A stretch of 64,000 nucleotides of DNA, taken from the NCBI RefSeq assembly GCF_000426485.1, contig NZ_AUFL01000017.1, positions 1 through 64,000 on the forward strand. Reading direction: 5' to 3'. Position numbers and translations under genes: made by a program. A model generated the notes under the pieces. That model was not told where the DNA came from and made no database searches. It saw only the letters and a list, made by a program, of their open reading frames with translations. The number at the start of each line of letters is the position of its first letter. Positions within the stretch are counted from its first letter, which is position 1. Below, piece after piece: positions 1-64,000 of the stretch. This stretch comes from Indolivaga capnocytophagoides DSM 22835. GTDB taxonomy: Bacteria > Bacteroidota > Bacteroidia > Bacteroidales > Dysgonomonadaceae.

Positions 1-17
1 AAGGTAAAATAAAGCAG

Positions 18-49
18 AAATCCCAAGATTCTTCTATCTTGGGATTTTT
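18..49 (+). terminator. Rho-independent terminator of a gene left of the window
   Basis: A 12-bp perfect stem (18-29 with 36-47) with a 6-nt loop is followed by a T run on the plus strand. It would end a plus-strand transcript entering from the left and could also shield the minus-strand gene ending at 77. Confidence 0.75.
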
Positions 50-76
50 CTTAAAATTGAGTAAGGATAAAATACA

Positions 77-463
77 TCATACATTTGTTTCAATTCTATT
101 TGCTATTTTTAGTAGCAGAGCCTTATCTTCCTCATTATTCCAGATTGACTTGTCTAAGCCCCAATAAAAAGCATGAAAAGTCCTTTTTGTATTGGTAAAC
201 TGCCCCGTATAATTTTTCCCTTTTGTAGAATAGAGTAGTAATACTTCCCCTTTTTTAACTTCGTAATCAGGAAACATATAACAATGTCTCAAAAGGTTTG
301 ATATACTCCCATCACTATTGTACGTTGTATCTAAAATCATATAGTCAAATAAATTACAGTCCTCAAGAACCTCTATAAAAACTCGTTCTTTACCTTCATC
401 GTCTTTATCCGCTACACTTTTAACAGATAACTTCATATCTGTACTTAAATCTTTCATTTTCAT
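77..463 (-). CDS. Hypothetical protein, 128 aa
   Basis: I do not recognise a family. The protein is soluble and charged, with no signal peptide or membrane segment. The middle part is rich in aromatic residues (a Tyr/Phe-rich stretch around residues 40-70 and a WGLDKSIW segment near residue 100), suggesting a small beta-rich domain. The ATG at 463 is followed by an in-frame Met at residue 3, so the start could be either. It lies on the same strand as the transfer remnants to its right, 122 bp beyond the 78-residue gene, and may be the last gene of that operon. Confidence 0.6.
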   Translation of the reverse strand: MKMKDLSTDMKLSVKSVADKDDEGKERVFIEVLEDCNLFDYMILDTTYNSDGSISNLLRHCYMFPDYEVKKGEVLLLYSTKGKNYTGQFTNTKRTFHAFYWGLDKSIWNNEEDKALLLKIANRIETNV

Positions 464-585
464 AATGTCAACAATTAAATTATTAATAAAAAAAAATTAT
501 CAATTTATTGCACTTAATACAAAAACTTTTCGACCTGTTCAAAACTTCTTTTAAGTAGTAATCTGCAAATTATTTTACATTTCCT

Positions 586-822
586 TCAAAATAATTTGCA
601 GATCTCATAAGAATAGAAGACAGCGAGAACTTTGTCTCGCCGTTTGCCTTTTGATTTTCGTTTCAACTTTTCGAGTTGCCGGAGCATGAAAGTATAATTT
701 TCTCCGACTGTATATCCCGAATCCATAAGGAAGTGACTATCCTTACATAATTGACATTGTTTGATAGCCTTATTCAGATTAGTCACTTCGACTAATTGGC
801 CTGTAATATCTTTTATCTTCAT
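586..822 (-). CDS. Small hypothetical protein downstream of pcfJ, 78 aa
   Basis: A short basic protein with a CxxC-like pair (QCQLCK, residues 22-27) and a Lys/Arg-rich tail. Its ATG overlaps the TGA of the pcfJ remnant (ATGA at 819-822), so the two were translationally coupled. Short proteins opening with a similar M-K-I-K-x-I-x-G pattern are common beside PcfJ genes in Bacteroides plasmids and ICEs (from memory). Function unknown. That this small gene stays intact while pcfJ is cut suggests the insertion event was internal to the transfer block. Confidence 0.6.
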   Translation of the reverse strand: MKIKDITGQLVEVTNLNKAIKQCQLCKDSHFLMDSGYTVGENYTFMLRQLEKLKRKSKGKRRDKVLAVFYSYEICKLF

Positions 823-1040
823 GCTACAAGTCTTTCCTCAATAAGCGAGATGTTTCGATTGACGAGATCAATTATCTGATTGTGGTATTTGGTATTCTTA
901 TTACAAACGCCTCTTGATTGGATAACCTTTAATTGCGAAATTGACACTTCTATTGTTTCAATCCGTTTACCATCTATACAAGCCGAAAGAATCAGCGAAT
1001 CTTCTTTTGAATGATAACTGCCAACACAATGGTGCTTATG
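819..1040 (-). pseudogene. pcfJ: pcfJ C-terminal remnant
   Basis: Reading the minus strand from about 1040 gives about 73 codons with the typical PcfJ ending: HHC, then SKEDSLILSA, then DGKRIET, a conserved SRGVCNKNTKYHNQII segment and a basic end, stopping at TGA 819-821. Full PcfJ-like proteins are over 400 residues, so only the last fifth remains and there is no start codon. Homology begins exactly at a 13-bp inverted repeat (1028-1063), which marks the junction with the inserted recombinase element. PcfJ is a plasmid/ICE transfer-associated protein of uncertain role. The remnant is presumably non-functional. Confidence 0.75.
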
Positions 1041-1063
1041 TGTAATTATGCATAAGCACCATT
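1028..1063. repeat. 13-bp inverted repeat at the pcfJ junction
   Basis: AATGGTGCTTATG (1028-1040) and its exact complement at 1051-1063 are separated by 10 bp. It sits where PcfJ homology stops and is the outermost part of the left end of the recombinase element; it may be a recombinase core site or a hairpin. Confidence 0.7.
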
Positions 1064-1143
1064 ATGCAAAGTCTTTAGTTATGCGCAGTATTAATGTTAA
1101 CAATCAAATAATAAGATGTTCTCCATTAAAACACTGCGCATAA
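1062..1143. repeat. Left-end repeat array of the recombinase element
   Basis: TTATGC boxes at 1062-1067 and 1079-1084 (17 bp apart) face an inverted GCATAA at 1138-1143. The inner box belongs to an 11-bp inverted repeat, TTATGCGCAGT at 1079-1089 against its exact complement at 1133-1143. The array lies directly after the recombinase stop codon. The same arrangement with TTATCC boxes occurs at 4612-4704. Confidence 0.65.
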
Positions 1144-1146
1144 TAA

Positions 1147-2157
1147 TTAGAGATTCCTCAGAAAATCCATGAGTGTTTGGTTTTCTGTCCAGTCTGGATA
1201 TTCTAATGCATCATCTTTTATCGGAAAAGCCTCTTCAAGGATTTTTCGCTTTGCATCAATGTCTAAACGTGCATAGATCTCCGTTGTTTTGACAGACACA
1301 TGTCCAAGCCAATCGCGGATTATTATCATGTTATATCCGGCCTGAAGTAAATGCATGGCCTTGCTATGCCGCAGAATATGTGGAGATATTTTTTCTGGCA
1401 TTATTATGCTTTTAACCCTTGAAGTGTATTTCTTTAGTATATAAGTTATTCCTCCACGTGTAAGAGGTTCTCCTCTCTGATTGAAAAATAAAGGATAATC
1501 AAGTTTGTGTATGCTATTCATTTTTTTCTCCTTCATATAATTGGTTAAGAGTTCTACTGTATTCCCTACAATAGGAATATTACGACTTTTTCTTCCTTTT
1601 CCAGTCAACGTGATAATAGCCGGTGATTCAAGTCTAATATCTCGCATTCTTAAATCACAAACTTCCTGTACTCTTGCACCTGTATCATAAAGAACACTGA
1701 GAATAACCGCATCTCTTCTTTCTCTTACATCATGAAGGTTGGGCTCACACAGCAAACAACTAGTCTGCTCCTTGTCAAGACATTTCAATGCAGGAACATC
1801 TTTCTTCTTATATGGAATATTGAGTATCGTCTGACAGCAGTAAAGCTGCTTAGGATCTTCTGATTGAAGGTAACGAAAAAAAGAGTGGATTGCAGCAAGA
1901 CGGTTATTTCTTGTTGCGTTGGAACAATGTCGTTCCGATTCAAGCCAATCGAGAAAATCGCATATTGCTTTTTTATCAATGTTTTTCAATACTAATTTCT
2001 CTGGCTTTACCGAAAGCCTTTCATCGAAAAAAGACATTAACAGACGGAATGTATAACTATAAGAGGATATAGTATTCTTACTCAAATTTCTGCAACTTAC
2101 CAAAAAATCTTGGAAATATCTGGTGAGATGATATGCAAAGTCAGTAGGATTCTTCAT
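1147..2157 (-). CDS. Tyrosine recombinase, RIT third-protein type
   Basis: A 336-residue phage-integrase-family recombinase. An N-terminal SAM-like core-binding domain (about 10-100) is followed by the catalytic domain with all expected residues: R162 in TGAR, K187 in TGKGRKSR, H260-x-x-R263, H286 in LGH and Y295 as nucleophile. The sequence style (SVLYDTGARVQE, HILRHSKAMHLLQAG) matches the recombinases found in tandem in RIT (recombinase-in-trio) and related elements. Its ATG overlaps the TGA of the preceding recombinase remnant (ATGA), as in intact trios. It is intact and could be active on the repeat arrays at 1028-1143 and 4611-4705. Family known; RIT assignment inferred. Confidence 0.85.
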   Translation of the reverse strand: MKNPTDFAYHLTRYFQDFLVSCRNLSKNTISSYSYTFRLLMSFFDERLSVKPEKLVLKNIDKKAICDFLDWLESERHCSNATRNNRLAAIHSFFRYLQSEDPKQLYCCQTILNIPYKKKDVPALKCLDKEQTSCLLCEPNLHDVRERRDAVILSVLYDTGARVQEVCDLRMRDIRLESPAIITLTGKGRKSRNIPIVGNTVELLTNYMKEKKMNSIHKLDYPLFFNQRGEPLTRGGITYILKKYTSRVKSIIMPEKISPHILRHSKAMHLLQAGYNMIIIRDWLGHVSVKTTEIYARLDIDAKRKILEEAFPIKDDALEYPDWTENQTLMDFLRNL

Positions 2158-2267
2158 GATTTCGATTTATTATTTGGGATTATTGAACCAAGTTTTTCTT
2201 CAAGGCTGTTTCTTATATCTTCAACCATATCCATGGAGAAATGAAGATAGTATAGGGCATTATTTTT
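2154..2267 (-). pseudogene. Recombinase remnant (C-terminal tail of the second trio member)
   Basis: About 37 codons read in frame into a TGA that overlaps the next recombinase start. They include YLHFSMDMVEDIRNSLEEKLG, the kind of amphipathic tail that closes RIT-type recombinases after the catalytic Tyr. An in-frame TAG at 2268-2270 precedes the fragment, and nothing upstream resembles a recombinase; the ATPase stop is only about 60 bp away. The first trio member and nearly all of the second have therefore been lost, apparently replaced by the ATPase gene. This call rests on a short segment. Confidence 0.55.
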
Positions 2268-2325
2268 CTATCCTAACTACATGAGATTATAATAAAATAA
2301 TCTTTACACATCTCATCTGCTGCAA

Positions 2326-4527
2326 TTACGCTAAGTTCTCCTTACAATCCTTATACAGCTTTATTAGGTGAAAAATTGACATATCTATCAATGGCTCAAA
2401 CATAAAGCTATTTACGTGAATGAGTTCTGGTGTCATCATATTAACTCGCTCTATGATATCCTTATTGCTATCGGTAGGGCAAGTATCCTTATATAAGCTT
2501 GTCCACTTTCCGGTCTGATTACCGGAAACAACAAGGACCGCTTCATCTTTTCCAGAAGCAATTATCTTGTCATGCATATATTTTTCGGCTAAATGACGAA
2601 TAGCAATAGAAAGTACAATTTTATTTTGTATTAACACTGGATTAGGCGTTGCCTCGTTTGCAATTGCGTCTGCCGTAGCCATAATAAGGTTATATACTTT
2701 ATTAACAGTTTTTGTACGCTTTATGCCTTTGCCTAATGTGTAATCATTCAGAATGTCTATGACTTGGCTTTCAGTGATGCTCGTTGTGTCGCCTTTCATA
2801 TGTAGACAATCAGTAAGTGTGATATATTCTGACACCTTCTCTCCTTTTGTATACTCTATCAGATTTCTTACAAAAGGTATCATGCTGATGAAAATTTTGT
2901 CATTGTCATCATGTCCTACAAAAGCATTAGCATATACGTTACCCTTATATTGTCCGGTCTCCAAAGTAACCTTGCCGTCTGCTGTCCGTTCAACCATCCA
3001 AAGATTATTCTGAAATAGACTCAAACGAGACGAAACTGTACGGTAAAAATCATAGTTATGGGTCATAATGAGCATATAAAACTTATTGCCACCTCTTTCA
3101 GCTAAATCCTTGATATATTCAACAATGGCGTATTTATTCTGGTAGTCAAATGAATCGGCTATATCATCCATCACCAAAATGCAATCATCGCCAACCATCT
3201 TGCGAGCCTCCATTTCAAAAAGAAACTGCAAAATAATAAAAGCACGTTTCTCTCCACGGCTCAATATTTTGTCTAATTCCTTTCTTTCCTTAATAATGGG
3301 TGCTTGCCCTTCCACAATATAAGAAAATTGAAGTTTTGCGGCTTCTTTTTTTAAGATAATGTCTCGCTGGTTAGCTATAGAAACTTTTAATGGTACGTGG
3401 AAGCGAGCATTATAGAGATTAATTATATCTTTCCATCTTTCTTGTTGTTCTCCGGCTTGTAGCAACACTTCAAGCAACTTATCCTTGTTTTCGTTATAAA
3501 TCTGGATATATGAATCGAAAAGTGGCTTTACATCTGTCTTAGCGAGGTAGCCTAACCAAACTTTCTTGCGAAAATCTTCATAATTGAGCATTTCAAGAAT
3601 CCACTCCGGATGCGATTCAATTACTGCCTTAAATCCTCGCAGTTCTGTGTTTTTATCAATAGCTTTCGTTATTTTTTCAAAAGATTTTCTCAACTTTTCA
3701 TCGTTGAGTATTCTTTCTTGTTCGTCGGACATCATTTTCTGTAACTGCTCATGAGAGGTGACTTCTGTTCCATCCTGTAATACAATCTTATGCTGTACCC
3801 CAAAAAAGACGCCATCAGAAACATACTGAGACAACTGTGTTACTTGATAAGTTCCAAAAGCATGAGCTCCAACAGAACGATACAATGTGGATTCGGTTAA
3901 AAGTTTTTCATAATTCTCAATGTACTCTTTTAGATTTTCCTTATGGTTTTCAAGAAATGCTTTTACTGCTCCCTTTGTATCGAAAACATCATTATATCGG
4001 AATTCAAATACTGGCAATCCAATATTTACCTCAGGATCTATTTTCTCCAAAATACTAAAAATAGTATCATCTTCATTCTGTGTAAAGGTTTCTACTATTT
4101 CTTTTTCACAATCGGTACTTTGTGAACTGCTCTTCAACTTAGTCATCAGAGATTCTTTCTCCTTTGTTAGCTTTTGATATATTTCATCATATTTTGTTTT
4201 AAGCTCAACACTAGCTAGGAAGTTTATAAAAGAGCCGGAACTATCTATCTCATCATCACCATTTACTACAAAAATATTTTTATTCAATATATTATTACCA
4301 TCGGCTGTTAAATCATACTTAACATCATTTTCCTTGCAAAGTTGGTCACAAGGTTTTTCTTTTGATTGTTCTGACAGAAATTTCATTGTCTTGGCAAACG
4401 ATGTTTTCATTGTCCCATTAGCCGCATATATAAGATGCACTTGTTTTCCAGCGGAAAACTTAAATTCATGGTTAAGACTCTTAATGCCAAAACAGTTTAA
4501 CCAATCTATCTTTATACTCTGTATCAT
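2326..4527 (-). CDS. ABC/SMC-type ATPase, candidate defence effector, 733 aa
   Basis: Motifs in order: a degenerate Walker A (34-43, AANGTMKTS, with Met where the P-loop Gly before Lys is normal), a long alpha-helical middle (about 110-400), an ABC signature LSRGEK (422-427), Walker B with D-loop (450-461, ILVMDDIADSFD), an H-loop THNYDF (489-494), and an unassigned 240-residue C-terminus. This layout resembles the AAA_13/RloC/PrrC class, in which an SMC-like ATPase controls a C-terminal effector such as an anticodon nuclease. I see no obvious nuclease motif, so the effector is unknown. The unexplained cargo position in a mobile element makes an anti-phage or addiction role plausible (inference). 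Its start overlaps the chimeric pcfK frame by 4 bp. Confidence 0.75.
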   Translation of the reverse strand: MIQSIKIDWLNCFGIKSLNHEFKFSAGKQVHLIYAANGTMKTSFAKTMKFLSEQSKEKPCDQLCKENDVKYDLTADGNNILNKNIFVVNGDDEIDSSGSFINFLASVELKTKYDEIYQKLTKEKESLMTKLKSSSQSTDCEKEIVETFTQNEDDTIFSILEKIDPEVNIGLPVFEFRYNDVFDTKGAVKAFLENHKENLKEYIENYEKLLTESTLYRSVGAHAFGTYQVTQLSQYVSDGVFFGVQHKIVLQDGTEVTSHEQLQKMMSDEQERILNDEKLRKSFEKITKAIDKNTELRGFKAVIESHPEWILEMLNYEDFRKKVWLGYLAKTDVKPLFDSYIQIYNENKDKLLEVLLQAGEQQERWKDIINLYNARFHVPLKVSIANQRDIILKKEAAKLQFSYIVEGQAPIIKERKELDKILSRGEKRAFIILQFLFEMEARKMVGDDCILVMDDIADSFDYQNKYAIVEYIKDLAERGGNKFYMLIMTHNYDFYRTVSSRLSLFQNNLWMVERTADGKVTLETGQYKGNVYANAFVGHDDNDKIFISMIPFVRNLIEYTKGEKVSEYITLTDCLHMKGDTTSITESQVIDILNDYTLGKGIKRTKTVNKVYNLIMATADAIANEATPNPVLIQNKIVLSIAIRHLAEKYMHDKIIASGKDEAVLVVSGNQTGKWTSLYKDTCPTDSNKDIIERVNMMTPELIHVNSFMFEPLIDMSIFHLIKLYKDCKENLA

Positions 4528-4904
4528 CCTATTGTGTTTTTCACAAAGGTAGTGAATAAACCTAAAAGCAAAGAGAATTTAAGCAGTAAACTACCAGAAA
4601 TCAAGCTAATATTATCCAAAGCTATTCTGAAAACTATTGACTGTAAAGTATTGACAATCAATATTGGATATAAACAGCTTTGGATAATGATATACTTTGG
4701 ATAATAATGTACAGCCATTGAATAGACTTCGTCATCGGTGAAGCCATTACAACCGCTTTTTTGTACTTCGTTTAAAATGTAAGTACAACAATCGTCAATG
4801 TTCTTATCGAGATTTGCGAATGATTGGGCGAACAAAGGGTCTACAGATGCCCTTTGTTCTAAATGGGTTAATATGGTTCGTGTGAAATATGCTGTTGATT
4901 TCAT
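4524..4904 (-). pseudogene. pcfK: pcfK N-terminal remnant with chimeric tail
   Basis: Translation from the ATG at 4904 gives 68 residues of typical PcfK: MKSTAYFTRTILTHLEQRA, then NIDDCCTYILNEVQKSGCNGF and EVYSMAVHYY. Homology then stops at about 4701 and the frame runs on through the element end as an unrelated hydrophobic tail to a stop at 4524. PcfK-like proteins are normally about 135-140 residues. An upstream in-frame Met at 4970 lies inside the preceding gene and is not used here, because homology begins at 4904. PcfK normally precedes PcfJ, and the remains of pcfJ lie 3.7 kb downstream on the same strand. Confidence 0.75.
4611..4705. repeat. Right-end repeat array of the recombinase element
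   Basis: ATTATCCAAAGCT (4611-4623) is the exact inverse of 4676-4688, and the box CTTTGGATAAT recurs directly at 4695-4705, 17 bp from 4678-4688. PcfK homology ends at about 4701, inside the outer box. The layout mirrors 1062-1143. Confidence 0.65.
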
Positions 4905-4909
4905 AGTCG

Positions 4910-5929
4910 TTATTTGTTTAAGTTTAATACTGTTTGTAATTCTATTCTCTTGGTTTTGGAAAATATCCATCCTGCTTGCTTCTCATTGTTGTGTGTCAGT
5001 CTCGGATTGAATTTTCCACCCATTGCTTTGAGTAGATCTTTGATTTCTTTGGTATCTCCGAACAGGGCAATTGCTTTTTCTGAATAATCGACTATCTCAA
5101 AAGAGAGGTTATCGGATTCAAATTGAAGAGTTGGTTCTTTCTGCTCTTGGATAGAGGTATCATTGTCATTATTCTTATTGATGTAAATACCATCGGGACA
5201 TCCTGCCACATAGGCAAATTCATCAATCTTGTTCTTTCTGTCATATATCGGTGATTTTTCGATAATCCATCCGCGGTATTTGCTTTCTCCGAGATAATAC
5301 CCTGCACCCATTGAATACTTTTCCCTGTGTTCATACTCCTCGTTATAGGTTGCCAGATGTGCTGTTTCTTCAAAATTTGAAGCATACTTCCGCATTTCGG
5401 AGAATATATCACGTTTGTGTTTGGAAAAGCCTAAGATGACAGTGCGTGTTACTCTTGAGGCATAATAATCAGTTTGTGAGTCGGATTCATCAGCTTTCAA
5501 GCGAGCCACAATGATCGCTTTGGCATCTTTAGGTAGGTTTTCATTCAGCCATTTGCGACCGATTTCCCTTACAGCCTTTCTGCGCTCATTCTCTTGTTGT
5601 TCTTTTTCCTGTTCTGCATCTTCTTTTGCCTTTGCTTTTGTATAGAGTTCAATAACTTCTTCTTCGGGCATAAACTCAATATTGTTCTCATCGTAATACA
5701 TACCGATTCCAAACTTTTGGCTCAACGGTTTAATGATTTCAGATTGTTGTATATCAAGCGTGCGGAGGTTAATCAGATGATAGTGATAGCCGTATTTGTC
5801 GTGTGTAATTAGGTGGACTACATAACGGTCATAGGAGTATCCTTCCATTTGAATGATTTGGTTTTTGGCGACTGCTTTCACTTCAGTATCAGTTGTTGTT
5901 CCTGCGAACAATGAATAGATTTTTGTCAT
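4910..5929 (-). CDS. ICE/plasmid-associated protein of unknown function, 339 aa
   Basis: A soluble, charged protein with a Glu/Lys/Gln-rich coiled-coil stretch at about 95-125. The C-terminal 60 residues (AIALFGDTKEIKDLLKAMGGKFNPRL, then GWIFSKTK) match a short module that I recall as recurrent in Bacteroides plasmid and ICE proteins, often annotated only as fusion protein or hypothetical. The stop codon lies 5 bp before the pcfK start, the usual order in transfer regions, so it is probably the first intact member of that operon. Biochemical role unknown. Confidence 0.65.
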   Translation of the reverse strand: MTKIYSLFAGTTTDTEVKAVAKNQIIQMEGYSYDRYVVHLITHDKYGYHYHLINLRTLDIQQSEIIKPLSQKFGIGMYYDENNIEFMPEEEVIELYTKAKAKEDAEQEKEQQENERRKAVREIGRKWLNENLPKDAKAIIVARLKADESDSQTDYYASRVTRTVILGFSKHKRDIFSEMRKYASNFEETAHLATYNEEYEHREKYSMGAGYYLGESKYRGWIIEKSPIYDRKNKIDEFAYVAGCPDGIYINKNNDNDTSIQEQKEPTLQFESDNLSFEIVDYSEKAIALFGDTKEIKDLLKAMGGKFNPRLTHNNEKQAGWIFSKTKRIELQTVLNLNK

Positions 5930-5940
5930 GGCTGTACGGT

Positions 5941-6225
5941 TTAAAAGATTATAAATAAGAAAATGGAGATAAGGATGATAAAAGCTATAATTGATAATAT
6001 CATCTTGATGAATAGCTTTACTATTTTAAATACAAAGCAGATAATTAGATAGCCACCGATAAGTCCTGTAATAACAGAGGTGTTTATACTCACTTGTGTC
6101 ACTATCCATGCACACAGAGCCACTATTGCTACCCCTAAACCCAATTTTATGATGATTCCAGAGGGGAGGGAGTTTTGTTTCAATATTTTTCTTTCGTTTC
6201 TCATAACTGCGACTTTTTTTTTCAT
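5941..6225 (-). CDS. Small membrane protein, 94 aa
   Basis: A basic N-terminus (residues 1-25) precedes two or three hydrophobic segments (about 25-45, 50-65 and 70-94), ending in a run of Ile/Phe. It starts 11 bp upstream of the 339-residue gene on the same strand, so the two are co-transcribed. An alternative start at residue 8 (MRNERK) is possible. Comparable small membrane proteins occur in Bacteroidetes transfer regions, but I cannot assign a function. Confidence 0.55.
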   Translation of the reverse strand: MKKKVAVMRNERKILKQNSLPSGIIIKLGLGVAIVALCAWIVTQVSINTSVITGLIGGYLIICFVFKIVKLFIKMILSIIAFIILISIFLFIIF

Positions 6226-6548
6226 GCGTCATCCGTCGTGTCGGTCATTTTTTGTTTCAAGGGCAACAAGCTGGTATAGGCTTTTAGACAGGCATATTTT
6301 TTCGGATAAATACGCTCGCCTGAAAGGAAAGAGGAAGATTTTTTCGAAAACCGACAGGCGTAAGAATATGCAGAACTAAAAGCCGTTCATACCTTTGCCC
6401 GATGAACAAGAAGACCGATCAAGTGATGACTCCGCAGAAAGAGGAGCAGTTATAAAAGGAGAAACGGAAGAGAAATTCTATAATATTGATATATTAATTA
6501 AGATTCTGAATTCGCATTATCTCTATAGCTTTATGTACTTTTGTTTTG
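6226..6548. other. Intergenic region between divergent transfer and SOS units
   Basis: No convincing long gene. A TACCTTTG promoter-like box at 6391-6398 precedes a 17-codon frame (6402-6455, MNKKTDQVMTPQKEEQL) that may be the stub of a lost gene. An imperfect inverted repeat (CGCCTG near 6317, CAGGCG near 6355) could be a hairpin. The right end carries the umuD promoter. Confidence 0.4.
6536..6543 (+). promoter_or_regulatory. umuD promoter -7 box (near-leaderless)
   Basis: TACTTTTG fits the Bacteroidetes -7 consensus TAnnTTTG. It ends only 5 bp before the umuD ATG, so the transcript would have almost no 5' leader. No clear -33 element or SOS box was recognised. Confidence 0.5.
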
Positions 6549-6983
6549 ATGGAAAAGAAAGCTCTTGAAATATTTCGTGCAGAAGTAAACACTGAATTAT
6601 CGCTACCTATCGCTGATGGAGGAATCAAAGCTGGATTCCCTAGTCCGGCTCAGGATTTCATGGATCTGGCTATCGACTTGAATAAAGAGTTGGTTCGCCA
6701 TCCGTCCAGTACATTCTATGGACGCGTTCGTGGTGATAGCATGCAGGATGCTGGTGTTTATGATGGAGATATATTGATTATTGATAAATCGCTGGAGCCG
6801 CGAAACGGAGATATGGCAGTCTGCTTTGTCGATGGTGAATTCACGATTAAATACATTAAAATAGAAAAAGATATAGTGTGGCTTATACCTGCTAATAAAA
6901 GCTATAGCCCTATCAAAGTAACAGAAGATAATGATTTCCTTATCTGGGGGATAGTAACTTATTCGATAAAGAAACAAAGATAA
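6549..6983 (+). CDS. umuD: UmuD-type S24 self-cleaving protein
   Basis: A 144-residue LexA/UmuD-family protein from the ATG at 6549; a TTG one codon earlier is less likely. Visible are the Ala28-Gly29 self-cleavage site (IKAGFPSP), catalytic Ser64 in GDSM and the general-base Lys101 in EFTIKYIK. Length matches UmuD (about 140); there is no LexA-type DNA-binding domain. RecA-stimulated cleavage to UmuD' normally activates the UmuC polymerase. Unlike the usual umuDC pair, a 259-residue gene lies between this gene and umuC, with gaps of 3 and -1 bp, so all three form one operon on a mobile island. Confidence 0.93.
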   Translation: MEKKALEIFRAEVNTELSLPIADGGIKAGFPSPAQDFMDLAIDLNKELVRHPSSTFYGRVRGDSMQDAGVYDGDILIIDKSLEPRNGDMAVCFVDGEFTIKYIKIEKDIVWLIPANKSYSPIKVTEDNDFLIWGIVTYSIKKQR

Positions 6984-6986
6984 AAT

Positions 6987-7766
6987 ATGATTGGAGATAT
7001 AAAGCATATTGTGGTGTTTCAAAGCTTACCAGCTACTGATCAGCAAACAGGCCAAAATTTATATGACGACTGTATAAAACGTCGTATTGATTATATGCAA
7101 GAGAATGAGCAAAAAATGACTCATAGCTTTTATGATATCCAGAATAGAGAACAATTAATTGAATTATTCAAATATTATGAAACTAATGCTGAATATATGT
7201 TAGATGGATTATTATTCCATTTTGAGATGCACGGAGATCAGAACAATGGACTTTTGTTAAAGAATGGTGAATATATATCATGGACTGAATTAATAACTCT
7301 ATTCAGACCTATTAATGTAAAAACTAATAATAGGTTATTTATCACTATGGCTACATGCTATGGACGTTTTTTATATACGGGGATTGATGATGCATACAAA
7401 AAGTCTCCTTATTCCGGGTATATTTCTTCTAGTAGAGAAGTAACAGTGCAAGAGGTATTGGACGATTTTGATTTACTTTTTGAAACTTTAATTGACCAAA
7501 GAAATATAATTCAGGCATTCATAGACACAGAGAAAACTCAATCTAGATTTTTTTATAAAGATATGGAAACAACATTTGATGATGCTTTTAAATATACTAT
7601 TTGGAAATGTGAGAATGATCCGGAATTTTTGAAAAATGGAATTCTTGCTGATTTCGAGCAAGAATTTGGGTATAAAGCTTCTAATGAAGAATATAAAAGA
7701 ATATTTGATAAGGTAGTTGAAGATTTATATAACAAGCAAAAAAAAGCATTTAATTTTAGTAATTAA
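6987..7766 (+). CDS. Caspase-like (CHAT-like) putative cysteine protease inside umuDC
   Basis: 259 residues with no signal peptide. I see the pattern of a caspase/CHAT fold: a first strand (HIVVF, 7-11), a strand ending in a His-Gly ([10 protein letters not shown]82-G83), a short helix, then a strand ending in a Cys ([11 protein letters not shown]124) and a further strand after it (YSGYISSS). His82/Cys124 spacing fits the catalytic dyad. The C-terminal about 90 residues are helical and uncharacterised. It starts 3 bp after umuD and its TAA shares a base with the umuC ATG, so it is locked into the SOS operon. A damage-triggered protease or suicide effector is inference; the fold call is by motif only. 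Confidence 0.6.
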
Positions 7767-9016
7767 TGTACGCCCTAATCGACTGTAATAACTTCTTTGT
7801 TTCGTGTGAACGGGTCTTCAATCCCGCATTAAACAATCGTCCTGTTGTTGTACTCAGCAACAACGATGGCTGTGTTATATCACGTAGCAATGAAGCCAAA
7901 GCATTAGGGATAAAAATGGGAGTACCATTTTTTCAAATAAAGGAACTCGTTAAGCAATATAATGTTGGGGTTTACTCGACCAATTTCACACTCTATGGAG
8001 ATATGTCGGACAGAGTGATGAATACTCTATCCAATCTCGTACCTGAGATGGAAGTATATTCTGTAGACGAGGCTTTTCTTCATTTACACGGAATTAAAGA
8101 TGTTGCAAGTTATAGTGAACATATTATTCGTACAGTCACAAAGAATACAGGAATATCGGTATCGATAGGTGTAGCACCGACTAAGACTCTGGGTAAAATA
8201 GCCAATCACTTTGCCAAGAAATATAAGGCATATCATAATATTTGTATTATTGATAGCGAGGAGAAACGTATCAAAGCCTTACAGAAAACACCTATTAGTG
8301 ATGTTTGGGGCATAGGGCGTCGCCACACAAAGATGCTTGAATATCACAGAGTAAAAACAGCATATGATTTGACTCTAAAGACTCGATCATGGGTCAGAGG
8401 TAAGATGACTGTAATCGGGGAACGAACTTGGCTGGAATTGCACGGTATCCCCTGTATTGAAAAAGACGAACTGTCGGCCAAGAAACAACAAATATGTACA
8501 TCCAGAAGTTTCGGGCAGCCAATTACTGAATACAACAATTTACTGGAGTCTATCGCTTCGTTAGCCTCTCTGAGTGTAGCTAAATTGAGAAAACAGAAAA
8601 CTGTAACCAAAGCCGTTTATATTTTTGTGCAAACCGATCGATTTGAAGAGGATGTGTATAAACCTTCAAAAGTTGTTCCTTTGTCATTCTATACATCGGA
8701 TACAGGCGAGATTATCGGTTACTGTCGTCAGGCTTTGGATTCGATTTATTTGCCAAATCTGGAATATAAAAGGGCTGGAGTTGTATTGATTGATATTATC
8801 CCCGAAGAATATGCATTGCGAGATTTCTTTGATGAAAAAGACCGTGATAAGCTACAGAGATTAAACCAGACTTTGGATGAGATAAATAAAAAGAATGGAC
8901 GTGATACTGTAAAACTTGCAGTTCAGGGAAACGGTTATAGTAAGAATATTCGTCAGGAGCATCTCTCAAAACGATACACGACCAATCTTAATGATATTAT
9001 TGAAATTAGAATTTAG
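7766..9016 (+). CDS. umuC: UmuC, Y-family DNA polymerase V catalytic subunit
   Basis: 416 residues, normal for UmuC. The palm carries metal ligand D6 ([15 protein letters not shown]) and the D101-E102 pair in the YSVDEAF motif, with the steric-gate region near FFVSCE. The thumb helix-hairpin-helix lies at about 170-200 ([15 protein letters not shown]), and the little-finger and UmuC C-terminal domain (DUF4113-like, [12 protein letters not shown] near 330) follow. The protein performs error-prone translesion synthesis when complexed with processed UmuD. The ATG overlaps the preceding stop by one base. Intact and likely functional. Confidence 0.95.
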
Positions 9017-9027
9017 TAAAAAAACAA

Positions 9028-9315
9028 ATGATAAAAGTTATAGCCGAGGATTTTATAAAAGAAGAGTATTTGGATATAGTAAAACCTCTTTATGCTGAAT
9101 TGGTTGCTAAAACCAAACTGGAAAAAGATTGTATAGATTACAACCTTTATATAGATCAGGACGATAAAACTCACTTTATCTTCATTGAAGAATGGCCCGA
9201 TCATGAAGCATTGAACAGGCATTGCCGCACAGAGCATTTCAGACGACTTGTACCTCTGATTAATAAACACCAATCCAAAGAATGTGAATTTACCATTATG
9301 GATATTTTTCAATAA
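9028..9315 (+). CDS. Antibiotic-biosynthesis-monooxygenase (ABM) fold protein, YgiN-like
   Basis: 95 residues matching the ABM/quinol-monooxygenase ferredoxin-like fold: an opening strand (MIKVIAEDF), a helix, then DCIDYNLYIDQDDKTHFIFIEEWPD, the hallmark strand ending in E-x-W, then HEALNRHCRTEHFRRLVPLI. Members act as dimers on quinones or as small haem or signalling proteins. It begins 12 bp after umuC on the same strand and probably rides on the same transcript, a neighbour not usual for umuDC. Substrate unknown. Confidence 0.8.
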   Translation: MIKVIAEDFIKEEYLDIVKPLYAELVAKTKLEKDCIDYNLYIDQDDKTHFIFIEEWPDHEALNRHCRTEHFRRLVPLINKHQSKECEFTIMDIFQ

Positions 9316-9323
9316 GTAAAAGA

Positions 9324-9923
9324 ATGGAGAATAAAGATATTCTGATAAAAGCACAGGAATATATAAAAGAAACTTTTCTCAAAGAAGGAACGGGGCATGA
9401 TTATTATCATATAGAACGTGTAGTTATTAATGCCCGAAAGATATTGAGAATAGAACATGCAGATAGCTTTTTGGTTGAACTGGCGGCTTGGTTGCATGAC
9501 CTTGGCGATCATAAACTTCATAACGAAATAGATAAGTCAGAAGAGTTAATCAGTGCATTTCTAAAATCCTTATTTGTTGAGCAGTCAATTATAAACAGAG
9601 TTGTCGAGATTGTTTCTCAGGTTTCTTTCAGCAAAGGAAATAAGCCATCTTCAATAGAAGCTGAGATCGTACAAGATGCAGACCGTTTGGATGCTATCGG
9701 GGCAATCGGCATTGCCCGGTGTTTTGCATATGGCGGTAGTAAGAATCGAATTCTATATAGCCCTGATGAACAAGAGAAAGAAAATTCAAGTATTCAACAC
9801 TTTTATGACAAGTTGTTTAAACTAAAGGATCTGATGAATACAGAATCGGCTAAGCTGATAGCTGCAAAACGCCATTCATTTATGGAAGAATATATTGCTG
9901 AATTTTACAGGGAAGTTCAATAA
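9324..9923 (+). CDS. HD-domain phosphohydrolase, YedJ-like
   Basis: 199 residues with the HD metal motif: H29 (GHDYYHIERV), H58-D59 (WLHDLGDHK) and the later Asp in VQDADRLDA (117-124), followed by AIGAIGIARCF, characteristic of the YedJ/YpgQ subgroup. Such enzymes hydrolyse nucleotides or other phosphate esters; the true substrate of this one is unknown. It starts 8 bp after the ABM gene, extending the umuD-caspase-umuC transcription unit to five genes. Nucleotide-pool sanitation during the SOS response is a reasonable but unproven idea. Confidence 0.85.
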   Translation: MENKDILIKAQEYIKETFLKEGTGHDYYHIERVVINARKILRIEHADSFLVELAAWLHDLGDHKLHNEIDKSEELISAFLKSLFVEQSIINRVVEIVSQVSFSKGNKPSSIEAEIVQDADRLDAIGAIGIARCFAYGGSKNRILYSPDEQEKENSSIQHFYDKLFKLKDLMNTESAKLIAAKRHSFMEEYIAEFYREVQ

Positions 9924-9929
9924 GAGATC

Positions 9930-9937
9930 TATCTTTG
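9930..9937 (+). promoter_or_regulatory. Promoter -7 box for the histone H1-like gene
   Basis: TATCTTTG matches the Bacteroidetes -7 consensus exactly, 26 bp before the chosen ATG at 9964. It indicates a separate transcription unit after the HD gene. Confidence 0.6.
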
Positions 9938-9963
9938 CAGTTCAAATTTAAAATATGATAGTG

Positions 9964-10140
9964 ATGAAAAATTTAGTAGAAAATTTAAGTCAATTGTTTG
10001 CTAACTTTTCAAAAGATGCAAATACTCAGGTAGAGAATGGAAACAAAGCAGCCGGACAGCGTGCCAGAAAAGTGTCTTTGGAAATAGAAAAAGCGTTGAA
10101 AGAATTCCGTAAGGTATCTATCGAAGAGTCTAAGAAATAA
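9964..10140 (+). CDS. Histone H1-like (Hc1 family) nucleoid protein
   Basis: 58 residues from ATG 9964; an in-frame ATG at 9955 is possible but the family opens with MK-x-L. The sequence has the Hc1-like pattern: NKAAGQRARKVSLEIEKALKEFRKVSIE with a lysine-rich end. Bacteroidetes carry such short proteins annotated as histone H1; they bind DNA non-specifically. It has its own promoter and terminator and sits between the SOS cassette and the convergent integrase operon. Possession by a mobile island suggests a role in element DNA compaction or silencing (inference). Confidence 0.8.
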   Translation: MKNLVENLSQLFANFSKDANTQVENGNKAAGQRARKVSLEIEKALKEFRKVSIEESKK

Positions 10141-10142
10141 GA

Positions 10143-10168
10143 AAGAGGAGCTATTGCTCCTCTTCTTC
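10143..10168 (+). terminator. Terminator of the histone H1-like gene, inside the ORF6N 3' end
   Basis: A 9-bp stem (AAGAGGAGC 10143-10151 with its complement 10156-10164) and 4-nt loop, followed by a pyrimidine tract. It overlaps the last codons of the convergent ORF6N gene, whose Glu-rich end is the price of the shared hairpin. Confidence 0.65.
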
Positions 10169-10681
10169 ATTTTGTATATATCCTACACGTTTTCTAGGTT
10201 TATCGTCCTGTTCTCTGGTACTGGCCAACTCTGTCAGAGCCTGATATATCTCATTAAACTGCATATTGGTCTCGAGCATAAATGTTTCTAACTTTTGGTT
10301 AAGTTCTGCATAGCCTAAAGCATATTGACGAAGAGCAACGAAAGCTCTCATTATAGAAATATTGATTTCGATGGCTATCTTACTTCGTAAGACGGAAGAG
10401 AGCATAGATACTCCCTGCTCAGTAAATGCAAAGATCTTAGTTGCTCCGATATTATAACCGGAGGGTATCACAGATTGTGACACCCCCATGTTTATCAATC
10501 CCATAGCTTCTTCCCCCGTCAATTCAAACATAAAGTCAGAAGGGAAACGCTCTATATTTCTTCGGACAGCCTGTTTTAAAACTCGGGTTTCAACCTGATA
10601 GAGTTCTGCTAAATGAAAATCGATCATCACCCGTAAGCCACGAACCTCAAATATCTTATTTTGAATAATCTGTAATTTCAT
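10151..10681 (-). CDS. ORF6N-domain (KilA-N-type) DNA-binding protein
   Basis: 176 residues. The N-terminal ORF6N domain (about 1-110) shows its usual landmarks: NKIFEVRGLRVMIDFHLAELYQVETRVLKQAVRRNIERFPSDFMFELT, then ATKIFAFTEQGVSMLSSVLRSKIAIEINISIMRAF. A coiled-coil region and a charged tail follow. ORF6N proteins are phage antirepressor-like DNA-binding proteins frequent on mobile elements. It is the last gene of an integrase-RhuM-ORF6N unit, one base pair beyond the RhuM-type gene. It likely regulates element genes; the target is unknown. Confidence 0.9.
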   Translation of the reverse strand: MKLQIIQNKIFEVRGLRVMIDFHLAELYQVETRVLKQAVRRNIERFPSDFMFELTGEEAMGLINMGVSQSVIPSGYNIGATKIFAFTEQGVSMLSSVLRSKIAIEINISIMRAFVALRQYALGYAELNQKLETFMLETNMQFNEIYQALTELASTREQDDKPRKRVGYIQNEEEEQ

Positions 10682-10682
10682 G

Positions 10683-11102
10683 TCAATTCAGAGTTTTAGA
10701 TGATGGTTTTCCTGTGTTAGCATTGAATATTATGATCATTTCAGATTTAGCTTTTGCCTTTTCGTATTCACAAAAAGCATTGAATACCCATTCCCTAAAA
10801 GCTTTGGTATATAGGGATTGAATACGAAAACTCAAGAAAATAATAGCTTTTAAATTATAGTAAATGCGAACATATTCTTCTTTTTCATTTCGGATATACC
10901 TGTATTCTTTTGTTACTTCACTTTCTCTTAGTAAGCCATCTTTAAATATAGCTTTGAGATGCTTGCTGATTGTCGGGGTATAAACCCCAAACAAATCAGC
11001 GATTTCATTTACTGTCATCCAAACTGTACCATCTACAATTTTTACTTCAATGATTGGTCTGTCGGTATCTATATCTGTAAACTTTATATATCCTGTTTTC
11101 AT
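10683..11102 (-). CDS. RhuM-family-like DNA-binding protein (short)
   Basis: 139 residues from the Met at 11102; a longer frame starting at 11129 would overlap the integrase end and lacks family similarity in its first nine residues. The region VKIVDGTVWMTVNEIADLFGVYTPTISKHLKAIFKDGLL is a winged-helix-like module typical of RhuM and Fic-associated proteins, followed by YYNLKAIIFLSFRIQSLYTKAFREW. Full RhuM proteins exceed 300 residues, so this is either a short variant or a truncated copy. It sits between the integrase and ORF6N genes on one strand, consistent with an element regulatory operon. Confidence 0.75.
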   Translation of the reverse strand: MKTGYIKFTDIDTDRPIIEVKIVDGTVWMTVNEIADLFGVYTPTISKHLKAIFKDGLLRESEVTKEYRYIRNEKEEYVRIYYNLKAIIFLSFRIQSLYTKAFREWVFNAFCEYEKAKAKSEMIIIFNANTGKPSSKTLN

Positions 11103-11115
11103 AAACTCAACTAGA

Positions 11116-12354
11116 TTAAACAATAGCACTTTTTGATTCGTAAGTTTTTAGTTTTTCCACAATAGCATTCATTTCATTGGCTATCTTGTTATTAGTTATC
11201 CGGGCATATATTTGTGTTGTCTGGATTTTTGTGTGCCCCAGCATTTTCGATACAGACTCGATCGGAATACCCAACGATAAAAACGTCGTTGCGAATGTAT
11301 GACGGCTCATGTGATAGGTGAGGTGCTTCTCAATACCGCACAAATCGGCAATTTCTTTCAAATAAGAGTTCATCTTCTGATTGCACATTGTCGGAAGAAC
11401 TTTGTTGTTCTTTTGTTCCCCTCTGTATTTCTCTATTATAGAAAGTGGTATATCCATTAAAGGAACGGTTATATCGGTATTCGTTTTAACACGCTTCTTC
11501 ATAATCCATAGATTATCATCAAAATGAGGCTTTATATCGTCATACGTTAATTCGTATATGTCTGCATATGAAAGTCCGGTGAAACAGGAAAATATAAATA
11601 TATCCCTTACCTTTTCGATCCGGCCAATAGAGAAGTCTTTCTCAATAATCGCCTTTATCTCTTCTTCAGTCAGATATCCTCTGTCAACCTTCTCAAAATG
11701 GATTTTATAATTCGCGTAAGGGTCTGCGATGATCCAACCATTGTTCTTTGCTATATTGATAATCTTCTTCAGAAGCCTCATGTTGCGCCCGATTGTATTG
11801 GTCTGGCAATTCCCGTCAATTCTAAGATAAGTTTCAAAATCCGTTAAGAAACTGTGTTTAATATCTTTCAGTTTAATATCAGACAGATTATATTTGAATT
11901 TTAAGAATGTCTGAAGCTTTTTATAAACACATTTGTATTTTTGCAGGATAGCCGGAGAGAATTTTTTACCGACCAGTTTTTCCATATCTTCATTGTGCTG
12001 ACGATAGACTTCCAAAAGATAGATTGGTATGTCGTTAGGAGACGAGGAGATACCAAGAATACTGTTTTTCAAGCCTTCTGCAGAAACAATCCCATCACGA
12101 TCAAATATCTCATTGTATTTTTCATTGATAAGGCTGGTATAAGAATCTATGATCTTATTGATACTTAAAGCTTCTCTGCTTTTACCGATTGCTCTGCCTG
12201 TACTTGATTCCCAAATACCTGTATTTATTGCAGCTTTTATATTAAAACTGACCTTTTCCTGAGAGATGGTAATCCGACAAAAGATAGGTGCTGTTCCGTC
12301 CTTTTTAAGTTTGTCTCGACGGATGTAATAAATGACATTGAATGTACTTTTCAT
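11116..12354 (-). CDS. Tyrosine integrase, Bacteroides ICE type
   Basis: 412 residues: an arm-type DNA-binding domain (1-100), a SAM-like core-binding domain (about 105-215) and a catalytic domain (220-400). Active-site residues are K290, H348-x-x-R351, H374 (LGH) and Y383. The first catalytic Arg is replaced by Ser262 in TGLSYAD, the same substitution known for IntDOT of CTnDOT, which supports a Bacteroides ICE origin. It is the probable integrase of the 1-12.5 kb island, transcribed away from tRNA-Asp. RhuM and ORF6N genes follow closely. Apparently intact. Confidence 0.93.
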   Translation of the reverse strand: MKSTFNVIYYIRRDKLKKDGTAPIFCRITISQEKVSFNIKAAINTGIWESSTGRAIGKSREALSINKIIDSYTSLINEKYNEIFDRDGIVSAEGLKNSILGISSSPNDIPIYLLEVYRQHNEDMEKLVGKKFSPAILQKYKCVYKKLQTFLKFKYNLSDIKLKDIKHSFLTDFETYLRIDGNCQTNTIGRNMRLLKKIINIAKNNGWIIADPYANYKIHFEKVDRGYLTEEEIKAIIEKDFSIGRIEKVRDIFIFSCFTGLSYADIYELTYDDIKPHFDDNLWIMKKRVKTNTDITVPLMDIPLSIIEKYRGEQKNNKVLPTMCNQKMNSYLKEIADLCGIEKHLTYHMSRHTFATTFLSLGIPIESVSKMLGHTKIQTTQIYARITNNKIANEMNAIVEKLKTYESKSAIV

Positions 12355-12457
12355 AACTACTCATTTTAAATTACAAATAAAATATTATTGTTTTTCGAAT
12401 GAGTAAATCTTGCACTTCCAAAAATGTCTGATACACTGCCAATTAAAGACAATTTAG

Positions 12458-12491
12458 GGTGAACACTTTTTTCGGTTAAGGTGAACACTTT
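12458..12491. repeat. Tandem 12-bp direct repeats upstream of the integrase
   Basis: GGTGAACACTTT occurs at 12458-12469 and 12480-12491 with a 22-bp period, about 100 bp upstream of the integrase start. Candidates are integrase arm-type sites near an attachment end, or the repeat-bearing end of a lost IS21-type element. Neither is proven. Confidence 0.45.
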
Positions 12492-12556
12492 GGGGAACGA
12501 ATTAAGGCGTTCGATGCCCATTTTATGTCTTTTTCTGGCTATATGGATAAAAAGAA

Positions 12557-12588
12557 AAATCCTACAATATATTGATATTGTAGGATTT
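12557..12588 (-). terminator. Terminator of tRNA-Asp
   Basis: A 14-bp perfect stem (12557-12570 with 12575-12588) with a 4-nt loop, followed on the minus strand by a long T-rich tract. It lies about 30 bp after the tRNA 3' end, so the tRNA still has its own terminator. Confidence 0.75.
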
Positions 12589-12620
12589 AACTAACTTTTT
12601 TCGCCTATTGGCTTTAACTT

Positions 12621-12697
12621 TGGCGGTATGGACGGGACTCGAACCCGCGACCCCCTGCGTGACAGGCAGGTATTCTAACCAGCTGAACTACCACACC
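12621..12697 (-). tRNA. tRNA-Asp (anticodon GTC), CCA encoded
   Basis: 77 nt on the minus strand. The acceptor stem GGTGTGG pairs with CCATACC (one G-T), followed by discriminator G (as expected for Asp) and CCA. The anticodon loop is CTGTCAC with GTC; the T arm has GGTTCGAGTCC. It borders the integrase-containing island, but no duplicated tRNA 3' end was seen in the window. Confidence 0.95.
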
Positions 12698-12855
12698 GTT
12701 TTTTTTGGAGTGTCATTTCCTCTGAAATGCGATGCAAAGATAGATGCGTTTTCGAGATTTTCCAAATTTTAAGAGAGAAAAATTTCAATAAAAATCAATT
12801 TCTTTGCATCGCCTTCTTTAGAATGTTTTATATCAGATTATTACAAAAACCATTT

Positions 12856-14955
12856 TTATTTCAGCCATTGATCAAACCAGCGGAAAAACTCACGCTGAAA
12901 CAAGATTCCGTTCTGCGGCTGGGCTATCCAATGGGTTTCATCCGGAAATATAAGCATACGGGTAGGAATGCCTCTAAGCTTTGCTGCATTGAAAGCCATC
13001 ATTCCCTGCGATGCCAGAATACGGTAATCAAACTCGCCATGAGTAATCATGATAGGAGTATCCCATTTATCGACAAAACGATGAGGAGAATTAGCATACG
13101 AGCGTTGAGCGATAGAATTATTACGATCCCAGAAAGAACCACCCAGATCCCAATTGGCAAACCACATTTCTTCGGTTTCCAGATATTGAGCCTCAAGATT
13201 GAATATTCCCGCATGAGCCAAGAATGCTTTGAATCGCTTATTATGGTTTCCGGCAAGCCAGTATGTAGAGAATCCGCCGTAGCTCGCTCCTGTACAACCT
13301 AACTTATCGGCATTTACAAAAGGTTCTTTAGCCAAAGCATCGATTGCCGAAAGATAATCTTTCATATTCTGACCGCCGTAATCTCCACTGATCTGTTCAT
13401 TCCATTCTTTACCAAATCCGGGTAAACCTCTACGGTTAGGAGCGACAATGATATATCCTTTCGCTGCCATCATCTGCAGATTCCAACGATAAGACCAGAA
13501 CTGGCTCACTGTACTTTGAGGACCTCCCTGACAATACAATAATGCTGGATATTTCTTATTTGGATCGAAGTTTGGCGGATATACTACCCATGTCAGCATT
13601 TTCTTACCATCAGTTGTAGGAATCCATCTCTCCTCTACTTTACCCATTGTTATCTGATTCAGAATCTCCTTATTTTCAAAAGATATCTGTGTAGCCTTTC
13701 CCGTATTTGCATCAACCGAATAGATTTCATTAGGCTGAGACATAGAATGACGTAAAGCGATCAGTTTATCTCCTGCCAGCGAGAATGACTCATAATCATG
13801 CACTCCTTCGGTTACAGGCTTAATCTCTTTGGTATGAATATATGCCTTAAAGATCTGGGTCTTCGCCTCAACACAACTTATGATATACAAGCTTTGATTG
13901 TCGTTGTTCCATTGTATGAAATCAGTATTATAATCGAAATCTTCGGTTACATAAGTTTTGTCTCCGGTCGCTAGATTCATTACAAACAATCGGTTCTTAT
14001 CCGATTCATAACCATCACGCTCCATACTTTGCCATGCTATGTATTTTCCATCCGGAGAGAAAACCGGATTTATATCATATCCCATCATTCCATCTGTGAT
14101 ATTCGAAGTCTTTTTGCTGTCGATTTCATACAGATAGATATCAGAATTGGTTGACAAAGCATAAGCCATTCCCGTTTTCTTACGGCAAGTATAAGCGATT
14201 GTTTTACTATCAGGACTCCAAGCCAGCTGTTCAATACCACCAAAGGGCAGCATCGGACACTCATAAGGTTCACCTTCTAGTATATCCCGGTCATTGCTTA
14301 GCTTACTGCCATCGTAATCTGCTAGAAAGCTATGAGGAATTTCCTCTATCCATTCCGACCAGTGTTTGTACATCAGATCATCAATAATGCGTCCTGAAGC
14401 CTTAGGAAGGTCGGGATATATATCAGAAGTCCGTTCTCCGAACTTAACATTCTTAATATACAGGATTTTCTTTTCATTCGGCGAATAGCTAAATCCATTG
14501 ACACCACCCTCTACATCACTGATCTTTACCCGATCACTTCCATCGGGATTCATTTCCCATATTTGCGAAGAACCGCCTTCACTGGATAAAAATGCAATCT
14601 TAGAACCGTTTTTTACCCACACAGCACTATTCTCTCCTGTTGGTGTTTTTGTGATCTGCTTATTATCAGAGCCATCGATATTCATTGTGAATAACTCACG
14701 GTTGGTCTTATTCTGCTCAATGCTGACATAAGTTACTCCATATAAAATCTTAGATTTATCGGGAGACACCACCGCTTCGCTGATTCTTCCAAAACTGTAC
14801 AAAGCCTCGGGAGTCATCAATCCGTCAGTTATTTTCACCGTCGCTTTTCCGATAAGGGGAGCCGCAGCCTCATCCTTCTCCTTACTGTCTTTGCCCGAAC
14901 CACAAGCCAACATGCCTGCACTCAATGCAATTGCCATAATAGATTTGTATTTCAT
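12856..14955 (-). CDS. S9 family peptidase, DPP5-like lipoprotein
   Basis: 699 residues. A lipoprotein signal ends at the lipobox LSAGMLAC (cleaved before Cys18 region), placing it at the envelope. Residues about 50-430 hold WD40/PD40-type propeller repeats (for example WSPDSKTIAYTC, FSPDGKYIAW). The C-terminal 250 residues are the alpha/beta-hydrolase domain with nucleophile Ser in GASYGGF, Asp in HGEFDYRI and His in DETHWI. Length and layout fit dipeptidyl peptidase 5 of Porphyromonas and relatives, which cleaves dipeptides from peptide N-termini. It stands alone, downstream of the efflux operon on the same strand, separated by a degenerate copy of the GGTCTCAGACC intergenic element. Confidence 0.9.
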   Translation of the reverse strand: MKYKSIMAIALSAGMLACGSGKDSKEKDEAAAPLIGKATVKITDGLMTPEALYSFGRISEAVVSPDKSKILYGVTYVSIEQNKTNRELFTMNIDGSDNKQITKTPTGENSAVWVKNGSKIAFLSSEGGSSQIWEMNPDGSDRVKISDVEGGVNGFSYSPNEKKILYIKNVKFGERTSDIYPDLPKASGRIIDDLMYKHWSEWIEEIPHSFLADYDGSKLSNDRDILEGEPYECPMLPFGGIEQLAWSPDSKTIAYTCRKKTGMAYALSTNSDIYLYEIDSKKTSNITDGMMGYDINPVFSPDGKYIAWQSMERDGYESDKNRLFVMNLATGDKTYVTEDFDYNTDFIQWNNDNQSLYIISCVEAKTQIFKAYIHTKEIKPVTEGVHDYESFSLAGDKLIALRHSMSQPNEIYSVDANTGKATQISFENKEILNQITMGKVEERWIPTTDGKKMLTWVVYPPNFDPNKKYPALLYCQGGPQSTVSQFWSYRWNLQMMAAKGYIIVAPNRRGLPGFGKEWNEQISGDYGGQNMKDYLSAIDALAKEPFVNADKLGCTGASYGGFSTYWLAGNHNKRFKAFLAHAGIFNLEAQYLETEEMWFANWDLGGSFWDRNNSIAQRSYANSPHRFVDKWDTPIMITHGEFDYRILASQGMMAFNAAKLRGIPTRMLIFPDETHWIAQPQNGILFQREFFRWFDQWLK

Positions 14956-14971
14956 TTACGTTGTATATTGA

Positions 14972-15112
14972 TTAAGGTCCCAGACCTATTTATTAACTTA
15001 CCTCTAAAAAGAAAACCAAAGTTATTGTTTTTTTTTCATAAGATAATAAAACAGGGTATTAAACCAAGATCAAATATCTCAAAATCAAGACCAACACCCC
15101 ATCAGTTACTCT
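14972..15112 (+). repeat. Divergent copy of the GGTCTCAGACC intergenic element
   Basis: TTAAGGTCCCAGACC at 14972-14986 opens the element and a CAGTTACT end meets the stop codon of the ABC permease at 15102. The interior is longer and diverged. It fills the gap between the permease stop and the S9 peptidase start. Confidence 0.5.
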
Positions 15113-16214
15113 TTTTGTAACTCACAATCGCCCAAACATTAAACACAACAGCAAATCCACACAAAGCATACAACTTCGGCAACAAATCCATCAATCCGCT
15201 GCCTTTAAGATAAACAGACCGCATAACCTGTATAAAATAACTCAAAGGGTTGAACTTCGTTATCATCTGCGCCCATTCGGGCATACTGCTGATGGGAGTA
15301 TATAACCCGCTCAGAAGAATAAGTATCAGCATAAAGAAAAACATAACGAACATAGCCTGCTGCATCGAATCCGAATAGTTAGATATAACAAGCCCCAATC
15401 CCGAGACTGTAAGGATGTATACGCTGGCATACAAATAGATTGTCAGCAGATTGCCAACCGGACAAAGTCCATAAACCAAGGCTGATAAGATAAAACAAAT
15501 ACTAAGCACAATAAATCCGATTATCCAATACGGAATCAGTTTTGCAAGAATAAACACGAGCCTGTTTACAGGGGTAACATTCATCTGCTCAATGGTTCCC
15601 GCTTCCTTCTCTCCAACAATATTCAAAGCCGGAAGGAAACCCGCAATCATAGTAAGCAGCATCACGGCCAATGCCGGCAGCATAAACACCTTATAATCCA
15701 TAAATACATTGTACTTATTGTGCGGCTCTATATTTATAACGGGAGTAATGCCCTTATCAACAGTCAGTCCCAGTTCGGCACTTATTTCACTCGCAAAATC
15801 ATTCATAATAGCAGATAAATAGCCTGATCCGAGACCTCCTTTTGTTCCGTTTACAGCATTCGCCGAAATCATTACATTGGCAGTACCAGTCTTTATCAGA
15901 TCTTTTTCGAACTCGGGACGAATGTCGAGAATAATATCTGCAGAACCCGATTCGATACTCTTCATTGCTTCGTTATTGGATGCCGAGACATCCTCAAGAA
16001 TAAAATAGCCGGAAGCAATAACTTTATTTATCAAACGTTCCGAATAAGAACGATGATCGTTATCTACAACAGACAGTTTGATATTCTTTACCTCCTGATT
16101 GGCAGCCCAAGGCATAACCAGTATCATCATAACAGGCATCATAAATATCATTCTCGGCAGAAATGAATTTCTCAATATCTGTTTAAATTCTTTTTCTAAT
16201 AAAAACTTCAACAT
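15102..16214 (-). CDS. ABC-2 type efflux permease (second of the pair)
   Basis: 370 residues: one N-terminal transmembrane helix (about 20-38), a periplasmic domain of about 130 residues, then five helices (about 175-365), the YbhS/YbhR/YhhJ layout. The motif EKEAGTIEQMNVTPV (about 205-220) is the conserved cytoplasmic loop that contacts the ATPase. It is the distal gene of the tetR-tolC-hlyD-ATPase-ATPase-permease-permease operon, separated from the partner permease by 175 bp holding intergenic repeats. The permease pair likely forms the heterodimeric inner-membrane channel of a tripartite drug or lipid exporter. Confidence 0.9.
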   Translation of the reverse strand: MLKFLLEKEFKQILRNSFLPRMIFMMPVMMILVMPWAANQEVKNIKLSVVDNDHRSYSERLINKVIASGYFILEDVSASNNEAMKSIESGSADIILDIRPEFEKDLIKTGTANVMISANAVNGTKGGLGSGYLSAIMNDFASEISAELGLTVDKGITPVINIEPHNKYNVFMDYKVFMLPALAVMLLTMIAGFLPALNIVGEKEAGTIEQMNVTPVNRLVFILAKLIPYWIIGFIVLSICFILSALVYGLCPVGNLLTIYLYASVYILTVSGLGLVISNYSDSMQQAMFVMFFFMLILILLSGLYTPISSMPEWAQMITKFNPLSYFIQVMRSVYLKGSGLMDLLPKLYALCGFAVVFNVWAIVSYKKSN

Positions 16215-16292
16215 AAGTAATCAAGGTCTATTATTAATCATTGTATATATAGTAAACAAGTTGACTAGTTAACAAGTATAAAATCGAAAAAA

Positions 16293-16381
16293 GGTTACAA
16301 AAGTGACAGCAGATTTACACATTTTTCATTGTTACTTTATTTCCACATTGGCATATTATCCCATTTGTTATCTATAGATAA
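16293..16381 (+). repeat. Intergenic repeat family 2 (GGTTACAAAAGTGACA ... TTATCTATAGATAA)
   Basis: GGTTACAAAAGTGACA at 16293-16308, TGTTACTTTAT at about 16330, and the perfect palindrome TTATCTATAGATAA at 16368-16381 occur in the same order at 49622-49741 and, in inverse orientation and more diverged, at 43381-43480. Confidence 0.55.
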
Positions 16382-16389
16382 AATTCCCA

Positions 16390-17496
16390 TCACAGTCTCT
16401 TTTTAAATGTTTTGAGACTAACAAAGAGCAAAACTGAAATCATCAACAGCAGAACGCCAAATTCGTGTATAACATAAATACCGTCTACACCCTGAATCAT
16501 CAGCTTCTTAATAATGCTTATATACCATCTCGCAGGCATTATACTCGACACCCATTGCAAAACAACCGGCATACTTTCGATAGGGAACATCATACCCGAC
16601 AAGAGCATGGTAGGCATCATTAATCCCATTCCCGATACGAGCATAGCCGCAACCTGTGTTTCCACTAGATTTGAAATCAGAAGCCCCAAAAGCAATGCCA
16701 CAAGAATGAACATAAAAGAGGCAAGAAAAATCAAAGGCAAGCTTCCAGCAACAGGCACTTTCAAGACAAATACCGACAACAAAAGAATGGTAATAAGGTT
16801 GACAATCGAAAGGGTAAGATAAGGCACTGCTTTAGAGATAATGATAAAAATAGGTCTGATCGGAGATGTCAGCAGAATCTCCATACTCCCTTTTTCCTTC
16901 TCTCTCACAATAGCGATAGAAGTCATCATCGCACATATAAGCATCAGTATCAACCCCATCACACCGGGCACAAAGTTATATGCACTCTCCATCTGAGGAT
17001 TATATAACATCTTTACCTGAGGTACTATCTTTAGATTGGGACTTCCTGACTGCCCGGCTATTTCCTGCTGATACTGCGACAATATATTGGTTATGTAGTT
17101 AGTCATTGTCGTAGCCTGATTTGGGTCTGTAGCATCTACAATAACCTGCACAGCAGCTTCTCCTGTATGCAGCATATTGGATTGAAAATCATTTCCGAAA
17201 ACCAGAACCATACTGGCTTTTCCTTCTCTCAACACCTGCTCTATACGATCGGGGTTATTGAGATTCTCCACCAGCGAAAAATATTCATTTGCCTGAATCT
17301 TTTGAATGATTTGCTCTGTAACCGCATCTTTTGACAAGTCGAATACCGCAACCTGAGTATTTTTAACTTCCGTAGTAATGGCAAACCCGAAAAGCAGAAT
17401 CTGAGCAATAGGCATACCAAGCAATATCAGAATAGTACGGACATCTCTGAATATATGATAAAACTCTTTTTTTACGAATGATAAGAATTGCTTCAT
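16390..17496 (-). CDS. ABC-2 type efflux permease (first of the pair)
   Basis: 368 residues with the same topology as its partner: an N-terminal helix (about 20-40), an extracytoplasmic domain to about 170, then five transmembrane segments. The coupling motif is EKEKGSMEILLTSPI (about 200-215). It starts 104 bp after the downstream ATPase gene, the gap being filled by a full copy of the 93-bp intergenic element. The two permeases are only moderately alike, so a heterodimer is more likely than a recent duplication. Confidence 0.9.
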   Translation of the reverse strand: MKQFLSFVKKEFYHIFRDVRTILILLGMPIAQILLFGFAITTEVKNTQVAVFDLSKDAVTEQIIQKIQANEYFSLVENLNNPDRIEQVLREGKASMVLVFGNDFQSNMLHTGEAAVQVIVDATDPNQATTMTNYITNILSQYQQEIAGQSGSPNLKIVPQVKMLYNPQMESAYNFVPGVMGLILMLICAMMTSIAIVREKEKGSMEILLTSPIRPIFIIISKAVPYLTLSIVNLITILLLSVFVLKVPVAGSLPLIFLASFMFILVALLLGLLISNLVETQVAAMLVSGMGLMMPTMLLSGMMFPIESMPVVLQWVSSIMPARWYISIIKKLMIQGVDGIYVIHEFGVLLLMISVLLFVSLKTFKKRL

Positions 17497-17510
17497 ATAA
17501 CTATTAATTA

Positions 17511-17603
17511 TAAGTAACAGAAAGTATTTAATGATATACTTCTAGTTTATAACAGACTTTGGTTGTTTTACTTACCAAAGCAACAAAAAGGTCTGAGACC
17601 TAA
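17511..17603 (-). repeat. 93-bp GGTCTCAGACC intergenic element, copy A
   Basis: Read on the minus strand it begins TTAGGTCTCAGACC, includes the conserved CTGTTAT core, and ends AAATACTTTCTGTTACTTA. The TAG stop of the ABC ATPase gene is formed inside its first bases; the element end lies 14 bp before the next permease gene. Length 93 bp against 94, 94 and 92 for the other complete copies. Confidence 0.75.
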
Positions 17604-18343
17604 CCATCTGAACGTACCGCACATCGTGCAAACTTCAGAAACACTTCATCCATTGTCTGCGAACCGGTCTGTTCTTTCAGCATTTTAGGGGAATCCAATC
17701 CTTCTATTTTACCATCGACCATAATAGATACCCGGTTACAATATTCAGCTTCATCCATATAGTGAGTAGTTACAAATACAGTGATACCTTCATCGACCGC
17801 TTCATAGATCATTTCCCAAAACTGACGGCGGGCAGCAGGGTCGACACCTCCGGTAGGCTCATCCAGAAATACAATTTTAGGAGAATGAAAGATCGATACA
17901 GAAAAAGCTAATTTCTGTTTCCAGCCTAAAGGCAGATCGCGTACTAATGTTTTTTTTTCAGTGAGAAAACCCAAATGGCTTAATATCCGCTCTGATTTCG
18001 ATTTTATATCGCTTTCTTTCATGCCATATATCCCACCGAAAAGACGTATATTCTCCCAAACTTTAAGATCCTCATACAACGAAAACTTCTGGCTCATATA
18101 ACCAATGTTCGCCTTTATTTTTTCCTGTTCGCGGTTGATATCAAATCCGGCTACACGTCCTTCACCTGAGGTCGGATTGCTCAGTCCGCATAACATCCGC
18201 ATAGCAGTTGTCTTTCCTGCTCCGTTTGCTCCGAGAAAGCCGAATATCTCGCCTTTACCAACTTCGAAGCTAATGTGATCGACAGCTGTAAAGTTTCCGA
18301 ATTTCTTTGTCAGGTCGGTGGCTTTAATTACTATATCATTCAT
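17600..18343 (-). CDS. ABC transporter ATP-binding protein (second)
   Basis: 247 residues. Walker A GANGAGKTT (about 38-46), Q-loop YMSQKFSLYED, a signature-like segment DLPLGWKQKLAFS in which the canonical LSGG is replaced by LPLG, Walker B IVFLDEPTGGVD and H-loop TTHYMDEAE. The weak signature suggests one asymmetric ATP site in a heterodimer with the neighbouring ATPase, which has a normal LSGG. Its start overlaps the end of the upstream ATPase by 8 bp, so the pair is translationally coupled. Together they resemble the two halves of the fused YbhF ATPase. Confidence 0.92.
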   Translation of the reverse strand: MNDIVIKATDLTKKFGNFTAVDHISFEVGKGEIFGFLGANGAGKTTAMRMLCGLSNPTSGEGRVAGFDINREQEKIKANIGYMSQKFSLYEDLKVWENIRLFGGIYGMKESDIKSKSERILSHLGFLTEKKTLVRDLPLGWKQKLAFSVSIFHSPKIVFLDEPTGGVDPAARRQFWEMIYEAVDEGITVFVTTHYMDEAEYCNRVSIMVDGKIEGLDSPKMLKEQTGSQTMDEVFLKFARCAVRSDG

Positions 18344-19247
18344 TTTCTTTCTTTTCGGTTATGAGCATAAAACAATCTTCGATACTAGGTTCAATCGGAC
18401 GTATACTGATATTGGTATGCCCTTTATCAGACAAATATTTCATTAACCCATTGGCAGACAAAGAGGCATCAACCGTAACATGGTGATTTTCGCCGAATGC
18501 AAAACTACTCTTGATCTGTTTATTACTTCTCAGATCGAGAAGAAGATGATACATATTATCCGCCTCAACAGCCCAAAGAATATCATCGAACTTAGATATG
18601 ATATTTAATGGAGTATCGATATCCAGAAACTGCCCGTTTCTAATAAATGCTATCCGGTCGCAAAGCGAGGCTTCATCCATATACGGAGTAGATACGAGTA
18701 TAGAAATACCCTGAGATTTCAACTTTCGCAGCATTTCCCAGAATTCTTTTCGAGAAACCGGATCGACTCCGGTCGTAGGCTCATCCAGAAACAACACAGT
18801 CGGTCTATGTATAAGGGCACAGCAAAGTGCCAGTTTCTGCTTCATTCCTCCCGACAGCTTTCCTGCCCTGCGTTTTTTGAAAGGCTCAATCTGTTTGTAT
18901 ATATCTTCTATGAGGTGATAATTCTCTTCTATAGTTGTATTGAATATGGTAGCAAAGAATTCGAGATTCTCTTCTATCGTGAGATCTTCATACAAAGAGA
19001 ACTTTCCGGGCATATAACCTATCTTTTTCCGTATCTGCGTATATTCTTTCACCACGTCACAGCCATCGACTACAGCATTGCCGCTATCGGCCAGCAATAA
19101 TGTGGTAAGTATACGGAATAGAGTAGTCTTCCCTGCCCCATCGGGTCCTATTATTCCGAATATTTCACCGGCTCTCGTCTCAAAGCTGATATTGCTCAAA
19201 GCCGAAACCTGCCCATACTTTTTACAGATATTCTCTACTGTAACCAT
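18336..19247 (-). CDS. ABC transporter ATP-binding protein (first)
   Basis: 303 residues. Walker A GPDGAGKTT, Q-loop YMPGKFSLYED (Gln replaced by Gly), signature KLSGGMKQKLAL, Walker B VLFLDEPTTGVD and H-loop TPYMDEA, where the switch His is replaced by Pro-Tyr. A C-terminal extension (220-303) resembles the regulatory domain of DrrA-type exporters. It lies 4 bp from the HlyD-like gene and overlaps the second ATPase. The complementary defects of the two ATPases argue for an obligate heterodimer. Confidence 0.92.
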   Translation of the reverse strand: MVTVENICKKYGQVSALSNISFETRAGEIFGIIGPDGAGKTTLFRILTTLLLADSGNAVVDGCDVVKEYTQIRKKIGYMPGKFSLYEDLTIEENLEFFATIFNTTIEENYHLIEDIYKQIEPFKKRRAGKLSGGMKQKLALCCALIHRPTVLFLDEPTTGVDPVSRKEFWEMLRKLKSQGISILVSTPYMDEASLCDRIAFIRNGQFLDIDTPLNIISKFDDILWAVEADNMYHLLLDLRSNKQIKSSFAFGENHHVTVDASLSANGLMKYLSDKGHTNISIRPIEPSIEDCFMLITEKKENE

Positions 19248-19251
19248 CGGT

Positions 19252-20157
19252 TTATTGATCTGTTAACTTAACTTCTCCGTACATCCCTTTTTTGATATAG
19301 CCGTCATTTTTAACTTCTATCTTTATGGCATACACAAGGTTCGCACGCTCGTCTCTGGTCTGTATGGTTTTGGGTGTAAATTCCGCTTTGTCTGATATCC
19401 ATGTAATCTTTCCTGCGTATTCTTTCCTGTCCGATTCTCCCAGATCCGAATATACTTTTACATTCTGTCCTATTTTTGCTGTCGTAAGCTGACTGGCGGT
19501 TATATATGCTCTAAGATACATTGTTTCAATATCAGCTATTTTGAATAAAGCTTTGCCCTGTTTCGCCAGTTCTCCCTGCTCGGCATACTTAGCCAGTACC
19601 GTTCCTTTGATCGGGCTTGTTATAACCGATTTTGCAATTTGATCTTTCAGCTGAGCAATCTGAGCTTCAAGCGATACACCCTCATCAGTGAGACTGCTGT
19701 TTGTATTATTAATTGTTTCATATTGAGCAGCCAGCTGTTTCTCCAGCAATTTGATCTGGGCGTTTATATCATCCAGCTGCTTTTGATTAGCGGCATTGAG
19801 TGAAATTAGGTTCTGATAACGTTTTTGCTCTCTTTTCTGAGTCTCGATCTGCTGCTGTAAAGCCGCGATCTGAGTCGCAGGAGTTGTCTTTTTGTTTTTT
19901 ACACTTCCGATACTTGCTTCCAGTTGATTCTTTTTCAGAAAAAGCTGAAGTGTATCTATCAGCCCAACCTGCTGATTAGGCTCCAGCACATCACCTTCGG
20001 TAATATCGAATTGTTTTATCTCTCCATTCCCTTGCGAAGACACTATCACTTCCGTGGTCTCGAAGATACCGGATGCATCGTATTCTAAGCCCTTGTTTCC
20101 GCAGGCATACAAATTGAATGCTATAAAAAGTGCAGTCAGATATTTAAGTACTTTCAT
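19252..20157 (-). CDS. HlyD-family membrane fusion (periplasmic adaptor) lipoprotein
   Basis: 301 residues with a lipobox near residue 19 (AFNLYAC). The order is lipoyl half-motif (GEIKQFDITEGDVLEPNQQVGLID, about 45-68), a long alpha-hairpin coiled coil (about 75-170), the second lipoyl half (SPIKGTVLAKYAEQGELAKQG) and a beta-barrel domain to the end. This is the YbhG/YhiI type of adaptor that links an ABC exporter to TolC. It starts 11 bp after tolC and is 4 bp from the ATPase gene. Confidence 0.92.
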   Translation of the reverse strand: MKVLKYLTALFIAFNLYACGNKGLEYDASGIFETTEVIVSSQGNGEIKQFDITEGDVLEPNQQVGLIDTLQLFLKKNQLEASIGSVKNKKTTPATQIAALQQQIETQKREQKRYQNLISLNAANQKQLDDINAQIKLLEKQLAAQYETINNTNSSLTDEGVSLEAQIAQLKDQIAKSVITSPIKGTVLAKYAEQGELAKQGKALFKIADIETMYLRAYITASQLTTAKIGQNVKVYSDLGESDRKEYAGKITWISDKAEFTPKTIQTRDERANLVYAIKIEVKNDGYIKKGMYGEVKLTDQ

Positions 20158-20168
20158 ATTGTTATTAC

Positions 20169-21419
20169 TTAATTGTTGGTTATATATTTCAGATTATATA
20201 TGGCTTGTATTAATTCTATTTCGTGGACAATTTTATCCTGAATAGATTGTTGTTCGGCATTGACTTCTTTCATCAGTTCCAATACGGAGAGTGTTCCGTT
20301 AGCAACTTTAGCTTCTGCCGATTTTTTAACCGATCCTCTTAAAGAGATTATCTTATCATCAGAATTTAAGAGTTCTCTGATCTTTAAAACTTCATTATCA
20401 TTTTGAGCCCGGTCAAGTCGATTATTAAACAGGAAAGTCTCTCGTTGAGAATCTATCATGCCCCTATTCACTTCGATATTGCTCAGTTTATTTTTCCTTG
20501 TATAAAAGCTGCTTAGATTCCAGCTTAAAGAAATACCACCTATGTAATAAGCAGAAAATTTACTTTCAAGCATATTTAGCCCCGGACGCCCGTATCCTCC
20601 GGTTGCAAAAGCATTGAATTTTGGCATCAAAGATGAGTTGATTTCTTTTTTCTGAGCATCCAGATTATGATATTGGGCTTCATACATTGCCAGTTCGGGA
20701 CGTTGACTTCCGGAAGAGTATAACTGATCTGGATTCGGTCTGATCAGTTGAGTATTTTCTCCTATCTCCTCCCCAGTCAGAACAGAAAGCATCTCGCAAT
20801 AAGCCTTTTTACTGTGATACAATGAGGTTCTGTTCTGCCTGTTTTTTATCTGCTCTACCTCAATTGCATCTAAATCGGCCTGATTGGCTATGCCATTTTG
20901 CATATAAGCAGAAACCTGATTATAGTTTCGTTGCAACTCAGCGTCATAAAGTCCATTTTGACGGAGCATTTCATTCTGCAGAAGTATTCCGAGAAACAGC
21001 TGATTAACCCTGTCACGTATAGAATACATCGTAACCTCCAGGCTTTTTTTATCTATTTCGGACTGGCTTCTGATGCTTTCTTTCTGGGCTTTGATAGCTC
21101 CTCCGTCCCAGATACTCTGGTTTACATCCAGTGTTGCACTATACTGGTCTTTCTTCATTCCTTTGATGCCGGGAATATCTACGGGAATCTTTGTCACTCC
21201 GGACTGATAAGTCCCCTTTGCCGACAACTGAACCTGAGGCAAATAACCTTTTTCGACATTAGACAAATTATAGTCCTTCGCCTTCTCTATCAAACCATAT
21301 TGCTTAATAAGCGGATAGTTTGCTTCTGCTTTTTTATAACATTCTTCGATGCTCAATTGTGCATATCCCGAGCAGGATATAACAGCCAAAGAAAGCAATA
21401 TCAACACTCGACACTTCAT
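20169..21419 (-). CDS. TolC-family outer-membrane efflux protein
   Basis: 416 residues with a signal peptide (about 1-20, ending GYAQ) and the opening LSIEECYKKAEANYPLIKQY typical of OEP repeats. Two long helical OEP domains (about 30-215 and 225-410) carry YLPQVQLSAKGTYQSG and KFNAFATGGYG strand motifs. It forms the outer-membrane duct of the tripartite exporter encoded downstream. A TetR-type palindrome lies 74-91 bp upstream of the start. Confidence 0.93.
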   Translation of the reverse strand: MKCRVLILLSLAVISCSGYAQLSIEECYKKAEANYPLIKQYGLIEKAKDYNLSNVEKGYLPQVQLSAKGTYQSGVTKIPVDIPGIKGMKKDQYSATLDVNQSIWDGGAIKAQKESIRSQSEIDKKSLEVTMYSIRDRVNQLFLGILLQNEMLRQNGLYDAELQRNYNQVSAYMQNGIANQADLDAIEVEQIKNRQNRTSLYHSKKAYCEMLSVLTGEEIGENTQLIRPNPDQLYSSGSQRPELAMYEAQYHNLDAQKKEINSSLMPKFNAFATGGYGRPGLNMLESKFSAYYIGGISLSWNLSSFYTRKNKLSNIEVNRGMIDSQRETFLFNNRLDRAQNDNEVLKIRELLNSDDKIISLRGSVKKSAEAKVANGTLSVLELMKEVNAEQQSIQDKIVHEIELIQAIYNLKYITNN

Positions 21420-21492
21420 AATCTATTGTTATTTAATTCTTTTATTTAAGCTCTCAAAACCTTTTTGTTGACACCCCGGACAAACAAATATG

Positions 21493-21510
21493 ATTAACAA
21501 TTTTGTTAAT
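21493..21510. promoter_or_regulatory. Probable TetR operator upstream of tolC
   Basis: ATTAACAATTTTGTTAAT is an 18-bp inverted repeat. Its core TTAACAA-nn-TTGTTA recurs 28 bp upstream of tetR. Two sites flanking the regulator gene fit autoregulation plus operon control. Confidence 0.65.
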
Positions 21511-21525
21511 AAAAAGATAAAAAAA

Positions 21526-22143
21526 TTACAACTGCAACCTGTTCAAAATTATTTCAACATTTACCTGCTTACGGTGTTCCAAAAAACGCAAGAACTGATC
21601 TTCATCCAACTCTAATATCCCTAGTACCAACGGCTTTCCGATAAAAACAAAAATATTAAGAGAGACAATGCTAAAAAGCAAATCGTAAGCATCGATATAA
21701 CGGATTGTGCCTTTCTCCACCTCATTGTCAATTTCCTGCTTCAGGCTATCACGAATGGCTTTTGCCTTTTCTTTGATAACATTCACAAATAATGTTCTCA
21801 GCCTGTCATCATGGGCTATTTCATTAAAAATAAAATTAGGGAGTCCTGGATTCTTTGCCAATAAATCGAAGTGATCCTCAATCCCCTTTTTAATCTTTTC
21901 GAGAAATGGAAGATCCATCGTAAAAGAAAAAAGTAATACTTCAGACATCAGCTTAGCCTTTTTCTTAAACACAACTTCAAACAAATTTTCCTTAGTCCGA
22001 AAATAATAATGCAGCATAGCATGGTTTACACCTGCCCTCTTTGCAATCTCGGTAGTACGGGATTTACCGTAGCCTTTTTCGATAAATTCGGCTTCGGCTG
22101 CTTCTAAGATAAGTTTTTCGCTATCTGTTTCTTTTATCGACAT
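21526..22143 (-). CDS. TetR/AcrR-family repressor of the efflux operon
   Basis: 205 residues. The N-terminal HTH (about 8-55) reads ILEAAEAEFIEKGYGKSRTTEIAKRAGVNHAMLHYYFRTKENLFEVVF, textbook TetR. The C-terminal ligand and dimer domain is helical and resembles TetR_C regulators of Bacteroidetes efflux pumps. It lies directly upstream of tolC on the same strand. Near-identical palindromes precede both genes (22171-22185 and 21493-21510), which predicts repression of itself and the exporter, relieved by a transported compound. Inducer unknown. Confidence 0.92.
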   Translation of the reverse strand: MSIKETDSEKLILEAAEAEFIEKGYGKSRTTEIAKRAGVNHAMLHYYFRTKENLFEVVFKKKAKLMSEVLLFSFTMDLPFLEKIKKGIEDHFDLLAKNPGLPNFIFNEIAHDDRLRTLFVNVIKEKAKAIRDSLKQEIDNEVEKGTIRYIDAYDLLFSIVSLNIFVFIGKPLVLGILELDEDQFLRFLEHRKQVNVEIILNRLQL

Positions 22144-22170
22144 ATTTGCTTCGGCTATTATCTAATTTGA

Positions 22171-22185
22171 TTAACAAAATTGTTA
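22171..22185. promoter_or_regulatory. Probable TetR operator upstream of tetR
   Basis: TTAACAAAATTGTTA, 28 bp before the tetR start, matches the tolC-proximal palindrome in both half-sites and spacing. Confidence 0.65.
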
Positions 22186-22243
22186 GACAATACAAATATG
22201 AGAATATTTCCGGAATAAAAAAATAAAATTCAAAATATTTCGG

Positions 22244-23128
22244 CTATCTATTATAATAGATATGATGGATTATGCCATCGACCAGCCCTACCTTAGGCGC
22301 ATATATCTCATTGATTTTACAGGACTTGCATATTGTTGAAAATATTTTCATAGCCGGAACGATTACATCCGCCCTGTATGATTTTAGTTTATAATTAAGA
22401 ATCCGTTCTTCATAGCTCATTTCTTTCATCGCGTCATATAATATTTTCAGTTCGGTAGCCCCAATATATTCACCATCCCGTTTACCCAATATTTTATGAA
22501 CCTTATTGATATTTCCTCCCGAAGCAATTATACTCAACGGATAATACTGATCGTAAATCTCTTGCAACCTCGATTTAAATCTTCCTTTTTCCTTTTTCTC
22601 TACAGTATCCGTAAGCATCCTTACCGTTCCCAACTGAAACGATTCGGAAAACAACTTCTGATAATTACTATATAAAATAATTTCGGTACTGCCCCCTCCC
22701 ACATCTACATACAGGTAATTGCGGTCACGATCCATCACCTTATCCAGTCCTCCGGCTTCAAATATAATATCACCTTCCTCCTGTCCGCTTATAATTTCAA
22801 CATCTATATTACAATGCGATTTTATGTAATCTACAATTTCGGAGCCATTTGCGGCATCCCTCATAGCACTTGTCGCACAAGCTCTGTATCGGGATACTTT
22901 ATAAGCCCTGATTATATATGAAAATCCGGTTAAAGCATCTACCAGCAATTGCCGTTTTTCTTCACTAATCACTCCTTTTGTAAAAACATCCTCGCCTAAC
23001 CGGATGGGAACACGCAGGAACGCTGCTTTTTTAAAATCCGAAACGCCTCCGTTATTATCAACACTGCTAATCAATAGCCTGATTGCATTGGAGCCGATAT
23101 CAATAGCAGCCAGTGTCTCTGTCTTCAT
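22244..23128 (-). CDS. ppx: Exopolyphosphatase / guanosine pentaphosphate phosphatase (Ppx/GppA)
   Basis: 294 residues from the Met at 23128, where the family begins (LAAIDIGSNAIRLLIS, the phosphate-1 loop of the actin-like fold); an earlier in-frame Met at 23182 lies deep inside ppk1. Further motifs are YRACATSAMRDAANG, SGQEEGDIIFEAGG and YVDVGGGSTEI (phosphate-2). Short single-lobe versions of about 300 residues are usual in Bacteroidetes. It hydrolyses terminal phosphates of polyphosphate and possibly pppGpp. The start lies inside the last 29 bp of ppk1, a common coupling. Confidence 0.93.
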   Translation of the reverse strand: MKTETLAAIDIGSNAIRLLISSVDNNGGVSDFKKAAFLRVPIRLGEDVFTKGVISEEKRQLLVDALTGFSYIIRAYKVSRYRACATSAMRDAANGSEIVDYIKSHCNIDVEIISGQEEGDIIFEAGGLDKVMDRDRNYLYVDVGGGSTEIILYSNYQKLFSESFQLGTVRMLTDTVEKKEKGRFKSRLQEIYDQYYPLSIIASGGNINKVHKILGKRDGEYIGATELKILYDAMKEMSYEERILNYKLKSYRADVIVPAMKIFSTICKSCKINEIYAPKVGLVDGIIHHIYYNR

Positions 23129-25154
23129 ACATTTTTTTATAAAAATCATACAACATAATCTGCGATCTGTTTTTTTGATCACCGATTCTTTCTATATAGG
23201 AATTCTGATCAGGCGAGTTTAAGTCACGTGACTTTACATTGTCCGACCACTGAATATCAAAGAAGGATTTCAATGTCTCCTTCACTTTGACATCCAGAAC
23301 AGGAATACCGACTTCGACTCTCCGGTCGAGATTACGCGTCATCCAGTCTGCACTCAGAATAAAGACTTCTTCTTTTCCTCCATTTCCGAATATAACCAAG
23401 CGGGCATGTTCGAGATACTTGTCCACAATACTGATTGCCTTTATGTTTTCACTCTTTGTTTTTATGCAACACGCACCTCTTATGATAAGCCTTATCTTCA
23501 CTCCTTCATCCGCAGCTTTATAAAGCAGCTTTATGATATTTTCGTCAGTCAGGCTGTTAAATTTGGCATAAATATATGCATTGATTCCTTTCTTCGCATT
23601 CTTGATCTCATTTTCGATCAGTTGCTCAAACTGCCTTCTCATATAATAGGGGGAAACCATCAATCGATCGCATTGAAAATGTTTATGTGTATTTTCCAAG
23701 AAATCGAAAACCCGTCTGGTATCGGCAACAATCGCTTTTTCGGCTGTAAACAAACCAAAATCGCCATAGACCAATGCTGTCGATTCATTGAAATTACCGG
23801 TTCCGACATAGACATATCCCTTTACTTCCTTTCTTTCGGCTCTCTCAACCAACACCAGTTTACTATGTACTTTCAACCCGTCTGCTCCGTGTATAACTTT
23901 AACTCCGGCTTTTTGTAGTAATTCGGTATTCTCAACATTTTGTTCTTCATCAAATCTAGCAAAAAGCTCAAGAACTGCAGTCACCCTTTTTCCGTTTTTC
24001 GCGGCATTCACCAGCGCATTGATCACTTTCGAATGTTCGGCAGTCCGGTACAGGGTTATCGATATACTTTCGACTTTGGGGTCGATCGCAGCCTCTCTCA
24101 GGAAATCAATAAAATGATTAAATGTATGGTAAGGATAATTAAGAAGAATATCTTTTTTCTTTACAACAGTCAAGATACTCGAACTGGGCTTAATGCCATT
24201 ATGTATGAGCGGTGTTGGATTAATATACTCGAGATCCGGTCTTATTTTCGGAAATTTCATCAGATCCTTTTTCAAATGATACCGCTCTCCCGCCTCACAG
24301 CTGTCATCATCTTTCAGCTTCAGTTTTGAAATAATAATCCCCAACAGATCTTCCGGCATTTCTTTATCATAAATCAGTCGTACAGGCTGTCCGTGCATTC
24401 TGTTTTCGAGCCCATCTTCCATTTTCTCTATCAGACTTTTCGATACATCATCATCAACAGTGAGCAGGGCATCTCTTGTCAGCTTGAAAGTATATGCCGA
24501 AATCTCAGTATAATTAAACATAAAGAAGATATGATCAAGACACAACCGTATGATATCATCCAAAAAGATAATATCATTGAGCCCTTTCTCAGACGGAAGT
24601 TCTATGAATCTGGGGCAATTGTTACTTACAGGAATCTGAATTATAGCATACTTAGTATCTTCTTTATTCTTATTCTGCATCTTTACAGCATGGTATATAT
24701 TGCTGTCGGTAAGAAACGGGATGGCTGTTCTTTTTCTGATAATAAGAGGTACAAGCCGAGGACTTATTATCCGTGAAAAATAATCGCGGCAATAAGCCTC
24801 TTGTTTTTTAGTTAATTGTTTTTCATTGAGCATATATATACCATGCTCCTCCATCTCTAATATAATCTCATTATATATTTTGTCGAACTTCAATTGCGAT
24901 TCGGCTATCTTCGATTTTATTTTGATGAGCAAATCACGGGGAGTATAGTTTCCCGAAAACAAAGGAACTTTCTTTCCTTTAATCTGGCTTAACCTTATAA
25001 CATTAGCAACCCGGACTTTTATAAATTCATCCAGATTATTCGAGAATATACCTAAAAAACGTAATCGCTGTAATAGAGGAACTGTTTTGTCCTGAGCCTC
25101 TTGCAACACCCGGTTATTAAAATTCAACCAGCTTAAATCTCTGTTATTAATCAT
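23100..25154 (-). CDS. ppk1: Polyphosphate kinase 1
   Basis: 684 residues from MINNRDLSWLNFNNRVLQEA at 25154; a Met seven codons earlier is less likely. Domain order is the N domain (1-105), head domain (to about 310), then two phospholipase-D-like C domains. The C1 domain contains the catalytic-His region (KVHSKLVLVER) and YVGTGNFNESTALVYGDFGLFTA; the C2 domain has KFNSLTDENIIKLLYKAADEGV and DWMTRNLDRRVEVGIPV. It reversibly transfers the ATP gamma-phosphate to polyphosphate. It is paired with ppx, so synthesis and breakdown are co-expressed. Confidence 0.96.
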   Translation of the reverse strand: MINNRDLSWLNFNNRVLQEAQDKTVPLLQRLRFLGIFSNNLDEFIKVRVANVIRLSQIKGKKVPLFSGNYTPRDLLIKIKSKIAESQLKFDKIYNEIILEMEEHGIYMLNEKQLTKKQEAYCRDYFSRIISPRLVPLIIRKRTAIPFLTDSNIYHAVKMQNKNKEDTKYAIIQIPVSNNCPRFIELPSEKGLNDIIFLDDIIRLCLDHIFFMFNYTEISAYTFKLTRDALLTVDDDVSKSLIEKMEDGLENRMHGQPVRLIYDKEMPEDLLGIIISKLKLKDDDSCEAGERYHLKKDLMKFPKIRPDLEYINPTPLIHNGIKPSSSILTVVKKKDILLNYPYHTFNHFIDFLREAAIDPKVESISITLYRTAEHSKVINALVNAAKNGKRVTAVLELFARFDEEQNVENTELLQKAGVKVIHGADGLKVHSKLVLVERAERKEVKGYVYVGTGNFNESTALVYGDFGLFTAEKAIVADTRRVFDFLENTHKHFQCDRLMVSPYYMRRQFEQLIENEIKNAKKGINAYIYAKFNSLTDENIIKLLYKAADEGVKIRLIIRGACCIKTKSENIKAISIVDKYLEHARLVIFGNGGKEEVFILSADWMTRNLDRRVEVGIPVLDVKVKETLKSFFDIQWSDNVKSRDLNSPDQNSYIERIGDQKNRSQIMLYDFYKKMYEDRDTGCY

Positions 25155-25288
25155 ATCTATTCTAATACAACACACAAGTTTGTATCACAAAAGAATAAAT
25201 ACATTATAACGAAACGGTGACGAATTGATAAAGAAACAGATAACAAGCACAAAACACGAGTTTGACTCTGCTCTCTGGTGTTGAAACA

Positions 25289-26080
25289 TCAAACCATGAG
25301 GTCAACAACAAACCCTTCATGTCCTCTTATATTAAACACAAAATTATTGTCGAACATCAGATACTGACCTTTTATACCGATAAGAGTTCCTTCAAATTCA
25401 GGAACTTTTTTAAGGGTAACAGAATTCACTTTCGATGGATATTCCCGGATAGGATATTCGAGATGCAACACTTGATTGTCTTGTTCAATATAGCAGGACA
25501 AGTCTTGTGGTACGAAACTCAACATTTCATCTTTCTTTTCCACCAGATCAGAATAAGGAACATTCTCCTTCAGCATTTTCCGATAGTTGGTTTTATCAGC
25601 CATATGTTGTTTCAGGGCAACTTCTATGAGTCCTGCCTGATATCGGTTTTCAGTCTCTGCCAATCGAATAGTATATTCGGCTCCCTGATCTATCCAACGG
25701 GTAGGCAGCTGGGATAATCGTGTAACTCCCACTTTGAGACCTCCCGAATTAGCCAGATATACGATATGAGGTTGCAATTGCGCCAAAGCTTCAACTTCCA
25801 GATCACGGTCTGCTTTCCCTAAATGAGCTGTGGATAATTCGGGTCTGACGATCCATCCTCCGGCATGAGGGGATGTAAAGTAGCAGTTTTTGCAAAATCC
25901 CATTGCAAAAATCTCTTTCTTTTTTCCGCACTCAATACATTGACAATAGTCGAACTTCACCCTTATTTTATTCCCCAGCAATTGATTCATATCAATCACA
26001 TCTTCACCCAAATGCAAATAGTATTGAATAGGCGTACCGTATTGGGTTTCCATTTTAGTCAAAAGACCTGAGAATCTCAT
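25289..26080 (-). CDS. DUF2797 protein with zinc-ribbon-like and GIY-YIG-like segments
   Basis: 263 residues, full length for DUF2797. A four-to-five-Cys cluster (C46, C48, C51, C63, C66) looks like a zinc ribbon. After it, VYLANSGGLKVGVTR (107-121), then R128-W129, G133 and E153 follow the spacing of GIY-YIG nuclease motifs: a Tyr-bearing strand, K-x-G-x-T, a conserved Arg and a late Glu. No function is known to me. It is monocistronic between the polyphosphate operon and the galactan locus and has a perfect 26-bp palindrome upstream that ends the galactan operon. Confidence 0.85.
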   Translation of the reverse strand: MRFSGLLTKMETQYGTPIQYYLHLGEDVIDMNQLLGNKIRVKFDYCQCIECGKKKEIFAMGFCKNCYFTSPHAGGWIVRPELSTAHLGKADRDLEVEALAQLQPHIVYLANSGGLKVGVTRLSQLPTRWIDQGAEYTIRLAETENRYQAGLIEVALKQHMADKTNYRKMLKENVPYSDLVEKKDEMLSFVPQDLSCYIEQDNQVLHLEYPIREYPSKVNSVTLKKVPEFEGTLIGIKGQYLMFDNNFVFNIRGHEGFVVDLMV

Positions 26081-26130
26081 AATCGATTATTTTAGTTACA
26101 ACAAAAATACAAAGAGCCTATATAATAACA

Positions 26131-26156
26131 AACCCGGTTTAATATTAAACCGGGTT
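26131..26156 (-). terminator. Terminator of the galactan operon
   Basis: AACCCGGTTTAAT followed directly by its complement makes a 26-bp perfect palindrome, with a T-rich stretch after it on the minus strand. It lies about 110 bp downstream of the last galactan gene. Confidence 0.65.
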
Positions 26157-26179
26157 ATTCCTAAGTATTCTTATTTATT

Positions 26180-26273
26180 TTAAGATCTCAGACCTATTTA
26201 TCGACTTTACAAGTACAACAGCAAGAACTTGTTATCACAGTAAAACACGTCATAGAATACTTTCAGTTACTTA
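26180..26273 (+). repeat. 94-bp GGTCTCAGACC intergenic element, copy B
   Basis: Starts TTAAGATCTCAGACC, has ACAAGTACAACAG and TTGTTAT in the middle, and ends AATACTTTCAGTTACTTA. The end overlaps the stop codon of the GH2 gene (26267-26269). Orientation is opposite to the neighbouring genes. Confidence 0.75.
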
Positions 26274-28726
26274 TTTTTCACTTCAATATTGAGGATTGCG
26301 CTTTTCAAACCTTTAGCCTTAGCCTCAAAAACAGCTGTGCCTGCATACTCTCCAGCCTGAACAATTGCAGTAAGTTGTCCGCTGAATGCATGCATCTTGG
26401 GCAGATGAAATAAATCCAAACTAGTAGCATCTCCATTGGCTGAAGCCCTGTATCTACCTGCTCCTTTTACAGTGAATTCAATTAAACGGCTATCATCCGG
26501 ACAAAGGTTTCCGTCTTTATCAACAACGCGTACTGTAATATAAGCCAGATCCTTTCCATCGGCAGAAATACTGTCACGATCAACCACCAATTCGATATGA
26601 TGGGGAGCTCCGGCAGTACGAACGATTTTCGTTTCGGCAATATTCCCTTTACTGTCATAAGCTACCACCTTTACTTCGCCCGGTTCGTATATAGCATCCA
26701 TCCACATCAAACGATAACGGTTTTGAAGGGTTGTATTATTTTTCTCCTGACGTCCATAACTCTTTCCGTTGATGAACAATTCGGCACTCGGATAATTAGT
26801 ATATGCGAATACCGGAGTTTTTTGTCCTTCGCGACCTTTCCAATTCCAATGAGGTAAGATGTGCAATGTATTATCAGTTTTATTCCACACACTTCTGTAC
26901 AAGTAATAACGGTCTTTAGGAATACTTGCCAGATCAATAATACCAAACAGCGAACTATGGCTGGGCCATGCATCTGTATCATACGGTGAGGGCTCTCCTA
27001 AGTAATCGAATCCCGTCCAAACGAATTGCCCCATTGTCCACTCATAATCATCTGCCAATGCAAAATCATCATCGGGCAGATTAGACCAATTACAATACTC
27101 AAAATCATAAGACGAAGATTGATGATCATCATACAAAGCATCTGCTTTTTTCTCTACCGGAAATTTATATACTCCTCGAGAACTGACTGTAGATGCGGTC
27201 TCTGATCCTAACACCAAATTCTGTGGCAGTTTTGCATAAGACTCGACATAGCGATGTGCACGATAGTTCAGTCCGGGCACATCAATCATCGCCCCGAATC
27301 CATTACTCAATATACAAGTAACCTGATCCATACCACAAGTAACTGGACGTGTCGGATCTTCGCGATGACAAATATCTTGTAAAAACGAAGCAACCTTATA
27401 CCCTTCGGCACTACATTGAGTAGGCACTTCGTTACCGATACTCCACATTACTACACTTGCATTGTTACGGTAGTTGCGCAGCATATTTACCATATCTTTT
27501 TCAGCCCATTCATTGAAGAATCTGTGATATCCGTTTTTACATTTAGCAATATCCCATTCGTCAAACGGTTCCACCATCATCATGAATCCCATTTCATCGC
27601 AAAGAGCGACTAATTCGGGTGCAGGCATATTATGAGCCGTACGGATGGCATCGCACCCCATATCTTTAAGCATAGTCAATTGACGGCGTAATGCGGCAAC
27701 ATTGATAGCTGCACCAAGAGGACCTAAATCGTGATGATTACAAACGCCCTGAAATTTTCGGCGTTCGCCGTTCAGGAAGAACCCCTTATCAGCTATAACT
27801 TTGATATCACGTATCCCGAATCGGGTTGTATATTCATCAACCTGCTTATCTCCTACATAAACTTTCGATACAGCATGATATAAATAAGGACTTTCGGGTG
27901 ACCATAAATGAGGATTATCGACAATCAGATTTTGCTCGAAAGGTTTCCCATGATTTATCTTCAATGTATTATCTTTCGCTGAAACGACTTTACCGGTTGC
28001 ATCTTTTATTTCGGTCAAGATACGTACATCCTCATTTTCGCTGTTCTCGATTTCTGTTTTCAACTTAACAGATGCATATTCTTTCGAAACATAGGGTGTA
28101 GTTATATATGTACCCCACACCGGTACATGCACCTTATTGGTCACTACGACATGAACATTACGATATAATCCTGCTCCCGGATACCAACGTGACGATTGTG
28201 GTTTGTTCTCCAATCGAACAGCCACAATATTGTTCTTACCGTCGGCATTGAGCAGGTCTGTAACATCACAATGAAAAGAGTTATACCCAAAAGGCCAGAA
28301 GATAGCCTCTTTTCCGTTTACATATACACGGGCTTCACTCATTGCTCCATCAAACAAAAGAGTTACACGTTTATCATCTTTCTTGAAATTATCCACATCA
28401 AATGAGCGCCTGTACCACCCGATACCTACATAGGGAAGACCGCCTGACCGCCCTGTCTTTACAGAAGCAACGGTTTCTCCGTTTTGCGTAACAGCAACTT
28501 CCTGAAGATCGTGTTTCCGATCGAAAGGACCGAATATTGCCCAATCGTGAGGTATCGTTACAGACTCCCAAGCCTTGTCATCGAATCCTACCTGACTTGC
28601 ATTATCAAAATCGCCTTTGCTGAACTTCCACCCTTTTTCTAGCAAAAATTCACTTCTCACCGATTGAGAATTAATATTGCTGCAAAAGAATAAAACCAAA
28701 CAAATAGACGTGAAATATTTAATCAT
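26267..28726 (-). CDS. GH2 beta-galactosidase, secreted
   Basis: 819 residues with a signal peptide (about 1-20). Domains: sugar-binding jelly roll (25-200), Ig-like (205-310), TIM barrel (315-600), then DUF4982 and invasin/Ig-like C-terminal domains. The acid/base Glu is in WSIGNEVP and the nucleophile Glu in LGSETAS. The position at the end of a GH53-SusE-SusD-SusC operon matches the GH2 of known galactan loci, where it clips galactose from galacto-oligosaccharides released by GH53. Located in the periplasm or surface; no lipobox is evident. Confidence 0.92.
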   Translation of the reverse strand: MIKYFTSICLVLFFCSNINSQSVRSEFLLEKGWKFSKGDFDNASQVGFDDKAWESVTIPHDWAIFGPFDRKHDLQEVAVTQNGETVASVKTGRSGGLPYVGIGWYRRSFDVDNFKKDDKRVTLLFDGAMSEARVYVNGKEAIFWPFGYNSFHCDVTDLLNADGKNNIVAVRLENKPQSSRWYPGAGLYRNVHVVVTNKVHVPVWGTYITTPYVSKEYASVKLKTEIENSENEDVRILTEIKDATGKVVSAKDNTLKINHGKPFEQNLIVDNPHLWSPESPYLYHAVSKVYVGDKQVDEYTTRFGIRDIKVIADKGFFLNGERRKFQGVCNHHDLGPLGAAINVAALRRQLTMLKDMGCDAIRTAHNMPAPELVALCDEMGFMMMVEPFDEWDIAKCKNGYHRFFNEWAEKDMVNMLRNYRNNASVVMWSIGNEVPTQCSAEGYKVASFLQDICHREDPTRPVTCGMDQVTCILSNGFGAMIDVPGLNYRAHRYVESYAKLPQNLVLGSETASTVSSRGVYKFPVEKKADALYDDHQSSSYDFEYCNWSNLPDDDFALADDYEWTMGQFVWTGFDYLGEPSPYDTDAWPSHSSLFGIIDLASIPKDRYYLYRSVWNKTDNTLHILPHWNWKGREGQKTPVFAYTNYPSAELFINGKSYGRQEKNNTTLQNRYRLMWMDAIYEPGEVKVVAYDSKGNIAETKIVRTAGAPHHIELVVDRDSISADGKDLAYITVRVVDKDGNLCPDDSRLIEFTVKGAGRYRASANGDATSLDLFHLPKMHAFSGQLTAIVQAGEYAGTAVFEAKAKGLKSAILNIEVKNK

Positions 28727-29100
28727 AATTTACCAGTTTTCGTTTCTATAAAGTTACATATTTCTACATAGAAAGTGACAACCATATCAACTTTGTCACT
28801 TTTTCAAAACAGCAAAACTCCTCTTATTCGGAATCTTACACAACCAAAAAGTGACAAAGGTTACAAAATTGACACTATTTTTAGAATTCTTCTTTTCTTC
28901 TCTTGAAATAATATTTAACGGATTCCGTAGGGTCGAAAGATTATTCGCCCCTACATTTATTTCAATCATTCAAAGACTTTCGTCTTATAGATAATATTTT
29001 CAAAATCTATTCTTTAAGTCACAGACCTATTTATTTGCCCATCCAAGTATAACAGCCATTGATAGTTATAACTTTAAAATGCGACATTAAATACTTTCCG
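28727..29100. other. 374-bp gap between GH53 and GH2 with repeats and an operator-like palindrome
   Basis: No gene seen. It contains the inverted repeat at 28772-28802, a family-2 motif (GTGACAAAGGTTAC at 28852-28865) and intergenic element copy C at 29014-29107. The size suggests GH2 has its own promoter as well as readthrough. Confidence 0.6.
28772..28802. promoter_or_regulatory. Operator-like inverted repeat upstream of GH2
   Basis: AAAGTGACAA (28772-28781) is the exact inverse of TTGTCACTTT (28793-28802), 11 bp apart, about 46 bp before the GH2 start. A regulator dimer site is plausible. Confidence 0.5.
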
Positions 29101-29107
29101 TTACTTA
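29014..29107 (+). repeat. 94-bp GGTCTCAGACC intergenic element, copy C
   Basis: Starts TTAAGTCACAGACC, includes CCAAGTATAACAG and TAGTTAT, and ends AAATACTTTCCGTTACTTA. The end contains the GH53 stop codon (29101-29103). Aligns with copy B end to end at equal length. Confidence 0.75.
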
Positions 29108-30135
29108 AATGCATCAAGGGCAACCGTAGGTTTTCCTGTATTATCAAATGCCCCCAAAGTATAAGCGTTCCAACCGTTATAAGCCTGAGGTTCCCAATAA
29201 AATATGCCTAAACATTTATCGTTAGCCACAGCTTTTATTTTAGCCACAAGATCTGTGAGAAATTCTTTGCAATCCTCTGCCCCATCCCAAGGCATACCCA
29301 CTTCGCAAAGCATAATATCCGATCCATAACGGCTTATCATATCGTTTATATTGGCAAGACATGCAGTGTTCATCTCCTTCCATGTATCGGCCTGAGGATA
29401 AAGAGACATCCCTATCACATCCCATTTACCTCCGTTTGCTTTTAAGCCATCAAATAACCAACGAAACATTTCGTTATCATCCCCACTTTGCAGGTGTACG
29501 ATCACTTTAGCATCCGGAAAAACTCCCTTAACAGCATCATATCCTGCATTGGTCAACTGGGCATATTGAGCCATATTATCGGTAGCTTTACCGTCTTCCC
29601 ACAGCATACCATTACCTGTTTCGTTTCCGACCTGAACCCATTCTGGTGTAATACTCAGATCCTTTAGAGCTTGTAATACTTCTGTTGTATGAGAAGCAAC
29701 TGCAGTTTTCAGTTCATCAAAAGAAAGATTCTGCCAAGCTGCAGGCTTTGTTTGTTTTCCGGGATCAGCCCAAGTATCGCTATAATGAAAATCGACCATA
29801 ACACGCATGCCCAAAGCATTTGCCCGCCAGGCTTTCACCAGCATATCGCTCTTGTTGCACCAACCATCAGTAGGATTAACCCACACACGAAGCCTGATAG
29901 AGTTCACTCCCAAATCGCGAAGCAAGGTCATACATTCGGTTTCACGTCCTGCAGAGTTATAAAATTTCAAACCCGACTTTTCCATTTCGGTCAGCCAACT
30001 CACATCTGCACCTTTTGCAAAACCTGTCATATCATATGAAGGCTGCTCTTTTCCTCCGTTATTATCATCGTCACTGCATGCGGTGAATGAAAATAACATC
30101 GAGGTTATAGCTATTAAAATATATTTCAATTTCAT
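29101..30135 (-). CDS. GH53 arabinogalactan endo-beta-1,4-galactanase, lipoprotein
   Basis: 344 residues with a lipobox at FSFTAC (Cys20) followed by an acidic run (SDDDNN), the Bacteroidetes surface-export signal, so it is probably exposed on the cell surface. The TIM-barrel domain starts at FAKGADVSWLTEME. The acid/base is E172 in VQVGNETGNG and the nucleophile E278 in LCEVGMPW; VMVDFHYSDTWADPGKQ is a family signature. It cuts beta-1,4-galactan, the side chain of rhamnogalacturonan I, into oligosaccharides taken up by the SusCD pair encoded upstream. Confidence 0.96.
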   Translation of the reverse strand: MKLKYILIAITSMLFSFTACSDDDNNGGKEQPSYDMTGFAKGADVSWLTEMEKSGLKFYNSAGRETECMTLLRDLGVNSIRLRVWVNPTDGWCNKSDMLVKAWRANALGMRVMVDFHYSDTWADPGKQTKPAAWQNLSFDELKTAVASHTTEVLQALKDLSITPEWVQVGNETGNGMLWEDGKATDNMAQYAQLTNAGYDAVKGVFPDAKVIVHLQSGDDNEMFRWLFDGLKANGGKWDVIGMSLYPQADTWKEMNTACLANINDMISRYGSDIMLCEVGMPWDGAEDCKEFLTDLVAKIKAVANDKCLGIFYWEPQAYNGWNAYTLGAFDNTGKPTVALDAFK

Positions 30136-30162
30136 ATTATTCTGTTCTTTAGTTATTTATCG

Positions 30163-30187
30163 ACCGACTATGCAATACATAGTCGGT
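30163..30187 (-). promoter_or_regulatory. Intercistronic hairpin between SusE-like and GH53 genes
   Basis: A 10-bp perfect stem (ACCGACTATG at 30163-30172 with 30178-30187), 5-nt loop, and no T run. It sits 11 bp after the SusE-like stop, inside an otherwise continuous operon, and could stabilise the upstream mRNA or dampen readthrough. Confidence 0.55.
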
Positions 30188-30197
30188 TATATACATA

Positions 30198-31934
30198 TCA
30201 TTTAGTGATACTATATGTACCTTTTATCAGATTCACCGTCATTTTATAAGTACCGGCAGCCAAAGTTTTATCTTCAGTCAGGTTATTTCCCTTATAACTC
30301 AGTTTACCATTAGATCCTCCGAAATAATGATTCCATGAAATATCTAAATGTATCTGAAATCCGTACTGCGAAGCTTTCGTTATTGTTACATTACCGCTAT
30401 ATTCTCCGGTATTAGAGGTTGCGGAAAGAACTGTCGAGAAATCCCACAACTCATTCAATCCGGATACATATATACTGCTGCCAACCGCAGATAATTTGTA
30501 AGTCAATGCTTTCATTGATACATCAAAAAGATATAAGCCAGCTGTAGGTGCAGGAATGCTGGTTGATCCTCCGGATACTAAAGTACCGGAAAATGCATCT
30601 CCCGAAGCCTGTTTATAAGCACTATCCCAATTATCTTTCTCTGTATAGACCCCATATCCCCAAAGAGAGTTGACATTAATAACACCGGCATATGCAAGAT
30701 CATCTTCATTGTATAAATTCAGGAAATTATCAAAAGTCCAACTTCCCCCGTTAATACCGTCATCTATACCGGATAAATATAAATAGCTGCTCACCTCTAC
30801 AGGGCCGGAAGATCCCGAAACAACTTCACATTTCCATTCTTTGGGATTACTTAAATCCACAGTCAACGCATATTCTCCGGCAGCCGGAACAGCCACTGCT
30901 ATTTCTCCTGCCTGAGCAGACAAAGCCAAAGATGTTCCACTTTGAGAGAACGCAACCGAAGTCGTAACCGGAGCACTGTCTCCTGTCGAATAATCGTATT
31001 GTTTACCTGTTCCGTTCAGTTTCAGTTTTAATGTTTTTGCTGTTGCAGCATTGATAGTAGTAGTCCATTTCAGATTAGCTCTGTCGAATACCATCTCGGC
31101 ATTTACATCTCCGCTAACTGTCAAAGTAGGAATAAGTAATGCAGACCAAACTTTTTTCGGTGTATTTACTTCAACATAATAACAACCACCTTCTCCGGGG
31201 AACCAGAAATTCCAACGCTTGTCTGTATCATTTTCAGAAGACATAAGAAAAGCAGTTCCATCTACACCATCATTACCCCATATAGTACCATCACCTTCTT
31301 TCAAATAGTAATTATACCATGCTGTAGCTCCCATAAATCCGGAATAAACACCGTTTGATGCAGCAGAATACAAATAACCTCCGGTTTCTTCCATTTTACT
31401 GTTCAGAATATAGCCATTCGACATATCGATGGTATAAGAAGTTACTTTTACTTCCACTACATTACTGTAAACAGGATCTATATTATTACCGATACTTCCC
31501 TTCAGTCTGAAATAAAGAACAGTCGACACACCGCCCTCTACCGATAGATTTTTAGTTACAGTATTCAGTTCGGCTCCCGTATAAGCCTTTGATGTAGTTG
31601 TTTCTAGAGATTCTACTACATTCGAAGAGAAATCGCTTTCGGTCGAAACCTGTATATAAGTAGTCAGGATATCGGGGACATCCATATTCGGATTATTGAT
31701 CGACAATGTGCTGTTGCTCCAAGCCAAAGACAAAGCCAGCTGTTTGGATGTCTCCTGAGTGAGTTTCACTTCATTTTCCATAGCAACCAACTTGCCGCCC
31801 TCTAAACCGGAAAGCAGAATATTATCTCCATCTTTATCGCAAGATGCAGCTAATAAGACCATCATCAGCATAGCACAGATAGTCTTCATTGCTCTTAGTG
31901 CTTTCATATATTTTTGTTTCATTTTATTAATCAA
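30198..31934 (-). CDS. SusE/SusF-type surface glycan-binding lipoprotein
   Basis: 578 residues; starts at residues 1, 5 or 10 are all possible. The lipobox LLAASC is followed by DKDGD (surface export). Residues about 45-160 form a SusE N-terminal Ig-like domain (LALSLAWSN, IQVSTESDFSSNVVES, VYFRLKGSIG). The rest contains three tandem CBM-like beta domains with repeated patterns such as YLYLSGIDD and IYVSGLNE, each with conserved aromatics. It should bind galactan at the cell surface beside SusD. Position between susD and GH53 equals that of the surface glycan-binding protein in known galactan loci. Confidence 0.88.
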   Translation of the reverse strand: MINKMKQKYMKALRAMKTICAMLMMVLLAASCDKDGDNILLSGLEGGKLVAMENEVKLTQETSKQLALSLAWSNSTLSINNPNMDVPDILTTYIQVSTESDFSSNVVESLETTTSKAYTGAELNTVTKNLSVEGGVSTVLYFRLKGSIGNNIDPVYSNVVEVKVTSYTIDMSNGYILNSKMEETGGYLYSAASNGVYSGFMGATAWYNYYLKEGDGTIWGNDGVDGTAFLMSSENDTDKRWNFWFPGEGGCYYVEVNTPKKVWSALLIPTLTVSGDVNAEMVFDRANLKWTTTINAATAKTLKLKLNGTGKQYDYSTGDSAPVTTSVAFSQSGTSLALSAQAGEIAVAVPAAGEYALTVDLSNPKEWKCEVVSGSSGPVEVSSYLYLSGIDDGINGGSWTFDNFLNLYNEDDLAYAGVINVNSLWGYGVYTEKDNWDSAYKQASGDAFSGTLVSGGSTSIPAPTAGLYLFDVSMKALTYKLSAVGSSIYVSGLNELWDFSTVLSATSNTGEYSGNVTITKASQYGFQIHLDISWNHYFGGSNGKLSYKGNNLTEDKTLAAGTYKMTVNLIKGTYSITK

Positions 31935-31938
31935 TATA

Positions 31939-31969
31939 TTAAGTTACAGAAAAAGGTTTGAGGCCTTAA
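31939..31969 (-). repeat. Deleted copy of the GGTCTCAGACC element (31 bp)
   Basis: TTAAGGCCTCAAACC joins directly to TTTTTCTGTAACTTAA, that is, both ends without the interior. It begins at the SusD stop codon. Confidence 0.55.
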
Positions 31970-33555
31970 TAATCTTCATTATACAAATTAGGGTTAGCGG
32001 TAAGATCGGTTGTAGGAATAGGATAAATATTATATTTACTATCTACCGCCATCCCGTCTACTGTTCCGCCTTTCCACTGCCAGATATAAGATGAAGTTGT
32101 AAACTTACCATAACGGATAAGATCGGTACGGCGTATACCTTCCCAATAAAGTTCGCGGGCACGTTCATTCAGAATAAAGTCTTTTGTAAATTCCGATTGC
32201 TTAACTGTTCCTTCACTTGCATAATTATCTCCAAAAGCACGTTTACGCAAGTCATTAACATAACCCAACGCCTCAGTTGTAGAACTACCCGAACCGCCAC
32301 GAATCACAGATTCGGCAAGCATCAGATAAACATCAGCCAAACGGAATACAGGAAAATCGGTATTTACACCACCATCTACAGTATTAGATGCAGCCACTCC
32401 GGCATCAGTAAGGTTAGTCCATTTTTCAACAAAGTATCCATTACTCTGATTGTCGATTACATCCAGATATTGAGTCTGTCCTTCTTTGAAGAAAAGGGCA
32501 CGGCCGTCTTTATCGGAGAACAAAGCCGGAACTTCACCTCTTATTCTGAACATCCCCCATCCGCTGGTCACACCGTAGTCTGCAGCCTTTTGGTAATCAG
32601 ATGTATTACTCACCGCTCCACAGATAATATATGTTGTAGAACCCCATGATACGGTATGTGTAGCATCGACCGGAAATGAAAATATAATTTCATTTGTACG
32701 TTTATCATTATCCGCATTGAACAATTTTTTGTAATCAGATTCCAATGTATATCCATCGGCTATCACTTTTTTACAATAAGTGATACAATCGGTATAACGG
32801 GCAGTTCCGGTATATACTTCGGCATTCAGATAAAGCCGAGCCAATAAGGCATAAGCTGCATCTTTGGGGGCACGTCCGTATTCACATTCGTCTCTCGATA
32901 ACAGATCATTGTCGATGTCTTCCAGTTCGCTTTCTATATATTCGAATACCTGAGATGCTGTATAACGAGGAGGTGTAAAACTTCCTACGGCATCGGCTTC
33001 CGTTACAAACGGTATGTTGCGGTATAAGTCCATCGCATGATAATACGCCAATGCCCTGATAAAACGGGCTTCGGCTCTGTAATGGCGAATATCGGCCTGT
33101 TCGCTTTCTGTAAATTTAGAAATCTGACTGTCTCCTGCATTACGCAGCAACTCGTTACAAAGAGCGATTGTATAATAAATACGGTAATACATATCCGAAA
33201 CCCAGGGATCATTGGCATCCCATGTAAAGAATGTCAGATCCGACACTTTGTCTCCTTCGAGCCAGGTAGAAGCCAGTTCGTCTGTAGCGCACTCCTGTAA
33301 GTTGAAATAACAGCGCATATAATCCTGCCCCGTATTACTTTCGAGATCGAGACTTTCGCCAGAACCTCCTCCCTTTTCCTGTCCTGTAGTAACAAACGAA
33401 GCATATAATTTAGCTAAAACCGATTTGTAATTTGCGGCACTGGTATATACACTTTCTGATGTAGTTTCCTCGTGAGGGCTCTGGTTCAGGTCATCGGTAC
33501 AAGAATATAATGTACCCATAAATACCGCCAGCAATATATATAATGATTTTTTCAT
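31966..33555 (-). CDS. SusD-family nutrient-binding lipoprotein
   Basis: 529 residues with the lipobox GTLYSC (Cys19) and following TDDLNQSP. The TPR-rich SusD fold is evident: EATTSESVYTSAANYKSVLAKLYASF-type opening, AEARFIRALAYYHAMDLYRNIPFV, APKDAAYALLARLYLNAEVY, and the C-terminal RARELYWEGIRRTDLIRYG with IYPIPTTDL. It caps the SusC transporter and binds galacto-oligosaccharides. It lies 30 bp after susC and is co-transcribed with it. Confidence 0.96.
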   Translation of the reverse strand: MKKSLYILLAVFMGTLYSCTDDLNQSPHEETTSESVYTSAANYKSVLAKLYASFVTTGQEKGGGSGESLDLESNTGQDYMRCYFNLQECATDELASTWLEGDKVSDLTFFTWDANDPWVSDMYYRIYYTIALCNELLRNAGDSQISKFTESEQADIRHYRAEARFIRALAYYHAMDLYRNIPFVTEADAVGSFTPPRYTASQVFEYIESELEDIDNDLLSRDECEYGRAPKDAAYALLARLYLNAEVYTGTARYTDCITYCKKVIADGYTLESDYKKLFNADNDKRTNEIIFSFPVDATHTVSWGSTTYIICGAVSNTSDYQKAADYGVTSGWGMFRIRGEVPALFSDKDGRALFFKEGQTQYLDVIDNQSNGYFVEKWTNLTDAGVAASNTVDGGVNTDFPVFRLADVYLMLAESVIRGGSGSSTTEALGYVNDLRKRAFGDNYASEGTVKQSEFTKDFILNERARELYWEGIRRTDLIRYGKFTTSSYIWQWKGGTVDGMAVDSKYNIYPIPTTDLTANPNLYNEDY

Positions 33556-33585
33556 CGTAATATTTTTTTATTTCTTAATAAGACC

Positions 33586-36537
33586 TTAAAACTCAAATCC
33601 GAGATTAATCGAATAAGTCCGTGGACGTGGATAGAATGAAACATCCACACCATTAGGTACTTCAGGATCGACCCCACTATAATTGGTTATACAAAATACA
33701 TTCTGAACCATTGCGCTCACATTAAGAGAACACCAGTTGGTGATGCGTCCGAAATTATATCCCAGAGAAAGGTTATCCATTTTCAGGAATGAAGCATTCT
33801 CTACATAATAGTCCGATAAATACTGGCGGTTATTAAAGCCTGTCGACAAATAGCTTTTCGATAAATTATTCAATTGGTAAGAGTTGTAACTAACAGTACT
33901 CCAAGCTCCGCTATTCATAGCCATACCATTATATACATAGTTGCCTACATTAGCACGAAAACTCATTCCCAGATTCCATTTTTTATAGCGTAAAGATGTA
34001 CTCAAACCGAATATAAAATCGGGGGCAGGTGAATGATAACGGTACAAGTCGCTCGAATTGATTACACCGTCATTATTAAGGTCTGCATAAGCACCTTCTA
34101 TCGGTTTTCCTGTTTTGTCGTCATACAGCTGATGATATACATAAAACATATATGGCTCATATCCTTCTGTCAATACCTGAAAGTTGTAGCTGTCGATTGT
34201 AGGCCCTACCAAAGTGTTGGTTGAAGCACCGCCTTTAACTACCGAAAGGTTTTTCACTTTCATTTTCTGCCATGTCATATTATAACTCACATCCCATGTA
34301 AGGTCTTTTGTTTCGATAGGAGTCGCATTTAATGAAAATTCTATACCATGGCTATCTACATTGCCGACATTCGTTAATATTTTTTTATTGAAGTTGGTTC
34401 CTGCAGCGGCAGGTACTGTAGCTAACAAATCTTTGGTCTGACGGGTATAAAAATCAAAACTACCGGTAATGCGGTCTTTGAGAAATCCAAAATCGAAACC
34501 AAAGTTCCACGAAGTTGTTGTTTCCCATTTCAGATCCGACACATATGCTTTAGGGCGGTATGAATAGTACCACTGATCGCCAAACTGCACTTGTGCTCCA
34601 TCCTGACTATAAGTATATACCGGTAGATATTTGTAATTACCGATTCCTTCTTGCTGTCCTGTTATACCATAGCTGGCACGCAGTTTAAGATTACTCAATA
34701 CCTTATTATCTCTCAAGAAAGATTCTTCGGTCATCCTCCAGCCTAAAGCTACGGATGGGAATGTACCCCAACGGTTATCCTTATTAAAACGAGAAGTTCC
34801 ATCACGACGCACTGTAGCAGTCAACATATAACGCGAATCATACGAATAATTAACGCGACCGTAATACGAAATCAAAGAGTGACGCTCGTCTTTTGCTGAT
34901 ATAGTTGTCTGTATTTCTCCCAAAGTATTCAATTCTGAATATAAGGGAGTAGTTGTTTTCCAGAACTGATAGTCATAACCGGCTGTTGCATCGAAATTAC
35001 TTTTAATTGAAGAAAATACTTTATTATAATTAAAGTAAGATGTCAATAAACGGTTAGAGCTCTTCTGTGGCCCGTAATCATAGTTACGCCCCGATGTTGT
35101 ATAATATTGAGCAGCCTCAGCCGGTACATATACATAACCCTTACCTTCTGCATAATCATAACCTAAAGTTGTATGAAATTTAAGATCGGGTAAAAAATGC
35201 ATTTTATAATCTACATCTGCATTTGTTATCACACGTTTCACTTTACTTTGGGCATCATATTGTTTTACCAAACCTTTAGGATTACGCACACCACCATTCA
35301 CCGGATTATTAGTATTATCTATAGCTTCGTTATATCCGCCAAAAGTTGCATCATCAGAGTATATCGGTAATGTAGGATTGAAAGTCGATGCAGCCCATAT
35401 TGCATCACTATTTGCAAACTGGTTATTATTAAGAGAACCTTTTACATTGAAATTGAATTTCAGGTAATCGTTGAGGAATGAAGGAGAAAGAGACACACTG
35501 CTCGTATAACGCTCTGCATTGTCGCGAAGCAGAAGTCCATTCTGATTGTAATATCCGAGTGATACACGTATCGGCATATTAGGAGTCACACGCCCTGCTA
35601 TGCTTACATTATTATCTGTACCAAATACAGTGCGGAATATCTGATCGTTCCAATTGGTAGATGCATCGCCTAAAAGAGCTTTTTGGTCTGCTGTTCCGTT
35701 TGCATTTATAACATCGACAAACTGATTACGGCTCAGCATATCAGCCATCTTTGTACGGGTTTGAGTAGAGAATGTTGTATTAAAAGATACTTTAAGACCA
35801 CTGTTAGTTCCTTTTTTGGTAGTAATGATAATTACACCGTTTGAAGCTCTCGAGCCATAGATTGCTGTAGATGATGCATCTTTAAGGATACTCATACTCT
35901 CTATATCAGAAGGGTTGATCAAACTAAGGAAGTTTCCTGTATTACCGCTGATACCTCCGCTTTCCAACGGCACACCATCTAATACAATAAGAGGGTCGTT
36001 ACTGGCATTAAGCGAAGCACCACCACGAATACGGATTGTACTTCCGGCTGTAGGCGAACCGCTGTTGCTCATAATCTGTACTCCTGAAACCTTGCCATTG
36101 ATAAGCTGTTCGGGAGAACTTACTCCAGCATTAAAGTCTTTGCTGCTCACATTACTTACCGAACCTGTAAGGTCACTTTTACGGATTGTACCGTAACCGA
36201 TTACTACAACATCGGTCAGTGTATTGGACTGCGGCATCATCTTTACGTTGATAGTCGCACCGGTAACTGTTAAGGTTTGAGTCTCACAGCCCAGAAACGA
36301 AAAACGGATCTGATTCTTACCATCAGGAAGAGTTATTGTATAACGCCCGTCAATATCGGTAGTTACACCGACAGTAGTCTCGGGAACCACAACGGTTACA
36401 CCGATCAAGGGCTCATTTGTTTCATCAGTAACAATTCCCGATACTTTTTTGGTCTGAGCATGTACCGCCAATGGTAATATCAGCAGTAATAACATCACCA
36501 AGAAAAGAGAACGAACTGGTTTATTACATTTTTTCAT
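33586..36537 (-). CDS. SusC-family TonB-dependent outer-membrane transporter
   Basis: 983 residues with signal peptide (about 1-27), an N-terminal carboxypeptidase-regulatory-like domain (about 33-110, KVSGIVTDETNEPLIGVTVVV), the DVVVIGYGT boundary, a plug domain (about 115-240, NGKVSGVQIMSNSGSPTAGSTIRIRGGASL) and a beta-barrel ending in an aromatic residue (Phe). It imports oligosaccharides using TonB energy, together with SusD. It is preceded by the clan-A glycosidase gene and a short repeat, and followed by susD. Truncated repeat bases (TAAGGTCT) start at its stop codon. Confidence 0.97.
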   Translation of the reverse strand: MKKCNKPVRSLFLVMLLLLILPLAVHAQTKKVSGIVTDETNEPLIGVTVVVPETTVGVTTDIDGRYTITLPDGKNQIRFSFLGCETQTLTVTGATINVKMMPQSNTLTDVVVIGYGTIRKSDLTGSVSNVSSKDFNAGVSSPEQLINGKVSGVQIMSNSGSPTAGSTIRIRGGASLNASNDPLIVLDGVPLESGGISGNTGNFLSLINPSDIESMSILKDASSTAIYGSRASNGVIIITTKKGTNSGLKVSFNTTFSTQTRTKMADMLSRNQFVDVINANGTADQKALLGDASTNWNDQIFRTVFGTDNNVSIAGRVTPNMPIRVSLGYYNQNGLLLRDNAERYTSSVSLSPSFLNDYLKFNFNVKGSLNNNQFANSDAIWAASTFNPTLPIYSDDATFGGYNEAIDNTNNPVNGGVRNPKGLVKQYDAQSKVKRVITNADVDYKMHFLPDLKFHTTLGYDYAEGKGYVYVPAEAAQYYTTSGRNYDYGPQKSSNRLLTSYFNYNKVFSSIKSNFDATAGYDYQFWKTTTPLYSELNTLGEIQTTISAKDERHSLISYYGRVNYSYDSRYMLTATVRRDGTSRFNKDNRWGTFPSVALGWRMTEESFLRDNKVLSNLKLRASYGITGQQEGIGNYKYLPVYTYSQDGAQVQFGDQWYYSYRPKAYVSDLKWETTTSWNFGFDFGFLKDRITGSFDFYTRQTKDLLATVPAAAGTNFNKKILTNVGNVDSHGIEFSLNATPIETKDLTWDVSYNMTWQKMKVKNLSVVKGGASTNTLVGPTIDSYNFQVLTEGYEPYMFYVYHQLYDDKTGKPIEGAYADLNNDGVINSSDLYRYHSPAPDFIFGLSTSLRYKKWNLGMSFRANVGNYVYNGMAMNSGAWSTVSYNSYQLNNLSKSYLSTGFNNRQYLSDYYVENASFLKMDNLSLGYNFGRITNWCSLNVSAMVQNVFCITNYSGVDPEVPNGVDVSFYPRPRTYSINLGFEF

Positions 36538-36550
36538 GGATGTAAAAATA

Positions 36551-36602
36551 TTAAGTTAAAGGTATATTATACTAAATTTCGAAAATAGGTCTGAGACCTT
36601 TA
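36551..36602 (-). repeat. Short copy of the GGTCTCAGACC element (about 52 bp)
   Basis: GGTCTGAGACC at 36588-36598 directly follows the TAA of the upstream glycosidase. The far end has TTTAACTTAA in place of GTTACTTA. It occupies the glycosidase-susC gap. Confidence 0.5.
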
Positions 36603-39176
36603 TTCCAGCCAAATACTATTTAATTGTAGCTCTGCCCCATCAGGTACAGACTGATCTGTTGACAACTCCAGAGTTTCTATTTTACGGACATCAAACACAA
36701 TATCTGTATCTGGTGTGAAATATCTATCGAGAAATGTCGGATATGGAGCCGGCAAAATAGCCGTCTTTCCTAATTTCAAATCTTTCAACGGAATCCGGTA
36801 TACCTGCTCACCTGCTGACAGAGAAATATTAGCAGAATAAGACAAACCGTCGGAAGTGATAAAACCCACATTCAGGTTATTGATTCTATCGGATTTTTTC
36901 ACACTCACAAAAAGCTCTTTTGCATCAGCCAAAGCCGTTGGACGGGTAGAGACATTATCTTTGATGTATTTTTTCCAGTAGAAACAGGCATCAGTATCTT
37001 TTTTATTCAGTGTGAAAAGCAGTGAAGCGGGCTTTTGAAGATCTGAATTATCCAGTTGAGCCGAAATATAAGATGTCTCAGGAATTCCATACACCTCTAT
37101 TCCACTGTATCCATCTGTTACTTTCACTAATTGCAAAGGGCTATCGGCAGATACAATATTTGTCTCCCAATAAGAGTTTTTGTAAAAATCCCAATCTAAA
37201 GGATCCCCCTCTACATTTGCCGGATAAGTATATTTTTTATCGTCTTTGCAGACAACTATATTATAACGCAACATATTGCCGGTTATCATTTCAGCCGGAA
37301 TAACAGCATCATAGGTATATCCGTGAACCCTTTGCATCTTTACATAAGGATTTTTATCATTCCAGAATGAGACCTTATCGGTATAGATTATGACCGAATC
37401 AGGAAAAGAAGGACCAACAATCTGAGCCTCTATTTGTGATGACTTTCCTTTTTCTATTACTGAAGCAGGATTATGTACAACCGAAAAAGTCTTTGCACGT
37501 TCAGCCGGTGCGACATATTCTCCTAACAGGAAGTTTTTCCAAGCACTGCCGGCATTCCATTTATGAGAGGGAGAATAACCTGCTTTCGTTAAAAGATATA
37601 CACCGGGAGCAACAGTAAAAGTACCGCCAAGGGCTGTTGCCGAAAAGTTATTTTCCCGATTGATTCCTTTGATTGAATAATCTGCACCCAGCGAAGGTAA
37701 GTTTACCGACATATTCCAGTTATTCCATGCAATAGTCACTACTTCTTTCTTTAATGATGGTTTTTCAAAAGGATCTTGTACCTGCACCGCATCAGGCATT
37801 ACTTCGAGTCTCCAAACTCCATCTTCGAGTTTATCGAGAAAGTAAGCACCTGTTCCTTCATATTTTACGACTGGTGAATTTCCGTATCCGGCTATCTCCT
37901 GTAAATGATCAACAGACAAAGGTCTGGTATTCGTATTATTTGAATAGAAAAACTTATCATTCGAATTCAATTCACTCAAATCCTGAGCATAACTGACTCT
38001 GAATTTATCAAAAACCGTATCATTCGGATATTTAGGATACTTCTTATTCATTGGAACAGAATAAGCTACCTCAGCAGCGATTTTCATACTCAAGGCTTTA
38101 TTAGGTGTATAAGCCAAATTCAGAAAATGTGTCTGATACTCGGTATTTGCCCATGCCATATCTATCGGATCATAAGCAAACTGAGTAATCCATTGAAAAC
38201 CCTGAGACCTGAAGCTCCGAGTCATAGCCGGATACATATAAGAATAGGTAATATCAGCCGGATCGTATTCATAAACAGCTTTGGCTTTCTCGGCAAATCC
38301 TTTTGTATTAGAAAATGGTATACCATAATTATCTACAAAAGGGAGAAAATTACCTTTTCGGGTATGTCCGGCTACTAAGCCTATCGGATACCACTGATAT
38401 GTTGTGCCTTTTATTGCCGTATTGAAATAAGCCCCAACATGACCCATATTGTGGCTCACATTATAAAAAACAGGTTTTTTATTTCCGGCTTTCTTTAAGG
38501 CTTCAAGCATCGAATTAATATACTCTTCCGTTTGTTTCGGCGTATCGGAATGACAGGGCTCGTTATTAATTTCGAAGCCTATTATATACGGATCATCTTT
38601 ATACGATTTCTTGGTATATGGATTGACATGCTGAACAAACTGTCCGATATAATTTTTCTGAGCTTCAATAGCTGCGGGTGTACTATGTATTTTACATTTG
38701 TCGTACAGATAAGAAAATGCACCTGTATTGATATTTCTTTCGGGATAACCATTTCCGAAATTAGTCATGGTTGTGATCAATACCCTGATATTACGTTCCC
38801 TCAGTTTAGCTATTAAATAATCCAGCAGATCGAGATGATCATTTGGCAAAAGCTGTCCTTTTGCATCGGAGATTTCAACATCCCAAACGTGTATACGGTA
38901 AGCATTGAATCCCAAGCGGGCAAAGTGATAAACATCTTTATCGATGGCTTCTTTACGATCCTGACCAAGATAAGACATAGCTCTATAAGCATGCGCAAAC
39001 GGAAGTGTATAATTCACTCCATAAAAAGAGGCTTCCTTATGACTGTCCGACCAGCGCATAACACCATCTTTACCTATATCAATAACAGGGATATTTTTTT
39101 CGTTTTGAGACGAGACTCCCATAAATGAGAGCAGGCAACAGAACGTTGCGATTGATTTTTTTAAAGTTGTATTCAT
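36600..39176 (-). CDS. Clan-A glycoside hydrolase (GH147-like beta-galactosidase candidate)
   Basis: 858 residues with a signal peptide. The TIM-barrel domain (about 45-400) has an acid/base Glu in GFEINNEPC and a likely nucleophile Glu in AVYEYDPAD, followed by FQWITQFAYDP. C-terminal beta domains of 430 residues follow. I cannot tell GH5-like from GH147 by eye. GH147 is suggested by its place in a galactan locus, because the founding GH147 beta-galactosidase comes from a Bacteroides galactan PUL (recalled, not searched). It is the first gene of the operon, with the best promoter of the locus upstream, and is transcribed into susC. Confidence 0.75.
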   Translation of the reverse strand: MNTTLKKSIATFCCLLSFMGVSSQNEKNIPVIDIGKDGVMRWSDSHKEASFYGVNYTLPFAHAYRAMSYLGQDRKEAIDKDVYHFARLGFNAYRIHVWDVEISDAKGQLLPNDHLDLLDYLIAKLRERNIRVLITTMTNFGNGYPERNINTGAFSYLYDKCKIHSTPAAIEAQKNYIGQFVQHVNPYTKKSYKDDPYIIGFEINNEPCHSDTPKQTEEYINSMLEALKKAGNKKPVFYNVSHNMGHVGAYFNTAIKGTTYQWYPIGLVAGHTRKGNFLPFVDNYGIPFSNTKGFAEKAKAVYEYDPADITYSYMYPAMTRSFRSQGFQWITQFAYDPIDMAWANTEYQTHFLNLAYTPNKALSMKIAAEVAYSVPMNKKYPKYPNDTVFDKFRVSYAQDLSELNSNDKFFYSNNTNTRPLSVDHLQEIAGYGNSPVVKYEGTGAYFLDKLEDGVWRLEVMPDAVQVQDPFEKPSLKKEVVTIAWNNWNMSVNLPSLGADYSIKGINRENNFSATALGGTFTVAPGVYLLTKAGYSPSHKWNAGSAWKNFLLGEYVAPAERAKTFSVVHNPASVIEKGKSSQIEAQIVGPSFPDSVIIYTDKVSFWNDKNPYVKMQRVHGYTYDAVIPAEMITGNMLRYNIVVCKDDKKYTYPANVEGDPLDWDFYKNSYWETNIVSADSPLQLVKVTDGYSGIEVYGIPETSYISAQLDNSDLQKPASLLFTLNKKDTDACFYWKKYIKDNVSTRPTALADAKELFVSVKKSDRINNLNVGFITSDGLSYSANISLSAGEQVYRIPLKDLKLGKTAILPAPYPTFLDRYFTPDTDIVFDVRKIETLELSTDQSVPDGAELQLNSIWLE

Positions 39177-39185
39177 GGTTTTCGG

Positions 39186-39200
39186 TTAAGGTCTCAGACT
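39186..39200 (+). repeat. End fragment of the GGTCTCAGACC element
   Basis: TTAAGGTCTCAGACT lies 10 bp before the clan-A glycosidase start codon, within its 5' leader. Confidence 0.5.
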
Positions 39201-39247
39201 GTTTTACTGATTCAACAATCGAATCAATTTGCAATTCAAGATGAAGA

Positions 39248-39276
39248 CAAATATACCGGACAACATGAAAAACAAA
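39248..39276 (-). promoter_or_regulatory. Promoter of the galactan operon
   Basis: On the minus strand TTTG (39273-39276) and TATATTTG (39248-39255) are separated by 17 bp, close to the Bacteroidetes -33/-7 consensus. The predicted start near 39241 gives a leader of about 65 nt. Confidence 0.6.
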
Positions 39277-39317
39277 CAGCACAAACTAGACGTATAAGAA
39301 CACAAAACGGACACTAC

Positions 39318-39336
39318 GCAGATTTAACCAATCTGC
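39318..39336. promoter_or_regulatory. Candidate HTCS-binding palindrome
   Basis: GCAGATT (39318-39324) and AATCTGC (39330-39336) with a 5-bp spacer, about 42 bp upstream of the -33 box of the galactan operon and just after the HTCS gene end. A position suited to an activator. Confidence 0.45.
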
Positions 39337-39367
39337 AAAAAGATGATATAACACTGACAATCAGCAC

Positions 39368-42300
39368 CTAATTATTTTCGCTTAAAAATTGGCGGGGAGT
39401 TTTACCGAATTCAGCCTGAAAACATTTAGAGAAATAAGAGTGATTCGAAAATCCGACCATATACATTACTTCGGAGATCGTAAATTTGTTCTGACTTAAC
39501 AATATCGCCGCTTTTTTGATGCGTATAGACCGGATATATTCAACAGGAGAGAGTCCTGTGAGAAGTTTTATTTTTCGATAGATTTGTTTCGAACCTACTC
39601 CAGACAAAGAACTAAGCGCACTAACATTCAGATCGGGATCAGCTATACGGTCCTCGACAATCTGAGTAATTGCCGATAAAAATTTTTCGTCCGGAGATGT
39701 AACCTCCATAATTTGAGGTGCTGCTATTGTCTCCATCCTTATTTTAGATTCCATCCGTTTGGATGTATTGAGAAGCTGTTCTACTTTAGAGCGAAGCATC
39801 TGAGGGTCAAAGGGCTTAGGCATGAATGCATCGACAGCAAGTTCAATGCTATCCAATTCGGTTCTTTTATCATCTTTCGCCGTCAGCAGAATAATCGGGA
39901 TAGTAGATGTCGGAACATTTTTCCTGATATGGCGCACCATCTCCATACCATCCATAATAGGCATCATAACATCTGCAATAACCAACGCCGGATTAGTTCT
40001 TAAACACATATCCAGTCCTTGCTTTCCGTTATGAGCTATTTCGCACCGAAAACCATCAGACAAAGTCTGGCATATAAAATTGGCAATCTCGTTATTATCT
40101 TCGACAATAAGCACATATGGCAGATCGTCCAAAATTACGGAACGTTGTTCAATATCCGCAGCAGAATAATCGGAAACGGGTAGACCTACCGTTACAGATG
40201 TACCTTTATTCTCTACCGACTGGATCTTAATATATCCGTGATGCTGCTCGGTATATAATTTCACCAGATATAACCCGATACCTGTTCCTTCTTTATCTCC
40301 GGCAGTTTTAGACGACTGATAAAAACGTTCAAACACATAACGAACTTCATTTTCGGGAATGCCTATACCGGTATCCCTGACCTCAAGATCTACAAATCCC
40401 GATTCTTCATTATAAATAAGAGAGAGGTTAATCACTCCTTCGTCGGTGTATTTACAGGCATTTGTCAGCAAGTTATTGAGTACCGCTTCTATTTTAAGGA
40501 CATCCACATCCATATAAATACGCTCTTTATTCGATGAGAATAAAAAGGAGAGTCCTTTATCTCTATATCCGTCTTCATATACCGAAAACAAGCTGCGGGC
40601 AAACTCTACAATTTCGACCCTCGATAGTATCTGTCCCGAACTTGTACTCTCCGAACGGTTGAAATCGATGATCTGCCTTATCAGTGAATTTATTTTTAAT
40701 GCATTTTTCTGGATTACTTCCAGCTCTTTTTTCTTATGGCTGTCTTTTGTCTCGTGCAGCAGTTTACTCACAGGAGCAATGATCAAACTCAACGGAGTTT
40801 TAAACTCATGAGAAACATTGGTAAAAAAGTCCATCTTAAGATTAGTCAATTCTACCGTTTTCTCTTTTTCAATCCGCTCTATTCTGAGGTTGTTCCTTAC
40901 CCTGAAGAAATTAATAATCCACATAATAAAACCCAATACCAAGAGAATATACACCGATTTAGCCCAAACAGTGTAATACCAAGGAGGAGTTATGTTTATA
41001 TGGAATCGGAACATATTTTCCGAAGGCTTACCGTAAGCATCCAACTTACTGACAAGAAGGGTGTACCTTCCATATTCTAAGTTTGTATATGAAATACGGT
41101 TTGTATTTTGTTTGATTATATTCCATTTATCCTCTACCCCGTCCAGTTTATATACGAAAGAACTGATACTGCCTTCGGCAAACGACAAATCCGAAAAATC
41201 GAACAGGATATTGTTTTGGGTATAATCCAGATATATTTCATTTATATAACGGATATTGTTTCCATTGTGATTGTCTGCAGCATTATATAATTTATCGTTT
41301 ACATAGATTGCAGTCAGAACAATAGGATTATCATTCACCTTCTTATTAAGTATTTCAGGTGAAAGTATCGTATATTCGTCTACTCCACCCATGTATATTT
41401 TATTGGTTTCCTTATCGAAGAACGAACAGGTAAATGCCTTATTTGCTATATCCAGTTTTTGAAGGCTGTACGACTTTTTATCAACTGCCCAGATACCATC
41501 AGTGGTCGATACCCAAATATTGTTATATACTTCGGTCATAGACAATATCTCGTTATTTCCGTATATATCGAATTTTATCGAATGGGTATTATTGGTTTTA
41601 GGATCAATATTGGTAAGCCCTCCTCTGTATCCTATCCAGATAGATCCTTCAGAATCTTTTATGAGGTAGTTAGGTACAACTTTATCATCTTTGTCGCCTA
41701 AATGTATTTTCGAGACAACTCCCGAACGGGCATCTATCTTATTTATTCCATTATTATGAAGCAGTACCCATACATTTCCGTAATGGTCGGAGAGAATCTG
41801 ATTTACAAAGTTGCCGCTCAGTCCATTTTGCACCGAGTAATGTTTTTCCGCTACATAATTGCCCTGAGAGCTCAGTAGTTTTTCTTTATCCACAACAAAT
41901 ATCCCTCCCAAGCAGGTGGCTATCCAAAGTTGTTTTTTATCATCTTCAAAAATATAATATGCCCAGTTAGAGTTAAAAGCTTGTGTACTGTCCACAATAC
42001 TGTAATTGACAAATTGCCTTTTCGAATAATCGAACCTGCTGATGCTGCCATCGGTCGCTATCCACAGATTATGATCTTTATCTTCATAAATATCACGTAT
42101 GCGGTTGTGAGATATCGGATATTGACTATCCCCCATTCTATACCAGATAGCCGAAGCGGTTACTCCTTCTTTCGATTCAGGTTTAAAAATCAGTCCATTG
42201 GTTCCGCCGAACCAAAAATTACCCCGAGAATCCTTATATATAGAATGAAAGCGGTTGCCCTCTCCTATACCTGTCAACTGAGAGATACTTACAGTCTGAT

Positions 42301-43279
42301 AATTGCGGTTATGATATGCCAGCGATATTCCATAATCAGTCCCCAGCCAGATATTTCCGGTACGGTCGGCAAAAATACTCCATATAATATTATTGCTCAA
42401 AGATTTACTGTTTCGTGAGTCATGTACTAAATGCTGAATGCGATCGTGTTGCTGATCATAAGTATACAATCCATTGTCTGTGGCCAATAAGAGCAATCCG
42501 TCATTGTCCATCGACAATGATTTTATCGAATTATCATGAAACTGATTAATATCAAACACTTTTTCAGATTGAGGATTGTATTTATACAATGCACCTTCGG
42601 TTCCAATCCAGACATGATCGTGTTTCTGATCTTCATACAACGAATTGATAAACTGATTGCTTCGTCTTCTATCCGCAGGTAGGTTTATCTTTTCGAATAA
42701 AGCCGAACCTGAGTCCAATTTACAAAATCCGTTATAAGTCCCCACATACAATGTATTATCCCGTGAAGTGATCAGCGAATAGATGGTTTTATGAGGCAAT
42801 CCTGTTTTAGAACCTGTCGGTATTTCGATAAGCCGTTTCGCCGGTATATCGTATTTATATAATCCGTTAAGAGACCCTATCCACAGAGTATTACCCTGTT
42901 TAACCATGGCTCTCACATCCGTCAATGATCCTCCTAAATCGATAGGCTCATACCTGTCTGTTTTATAATTGAATCGGAGTATTCCATTGTCTGTTCCAAG
43001 ATACATATATGTACCATCATATATAAGGATGCAGTGAATCTGTGTATTTGAACGATCATTGTATATAAAATGAGACTGTGGAGAATACCCGTCGTAGCTA
43101 AACAATCCCTTGTTTGTTCCCATCCAGATAATGCCCTGATTATCCTGCGAAAAACAGTTGATAGTAGAGGCATCAGTGCTTAATACAATATTATTGAAAT
43201 TCTGATAATTAACAGCCTGTCCCCAAATCGGAATTTTGGAGAAACTTATCAAAATCAACAATAAAAACAATCTATACAT
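39368..43279 (-). CDS. Hybrid two-component system (HTCS) regulator of the galactan locus
   Basis: 1303 residues. Signal peptide (1-20), two seven-bladed Reg_prop propellers (about 25-640; repeated WIGT-x-x-G-L motifs), Y_Y_Y domain (about 680-760), one membrane helix (about 772-792), histidine kinase with phospho-His in FTNVSHEFKTPLSLI, HATPase (NLLTNACKYTDEG, DTGIGIPE, GTGIGLYL), receiver (VLIVEDNNEIANF, phospho-Asp in VIADVMMPIMDG) and a C-terminal AraC-type HTH (YIRSIRIKKAAILL, VGFSNHSYFSKCFQAEFGKTPRQF). The periplasmic sensor should bind a galacto-oligosaccharide and activate the operon transcribed downstream. Confidence 0.96.
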   Translation of the reverse strand: MYRLFLLLILISFSKIPIWGQAVNYQNFNNIVLSTDASTINCFSQDNQGIIWMGTNKGLFSYDGYSPQSHFIYNDRSNTQIHCILIYDGTYMYLGTDNGILRFNYKTDRYEPIDLGGSLTDVRAMVKQGNTLWIGSLNGLYKYDIPAKRLIEIPTGSKTGLPHKTIYSLITSRDNTLYVGTYNGFCKLDSGSALFEKINLPADRRRSNQFINSLYEDQKHDHVWIGTEGALYKYNPQSEKVFDINQFHDNSIKSLSMDNDGLLLLATDNGLYTYDQQHDRIQHLVHDSRNSKSLSNNIIWSIFADRTGNIWLGTDYGISLAYHNRNYQTVSISQLTGIGEGNRFHSIYKDSRGNFWFGGTNGLIFKPESKEGVTASAIWYRMGDSQYPISHNRIRDIYEDKDHNLWIATDGSISRFDYSKRQFVNYSIVDSTQAFNSNWAYYIFEDDKKQLWIATCLGGIFVVDKEKLLSSQGNYVAEKHYSVQNGLSGNFVNQILSDHYGNVWVLLHNNGINKIDARSGVVSKIHLGDKDDKVVPNYLIKDSEGSIWIGYRGGLTNIDPKTNNTHSIKFDIYGNNEILSMTEVYNNIWVSTTDGIWAVDKKSYSLQKLDIANKAFTCSFFDKETNKIYMGGVDEYTILSPEILNKKVNDNPIVLTAIYVNDKLYNAADNHNGNNIRYINEIYLDYTQNNILFDFSDLSFAEGSISSFVYKLDGVEDKWNIIKQNTNRISYTNLEYGRYTLLVSKLDAYGKPSENMFRFHINITPPWYYTVWAKSVYILLVLGFIMWIINFFRVRNNLRIERIEKEKTVELTNLKMDFFTNVSHEFKTPLSLIIAPVSKLLHETKDSHKKKELEVIQKNALKINSLIRQIIDFNRSESTSSGQILSRVEIVEFARSLFSVYEDGYRDKGLSFLFSSNKERIYMDVDVLKIEAVLNNLLTNACKYTDEGVINLSLIYNEESGFVDLEVRDTGIGIPENEVRYVFERFYQSSKTAGDKEGTGIGLYLVKLYTEQHHGYIKIQSVENKGTSVTVGLPVSDYSAADIEQRSVILDDLPYVLIVEDNNEIANFICQTLSDGFRCEIAHNGKQGLDMCLRTNPALVIADVMMPIMDGMEMVRHIRKNVPTSTIPIILLTAKDDKRTELDSIELAVDAFMPKPFDPQMLRSKVEQLLNTSKRMESKIRMETIAAPQIMEVTSPDEKFLSAITQIVEDRIADPDLNVSALSSLSGVGSKQIYRKIKLLTGLSPVEYIRSIRIKKAAILLSQNKFTISEVMYMVGFSNHSYFSKCFQAEFGKTPRQFLSENN

Positions 43280-43302
43280 AACGGGAAAACCAAGAGTTTC
43301 AA

Positions 43303-43332
43303 CAAATATACTTCATCTGCCTAACATTACAA
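43303..43332 (-). promoter_or_regulatory. HTCS gene promoter
   Basis: Minus strand TTG (43330-43332), 19 bp spacer, TATATTTG (43303-43310): a close Bacteroidetes consensus promoter. The predicted leader is about 18 nt. Confidence 0.65.
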
Positions 43333-43653
43333 TAAAGAAATGTATAGAACAAAAGATATTCAGTGTAAGCGTCCCGATTTTTATCTATAGGAAAAGAGGC
43401 TTTCGGATCAGTCTCCGGTTAACATTGAAAAGGGAAAAGAGACACCGAAAAATATGCATTTTTGCTGTAACCTTTGTTACCTTTTTTATAGAACATGTAA
43501 CCAATTAATTAACAAAAAATATTCGATGGGATGTTTCAAAATAATCATTCTCTATTACCTGTAAATTCATCAAAAACACTGATAAGATTCTGTTTTGATC
43601 AAATAAAGGTGCTTTATGATGGATTTGTGAACTATATCTGTAACAGGAATCTA

Positions 43654-43661
43654 TAATTTTG
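43654..43661 (+). promoter_or_regulatory. -7 box of the second GH2 gene
   Basis: TAATTTTG fits TAnnTTTG, 27 bp before the ATG at 43689. No exact -33 match was found. Confidence 0.45.
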
Positions 43662-43688
43662 AATTCCTCATTAAATCTTAAGATAAGT

Positions 43689-46187
43689 ATGATAAAAAAG
43701 CAATTATTACTATTAATCATTACTCTAATACCATTATCTACTTGGGCGCAAACATCATTCGGACAGCCCGAAAAAATCAATGATAACTGGTTATTTACCC
43801 TAAGTGACCCAAAAGGAGCGGAAGCTGTAAGCTTCGACGACTCTCGCTGGCAGAAACTCGATCTCCCTCACGACTGGAGCGTGAAAGGTCAATTAAGCCC
43901 GACACTAGCCAGCGCTACCGGATATCTGCCCGGAGGTATAGGCTGGTATCGTAAAACATTAAATATTCCTGCCGACAAAAAGGGAGAACAGGTATATCTT
44001 TACTTCGAAGGAGTATATAACCGAAGTGAAGTGTACATAAACGGGCACCTGCTGGGCAAACGTCCTAACGGCTATATTTCATTTATGTACGATGCAACTC
44101 CTTACATAAAGTATGGAGAGAAAAACTCTGTTTCGGTTCGTGTCGATCACAGCCAATCAGCCGATTCACGCTGGTATACTGGATCGGGCATTTACCGTAA
44201 TGTATGGCTGGTATATTCAAATCCGACACATATTGCACAATGGGGTGTTTATACATACCCTAAACAAGCCTCGGCTAAACAAGGCGTGTTGGCAGTAGAA
44301 GTGGAAATCAATAATACAGAATCTAAAGCAGCTCAACTGACAGTTACCAATGAACTGATAGCAGCTAATGGAAAAACAGTAGCTAAAAGTTCTCAGAAAG
44401 TACAAGCAGCTAATAATCAAACAACATCTGTTCAGGTTGACCTAAAAGTATCCAATCCTCACTTATGGAGCCTGTCATCACCTGGTTTATATAAATTGCG
44501 GACTAGTGTTATAAAAGACGGCAAAACGATAGATTCATCAGAAACAACAACCGGATTCAGATCTTTCACTTTCGACCCCAATAAAGGATTCGCTTTAAAC
44601 GGAGAGTGGATGAAAATGAAAGGAGTATGTCTTCACCATGATGCAGGAGTATTAGGTTCGGCAGTCCCTCGTGATGTATGGAAAAGACGCTTATTGACAT
44701 TAAAAGAAATCGGAGTGAATGCCATCCGTACAAGTCATAATCCTCAGGCTCCTGACTTATATGAACTTTGTGATGAGTTAGGATTACTTGTTCTGAACGA
44801 AGCTTTTGACGAATGGGAATTTCCAAAACGCAAATGGTTGCAAGGCTGGAATCAGGGTACACCGGGATTTGAAGGATCATTCGACTTTTTCGAAGAATGG
44901 GGTGAAAAAGACCTTGAAGATATGGTTCGGCGAGACCGCAATCACCTCTCTGTATTCGCTTGGAGTATAGGTAATGAGGTTGATTATCCTAATGATCCGT
45001 ATTCCCATCCTGTATTGGACGGAAAAACCGAAAGCGGATTTACTCAGGCAATGTACGGCGGCTACAAAAAGGATGCTCCTGATGCAATGCGTTTGGGCGG
45101 TATAGCTAAACGATTGGTCGCTGCAGTAAAGAAATACGATAAATCTCGTCCTACAACAGCCGGACTTGCAGGTGTTGCGATGTCTAACGAAACCGAATAT
45201 CCGGGGGCTCTTGATATAGCAGGATACAATTATACAGAAAGCAAGTATGCAGAAGATCACAAGACCTATCCAAACAGGGTAATATACGGCAGTGAGAACC
45301 GCCACGAATTAGGAGCATGGAAATATGTAAGAGACAATGAGTACATCTTCGGACAATTCCTTTGGACAGGTATCGATTACTTAGGCGAATCGGGTAGATG
45401 GCCATCAAGAGGATTCTACTCGGGATTACTCGACTTTGGCGGATTTATTAAACCCAGAGGATATTTCCGTCAGTCTTTATGGTCAGACAAGCCTATGGCA
45501 TATCTTGGTACATATCCTACACCCGGACGCGGAAGCAAAAGCCAGATGAAAGACGTATGGTCTGCTCTGGACGCCGAAAACGAAGGTGGAAGCTATGAAG
45601 AAAAGAGCCCTTCAATGGACGCTTGGCCTATATGGAATTACTCCGAAGGACAATCTATCCGTGTGGTGTGCTATACAAATGCAGCTAAAGCCCGTCTTGA
45701 ATTGAACGGAAAGATCGTTGGTGAGACCAAAGACTATGATGATAATACAGGCATTATATATTGGGACATCCCTTATCAAGCGGGAAAGCTTGAAGCTGTA
45801 GGCTTAGATAAAAACGGATCGGAAGTATCCCGGTATGCTATTCAATCATCAAATCAGCCATATGCACTAACCATTCAACAATCCGAAACCTCAATCAGCA
45901 AAGACAAAGGATTAGCTCAGATAGTGGTACAGGTTGTGGATGAACATGGTATACCTGTAATGCTGTCAGACAACGAAATTACCTGTCAGATCTCTGGTCC
46001 TGCAAAGTTATTAGGACTTGAGGCAAGTAATAATGAAGACATGAGCGACTATACCGACAACAAGCAACGAGTATTCCATGGTCATATATTAGCTTATATA
46101 CAAGCTAATGGAACAGAAGGACAAATAAGAGTACGCTTTACTTCTCCATGGTTGAAGCCTGTAGAAACGGCAATCAACATAAAGTAA
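43689..46187 (+). CDS. GH2 beta-galactosidase, secreted (divergent second copy)
   Basis: 832 residues from ATG 43689, where a signal peptide begins (MIKKQLLLLIITLIPLSTWA); an earlier Met at 43659 only adds non-signal residues. Jelly roll (FDDSRWQKLDLPHDWSV), Ig-like domain, TIM barrel with acid/base Glu in WSIGNEVD and nucleophile Glu in IYGSENRHE, then DUF4982-like and Ig-like C-terminal domains. It is a paralogue of the 26267-28726 gene, with clear divergence. The divergent position next to the HTCS gene suggests co-regulation by that sensor. Confidence 0.92.
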   Translation: MIKKQLLLLIITLIPLSTWAQTSFGQPEKINDNWLFTLSDPKGAEAVSFDDSRWQKLDLPHDWSVKGQLSPTLASATGYLPGGIGWYRKTLNIPADKKGEQVYLYFEGVYNRSEVYINGHLLGKRPNGYISFMYDATPYIKYGEKNSVSVRVDHSQSADSRWYTGSGIYRNVWLVYSNPTHIAQWGVYTYPKQASAKQGVLAVEVEINNTESKAAQLTVTNELIAANGKTVAKSSQKVQAANNQTTSVQVDLKVSNPHLWSLSSPGLYKLRTSVIKDGKTIDSSETTTGFRSFTFDPNKGFALNGEWMKMKGVCLHHDAGVLGSAVPRDVWKRRLLTLKEIGVNAIRTSHNPQAPDLYELCDELGLLVLNEAFDEWEFPKRKWLQGWNQGTPGFEGSFDFFEEWGEKDLEDMVRRDRNHLSVFAWSIGNEVDYPNDPYSHPVLDGKTESGFTQAMYGGYKKDAPDAMRLGGIAKRLVAAVKKYDKSRPTTAGLAGVAMSNETEYPGALDIAGYNYTESKYAEDHKTYPNRVIYGSENRHELGAWKYVRDNEYIFGQFLWTGIDYLGESGRWPSRGFYSGLLDFGGFIKPRGYFRQSLWSDKPMAYLGTYPTPGRGSKSQMKDVWSALDAENEGGSYEEKSPSMDAWPIWNYSEGQSIRVVCYTNAAKARLELNGKIVGETKDYDDNTGIIYWDIPYQAGKLEAVGLDKNGSEVSRYAIQSSNQPYALTIQQSETSISKDKGLAQIVVQVVDEHGIPVMLSDNEITCQISGPAKLLGLEASNNEDMSDYTDNKQRVFHGHILAYIQANGTEGQIRVRFTSPWLKPVETAINIK

Positions 46188-46208
46188 GCCACTGTAAATA
46201 TTATAAAA

Positions 46209-46244
46209 AAAACCCGCTCATTGAAATTACAATGAGCGGGTTTT
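46209..46244. terminator. Bidirectional terminator between GH2 and the S41 protease
   Basis: A 15-bp perfect stem (46209-46223 with 46230-46244) and 6-nt loop, with A run before and T run after, lies between two convergent genes and can end both transcripts. Confidence 0.85.
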
Positions 46245-46247
46245 CTA

Positions 46248-49200
46248 TTAGTTCTTTCCTAACAATACATTTACTGCTTTTTCCAATTGAAGGTCTCGAC
46301 CTTGCAATGATGAAGCAGGATCGTTATAAACCTCAATATCCGGCTCTAGTTCGTGATTTTCGAGATAGTTCCCTCTCATATCTTTCACTGCCACCTGAGG
46401 CACACCGAATACCAAGCTCGGATCGATCTGTCTTTCCCACCAAACAGCGGTCATTGTTCCGGGAACGGGAGCTCCGATCAACTTTCCGACTTTCAATTCC
46501 TTGTATAGCCATGGGAAACCATGAGCATTGGAGTAGTTGTCCTCACACATCAGTACAACAGATGGTTTTAACCACTTATTATAAGGATCACTTCCGATGT
46601 ATTGCCCGCGGGGTTCGAATCGTTGGTACTCTTTTCCGCTTAACAATGTTACCAAATCATCATGCAGCCATCCACCGCCATTGTGGCGTGTATCAATCAC
46701 TACAGCCTCTTTATTACGGTACCGACCAAGCAAATCAGAATACACTTCCCTGAAACTGTCACTGTTCATTCCTCTCACATGAACATATCCGATGCGGCCA
46801 CCCGACAGTTTATCAACAATTTCGCGGCGTTGCTCAACCCAACGTTTGTATAATAGGTCTGATTGCTCCCCTGCCGATATCGGTTTTACCCATATTTCAG
46901 AATCTTTCGCAGATGGAGTCACCTTATAAGTCAACAAGACTTTTTTACCAACCTTACCTGCAAGCAATGGAAAATAATCCTGACCTTTTTCTATCGGCTG
47001 ATTATCTATTTTCAAGATAATAGACCCACTGGTTATTTTAGATGAAGCAATCGTCAAAGGTCCTTGCTTGATCACTTCGGAGACTTTCAATCCTTCTCCG
47101 TCATACGCTGTATCAAAGTAAGCCCCCAAGTAAGCAGTCTGCATCGGTGCAGCAGGTGCATAATACCTTGCTCCGGTATGAGAACCATTCAACTCACCTA
47201 ACATTTCGGACAGCATCTCTGAAAAATCATAATTGTTAGAAATGTGAGGTAAGAATCGTTCATAAGTCTTCTTGTAAGTATCCCAATCCACACCATGCAG
47301 ATCAGTTACATAAAATTTGTCTTTGATCTGTCTCCAAACGTGCTCAAAGATATAAGCTCTTTCGGATTCGGGTTGATATTCGAACTGTGCATTGATCTTA
47401 ATAGGAGTAACAGTTCCTTTTTCCATATCTATCTTTTGCAGTTTATCTCCTGCCAACAGTAAGATATTCTTCTCAATACTGTCTGTCTGTAAGCGTCCGG
47501 CACCGGCTCCTTTCAGTAAAACCTTAGACGACTTGTCTTTCAGATCATATACCCAAAGATCATAATCCTTCTCAAATCTCGACAGATAATACAGTTTATC
47601 ACCTTTTTTATTCAGTAAGGCATCTGCAATAGAAGACGAATTAGGAGTCAAACGGATAACCCGGTCTTTGCTGTTTTCGAAGTCAAAAGTCAAAGGTTTT
47701 ACATCTTTGCTCTTCTTGTCATCTGCGGGTTTATCGTCTTTTTTACCCTTCTTGTCCTTCTTGTCCTTTTTATCCTTATCAGCTTTGGCTTTATCGTCAT
47801 CTTTCTTTTTCTTATCTTTTTTCTCCTGATCTTCTAATTGAGCCAACTCTTCCTTATCCATCCGGAATTTATCATAAGCCTCATTATCGAAGAACATGAT
47901 ATAGGCATCCATATAAGCACCCCAGCTTCCATGACTGCGGTATCCAGCTCTGTCAGAAAACCAAAGCATCGCTTTTCCATCCTGAACAAAACGTCCGTTG
48001 GCATCAGTATATCCACTTTCAGTCAAGTCTTTTACCTCTCCACTTCCATCAGCTTTTACCAAAGCCATATCAATACTGTTCCATCCACCGATACCGATAT
48101 ACTCTGTCATGATCCACTTACTATCAGGAGACCATTGATACCACTGATCACCATCGGAATACGAATAATTGAATTTGCCATCCAACACAGTCCTCACTTT
48201 ACGGCTGGCTAGATTCAACACTTTGAGTGTTGTACGGTTTTCAAGAAAAGCAATTTCTTTTCCATCGGGCGAATATAGTGGTTGAAACGAAGCTTTATCC
48301 GATTTGGTCAACTGTTCTTCTTTAAATTCTTTCGCATACACAAACGAAGCATCTTCCTTACGGCTCAATGTTGTCTGGTAAATATTCCATACACCACCTC
48401 TTTCTGTCGCATACAACACAGATCGTCCATCCGGGCTAAATGAGACATTGCGCTCTTGATCGGGCGTACTGGTTATTCGTTTAGTAGTTCCATACTCTAC
48501 AGACGAAACAAAAACATCTCCACGTATGATGAAAGCCACTTCTTTTCCGTTGGGAGAAACAGCCATTTCCTGGGCTCCATTCGAAAAGTTGATATATTTC
48601 AGCTTATTTTCCTGATTATCCGTTACAATCCTTATATCCACTTTGGACGGTTGTCCACCCTCTTTCATTGTGTATATTTCTCCATCGTAAGAGAAACAAA
48701 GTAAACCCTGTTTACTCGAACTCAAAAAACGGACAGGGTTATTGCTGAAAGATGTCAACTGAGTATCTTTAGATATTGAGAGCTCTCGTTTATATACATT
48801 AAATGAGCCATTTTGCTCGCTCAAATAATAAAACGACTGACCATTGGCATTCCATACAGGATTGCGGTCTTCGCCTCTGAATGTGGTTATTTTTTGATAA
48901 GCACGGTCTTTTCCGAGCTGACACAGCCATATATCTCTGGTTATAGACGATTGATGACGCTTACGGAAAGGATCTTCATATCCTTTCTTATCCTGATACA
49001 AAAGCGATTTTCCATCCGGAGCTATGGAGATTTCTTCCATTGTCAAAGATGAAAACATCTGCGGTCTTCCGCCACTTACACTTACTTCATAAATCTGAGG
49101 AAATTGTCCCGAAGGAAATTGACTGTCTTTATCGTCCTGTAATACATTAGCTGTATAAAGCACATGTGCTGCATCCTTAAATACGATAGGATATTCGGCA

Positions 49201-49523
49201 ACGGAATTTGAAGTCAGACGGGTAGGTGTTCCACCTTCGGACGAAACCAGAAATACATCGAAACTCCCTTCCCTATCGGAAGCAAAAGCAATGCTCTTCG
49301 CATCAGGCGACCACACCGGACGAGTGTCCTGTGCAGGATGTGTTGTCAACTGTAATGCACGCCCACCACCGACGGCAACCTTATAAATATCACCTTTGTA
49401 AGAAAAGGCAATGTAATTTCCATCGGGGGATATAGAACAATATCTCATCCACAATGGAGATTCCTGAGCCTTAGCTGTTGCTCCGAACAACAGCATAAAA
49501 GCCATAAATAAGTAATACTTCAT
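46248..49523 (-). CDS. S41/tricorn-like protease with Lys-rich insert
   Basis: 1091 residues with a signal peptide (ends ATAKAQ). Order: two beta-propellers of PD40 repeats (about 25-550, for example WSPDAKSIAFASDREG), a highly charged Lys/Asp insert (about 561-609), tricorn C1 helices (FEHVWRQIKDKFYV), a PDZ-like domain (about 770-860), and the S41 core with Ser in CEDNYSNAHGFPW, preceded by VVIDTRHNGGGWLHDDL. Tricorn-type enzymes degrade peptides delivered by upstream proteases. Secreted forms of about 1070-1090 residues are usual in Bacteroidetes. Monocistronic, with its own upstream region of 305 bp. Confidence 0.9.
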   Translation of the reverse strand: MKYYLFMAFMLLFGATAKAQESPLWMRYCSISPDGNYIAFSYKGDIYKVAVGGGRALQLTTHPAQDTRPVWSPDAKSIAFASDREGSFDVFLVSSEGGTPTRLTSNSVAEYPIVFKDAAHVLYTANVLQDDKDSQFPSGQFPQIYEVSVSGGRPQMFSSLTMEEISIAPDGKSLLYQDKKGYEDPFRKRHQSSITRDIWLCQLGKDRAYQKITTFRGEDRNPVWNANGQSFYYLSEQNGSFNVYKRELSISKDTQLTSFSNNPVRFLSSSKQGLLCFSYDGEIYTMKEGGQPSKVDIRIVTDNQENKLKYINFSNGAQEMAVSPNGKEVAFIIRGDVFVSSVEYGTTKRITSTPDQERNVSFSPDGRSVLYATERGGVWNIYQTTLSRKEDASFVYAKEFKEEQLTKSDKASFQPLYSPDGKEIAFLENRTTLKVLNLASRKVRTVLDGKFNYSYSDGDQWYQWSPDSKWIMTEYIGIGGWNSIDMALVKADGSGEVKDLTESGYTDANGRFVQDGKAMLWFSDRAGYRSHGSWGAYMDAYIMFFDNEAYDKFRMDKEELAQLEDQEKKDKKKKDDDKAKADKDKKDKKDKKGKKDDKPADDKKSKDVKPLTFDFENSKDRVIRLTPNSSSIADALLNKKGDKLYYLSRFEKDYDLWVYDLKDKSSKVLLKGAGAGRLQTDSIEKNILLLAGDKLQKIDMEKGTVTPIKINAQFEYQPESERAYIFEHVWRQIKDKFYVTDLHGVDWDTYKKTYERFLPHISNNYDFSEMLSEMLGELNGSHTGARYYAPAAPMQTAYLGAYFDTAYDGEGLKVSEVIKQGPLTIASSKITSGSIILKIDNQPIEKGQDYFPLLAGKVGKKVLLTYKVTPSAKDSEIWVKPISAGEQSDLLYKRWVEQRREIVDKLSGGRIGYVHVRGMNSDSFREVYSDLLGRYRNKEAVVIDTRHNGGGWLHDDLVTLLSGKEYQRFEPRGQYIGSDPYNKWLKPSVVLMCEDNYSNAHGFPWLYKELKVGKLIGAPVPGTMTAVWWERQIDPSLVFGVPQVAVKDMRGNYLENHELEPDIEVYNDPASSLQGRDLQLEKAVNVLLGKN

Positions 49524-49828
49524 AAATTAAGTCTTATAAATGATGCAAATCTGTATTTGAAAGGTTCTCTGTTAGTTTTAAGCCACCTCTTAATGCGGGA
49601 CAATTCCAAGTTACACGAAAAGGTAACAAAAGTGACACCGAAACAAATTATTTCCTCCTGTTACTTTATCCCAGCCATTTAGAGGACGCTTTTTCAACAA
49701 GAAGGTCTGTGACCCTAAAAGAACTCCTTATCTATAGATAAAAATACAAAGGGGTCTATACCCTCAATTACACAAAAATAACAATATGCTATTTATAAGA
49801 CGTCAAAATACTAATAAATGTTACAAAT
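49524..49828. other. 305-bp gap upstream of the S41 gene
   Basis: No gene. Contains a family-2 repeat (49622-49741, with the palindrome TTATCTATAGATAA at 49728-49741) and, inside it, a GGTCTGTGACC core (49704-49714) of the first intergenic element. No exact promoter consensus was found. Confidence 0.55.
49622..49741 (+). repeat. Intergenic repeat family 2, copy with nested GGTCTnnGACC core
   Basis: GGTAACAAAAGTGACA (49622-49637), TGTTACTTTAT (about 49660) and TTATCTATAGATAA (49728-49741) in the same order as at 16293-16381. The extra length coincides with the GGTCTGTGACC core, as if the first element had inserted into the second. Confidence 0.5.
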
Positions 49829-52681
49829 TTATTTTTCAGTATTACTTTCTGAGCTATCATTGAATCGTTTCATATTCACCCTGCGATGTTTTACTCCTAT
49901 ATGAAACGTAGGTATTTCAAAAATCTTTCCTGCCTGAACAGTAAAACTTTGCTCGGGTTGTTCGCAAAAAGTATTCTGTTCGAGTGAATTCTGATCGAGA
50001 ACTATTTTATAATCACCCGTTGGTAAGAAAGCAAGAAAAGCACCGTCGTCATTCGTTACCGGTCTTTGGACAACCTCATTCTCGGCATTGATAATACGAA
50101 ATCTTATATTACTGTATTTCAGGATCATTTCGGCTGTTGTTTTTTTGTCGAAATCATAAATAATTTTTCCCGAAACAGTTCCGGTCTGCTGCAAAGGAAT
50201 CTGTATTTTGGTGTTGTATTTGGAAACAACCAAAGGCTGTCCTTTATAAAACCACCCTCTCCTTGATACCGGTTTTATCTCATATGCACCGAAAGGAACC
50301 TGCGAATAGACAAATTCTCCGTTCTCATCCGAAAGGAACGCAATATTATTGATAACAAAATCGAAGCCCGAAGCAGGTTCATCTCCCTTATCATATATGT
50401 TGTTTGCATTCTTATCATAGTACACAAACACCGATACTTTACTTTTCCGGCGGGTCGAGACATTCGATTCGGGTAAATGCACCGAAACACCCGCTTCTAT
50501 ATTATATATATTAGAGCTGAACTGGTTACTAAGACTATAATGATACAACGAAGAGTTTAAAAACAACGAATAAGTCCTTTTCGGATTGTATTTTACATTC
50601 ATAAATACCGAAGGAGATTTGCCCATTAGCGGATCTTTGCTGTATGTAGTACCACCGCTTACTTCGTATTTATTGTCCTTGAATGTTTTATAAATATTGG
50701 CAGAGAGAAACACACGGTTAAACTCCTTTTCCTTATCACTGTTCAGAGCATATTCCGAGATATAATAACTGCCTTTCTGATAAGAAGCTGTAACATTAAG
50801 CCATTTATAAGAATAAATAGCACTGGCCTTCATCTGAAAGTCATAACTGTCTTGCTGCGGATATTTCACCAAACCGTTTTCAAATATAGAGGTCAGTGTA
50901 TGTTTCAGATTCGGACTCAGCCATGTCAGACGTTCAACCAATCGGTTGGCAGACATATTCACAGTCGATTTAGCATCTATTGGGGCAAAATATAAGTAAT
51001 AAGAATTTGATCTCTCAAACTGATTTTGATAAGCGATACTTGCCGAAACGGATTTGAATGCAGGCAGACGAAGTTCTAATTCTCCGTTTACATTACGGTA
51101 AGTACTATTGATGGTGTTCAGAAAATATCTCGGAGAATAATCCGAATACATCAGATTTGACCTCAGGCTAAACCCTTTCCCCACCCCTTTTGTGACAGAC
51201 TGTTGGGCAGAAATAACACCTCTTCTTGTTCCCGGAAAATATGCCGAGCTATAATAATATGCTCCGCTTAACTCCAAATCACGGGTATGTCCGCTATATT
51301 GAAAATCAACAGCTCCTGAAGTTTTAAACTCGTCCAGCTTTCCGTAATTACCGGTAGCTCCGGAGACCTTCAAGCGCGTATACCATGTATTATTGATAAG
51401 CCAGCGCATCTCTGTTGCAATCACATTGTATTGAGCACCGTCAAAAGTATTGTCCTGATAAATATAAGATGCATAAAACTGCCGTTTTGCATTTACCGCT
51501 CCCAATTGTCCTGTCACAAAAAAGCTTCCGACTTGTTTAAATAATGGATCGGATGAAAAAAGATTGAACATTCCGTCAACAACCCCCACCTGAAGTCGTT
51601 TGCTCTGACCTTCATTAGAGAGAACCATTTTTGCACCTCTCCCGAATAACGACAGGTCAAGCGATTCACTTATATTACCAACAGTCAATTCATTTCTGTT
51701 CAATCGATAAGTCAATGCTGTATTTGTGGCAATTACCTGATTTCCCTGCGATAAGTTACTATACATATTCCCTTGCAGGGACAAACTACCTGCCGGCAGA
51801 TTGAAATCGGTTTTTCCTTGCAGCTGGAATACGTCACTCGAATTGCCATACCTCCGATACGTAGCCGTAATGGTATTTTTCTGATTTGAGGAAAATGCTC
51901 CGAAATCATAAGACGCATCTTCAAACTTTCGTGAAGACAATACATTCTGGATCGTAACCGAGCCGTTTCCGAATATTTCTTTATCCCGCCCTCTCATTCC
52001 TACAACATTAACCACAAAGCGGTCTTTCTCCAATAACTTTTTGGATGTCATAAAATTGAATTCGAACACATGCTGTTCCATCGGAGCAATGGTTGCTTTT
52101 TTCTCTATAAAATTGATTTGTCCCGTAAGATCGGGAATACTAAAAACGAGTGTTACTTTCTGTGATTTGTTACCGCGATTGCCGACAATAGCTTTCACTC
52201 TGACCGAATCGTTCGGATCAACCACCAGTATATTTGTATTACCGAGAACCAGATTCAACTGTATTTTTTCGTCCACAACAAAAGAAGAAACCTGTTCGGC
52301 TAAAACAGAACCGTCTTTATCACTCAAGCTGAACTTTATGGATGATGCTCCCGCCTCAACACCGCTGCGTATAATAAGTCTGACGGGAAGAAACAAACTA
52401 TCGGAAGGATTTAATTCGATAGATTCCGAATTTCCGGCTATCGCTCTGAGTGATTCCGGAACTTCGAGATTTAACACGCCCGAAAAAGGTTTATTGGACG
52501 TATTCTTAAATTTAACAACTGTACTGAAAACTCCTTGCCGGGAAGCCGGCTGCAGTTTTTTCTGGACAACCATTGCTACTCCTTCTTTATTTTCCTGCGA
52601 AAAAACAGAAAAAGAAGTCATAAACAAAATTAGCAACAGTAAATATTTACTCCAGCATTTATAAGTCATTCTATATATCAT
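49829..52681 (-). CDS. Usher-like outer-membrane assembly protein, 950 aa
   Basis: 950 residues with a signal peptide (ending FSVFSQ). Three parts are visible: N-terminal tandem Ig-like periplasmic domains (about 30-265), a beta-barrel of about 440 residues made of alternating aromatic strands (about 275-715, for example TALTYRLNRNELTVGN and FYASYIYQDN), and a C-terminal pair of Ig/SdrD-like domains (VFVYYDKNANNIYDKGDEPASG, then GTVSGKIIYDF). Plug-like and C-terminal domains flanking a barrel, and a position after pilin, chaperone and adhesin genes, suggest an usher. No close match to classical FimD motifs is visible, so the usher role is inferred from context and architecture. Confidence 0.65.
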   Translation of the reverse strand: MIYRMTYKCWSKYLLLLILFMTSFSVFSQENKEGVAMVVQKKLQPASRQGVFSTVVKFKNTSNKPFSGVLNLEVPESLRAIAGNSESIELNPSDSLFLPVRLIIRSGVEAGASSIKFSLSDKDGSVLAEQVSSFVVDEKIQLNLVLGNTNILVVDPNDSVRVKAIVGNRGNKSQKVTLVFSIPDLTGQINFIEKKATIAPMEQHVFEFNFMTSKKLLEKDRFVVNVVGMRGRDKEIFGNGSVTIQNVLSSRKFEDASYDFGAFSSNQKNTITATYRRYGNSSDVFQLQGKTDFNLPAGSLSLQGNMYSNLSQGNQVIATNTALTYRLNRNELTVGNISESLDLSLFGRGAKMVLSNEGQSKRLQVGVVDGMFNLFSSDPLFKQVGSFFVTGQLGAVNAKRQFYASYIYQDNTFDGAQYNVIATEMRWLINNTWYTRLKVSGATGNYGKLDEFKTSGAVDFQYSGHTRDLELSGAYYYSSAYFPGTRRGVISAQQSVTKGVGKGFSLRSNLMYSDYSPRYFLNTINSTYRNVNGELELRLPAFKSVSASIAYQNQFERSNSYYLYFAPIDAKSTVNMSANRLVERLTWLSPNLKHTLTSIFENGLVKYPQQDSYDFQMKASAIYSYKWLNVTASYQKGSYYISEYALNSDKEKEFNRVFLSANIYKTFKDNKYEVSGGTTYSKDPLMGKSPSVFMNVKYNPKRTYSLFLNSSLYHYSLSNQFSSNIYNIEAGVSVHLPESNVSTRRKSKVSVFVYYDKNANNIYDKGDEPASGFDFVINNIAFLSDENGEFVYSQVPFGAYEIKPVSRRGWFYKGQPLVVSKYNTKIQIPLQQTGTVSGKIIYDFDKKTTAEMILKYSNIRFRIINAENEVVQRPVTNDDGAFLAFLPTGDYKIVLDQNSLEQNTFCEQPEQSFTVQAGKIFEIPTFHIGVKHRRVNMKRFNDSSESNTEK

Positions 52682-52727
52682 ATCTGCTATGCTCTCTGCA
52701 TAGAATAAAGATGTGAGTATCTCTAAT

Positions 52728-52819
52728 TAAGCAACAGAAGGTATTTAATAATGCTTTTAAAAGCGATAACAATCTGATGCATTTATACTTGCAAGTCAAC
52801 AAAAGATCTGAGACCTTAA
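52728..52819 (-). repeat. 92-bp GGTCTCAGACC intergenic element, copy D
   Basis: On the minus strand it starts TTAAGGTCTCAGATC, has GCAAGTATAAATG and TTGTTAT, a GCTTTTAAAAGC palindrome, and ends AAATACCTTCTGTTGCTTA. It lies between the adhesin stop and the usher start. Confidence 0.75.
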
Positions 52820-52845
52820 TAACAATAAAGGAATCTACGCCGCCC

Positions 52846-53886
52846 TTACTTCGGAGTTATTTCATACAACAGAGTTGTACTGTATTCTGCCATAACCGCT
52901 TCTATCAGCTGATTATCGGCAGGCGATGTCCAGTATTGGATATCGTAATAACTCTGTGCATTTTTGGTTGAAGGTCCGTCCGCTATAATCTGCGATGTAT
53001 TCGAAAGTTCAATTGTACTGACCGAGGCCGAATTAGATCCAACTGGCACTAAATGCATCTTCACTACATTCAGAGGTAAAGTACTCCCTTTATCCGATAC
53101 AAACTGAGGAGATACCGACCGTAGTGATATCTGGTAAGGTACATTCGTAATCACATTCAACCCGCTCGAATATACAACCTTTACTCCGCTTGCATAATCA
53201 GCAAGAGATTTCATTTCCAGAAAACCTTTCTGAGCTTCGCTCGATATACGGATCGAATAGGTATTCTCTTCGATAGGGCTATCCGTCAACTTAAATACAT
53301 CTATCTGATAGGTTTGCTGATACGATCCTATAAGCTCATTATTACTGCCGTATGCCCTGAATGTAAGAGCAAGCCAGTATGTCTTTTGATTGTATCCGCC
53401 TTGCAGATCTTTCAGATAAGCACCGGGCAGTACCTGAATGTTGTAATGCAATTGAAGGTCGTAATACGAATTGTATGCCGAAACATTATATAACGGGGCA
53501 TTGGAACGGGGAACCAAATACACCTCGCTGCTCCCGTTAAGAGGGACAATAGAAGGCATACCTATCTCCGAAATAGTAGGAATAGCCTTAGGCTGTGCTT
53601 GCCCTACCGTGTTGATCGGAATAAATGCAATCTTATCCGATGGAAATTCGGCTGTACCATCGGTTGATTTAATCGGAGTCTGTACGCTTACCGACAGTTT
53701 CCAGTTCGAAATATTCAAGTTTGTGCCACTATAGGTAAATCTTGTAACCATCGCATCTGAAGCAGTATATCCCTGATACGAATTGACGCTCATATAATTA
53801 GAGCTCCATGTCGAGAAAGATAATTGCGCCTTGATGGATTGAAGGCAGGTACAAACTATTACCGATATAAAAAAAAGTTTATTCAT
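52846..53886 (-). CDS. Two-domain tip-adhesin-like secreted protein
   Basis: 346 residues from the Met at 53886 with a signal peptide (MNKLFFISVIVCTCLQSIKAQ). The N-terminal half (25-200) is a unique beta domain. The C-terminal half resembles the neighbouring pilin: DYASGVKVVYSSGLNVITNVPYQISLRS here against DYANGVSVDQADHLTVYSTGGFQVKVKA there, and both close with a YYDIQYW or YLDYYQN segment and a hydrophobic last strand. A variable domain plus a pilin domain is the FimH-type adhesin layout. The start overlaps the chaperone stop by 8 bp. Confidence 0.65.
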   Translation of the reverse strand: MNKLFFISVIVCTCLQSIKAQLSFSTWSSNYMSVNSYQGYTASDAMVTRFTYSGTNLNISNWKLSVSVQTPIKSTDGTAEFPSDKIAFIPINTVGQAQPKAIPTISEIGMPSIVPLNGSSEVYLVPRSNAPLYNVSAYNSYYDLQLHYNIQVLPGAYLKDLQGGYNQKTYWLALTFRAYGSNNELIGSYQQTYQIDVFKLTDSPIEENTYSIRISSEAQKGFLEMKSLADYASGVKVVYSSGLNVITNVPYQISLRSVSPQFVSDKGSTLPLNVVKMHLVPVGSNSASVSTIELSNTSQIIADGPSTKNAQSYYDIQYWTSPADNQLIEAVMAEYSTTLLYEITPK

Positions 53887-54676
53887 ATACAAAGTCTAAT
53901 TCAGCAGCTTCAATATTGTTCTCATCTCCATAATCGATAAGTACGGTTGCAGTATAGTTCCCTTTCTCTAATTTATCAGGCATTTTTATATATACCTTCC
54001 GATGATCCATCGGCATAGAATAAAAGATCATATTCTCCAGATGAATTTCTTTGCCCAGACTTTTATTGAACAGGTCGATAGAAATATCCCCATCAGTCCA
54101 TACGTTTCCCTCATTATTGAATACCAGAAGTATACGATTGTCGCTTTTCTCAAAAGACAGGATCTGTACATCAATTTTTCGTTCGCGGGGAGTTGTTGTC
54201 CTATGAAACAACTTTATTCCGGATCTCACGCTGACTTTAATATTCGCCCCATCTTTATCAACATCATCCACAGGGTTCATCTGCGTTACGTAAAGCATCG
54301 CTGTATGCACCGGCACATCAGATGTTAATCCGGCCGGAGCTGTTATACTAATATCTATAGCCTTGCTTTCGCCGGGCTTTAAAGACAAATATGAATTTCC
54401 GTTCAAGTTAACCCAACTCGCACACGAGTTAGCCAGAGTATCAGCCTGATAAATCATATTTTCACCAAGATCATTATATTGCCAGTCGGCAAGAGTAACA
54501 GCCAGCTCCAATACAGTTTTGGCACTAACATTAGTCACTACAACCTGCTCCGTTTGCGTTTGTCCCGGATCAGCTTCAAAATAAAGTCTCGGAGGAGATA
54601 CAGATATACCGGTTTGAGCATATCCGGCAATAGCCAATATCAACAACCCAACTGTTAAAACAATCTTGTTTTTCAT
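53879..54676 (-). CDS. PapD-like periplasmic pilus chaperone
   Basis: 265 residues from the Met at 54676 (a longer frame from 54718 adds a non-signal leader). A signal peptide ends at AIAGYAQ. The mature start SVSPPRLYFEADPGQTQTEQVVVTN is the first strand of a chaperone Ig domain. LTVTLADWQYN-like strands, KLFHRTTTPRERKI and a second Ig-like domain (LVFNNEGNVWTDGDISIDLFN) follow. Size and two-domain Ig layout match alternative chaperone-usher chaperones. It lies between pilin and adhesin genes and should stabilise both subunits in the periplasm. Confidence 0.75.
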   Translation of the reverse strand: MKNKIVLTVGLLILAIAGYAQTGISVSPPRLYFEADPGQTQTEQVVVTNVSAKTVLELAVTLADWQYNDLGENMIYQADTLANSCASWVNLNGNSYLSLKPGESKAIDISITAPAGLTSDVPVHTAMLYVTQMNPVDDVDKDGANIKVSVRSGIKLFHRTTTPRERKIDVQILSFEKSDNRILLVFNNEGNVWTDGDISIDLFNKSLGKEIHLENMIFYSMPMDHRKVYIKMPDKLEKGNYTATVLIDYGDENNIEAAELDFVYE

Positions 54677-54782
54677 ACAATTTTTCTTATAAAACAAAGA
54701 AGAGTATATAGTGTTCACTATAAGACTCTTCTTTTTCAGGCACTAAAGCCTGTTTATATGATGCGCTGTTTTCTCGTTCTTA

Positions 54783-55331
54783 TTATTGAGCTACAATTGT
54801 ATAAGTTAATGTTGTAGTGAACACAGTAGGATTTTCTGTATTTTGGTAATAATCCAAATATGCATTGTTGTCTCCTTTTGCAGCATAGTTCACATTGATA
54901 GTTTTATCAACACCACCTTTTGAGCTCGATACGATCACTTTATCTTCAGCTGATAATTGAGCTGAGCTAAAAGATGCACTGTTAGACAAGGCCTGTGTTC
55001 CGTTAGAAGCAGTTAATGTAACATCGCTTACATTAATGTTGTTCGCTTTACCTGTAAGTTGAGATCCTGAAGCTTTTACCTTCACCTGAAAACCACCGGT
55101 ACTATAAACTGTTAAGTGGTCAGCTTGATCTACGCTTACACCATTCGCATAGTCATTTTTTGTTGTATAATTCAAATCTACTGTAGTTTGTTTTGAGTTT
55201 ACAACCAAAGTTTGAATAGGATTTAATTTAATGTTCAAGGTTACATTTCCAGTACTTTGCGCATTAGCTACAGTTACTACACCAAACAAACTAACAACTG
55301 CCAATATGGCTGTTAAAAAATTGACTTTCAT
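54783..55331 (-). CDS. Major pilin-like subunit
   Basis: 182 residues with a signal peptide (ends VANAQ). The mature N-terminus GNVTLNIKLNPIQTLVV alternates hydrophobic residues like a donor strand, and the protein closes with TTTLTYTIVAQ, a typical final pilin strand. No Cys; Ser/Thr/Asn-rich beta fold resembling CFA/I or DUF4402-type fimbrial subunits. As first gene of the operon with a long leader (about 210 nt) and strong -7 box, it is probably made in the largest amount. A 106-bp gap, without a clear hairpin, separates it from the chaperone. Confidence 0.72.
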   Translation of the reverse strand: MKVNFLTAILAVVSLFGVVTVANAQSTGNVTLNIKLNPIQTLVVNSKQTTVDLNYTTKNDYANGVSVDQADHLTVYSTGGFQVKVKASGSQLTGKANNINVSDVTLTASNGTQALSNSASFSSAQLSAEDKVIVSSSKGGVDKTINVNYAAKGDNNAYLDYYQNTENPTVFTTTLTYTIVAQ

Positions 55332-55683
55332 TTACTTTTTTAATTTAATTTTTTTTACTTTTTACAACACTCTCTAAAAAAATCTCTCAAAAATATTACT
55401 TCAAATAATCATTTTTTATTTTCACAAACATCCAATAATCATAATCTAAAAAAATAATAAATCAAGAGTAAAACTGATTCCTAAAACTTTATATAACAAA
55501 TAATTGATTTCTTTTAAAAGCTTTATTCTGTTCTCATTTTGATGATGCAAAGATATATCGGTGATGACATCTTAGAGAGAAAAAAAAGGGAGAAAAAAAG
55601 GAAAAAAAGGGAAAGAATACATAAAAACGTCCGAATACATGTTATTGTAGTATAGAAATATGGAATTTTTAGTTAAAAAAGCT
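55332..55683. other. 352-bp AT-rich leader and promoter of the pilin gene
   Basis: No gene. It holds the pilin promoter at 55548-55555 and a long, A-rich untranslated leader, plus the end of the AraC gene region with a purine-rich tract (55580-55615). Confidence 0.6.
55548..55555 (-). promoter_or_regulatory. Pilin operon promoter -7 box
   Basis: TATCTTTG on the minus strand, exact consensus, about 215 bp upstream of the pilin ATG. No TTTG is seen at -33, which may mean activator dependence, for instance on the adjacent AraC regulator. Confidence 0.6.
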
Positions 55684-56568
55684 CTAATTTTTCTGATTTT
55701 TCAAAACTCCCCTTGTCACAGATAAAATATTTATCAACTGATATCTCACACAAAACTTATTCAATTCGGATAGAGAAACAAACCCGAACTCTTTCAAAAT
55801 ATCATCGATAGTAGCTCCTTTATAAAAGAAAAAGTTATTCAGATTATTGATTTTACGATCCATAATCCACTTATGAGGGGTTTCTCCAAATTCGTCTTTA
55901 AAGTATTTGGTAAACGTTTTGGGTATCATGAAACATTCTGAAGCCAGTTCTTTCACTGTTATCGAATTAGTATATTTCGACATAACCTCCAATCTGAATT
56001 CACTGACATCGACTATAGCCGGCTTAATAAAACGAATAAGTTCTTCCTGAGGATAAAGCTTTCGGCTGATGAATAACAGTTCCTGACGTTTTAAAGCAAA
56101 TAATACATTCGATTTTAGATCATTATTTTTGAGGAAAACAATACTCGCTAAGAAAAACCTCAACATTTTCTCAATATCCAAAGCCCCGATCTCATCTCCA
56201 GACTCACTTTTATATTTTTTCACTTTCTGTATTGTCTGCTTATCGATGTAAGGAAGTAACGAATCTGTTTTGAGAATAATATAAACAGCTGTATGCAAAA
56301 CATCTCCATGATATGGGGTATGATTACAGGACATACAATACATACGGTTACCCATGAGCAACATAGAAGAACCATCAGATTTCTTTATCTCGATCCTTCC
56401 TCTTAGCAAAAAAATTATCACATTTTCATCAACATTTCCTATCGTGATATGGTTTCCTATATCTTCATGAAATACAGAAAACGAGTCATCGACCTCGGTT
56501 AATTGAGATACCACTTCCCCATCTGCCGGATTAGGGACTTCATTCGCTTTTAAATGATCTTTGTTCAT
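55684..56568 (-). CDS. AraC-family transcriptional regulator
   Basis: 294 residues. The N-terminal cupin-like sensor (about 30-150) is followed by an AraC HTH pair (about 205-285): SITVKELASECFMIPKTFTKYFKDEFGETPHKWIMDRKINNLNNFFF, then TIDDILKEFGFVSLSELNKF. It lies directly upstream of the pilin operon on the same strand with 350 bp between, the usual place for a fimbrial regulator in Bacteroidales. The second HTH is poorly conserved. It is a candidate activator of the pilin promoter, which lacks a -33 box. Confidence 0.88.
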   Translation of the reverse strand: MNKDHLKANEVPNPADGEVVSQLTEVDDSFSVFHEDIGNHITIGNVDENVIIFLLRGRIEIKKSDGSSMLLMGNRMYCMSCNHTPYHGDVLHTAVYIILKTDSLLPYIDKQTIQKVKKYKSESGDEIGALDIEKMLRFFLASIVFLKNNDLKSNVLFALKRQELLFISRKLYPQEELIRFIKPAIVDVSEFRLEVMSKYTNSITVKELASECFMIPKTFTKYFKDEFGETPHKWIMDRKINNLNNFFFYKGATIDDILKEFGFVSLSELNKFCVRYQLINILSVTRGVLKNQKN

Positions 56569-57149
56569 ACAGGTTAATTTTAGGGCTTAAGTTCTTCCTG
56601 TAAAAGACTGACCAATAATCAAAAGGCATCATTCTCATCAGTATAATTTTATCAAGGTTGATCAAAACACTCCCAACTTTAAAATCTATTTTTTTATATT
56701 TTTATTTATTCTTTTAACTCAATAATAGCCTTTGGTCTCTTTCGATCATAAGTAAATAGTTATAGTCAATCATAATAACAAAACACAATCTTCTAATTTG
56801 AATTATACGTTCTATATCATGATAGAGAACAAGCACTCAGACCTTTAGTTTACAATACAAATCAGATTTATAGTAAAAAAAAAATCACAAAAACATCAAA
56901 ACCTTGTATACTAACCCATTACACACCCTTCAATGATTTATAAATAAAATGAATATAGATAAGATTATAAACTATAGCAAAACAGTAAATTACCGAAACA
57001 CTACCAGTTTATATTCATTGTTACGAACAGCAATTATTCAGAAACAAGACCTCGGTTCATCGAATATTTAGTATTTTTGAGAGATATAAGTATCGGACTT
57101 ATTTGTATATCAGTTAAAAGTTGAATAACAACTATCTTAAAATAAAGTT
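56569..57149. other. 581-bp AT-rich intergenic region
   Basis: No gene recognised. It carries a half copy of the intergenic element (ACTCAGACC at about 56834-56842) and a -7 box TATTTTTG at 57072-57079 for the thioesterase gene. Confidence 0.6.
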
Positions 57150-57521
57150 ATGCTTAAAGAAGGTTTGGAATTTAAAAGTAAAACTACAGTTGATAACAGC
57201 AATACAGCGTTAGCTTTAGGCTCTGGCGACATGAACGTATTCGCGACTCCGGCAATGGTCGCTTTAATGGAAAACGCTGCAATGAAAGCTGTTTCAGCAT
57301 TTCTTCCCGAAGAATCCGCTACAGTCGGCTCATTGATCAATGTATCTCACATCAAACCGTCGGGGTTGGGTGAAACAATCGAAGCAACTGCAGTTTTGAC
57401 CGAAATAGATAAACGCAAGTTAACATTTACAGTTAAAGCAGCAGACAGCCAGGGAACAATTGGCGAAGGTACTCATATTCGTTTTATTGTAGACCGTCAA
57501 AAGTTCTTATCTAAACTATAA
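57150..57521 (+). CDS. Hotdog-fold thioesterase, FlK-like
   Basis: 123 residues. The pattern matches the thioesterase superfamily group that includes fluoroacetyl-CoA thioesterase: FATPAMVALMENAAMKAV (helix with catalytic Glu/Asn region), INVSHIKPSGLGETIEATAVLTEIDKRKLTFTVKA and GTIGEGTHIRFIVD. Fluoroacetate activity itself is unlikely; Bacteroidetes homologues are general acyl-CoA thioesterases of unknown substrate. It starts 34 bp before the helicase gene and is probably in its operon. Confidence 0.88.
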   Translation: MLKEGLEFKSKTTVDNSNTALALGSGDMNVFATPAMVALMENAAMKAVSAFLPEESATVGSLINVSHIKPSGLGETIEATAVLTEIDKRKLTFTVKAADSQGTIGEGTHIRFIVDRQKFLSKL

Positions 57522-57555
57522 ACCTGAAAAAACATACAAAATAAGCAATAAAATA

Positions 57556-59709
57556 ATGAGTATTGAGGTAAACGACATATTCAAGTTGGCTTCGGATATC
57601 GTTTGCCATACATCCCAGTCTATATATCTTACAGGAAAGGCAGGTACCGGAAAAACAACATTTCTACATCATATCAGGGCCACATGCCACAAAAACATCA
57701 TTGTAGCAGCTCCCACAGGAGTAGCTGCGATCAATGCAGGCGGTGTAACCCTGCACTCTTTACTGCAACTTCCGTTCGAGCCGTTTACGCCGGACTTTGA
57801 AGGCAAAAAGAAACTCGATTATCACTTCAAACTTCGTCGCTCCAAGATAGAAATGCTGAGAGAACTGGAGTTACTGATCATTGACGAAGTAAGTATGCTG
57901 AGAGCAGATATGCTGGATGCCATTGATTATATGCTTCGCCGGTACAGGAATAATGTGGCTCCGTTTGGAGGCGTACAGCTTTTGCTTATTGGAGATATGT
58001 TTCAGTTACCTCCGGTTGTACAGAATTCGGAATGGGAGACGCTCCGCAGCTTTTATCAGTCTCCATTTTTCTTTCATGCTCAGGTACTAGCAAACTATCC
58101 GTTATTATACCTCGAACTCAAAACAGTATACAGACAAAACGATCCGTTATTTGTAGAAATACTCAACCGCATACGCAATAATCGTACAACATCGGAAGAC
58201 CTGAAACTTCTGAACAGCCATTATAATCCTCAATTTACACCGTCTACCGAAAACAGCTATATAACACTCTGTACGCACAATTATAAAGCGGAACAAATAA
58301 ACAGAGCCGAATTAGGCAGGCTTGGGGGAAAGGAATATTCTTTCAGAGGGCAGATCAGAGGAGATTTTTCAGAGAATGCCTTGCCTACCGAAAACGAGTT
58401 AAGCCTGAAGGCGGGAGCGCAAATCATGTTCATCAAAAATGATTCGGGTGAATCGCGCCGATATTACAATGGAAAAATTGGTATTATAGATAATCTGAAA
58501 GAAGAGTCTATAACAGTCCGTTTCGAGAACGGCGAGTTACTGGAAGTAGAAAAAGAGTCATGGAAGAATGTAAGATACAAACTAAACGAAGATTCAGGTG
58601 AGATAGAAGAAGAGGAACTCGGTTCATTCACTCAGTACCCTATCCGTCTGGCATGGGCTATAACCATTCACAAAAGCCAGGGATTAACTTTCGACAGAGT
58701 TGTTATCGATGCCGGACAAGCCTTTGCCGCAGGACAGGTATATGTCGCTCTGAGCCGTTGTACCACTCTCGATGGCATTATTTTGTATTCACAACTTACA
58801 TCTCAAAGTATAAGTACCGACCCATATGCCATAGAGTTTTCGAAACGAGAACAGCCGGTTTCTACACTACACAATATTCTGGAAGAAGAAAAGCCCCGTT
58901 TCTGTGCAGAACAACTTCTCCGCAATTTCGAATGGTCTCCGTATATCCGTTGCATACAGACATTCAGAGAAATTGCTTCAGATAAAAAAATTCCCGAGAA
59001 AGAAGAAATACTTACCCTCATATCTTCTATTTACGAAGAGGTATCCAATGAAAGTAAGATCGCCGCGAATTTCAGAAAAGAATTACAACAGATTTTATCG
59101 GTACAGTCACCTGACATAAACAGACTTGAAGAACGGGTACAAAAGGCTATTTTGTATTTCCACCGCGACCTGCAAATAAAGGTTATACTCCCAATAGAAG
59201 AACATCTTCGGGCTTATCAGAAAAAGTCTAAGGTAAAAGCTTATGTCAAAAAAGTATCTGAAATACACAGCACACTTATCAAACTGCTTGAAAAACTGGA
59301 ACACATCGGATACGGAGATATTAATCTAACAAATGATCTTATATTAAAGCGATTGTCTCCAACACCCGTGTCTGCCGAAAAGGAAGAAACAAAATCAAAA
59401 CCGAAGAAAGGAGACAGCCAAAGAATAACACTCTCATTATTCAAAGAAGGAAAAAGCATTAAAGAAATAGCATCGGAAAGAAGTCTATCTACGACTACTA
59501 TAGAAAATCATTTAGCTGAATTTATCCTGACTAAAGATATATCTGTTGACCTGCTCGTTCCTCAGGCGAAACTAGGTTATATGATTTCCATCTTAGAGAA
59601 ACATCCTGAGCAGAACTCCTTGTCTTTCTTTAAAGAACTTCTGCCCAAAGAATGTACCTATATGGAAATCAAAGCTGTACTGAACCACATCAAATTACAG
59701 AACAACTAA
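57556..59709 (+). CDS. Pif1/RecD2-like SF1B helicase with C-terminal HTH
   Basis: 717 residues. Walker A GKAGTGKTT (27-35), motif Ia AAPTGVAAINAGGVTLHSLL, Walker B LLIIDEVSML, Q-x-L-P-P-V motif, and motif VI region AWAITIHKSQGLTFDRVVID with VYVALSRCTTLDG place it with Pif1-type 5'-3' helicases. The last 130 residues form an HTH_40 module (RITLSLFKEGKSIKEIASERSLSTTTIENHL), found fused to RecQ and Pif1 helicases. It probably resolves G-quadruplex or R-loop structures. Its stop begins a minimal 36-bp copy of the intergenic element. Confidence 0.9.
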   Translation: MSIEVNDIFKLASDIVCHTSQSIYLTGKAGTGKTTFLHHIRATCHKNIIVAAPTGVAAINAGGVTLHSLLQLPFEPFTPDFEGKKKLDYHFKLRRSKIEMLRELELLIIDEVSMLRADMLDAIDYMLRRYRNNVAPFGGVQLLLIGDMFQLPPVVQNSEWETLRSFYQSPFFFHAQVLANYPLLYLELKTVYRQNDPLFVEILNRIRNNRTTSEDLKLLNSHYNPQFTPSTENSYITLCTHNYKAEQINRAELGRLGGKEYSFRGQIRGDFSENALPTENELSLKAGAQIMFIKNDSGESRRYYNGKIGIIDNLKEESITVRFENGELLEVEKESWKNVRYKLNEDSGEIEEEELGSFTQYPIRLAWAITIHKSQGLTFDRVVIDAGQAFAAGQVYVALSRCTTLDGIILYSQLTSQSISTDPYAIEFSKREQPVSTLHNILEEEKPRFCAEQLLRNFEWSPYIRCIQTFREIASDKKIPEKEEILTLISSIYEEVSNESKIAANFRKELQQILSVQSPDINRLEERVQKAILYFHRDLQIKVILPIEEHLRAYQKKSKVKAYVKKVSEIHSTLIKLLEKLEHIGYGDINLTNDLILKRLSPTPVSAEKEETKSKPKKGDSQRITLSLFKEGKSIKEIASERSLSTTTIENHLAEFILTKDISVDLLVPQAKLGYMISILEKHPEQNSLSFFKELLPKECTYMEIKAVLNHIKLQNN

Positions 59710-59742
59710 GGTCTGAGACCTTAAATACTTTCATTTGCTTAA
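59707..59742 (+). repeat. Minimal copy of the GGTCTCAGACC element (36 bp)
   Basis: TAAGGTCTGAGACC is joined to TTAAATACTTTCATTTGCTTA. Both flanking stop codons (helicase TAA, esterase TAA) lie in its ends, and the whole interior is missing. Confidence 0.7.
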
Positions 59743-60740
59743 TTGGATTTAAATATCTTATCCAAAAAAGCGGTCATATATCCGGTAGTAGTTTCAAACC
59801 AAGGATCGAACAACCAAAAAGGATGGAGAGTATCGGGTAAAGTATGTACTTCCGAATATATATTATATCCATTTAATTTCGCGATGGTCTGATCCCGCCC
59901 GTCATGAAAACGGTCGATAGAACTGTTTATAAAACAAATCGGAGCCGACTGCCCGGTTATATGAAAAACAGAAGAAGCGGCAATCCAATCGTCCTTTTTT
60001 TCATCATAACTGCCACCGAACCATTTGACAGAAGCCGGAATCTTACCCTTATCCAAAGATTCCCGGACATTCTCCAATGCCGTTTTATCGGTAAAATCGG
60101 TGATACCGTCAATATTAATAACAGCCTGAACTGTACTCGAATATTCGCTATACTCCAATCGATCCTCATATTGGCTTTGCCCGTTGGTGATACCGATCAA
60201 TGCTGCAAGCTGACCTCCTGCCGATGTGCCTGAAATAGCTATATGAGTAGTGTCAATACCATACTTCTCAGCATTAGCTTTCACCCAGCGGACAGCTGTT
60301 TTCAGATCGAAAACAGCTGCCGGATATTCTGCTTCGGGAGATAGTCGGTATTCAACAGGAATGGTTACATACCCTTTCTGAGCAACAGCCTGTGCCATAG
60401 GAACCTCCATAGATAAGTTGCCTGAACTCCATCCTCCTCCGTGAACAAGTATCAATGCAGGATATTTATTCTTATTATCGGGACGGTATACATTCAGCAA
60501 GAGCGATCTGCCTTCGTATGGATGTGAATACCCGATATTTTCAAAAGCAAGCATCCCCTGCGGAAGATTGGGTTTTACCATTTTTATATAAGGTCTTCTC
60601 TTTGATTCCTTCACATAAGTGCTATACAAAGCAAAGCTCGTATCACGAGGCACTACCACCTTTCCTCCTTGCGATGAAACCAAGATAAAATTGAAAACCA
60701 TCAGAATAACAAAAACTATTCTCATCAGATACTTATTCAT
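59739..60740 (-). CDS. Alpha/beta-hydrolase, acetyl-esterase-like, secreted
   Basis: 333 residues with a signal peptide (about 1-24). An oxyanion motif HGGGW (about 100), nucleophile Ser in GTSAGGQ, Asp in SSIDRFHDG and His in LPDTLHPFWLFDPW make a complete triad. It matches the BD-FAE/esterase-lipase group often acting on acetyl groups of plant polysaccharides. It starts 13 bp after the GH43 gene in the pectin side-chain cluster. Confidence 0.85.
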   Translation of the reverse strand: MNKYLMRIVFVILMVFNFILVSSQGGKVVVPRDTSFALYSTYVKESKRRPYIKMVKPNLPQGMLAFENIGYSHPYEGRSLLLNVYRPDNKNKYPALILVHGGGWSSGNLSMEVPMAQAVAQKGYVTIPVEYRLSPEAEYPAAVFDLKTAVRWVKANAEKYGIDTTHIAISGTSAGGQLAALIGITNGQSQYEDRLEYSEYSSTVQAVINIDGITDFTDKTALENVRESLDKGKIPASVKWFGGSYDEKKDDWIAASSVFHITGQSAPICFINSSIDRFHDGRDQTIAKLNGYNIYSEVHTLPDTLHPFWLFDPWFETTTGYMTAFLDKIFKSN

Positions 60741-60753
60741 TATTGAATACTTC

Positions 60754-62385
60754 TCACTTACTTAATCTGAACCAGTCTATATCAACACGTCCTCCATCAT
60801 TTTTCTGAATCGGACGAGTACAGAATGTCCCTACTTTAGCACCTATCCATTTACCTTCTTTCGCTTTAAAGGGATTTCCTAATATGGTAAATTTCTTTCC
60901 GTCCTCACTATAAGAAAATACACAAGATGTATCTTTCGAGACTTTTACTCTCAAATATACAGTAGAGTCCTTTAGTGTTACCGAAGCATTCACCTTTTCC
61001 TCTGATCCTTTTTCGGCGTTGATACATTCCGACTGAGACAAAACAAATCCTTTTTCGGTATTTTCAAAAGCAAGCACTCCATAATCCAATCCCATTACCA
61101 CTAATCCTGTACGTTCGCCGAAATAGCGGTTATCAGGACAAAGTGTAAGTTTCATTGTTGCAGTAAATTCGGGAGCAGGTGTTTTTTGCATCAATAAGTT
61201 AGGTACATCCCAAAGGCTTTTATAACCATCGACTACCGGTACGGAATACAAACTCAAAACACCTCTTGTCTGGTCGGTAAAATACCACCACGACTGAGGG
61301 TTTGCATGCCATTGCCATTGTAAACCCAATTCATTTGTCGAAAACTCATCGCTTTCGGCAGGTGTTGCAACAGGATAACTTTTTCCTACATTTGGTTTCT
61401 TATAGCTTAAAACCGGATCGCCGCATCCATCACCATCTTTGTCAACCCCGATCACAGGCCAGTCGTTCCCCCACTTCATTGGTTGCAGATGGGTAATACG
61501 TCCTAATGCACCAACATCCTGAAAATGAATAAACCAATCTTCTCCGGTTGTAGTGTCTACCCATGCTCCTTGGTGAGGCCCGTTTACAGGAGTCTGTCCC
61601 TGAGCCATAACAACTTTACGCTCGTAAGGACCAAAAGGAGATTTCGATCTCATTGCCAATTGCCAGCCAGTAGCAACACCTCCGGCCGGAGCAAATATAT
61701 AATAATACCCGTTGCGTTTATAAAATTTAGGACCTTCTATAGTTGGATCCAAATCATGCCCATCATAAATAATCTTCGATTCTCCAATAGCTTTCTTACC
61801 ATCGGGTGTCAGCTTTGTTACAGCCAAAAGGCTTTTGATTCCGGCACGGCTTCCGGCATAAGCATGAGCGAGATACACATCTCCAGTGTCATCGAACAAC
61901 GGACATGAATCTATCAGCCCTTTGCCTTCTTTTACCAATACTAAAGGCTCCCATTCTCCTGCCGGATCTTTAGTTTTAGTCATATAGATACCATAATCCG
62001 GATCGCCGTAATAAATATAAAATTCACCCTTATGATAACGGATCGCAGGAGCCCAAACGCCACCGCCGTGCATTACCTTAGAAAATACCGAAGCAGGAGG
62101 CTGACCATCTTTAATTGCATAGCTGATGATAGTCCAATTAACTAAATCCTTAGAATGAAGAATCGGTAATCCAGGGATACAGTTAAAGCTTGAAGCTGTC
62201 ATGTAATAATCATCTCCGACTCTGCAAACATCCGGGTCGGAATAATCGGCATACAGTATCGGATTTTGATAAGTACCATTCCCCTGATCCGCAACCCATG
62301 TCTGCGATATATTGTTCTGCCCGTTTACTGCTGTCAGCGATAAACTGAACAACAATCCGGCAACACCTAAATTCAGAATATTCAT
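60754..62385 (-). CDS. GH43 family glycosidase (subfamily 12-like arabinofuranosidase)
   Basis: 543 residues with a signal peptide (ends VNGQ). A five-bladed propeller domain (about 35-330) has the base Asp in YSDPDVCRVGDDYYM, the pKa Asp in SCPLFDDTGDVYL region and the acid Glu in TIEGPKFYK. A C-terminal DUF1349/GH43_C2-like beta domain follows (about 340-540). Substrate assignment as alpha-L-arabinan or arabinogalactan is inferred from the family and pectin neighbours. It overlaps the CE12 gene stop by 4 bp. Confidence 0.9.
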   Translation of the reverse strand: MNILNLGVAGLLFSLSLTAVNGQNNISQTWVADQGNGTYQNPILYADYSDPDVCRVGDDYYMTASSFNCIPGLPILHSKDLVNWTIISYAIKDGQPPASVFSKVMHGGGVWAPAIRYHKGEFYIYYGDPDYGIYMTKTKDPAGEWEPLVLVKEGKGLIDSCPLFDDTGDVYLAHAYAGSRAGIKSLLAVTKLTPDGKKAIGESKIIYDGHDLDPTIEGPKFYKRNGYYYIFAPAGGVATGWQLAMRSKSPFGPYERKVVMAQGQTPVNGPHQGAWVDTTTGEDWFIHFQDVGALGRITHLQPMKWGNDWPVIGVDKDGDGCGDPVLSYKKPNVGKSYPVATPAESDEFSTNELGLQWQWHANPQSWWYFTDQTRGVLSLYSVPVVDGYKSLWDVPNLLMQKTPAPEFTATMKLTLCPDNRYFGERTGLVVMGLDYGVLAFENTEKGFVLSQSECINAEKGSEEKVNASVTLKDSTVYLRVKVSKDTSCVFSYSEDGKKFTILGNPFKAKEGKWIGAKVGTFCTRPIQKNDGGRVDIDWFRLSK

Positions 62386-63170
62386 TGTTTTAAATTTTTG
62401 GTTAAACTTCTAATATTATTTTCATTCAATCCCTCAACAAATAAGGATGCCATAACTCTGGCTCCTTTATCCCGAAAGTGGGTATTATCAATTCTTCCTC
62501 CCGGAAAGTTACGATTCTCCCCATCTTTTAGATGGAGAAATAACGAAGTGGATTCTTCCTCTCCCATCGTCACAATATATTTTTTGCTTTTCTCATACAT
62601 ATCTATCATATATACACCTTTATCCTTTGCCACTTTCCGAGCCAGATCAACATAAACACCATGCGAATTTAAAAAATTACCATTCTTATCAAAACGCCTT
62701 CTCACTACAGATGTACAAATAATAGGGTTGCCGCCTTTAGCTCTGACTTCGTCTACAAAGCGGGCTAAATTCGCCACATATTGTTCCGGTGGAGTATACC
62801 TATCGGGTCTGTCCGCAGCTTCGTCATTATGTCCGAACTGAATCACCACATAATCTCCGGCTTGCACTCCATCCAGTATTTTCTGCCACCATCCTTGCTC
62901 TATAAAAGTTCTGGAACTGCGCCCATTCTGCGCATAATCCTCAATGACAATATTTTCATTAAAGAAATCAGGCAAAACCTGTCCCCATCCCCTTTCGGGA
63001 AAAGGTTCCGAAATACTGTCTCCAGAAATGCTATCCAACACCATCTTTGCTAAAGGTTTTAAAGCCATAGTAGAATCGCCCGCCATAAATATATGCACAG
63101 GTCTTTCTTTAGATGCTGTAAGCACCGCCGCTATCAACAATACAAAAAAAGATATCTTTATTGATTTCAT
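62382..63170 (-). CDS. Rhamnogalacturonan acetylesterase (CE12, SGNH)
   Basis: 262 residues with a signal peptide. SGNH blocks: GDS with S33 (FMAGDSTMA), G in block II, FGHNDE (block III), and DNTHFRDKGA giving the Asp-His pair (block V). It removes acetyl from rhamnogalacturonan I. It shares an operon with the GH43 gene and the next esterase. Confidence 0.92.
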   Translation of the reverse strand: MKSIKISFFVLLIAAVLTASKERPVHIFMAGDSTMALKPLAKMVLDSISGDSISEPFPERGWGQVLPDFFNENIVIEDYAQNGRSSRTFIEQGWWQKILDGVQAGDYVVIQFGHNDEAADRPDRYTPPEQYVANLARFVDEVRAKGGNPIICTSVVRRRFDKNGNFLNSHGVYVDLARKVAKDKGVYMIDMYEKSKKYIVTMGEEESTSLFLHLKDGENRNFPGGRIDNTHFRDKGARVMASLFVEGLNENNIRSLTKNLKQ

Positions 63171-63177
63171 AAGCTCC

Positions 63178-63996
63178 TTATCTTAAAATTAGGCCATTAA
63201 CTGAAATCTTGCTTACTTCCAGATATTTACCCGAAGCAGCTTTGCTATACCAAGGGTATATTCTCAGATAAAGTATTCTGTCATCTTTCAGTTCAATACA
63301 GGTTTTAAGATCAAAATAAGCTATTTTATCTTTCGGTAGTTTTTCCATAGAAGCCAGAGTTTCCGCTTTAGAAAACGAAAAATCAGTACTTATCAATACA
63401 GTAACATACATTCCATCGCCTTTCAGACTTTTCAACTGTACTCCGATTGAATCAACACAAAGCTCACCCTTACCCTGCTTAATCGAGAATTGAATATATC
63501 GGTTTGCATTCTGGTCTATGTCCCCGTCAGGCCATCTTTCCCCGTCAATGATTATCTTATTATCGGCTGTATATTTCAGACCTTCCAATTGCTCCATCAC
63601 CGTAATATATGAAGGAATTCCATTCTGAGATTTCAGACTCGGAACATAAGTTAGATAAGCCGCTTCTGCCCCTTTGCTCTTATATTCCTGAATTTTAAGA
63701 TGTCTCGTTTGCTCCTTCTGTGATTTTTCCAATTCGGATAATCGGTCAGTATTGAATAATACACTATCAACCGGGATAGACAAATAATCGGATAAAATAT
63801 TCTTACTCAACAGATCTAGTACTGCCAAACGGGCAAATAAAATTCCACCTTTTGCTTTTAAGTGGGTATTGTCATTCTTCGCATAAATAATCCGGCGTGC
63901 TTTTACAGGCCCGTATTCCAATACCAGTTTTTCGGTCAATGCGGTCATATCCACCAAAGGGACATTCAGTTTACGGGCAAGAGCACGCATAGCCAT
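63178..63996 (-). CDS. CE12-like SGNH esterase, C-terminal part (cut by window edge)
   Basis: 272 residues visible; the frame stays open to the window end, so the gene starts beyond 64000 and the Met at 63996 is internal. KNDNTHLKAKGGILFARLAVLDLL is block V (Asp-x-x-His) of an SGNH hydrolase. The remaining 200 residues (about 70-272) are a helical segment, then a beta-sandwich domain (NRYIQFSIKQGKGELCVDSIGVQLKSLKGDG) as in two-domain rhamnogalacturonan acetylesterases. It lies 8 bp upstream of the other CE12 gene. Confidence 0.85.
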   Translation of the reverse strand: MAMRALARKLNVPLVDMTALTEKLVLEYGPVKARRIIYAKNDNTHLKAKGGILFARLAVLDLLSKNILSDYLSIPVDSVLFNTDRLSELEKSQKEQTRHLKIQEYKSKGAEAAYLTYVPSLKSQNGIPSYITVMEQLEGLKYTADNKIIIDGERWPDGDIDQNANRYIQFSIKQGKGELCVDSIGVQLKSLKGDGMYVTVLISTDFSFSKAETLASMEKLPKDKIAYFDLKTCIELKDDRILYLRIYPWYSKAASGKYLEVSKISVNGLILR

Positions 63997-64000
63997 AGGG

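Follow-up and report, generated by a model that had tools for sequence, protein, structure and literature searches.

A chaperone-usher-like pilus operon in Indolivaga capnocytophagoides, probably of a distinct Bacteroidota branch

Fimbriae of the Bacteroidota are described as type V pili. The precursors of such pili mature by signal peptidase II and proteolysis, and neither chaperone nor usher is described for P. gingivalis (PMC5789003). PMC10104325 assigns archaic chaperone-usher pili to proteobacteria, to cyanobacteria and to phyla that include Deinococcota; a word search of that paper for "bacteroid" found nothing. In CupE1 pilins the N-terminal donor strand reaches into the next subunit (PMC10104325).

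We analysed a stretch of 64,000 nt, hereafter the window, from Indolivaga capnocytophagoides DSM 22835 (GCF_000426485.1, NZ_AUFL01000017.1, positions 1-64,000, forward strand). The original prediction had read four consecutive genes on one strand, with an AraC regulator upstream, as a chaperone-usher-like fibre operon; a check of open reading frames finds all five on the minus strand at the predicted coordinates. Read 5' to 3', pilin, chaperone, adhesin and barrel follow one another downstream of the regulator:

55684..56568, minus strand: AraC-type regulator (HTH_18), 5' of the pilin
54783..55331, minus strand: major pilin, 182 aa, secreted
55215..55244, minus strand: predicted donor strand of the pilin, residues 30-39 (VTLNIKLNPI)
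54696..54752, minus strand: two RNA stem-loops in the pilin-chaperone gap
53879..54676, minus strand: PapD-like periplasmic chaperone, 265 aa from ATG
54587..54589, minus strand: chaperone anchor Arg, residue 44 (PPRLYF)
54209..54241, minus strand: chaperone G1 donor strand and anchor Lys, residues 160-170 (numbered from the ORF start at 54718)
52846..53886, minus strand: two-domain adhesin, presumed tip subunit
53293..53820, minus strand: adhesin N-terminal β-rich domain, residues 25-200, presumed receptor-binding
52849..53265, minus strand: adhesin C-terminal pilin domain, residues 210-348
49829..52681, minus strand: usher-like outer-membrane barrel, 950 aa
51944..52579, minus strand: N-terminal usher region, two domains with an Ig-like strand pattern, residues 35-246
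50414..51874, minus strand: predicted β-barrel, about 26 strands, residues 270-756
51635..51643, minus strand: Gly-Arg-Gly, residues 347-349, predicted strand 6
49892..50362, minus strand: two C-terminal prealbumin-like domains, residues 774-930

Like type 1 (Fim), P and CFA/I pili of E. coli, the locus combines a PapD-like chaperone carrying the anchor Arg and Lys and the G1 pattern, a pilin with an N-terminal strand, an adhesin made of an N-terminal domain and a pilin domain lacking such a strand, and a large predicted barrel with two C-terminal domains; its genes sit together, as those of the K-12 fim locus do. Classical and alternative ushers have 24 strands, whereas about 26 are predicted for this barrel; two domains that look Ig-like precede it, and we could find no plug in it. 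The N-terminal region does not resemble the known fold of the usher N-terminal domain. Further departures from classical and alternative pili are the order pilin-chaperone-adhesin-usher, proteins that stay under all Pfam cut-offs, and a mature pilin and mature adhesin devoid of cysteine. With archaic pili (Csu, CupE) the operon shares its small gene set; a thin fibre like theirs is no more than a guess. It is set apart from them by the described taxa and by the absence of PF05229 among the listed families. Altogether, the operon very likely builds an adhesive pilus, using a chaperone-usher pathway that represents a separate branch in the Bacteroidota. The sequences establish the homology of the chaperone to PapD and of the adhesin C-terminal domain to pilins, along with the strand and anchor patterns and the gene order.

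A gene-neighbourhood survey, proposed with the original prediction, was run on our collection of species genomes: 17 of 18 related loci (L002-L019) carry these four genes, all on one strand and arranged alike, the exception being L017, where the contig begins at the chaperone. Because homologues of all four genes keep their order, a chance set of reading frames is excluded. Chaperone and barrel are linked in all 18; the pilin of L007 is truncated at a contig end and the barrel frame of L018 is broken in two. The regulator matches PF12833 with 35.5 bits (cut-off 33.6), and in 10/18 relatives the pilin is preceded by an AraC-type gene, eight times on the same strand and twice on the opposite one. 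The stem-loop pair between pilin and chaperone (z -4.64) is possibly an attenuator; in the 10 relatives folded, out of 17 having the gap, a stem-loop is found each time (z -2.18 to -5.50). A tblastn search of plasmids with the usher returned no match.

The chaperone most likely starts at the ATG at 54676 and not at the GTG at 54718; chaperones of the 18 relatives measure 263-281 aa. Compared by hhalign with nine chaperones of E. coli K-12, it aligns over 215 columns and both domains with a probability of 92.7% (E 4.3e-7 for this single comparison); the score of 53.0 exceeds those of all 100 column shuffles (27.0 or less). A profile of 29 sequences gives 97.2% and a score of 79.4 (shuffles at most 22.8), and one of 39 sequences that includes relatives gives 97.8% against the E. 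coli chaperones. Once signal peptides are removed, the probability is 62.4% and the score 37.6 (100 shuffles, at most 31.2). A profile search of the PDB with the chaperone alignment found no match.

Alignment A2 comprises 19 of 19 chaperones. In it Arg44 is invariant (19/19) and aligned to the Arg of TRVIY in FimC, and K169, present in 19/19, is aligned to the Lys of RIKLY. Both anchors are kept in 22/22 close members; in seven distant chaperones of the same class Arg is kept in four and Lys in none. The original prediction was to fall if the chaperone lacked the G1 donor strand: in the aligned sequences positions 160, 162 and 164 are hydrophobic in 57/57 cells, and the intervening 161 and 163 in 0/38. 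The claimed PapD-like chaperone with two Ig domains is thus borne out across both domains, by the anchor residues and by the G1 pattern.

We aligned 24 of the 33 pilin-profile matches shorter than 300 residues (A4), leaving aside fragments, duplicates and short or diverged copies. The N-terminal strand, of the VTLNVKL type, is conserved next to the leader: positions 30, 32, 34 and 36 are hydrophobic in 95/96 cells, in agreement with the donor-strand-like N-terminus claimed for the pilin-like subunit. From this alternating pattern we predict that it is the donor strand. The domain that pilin and adhesin have in common aligns from residue 38, and the strand precedes it or sits at its margin. PF05229 (SCPU, the archaic pilin family) is not one of the 14 families listed for the 24 pilins. 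A PDB profile search with the pilin alignment gave best matches of only E 0.2 to 1.

The adhesin most likely starts at the ATG at 53886, in an 8-base overlap with the chaperone stop codon. We found 32 adhesins including that of the window; alignment A3 contains the latter and 30 others, without L029. Two domains had been foreseen, and two are seen in the AF2 model (mean pLDDT 91.8), whose strands define the N-terminal one. The second needs correction: a non-pilin domain is ruled out by its profile match to pilins from Pro38 (98.9%, E 1.1e-17), and profile comparison shows it to be homologous to them but without their N-terminal strand. At the C-terminus, positions -8, -6 and -4 are hydrophobic in 24/24 pilins and 31/31 adhesins; the alternation is looser in the adhesins, with position -7 hydrophobic in 17/31. 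In a fold search with the model, chaperone-usher proteins, some of them chaperones, account for 11 of the 50 listed matches, next to integrins and other sandwiches; the adhesin alignment found no match in a PDB profile search. Receptor binding and a position at the tip are presumed for this protein.

For the barrel, the AF2 model (mean pLDDT 81.1, pTM 0.56) and remote profiles suggest an usher fold. The best eight PDB fold matches are all FimD or PapC ushers (E 2.1e-14 to 1.5e-10), but their superposition is poor, with TM-scores of 0.21-0.34 and rmsd of 15.7-20 Å. Multi-domain Ig-rich proteins without barrels rank 9-12, and LptD, BtuB and other barrels come after the ushers (E 6e-8 to 1.4e-6). 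DSSP run on the model delimits the N-terminal region and the barrel, which ends before or with strand 745-756. Of the original description, the 950-residue barrel stands; its Ig-like and SdrD/SpaA-like ends are Pfam matches under the cut-off in the window protein. These are FixG_C (55-136) and ASH (157-228), both weak, at the N-terminal side; at the C-terminal side, where the model also has strands, SpaA reaches E ≤0.1 in 31/31 family members and CarboxypepD_reg in 27/31.

Profile comparison with E. coli ushers is marginal or fails, depending on the sequences used. Our set of full-length usher frames has 33 different members including that of the window; alignment A1 combines the latter with 30 others, leaving out L018 (split frame) and L029. 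A1 alone reaches only 3.9%, and seven distant barrels alone 2.3%; wider profiles give 16.1% and 40.0%, marginal values that align different parts of the protein. A profile of 21 rows was built by taking one A1 row in three (11 of 31) and adding 10 frames of additional related loci; 11 of 14 order-level barrels brought it to 32. The other three, L107, L108 and L113, run into the end of a contig or stretch and were omitted; L102 and L103, also cut, were retained. Against eight E. coli ushers the 32-sequence profile aligns 312 columns collinearly with a score of 46.5 (60 block shuffles, at most 35.8; reversed, 23.4-25.3). In a profile alignment with E. coli ushers the Gly-Arg-Gly of the window falls on the FRG of FimD. 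This Gly-Arg-Gly is invariant in A1 but not in all distant barrels. The usher alignment gave only E 0.2 to 1 for its best matches in a PDB profile search. The window proteins stay below the cut-off of every chaperone and usher model in Pfam and NCBIfam, and in the whole genome PF00577 (Usher) and PF00345 (PapD_N) have 0 matches over cut-off, with a positive E. coli control.

In 32/32 aligned barrels no plug domain was found: the stretch behind strand 6 is 4-15 residues long, and there is no plug-sized insertion elsewhere, with 81-93 residues before that stretch and 371-411 after it. One defining feature of ushers is therefore missing. For the plug or usher topology on which the original prediction was to stand or fall, the outcome is mixed: no plug, but ushers as the best fold matches and, beside chaperones of the same type, barrels with a plug-like region. 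We weighed whether the PapD-like chaperone serves another kind of exporter in a surface fibre or matrix system, with a barrel that is a plain pore, resembling ushers only as a large barrel with C-terminal sandwiches. The missing plug, the bad superposition on FimD, the proximity of LptD and BtuB in the fold search, and the failure of A1 and of the seven distant barrels to match E. coli ushers in direct profile comparison all speak for it. We still hold it improbable: ushers are the best eight matches in the PDB library, the remote profile alignments beat their controls, and the same chaperone family adjoins barrels of another Bacteroidota family whose match to E. coli ushers extends across the plug region.

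Four barrels of that family come from loci with Usher matches under the Pfam cut-off, which no protein exceeds in 395 sampled Bacteroidota genomes. In 4/4 such loci the frame adjoins a chaperone of the window's family. The four barrels together with that of L085 reach 94.1% against E. coli ushers and 97.7% against the C-terminal domains of the window's family. The plug region of FimD is aligned in 5/5 barrels of this outlying family (f25). At L084 and L135 a chaperone match is present, but our ORF filter kept no chaperone frame; the L086 barrel was left out of the comparisons. The chances are about even that the Bacteroidota possess a class of chaperone-usher pili of their own, unrecognised until now and standing next to the classical, alternative and archaic classes; in the branch of the window operon a larger plugless barrel would be gated otherwise, with the two Ig-like domains at the N-terminus as candidates for this role, and the plug-region barrels would be the link to FimD.

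A variant of type V (FimA/Mfa) pili, with lipoprotein subunits and protease-triggered strand exchange, is highly improbable. Such pili are the usual fimbriae of Bacteroidales, the order of this organism, and they share with our system assembly by strand exchange, which would hold here too. The original contrast to type V pili holds up, yet type V fimbrillins are encoded elsewhere in this genome (five matches to PF06321, P_gingi_FimA, over cut-off). We set this alternative aside on several grounds: the four leaders show no standard lipobox by eye, as originally claimed, and the window pilin has no cysteine; no fimbrillin family, including PF06321, is listed for the 24 pilins; the conserved strand adjoins the leader at the N-terminus; and a chaperone and an usher-type gene are present, linked in every related locus. 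The two cysteines of the adhesin leader (VIVCTC) are outside a lipobox context; this leader, like those of related adhesins, finishes with a site of the AQ type.

We give next to no credence to a Gram-negative counterpart of the cell-wall system known as WxL, a WxL-interacting protein with WxL domains and no pilus: weak WxLIP similarity is seen in the window chaperone (E 0.011), in 8/19 members at E ≤0.1 and in a distant chaperone at L080 (E 4.4e-6; 27.2 bits, cut-off 27.3), but PapD similarity spans both chaperone domains and the anchor residues, and the WxL system is not known to include an outer-membrane barrel. The WxLIP similarity may reflect common descent of an Ig-like domain.

For the chaperone-usher reading we now propose an assembly pathway. 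Sec would carry the subunits over the inner membrane. Arg44 and Lys169 of the chaperone would anchor the C-terminal carboxylate of each subunit, and its G1 strand would be lent to the subunit's open groove. The barrel, acting as usher without a plug, would accept the chaperone-adhesin complex first and chaperone-pilin next; the VTLNVKL-type N-terminal strand of each pilin would then take the place of the chaperone's G1 strand in the subunit before it. Led by the two-domain adhesin at its tip, the fibre would exit via the barrel.

We found no earlier report of a chaperone-usher-like gene set in Bacteroidota in the literature. Automatic annotation may miss these proteins, as they fall under Pfam and NCBIfam cut-offs. 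If our reading is true, many members of the phylum would possess a chaperone-usher branch, a second type of fibre that changes the type V-only picture. A plugless usher would mean that the gating and strand exchange investigated in FimD and PapC can be organized in another way, and the outlying plug-region barrels would offer natural intermediates for comparison.

Consecutive genes on the minus strand, headed by an AraC regulator, run from 56568 down to 49829 in the window of this 4.38-Mb draft genome, as the original prediction had proposed:

from 56568, minus strand: AraC-type regulator
55331-54783, minus strand: 182-residue secreted protein (pilin)
54676-53879, minus strand: two-domain Ig-like protein (chaperone)
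53886-52846, minus strand: secreted protein of ~346 residues (adhesin)
52681-49829, minus strand: 950-residue barrel (usher)

The most likely start codons are the ATG at 54676 for the chaperone and that at 53886 for the adhesin, whose frame overlaps the chaperone stop codon by 8 bases. With the chaperone as a query against a collection of species genomes, restricted to close relatives, we obtained 18 loci from Dysgonomonas, Proteiniphilum, Fermentimonas, a Bacteroidales genome, Myroides, Paenimyroides, Mesonia, Arenibacter, Sinomicrobium, Chryseobacterium and Niabella. The relatives suggest that the window's genome belongs to the Bacteroidales. The nearest named one is Dysgonomonas macrotermitis, whose chaperone is 73% identical to that of the window; its type strain DSM 27370, from a termite gut, has the operon (L002). 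The order pilin(s)-chaperone-adhesin-usher is kept on a single strand in 17 of the 18, some with two pilin genes; in the remaining locus (L017), the contig starts at the chaperone.

No Pfam or NCBIfam library model passed its cut-off on the chaperone family. PapD_N is among the weak matches in 4 of 19 chaperones (best E 0.0012), other Ig-like domains match weakly in more of them (Motile_Sperm in 10/19), and four NCBIfam fimbrial chaperone models match weakly with 2-4 members each. The profile of the 19 sequences nonetheless matches nine E. coli K-12 chaperones at 92.7% over 215 columns (E 4.3e-7, for a single comparison), scoring 53.0 against a best of 27.0 among 100 column shuffles. With signal peptides removed, the match is 62.4% and the score 37.6, against a maximum of 31.2 in 100 shuffles; with relatives added to the profile, it climbs to 97.2%, then 97.8%. 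This supports the predicted PapD-like two-domain chaperone.

In the profile alignment, Arg44 (PPRLYF) falls on the arginine of FimC TRVIY and Lys169 (SGIKLF) on the lysine of FimC RIKLY, which we take to be the residues that in PapD hold the subunit C-terminus. Both are present in 22/22 close chaperones; among seven distant ones, the arginine is kept in four and the lysine in none. The strand preceding the lysine alternates, positions 160, 162 and 164 being hydrophobic in 57 of 57 alignment cells and positions 161 and 163 in 0 of 38, so that the G1 donor strand is present at the level of sequence.

The pilin shows the donor-strand-like N-terminus that had been claimed for it: directly after the leader comes a strand in which 95 of the 96 alignment cells at residues 30, 32, 34 and 36 hold a hydrophobic residue. 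When pilin and adhesin profiles are compared, pilin residues 38-182 align with adhesin residues 210-348 (E 1.1e-17). Since the pilin profile aligns only from residue 38, the adhesin consists of an N-terminal domain and a pilin domain devoid of the N-terminal strand. The adhesin was rightly described as two-domain, and its second domain can now be named. An N-terminal domain followed by a strandless pilin domain is the layout of FimH-like tip adhesins, and the window adhesin has the same two parts. At the C-terminus, positions -8, -6 and -4 are hydrophobic in 24/24 pilins and 31/31 adhesins; position -7 is hydrophobic in 3/24 pilins, being mostly polar there, versus 17/31 adhesins.

For the predicted adhesin model (mean pLDDT 91.8, pTM 0.61), the best PDB match is a fusion of two CfaB pilins (E 2.1e-6). 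Of its best 50 fold matches, 11 belong to chaperone–usher systems, chaperones among them, the others being integrins, collagen/fibrinogen adhesins and further proteins, mostly sandwiches; the search supports a chaperone–usher reading without being specific to it.

The barrel was also modelled (mean pLDDT 81.1, pTM 0.56). Its predicted parts are:

residues 35-246: two Ig-like domains
residues 270-756: ~26 barrel strands (our count from the DSSP list of the model)
residues 774-930: two C-terminal domains

A passage of PMC11001860 describes FimD and PapC as a 24-stranded barrel with an N-terminal domain, a plug and two C-terminal domains; the strand number predicted here differs, ~26 versus 24. 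A Foldseek search of the 350,542-chain PDB library puts FimD or PapC in each of the first eight places (E 2.1e-14 to 1.5e-10), with low TM-scores and high rmsd. Ushers account for 14 of the best 50; ranks 9-12 are Ig-rich non-barrel proteins.

Profile comparisons with E. coli ushers give remote support from sequence. The alignment of 31 barrels alone (3.9%) and seven distant barrels alone (2.3%) were both negative. A 21-sequence profile reaches 16.1%, scoring 40.6 against a maximum of 24.4 in 60 column shuffles, and puts the barrel's GRG on the FRG of FimD; this GRG is invariant in the 31 barrels and is not kept in all distant ones. A 32-sequence profile reaches 40.0% over 312 collinear columns, in another part of the protein than the 21-sequence match, with a score of 46.5; the best of 60 block shuffles scores 35.8, and reversed controls score 23.4-25.3.

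In FimD, the plug comes directly after FRG. FimD and PapC carry a plug, whereas in 32 of 32 aligned barrels the segment that follows the GRG strand has just 4-15 residues, and no plug-sized insertion occurs elsewhere in the barrel. On the usher fold that had been proposed for 49829-52681 the evidence is mixed: the best eight fold matches are FimD or PapC, the plug was not found and the superposition is poor.

Two outlying families of the phylum, f19 and f25, bear on this point. Pfam Usher passes its cut-off in none of 395 phylum genomes; sub-cut-off matches occur in four f25 genomes (E 1.9e-5 to 7.4e-4), where in all four the frames, of 994-1505 residues, adjoin a chaperone of the window's chaperone family. 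A set of five, made of these barrels and that of L085, gives 94.1% against E. coli ushers (E 1.2e-7; score 75.0 versus 24.9 for the reversed control), in an alignment spanning the pre-barrel part through the plug region. The five also match the C-terminal domains of the window family at 97.7% (E 2.2e-12). Since the window family's barrel region finds no match in them in that alignment, this could partly reflect a common domain type; hmmsearch with the window-family usher profile found neither the four f25 frames nor L085.

PapD_N passes its cut-off on chaperones of 23/395 phylum genomes, all f19. Four of these loci were fetched: at L132-L134 the gene is matched by the Bacteroidota as well as the E. 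coli chaperone profile, and at the fourth (L135) no chaperone frame was kept by the ORF filter. Ten outlying chaperones match the window's chaperone family at 99.5%. At the f19 loci L083, L084 and L132-L135, barrels of 871-919 residues adjoin PapD-like chaperones; hmmsearch gave these barrels no match to the E. coli or window usher profiles at E up to 1. By hhalign, f19 barrels score 9.1% against E. coli ushers and 89.6% against the window family's C-terminal domains only. Taken together, the outlying barrel and chaperone matches make the window barrel a likely usher that lost, or never had, its plug. Ushers of ~1,170-1,200 residues, with ~210-240 extra after the barrel compared with the window's, were seen at L097, L098, L100, L101, L102 and L111.

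Within the window's own family the distribution is patchy, the barrel occurring in 24/101 genomes and in 2/6 of those listed under its genus. Members of the chaperone family occur in 26/395 genomes drawn across the phylum and in 58/393 drawn from the order; one of the 58 is the window's own genome and 57 are distant matches (E 1.2e-4 to 4e-33). Among 20 distant order-level loci fetched, a usher-profile barrel lies within the stretch in 14 and a pilin in 13, with no barrel within the fetched stretch in the other 6. All seven distant loci of the same class that were fetched from across the phylum (L077-L082, L088) have a 918-971-residue barrel matching the usher profile.

Several pilin genes accompany this distant version at two loci, 8687-15817 of L088 and 8303-11530 of L080 (minus strand): there are five and four of them, of which four and three, respectively, look near-identical as judged from their two ends only; gene amplification or variation is possible. 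With E 4.4e-6 and 27.2 bits, the L080 chaperone (7430-8224) falls just under the 27.3-bit cut-off of the WxL-interacting protein domain, which may hint at a common origin with Gram-positive WxLIP.

Folding predicts two stem-loops in the gap that separates the pilin and chaperone genes (z -4.64). Of the 17 relatives with this gap, 10 were folded, and all 10 have a stem-loop there (z -2.18 to -5.50); in the two weakest, L002 and L006, 3/200 and 6/200 shuffles fold as well. The stem-loop may serve to have more pilin made than chaperone.

According to a passage of PMC10104325, archaic pili range over proteobacteria, cyanobacteria and phyla such as Deinococcota; PMC4793230 excluded the chaperone–usher pathway from its survey, and according to PMC5789003 neither a chaperone nor an usher has been described for P. 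gingivalis. Among the matches listed from 5.39 million open papers, which take in few subscription papers and preprints, none describes by title or abstract start a chaperone–usher system of this kind in Bacteroidota, in keeping with the earlier statement that no described system in the phylum is known to have this usher architecture.

Homologies, sequence patterns and gene order are what is established for the system. Subunits would exchange strands and be exported through the barrel, gated by means other than a plug, and the tip adhesin would mediate adhesion. Because the plug, one of the defining usher features, was looked for and not found, we file the system as one working like the chaperone–usher pathway and as a variant of it.

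Elsewhere in the window, tRNA-Asp (12621-12697) adjoins one of two genes that look by eye like recombinases, a tyrosine-recombinase-like one at 11116-12354, the other being at 1147-2157; 1147-12697 looks like an element integrated at the tRNA. Near the pilus operon, 26267-46187 is a polysaccharide utilisation locus, with a SusC/SusD-like pair, galactanase-like and further glycosidase-like genes and a hybrid two-component sensor, again named by eye. Type V fimbrillins are present in this genome as well: P_gingi_FimA (PF06321) gives five matches over cut-off, at C5:79349-79690, C6:15959-17644 and C9:29030-30793 of G000, this genome (L092-L095). Two fibre systems may thus coexist in this organism.
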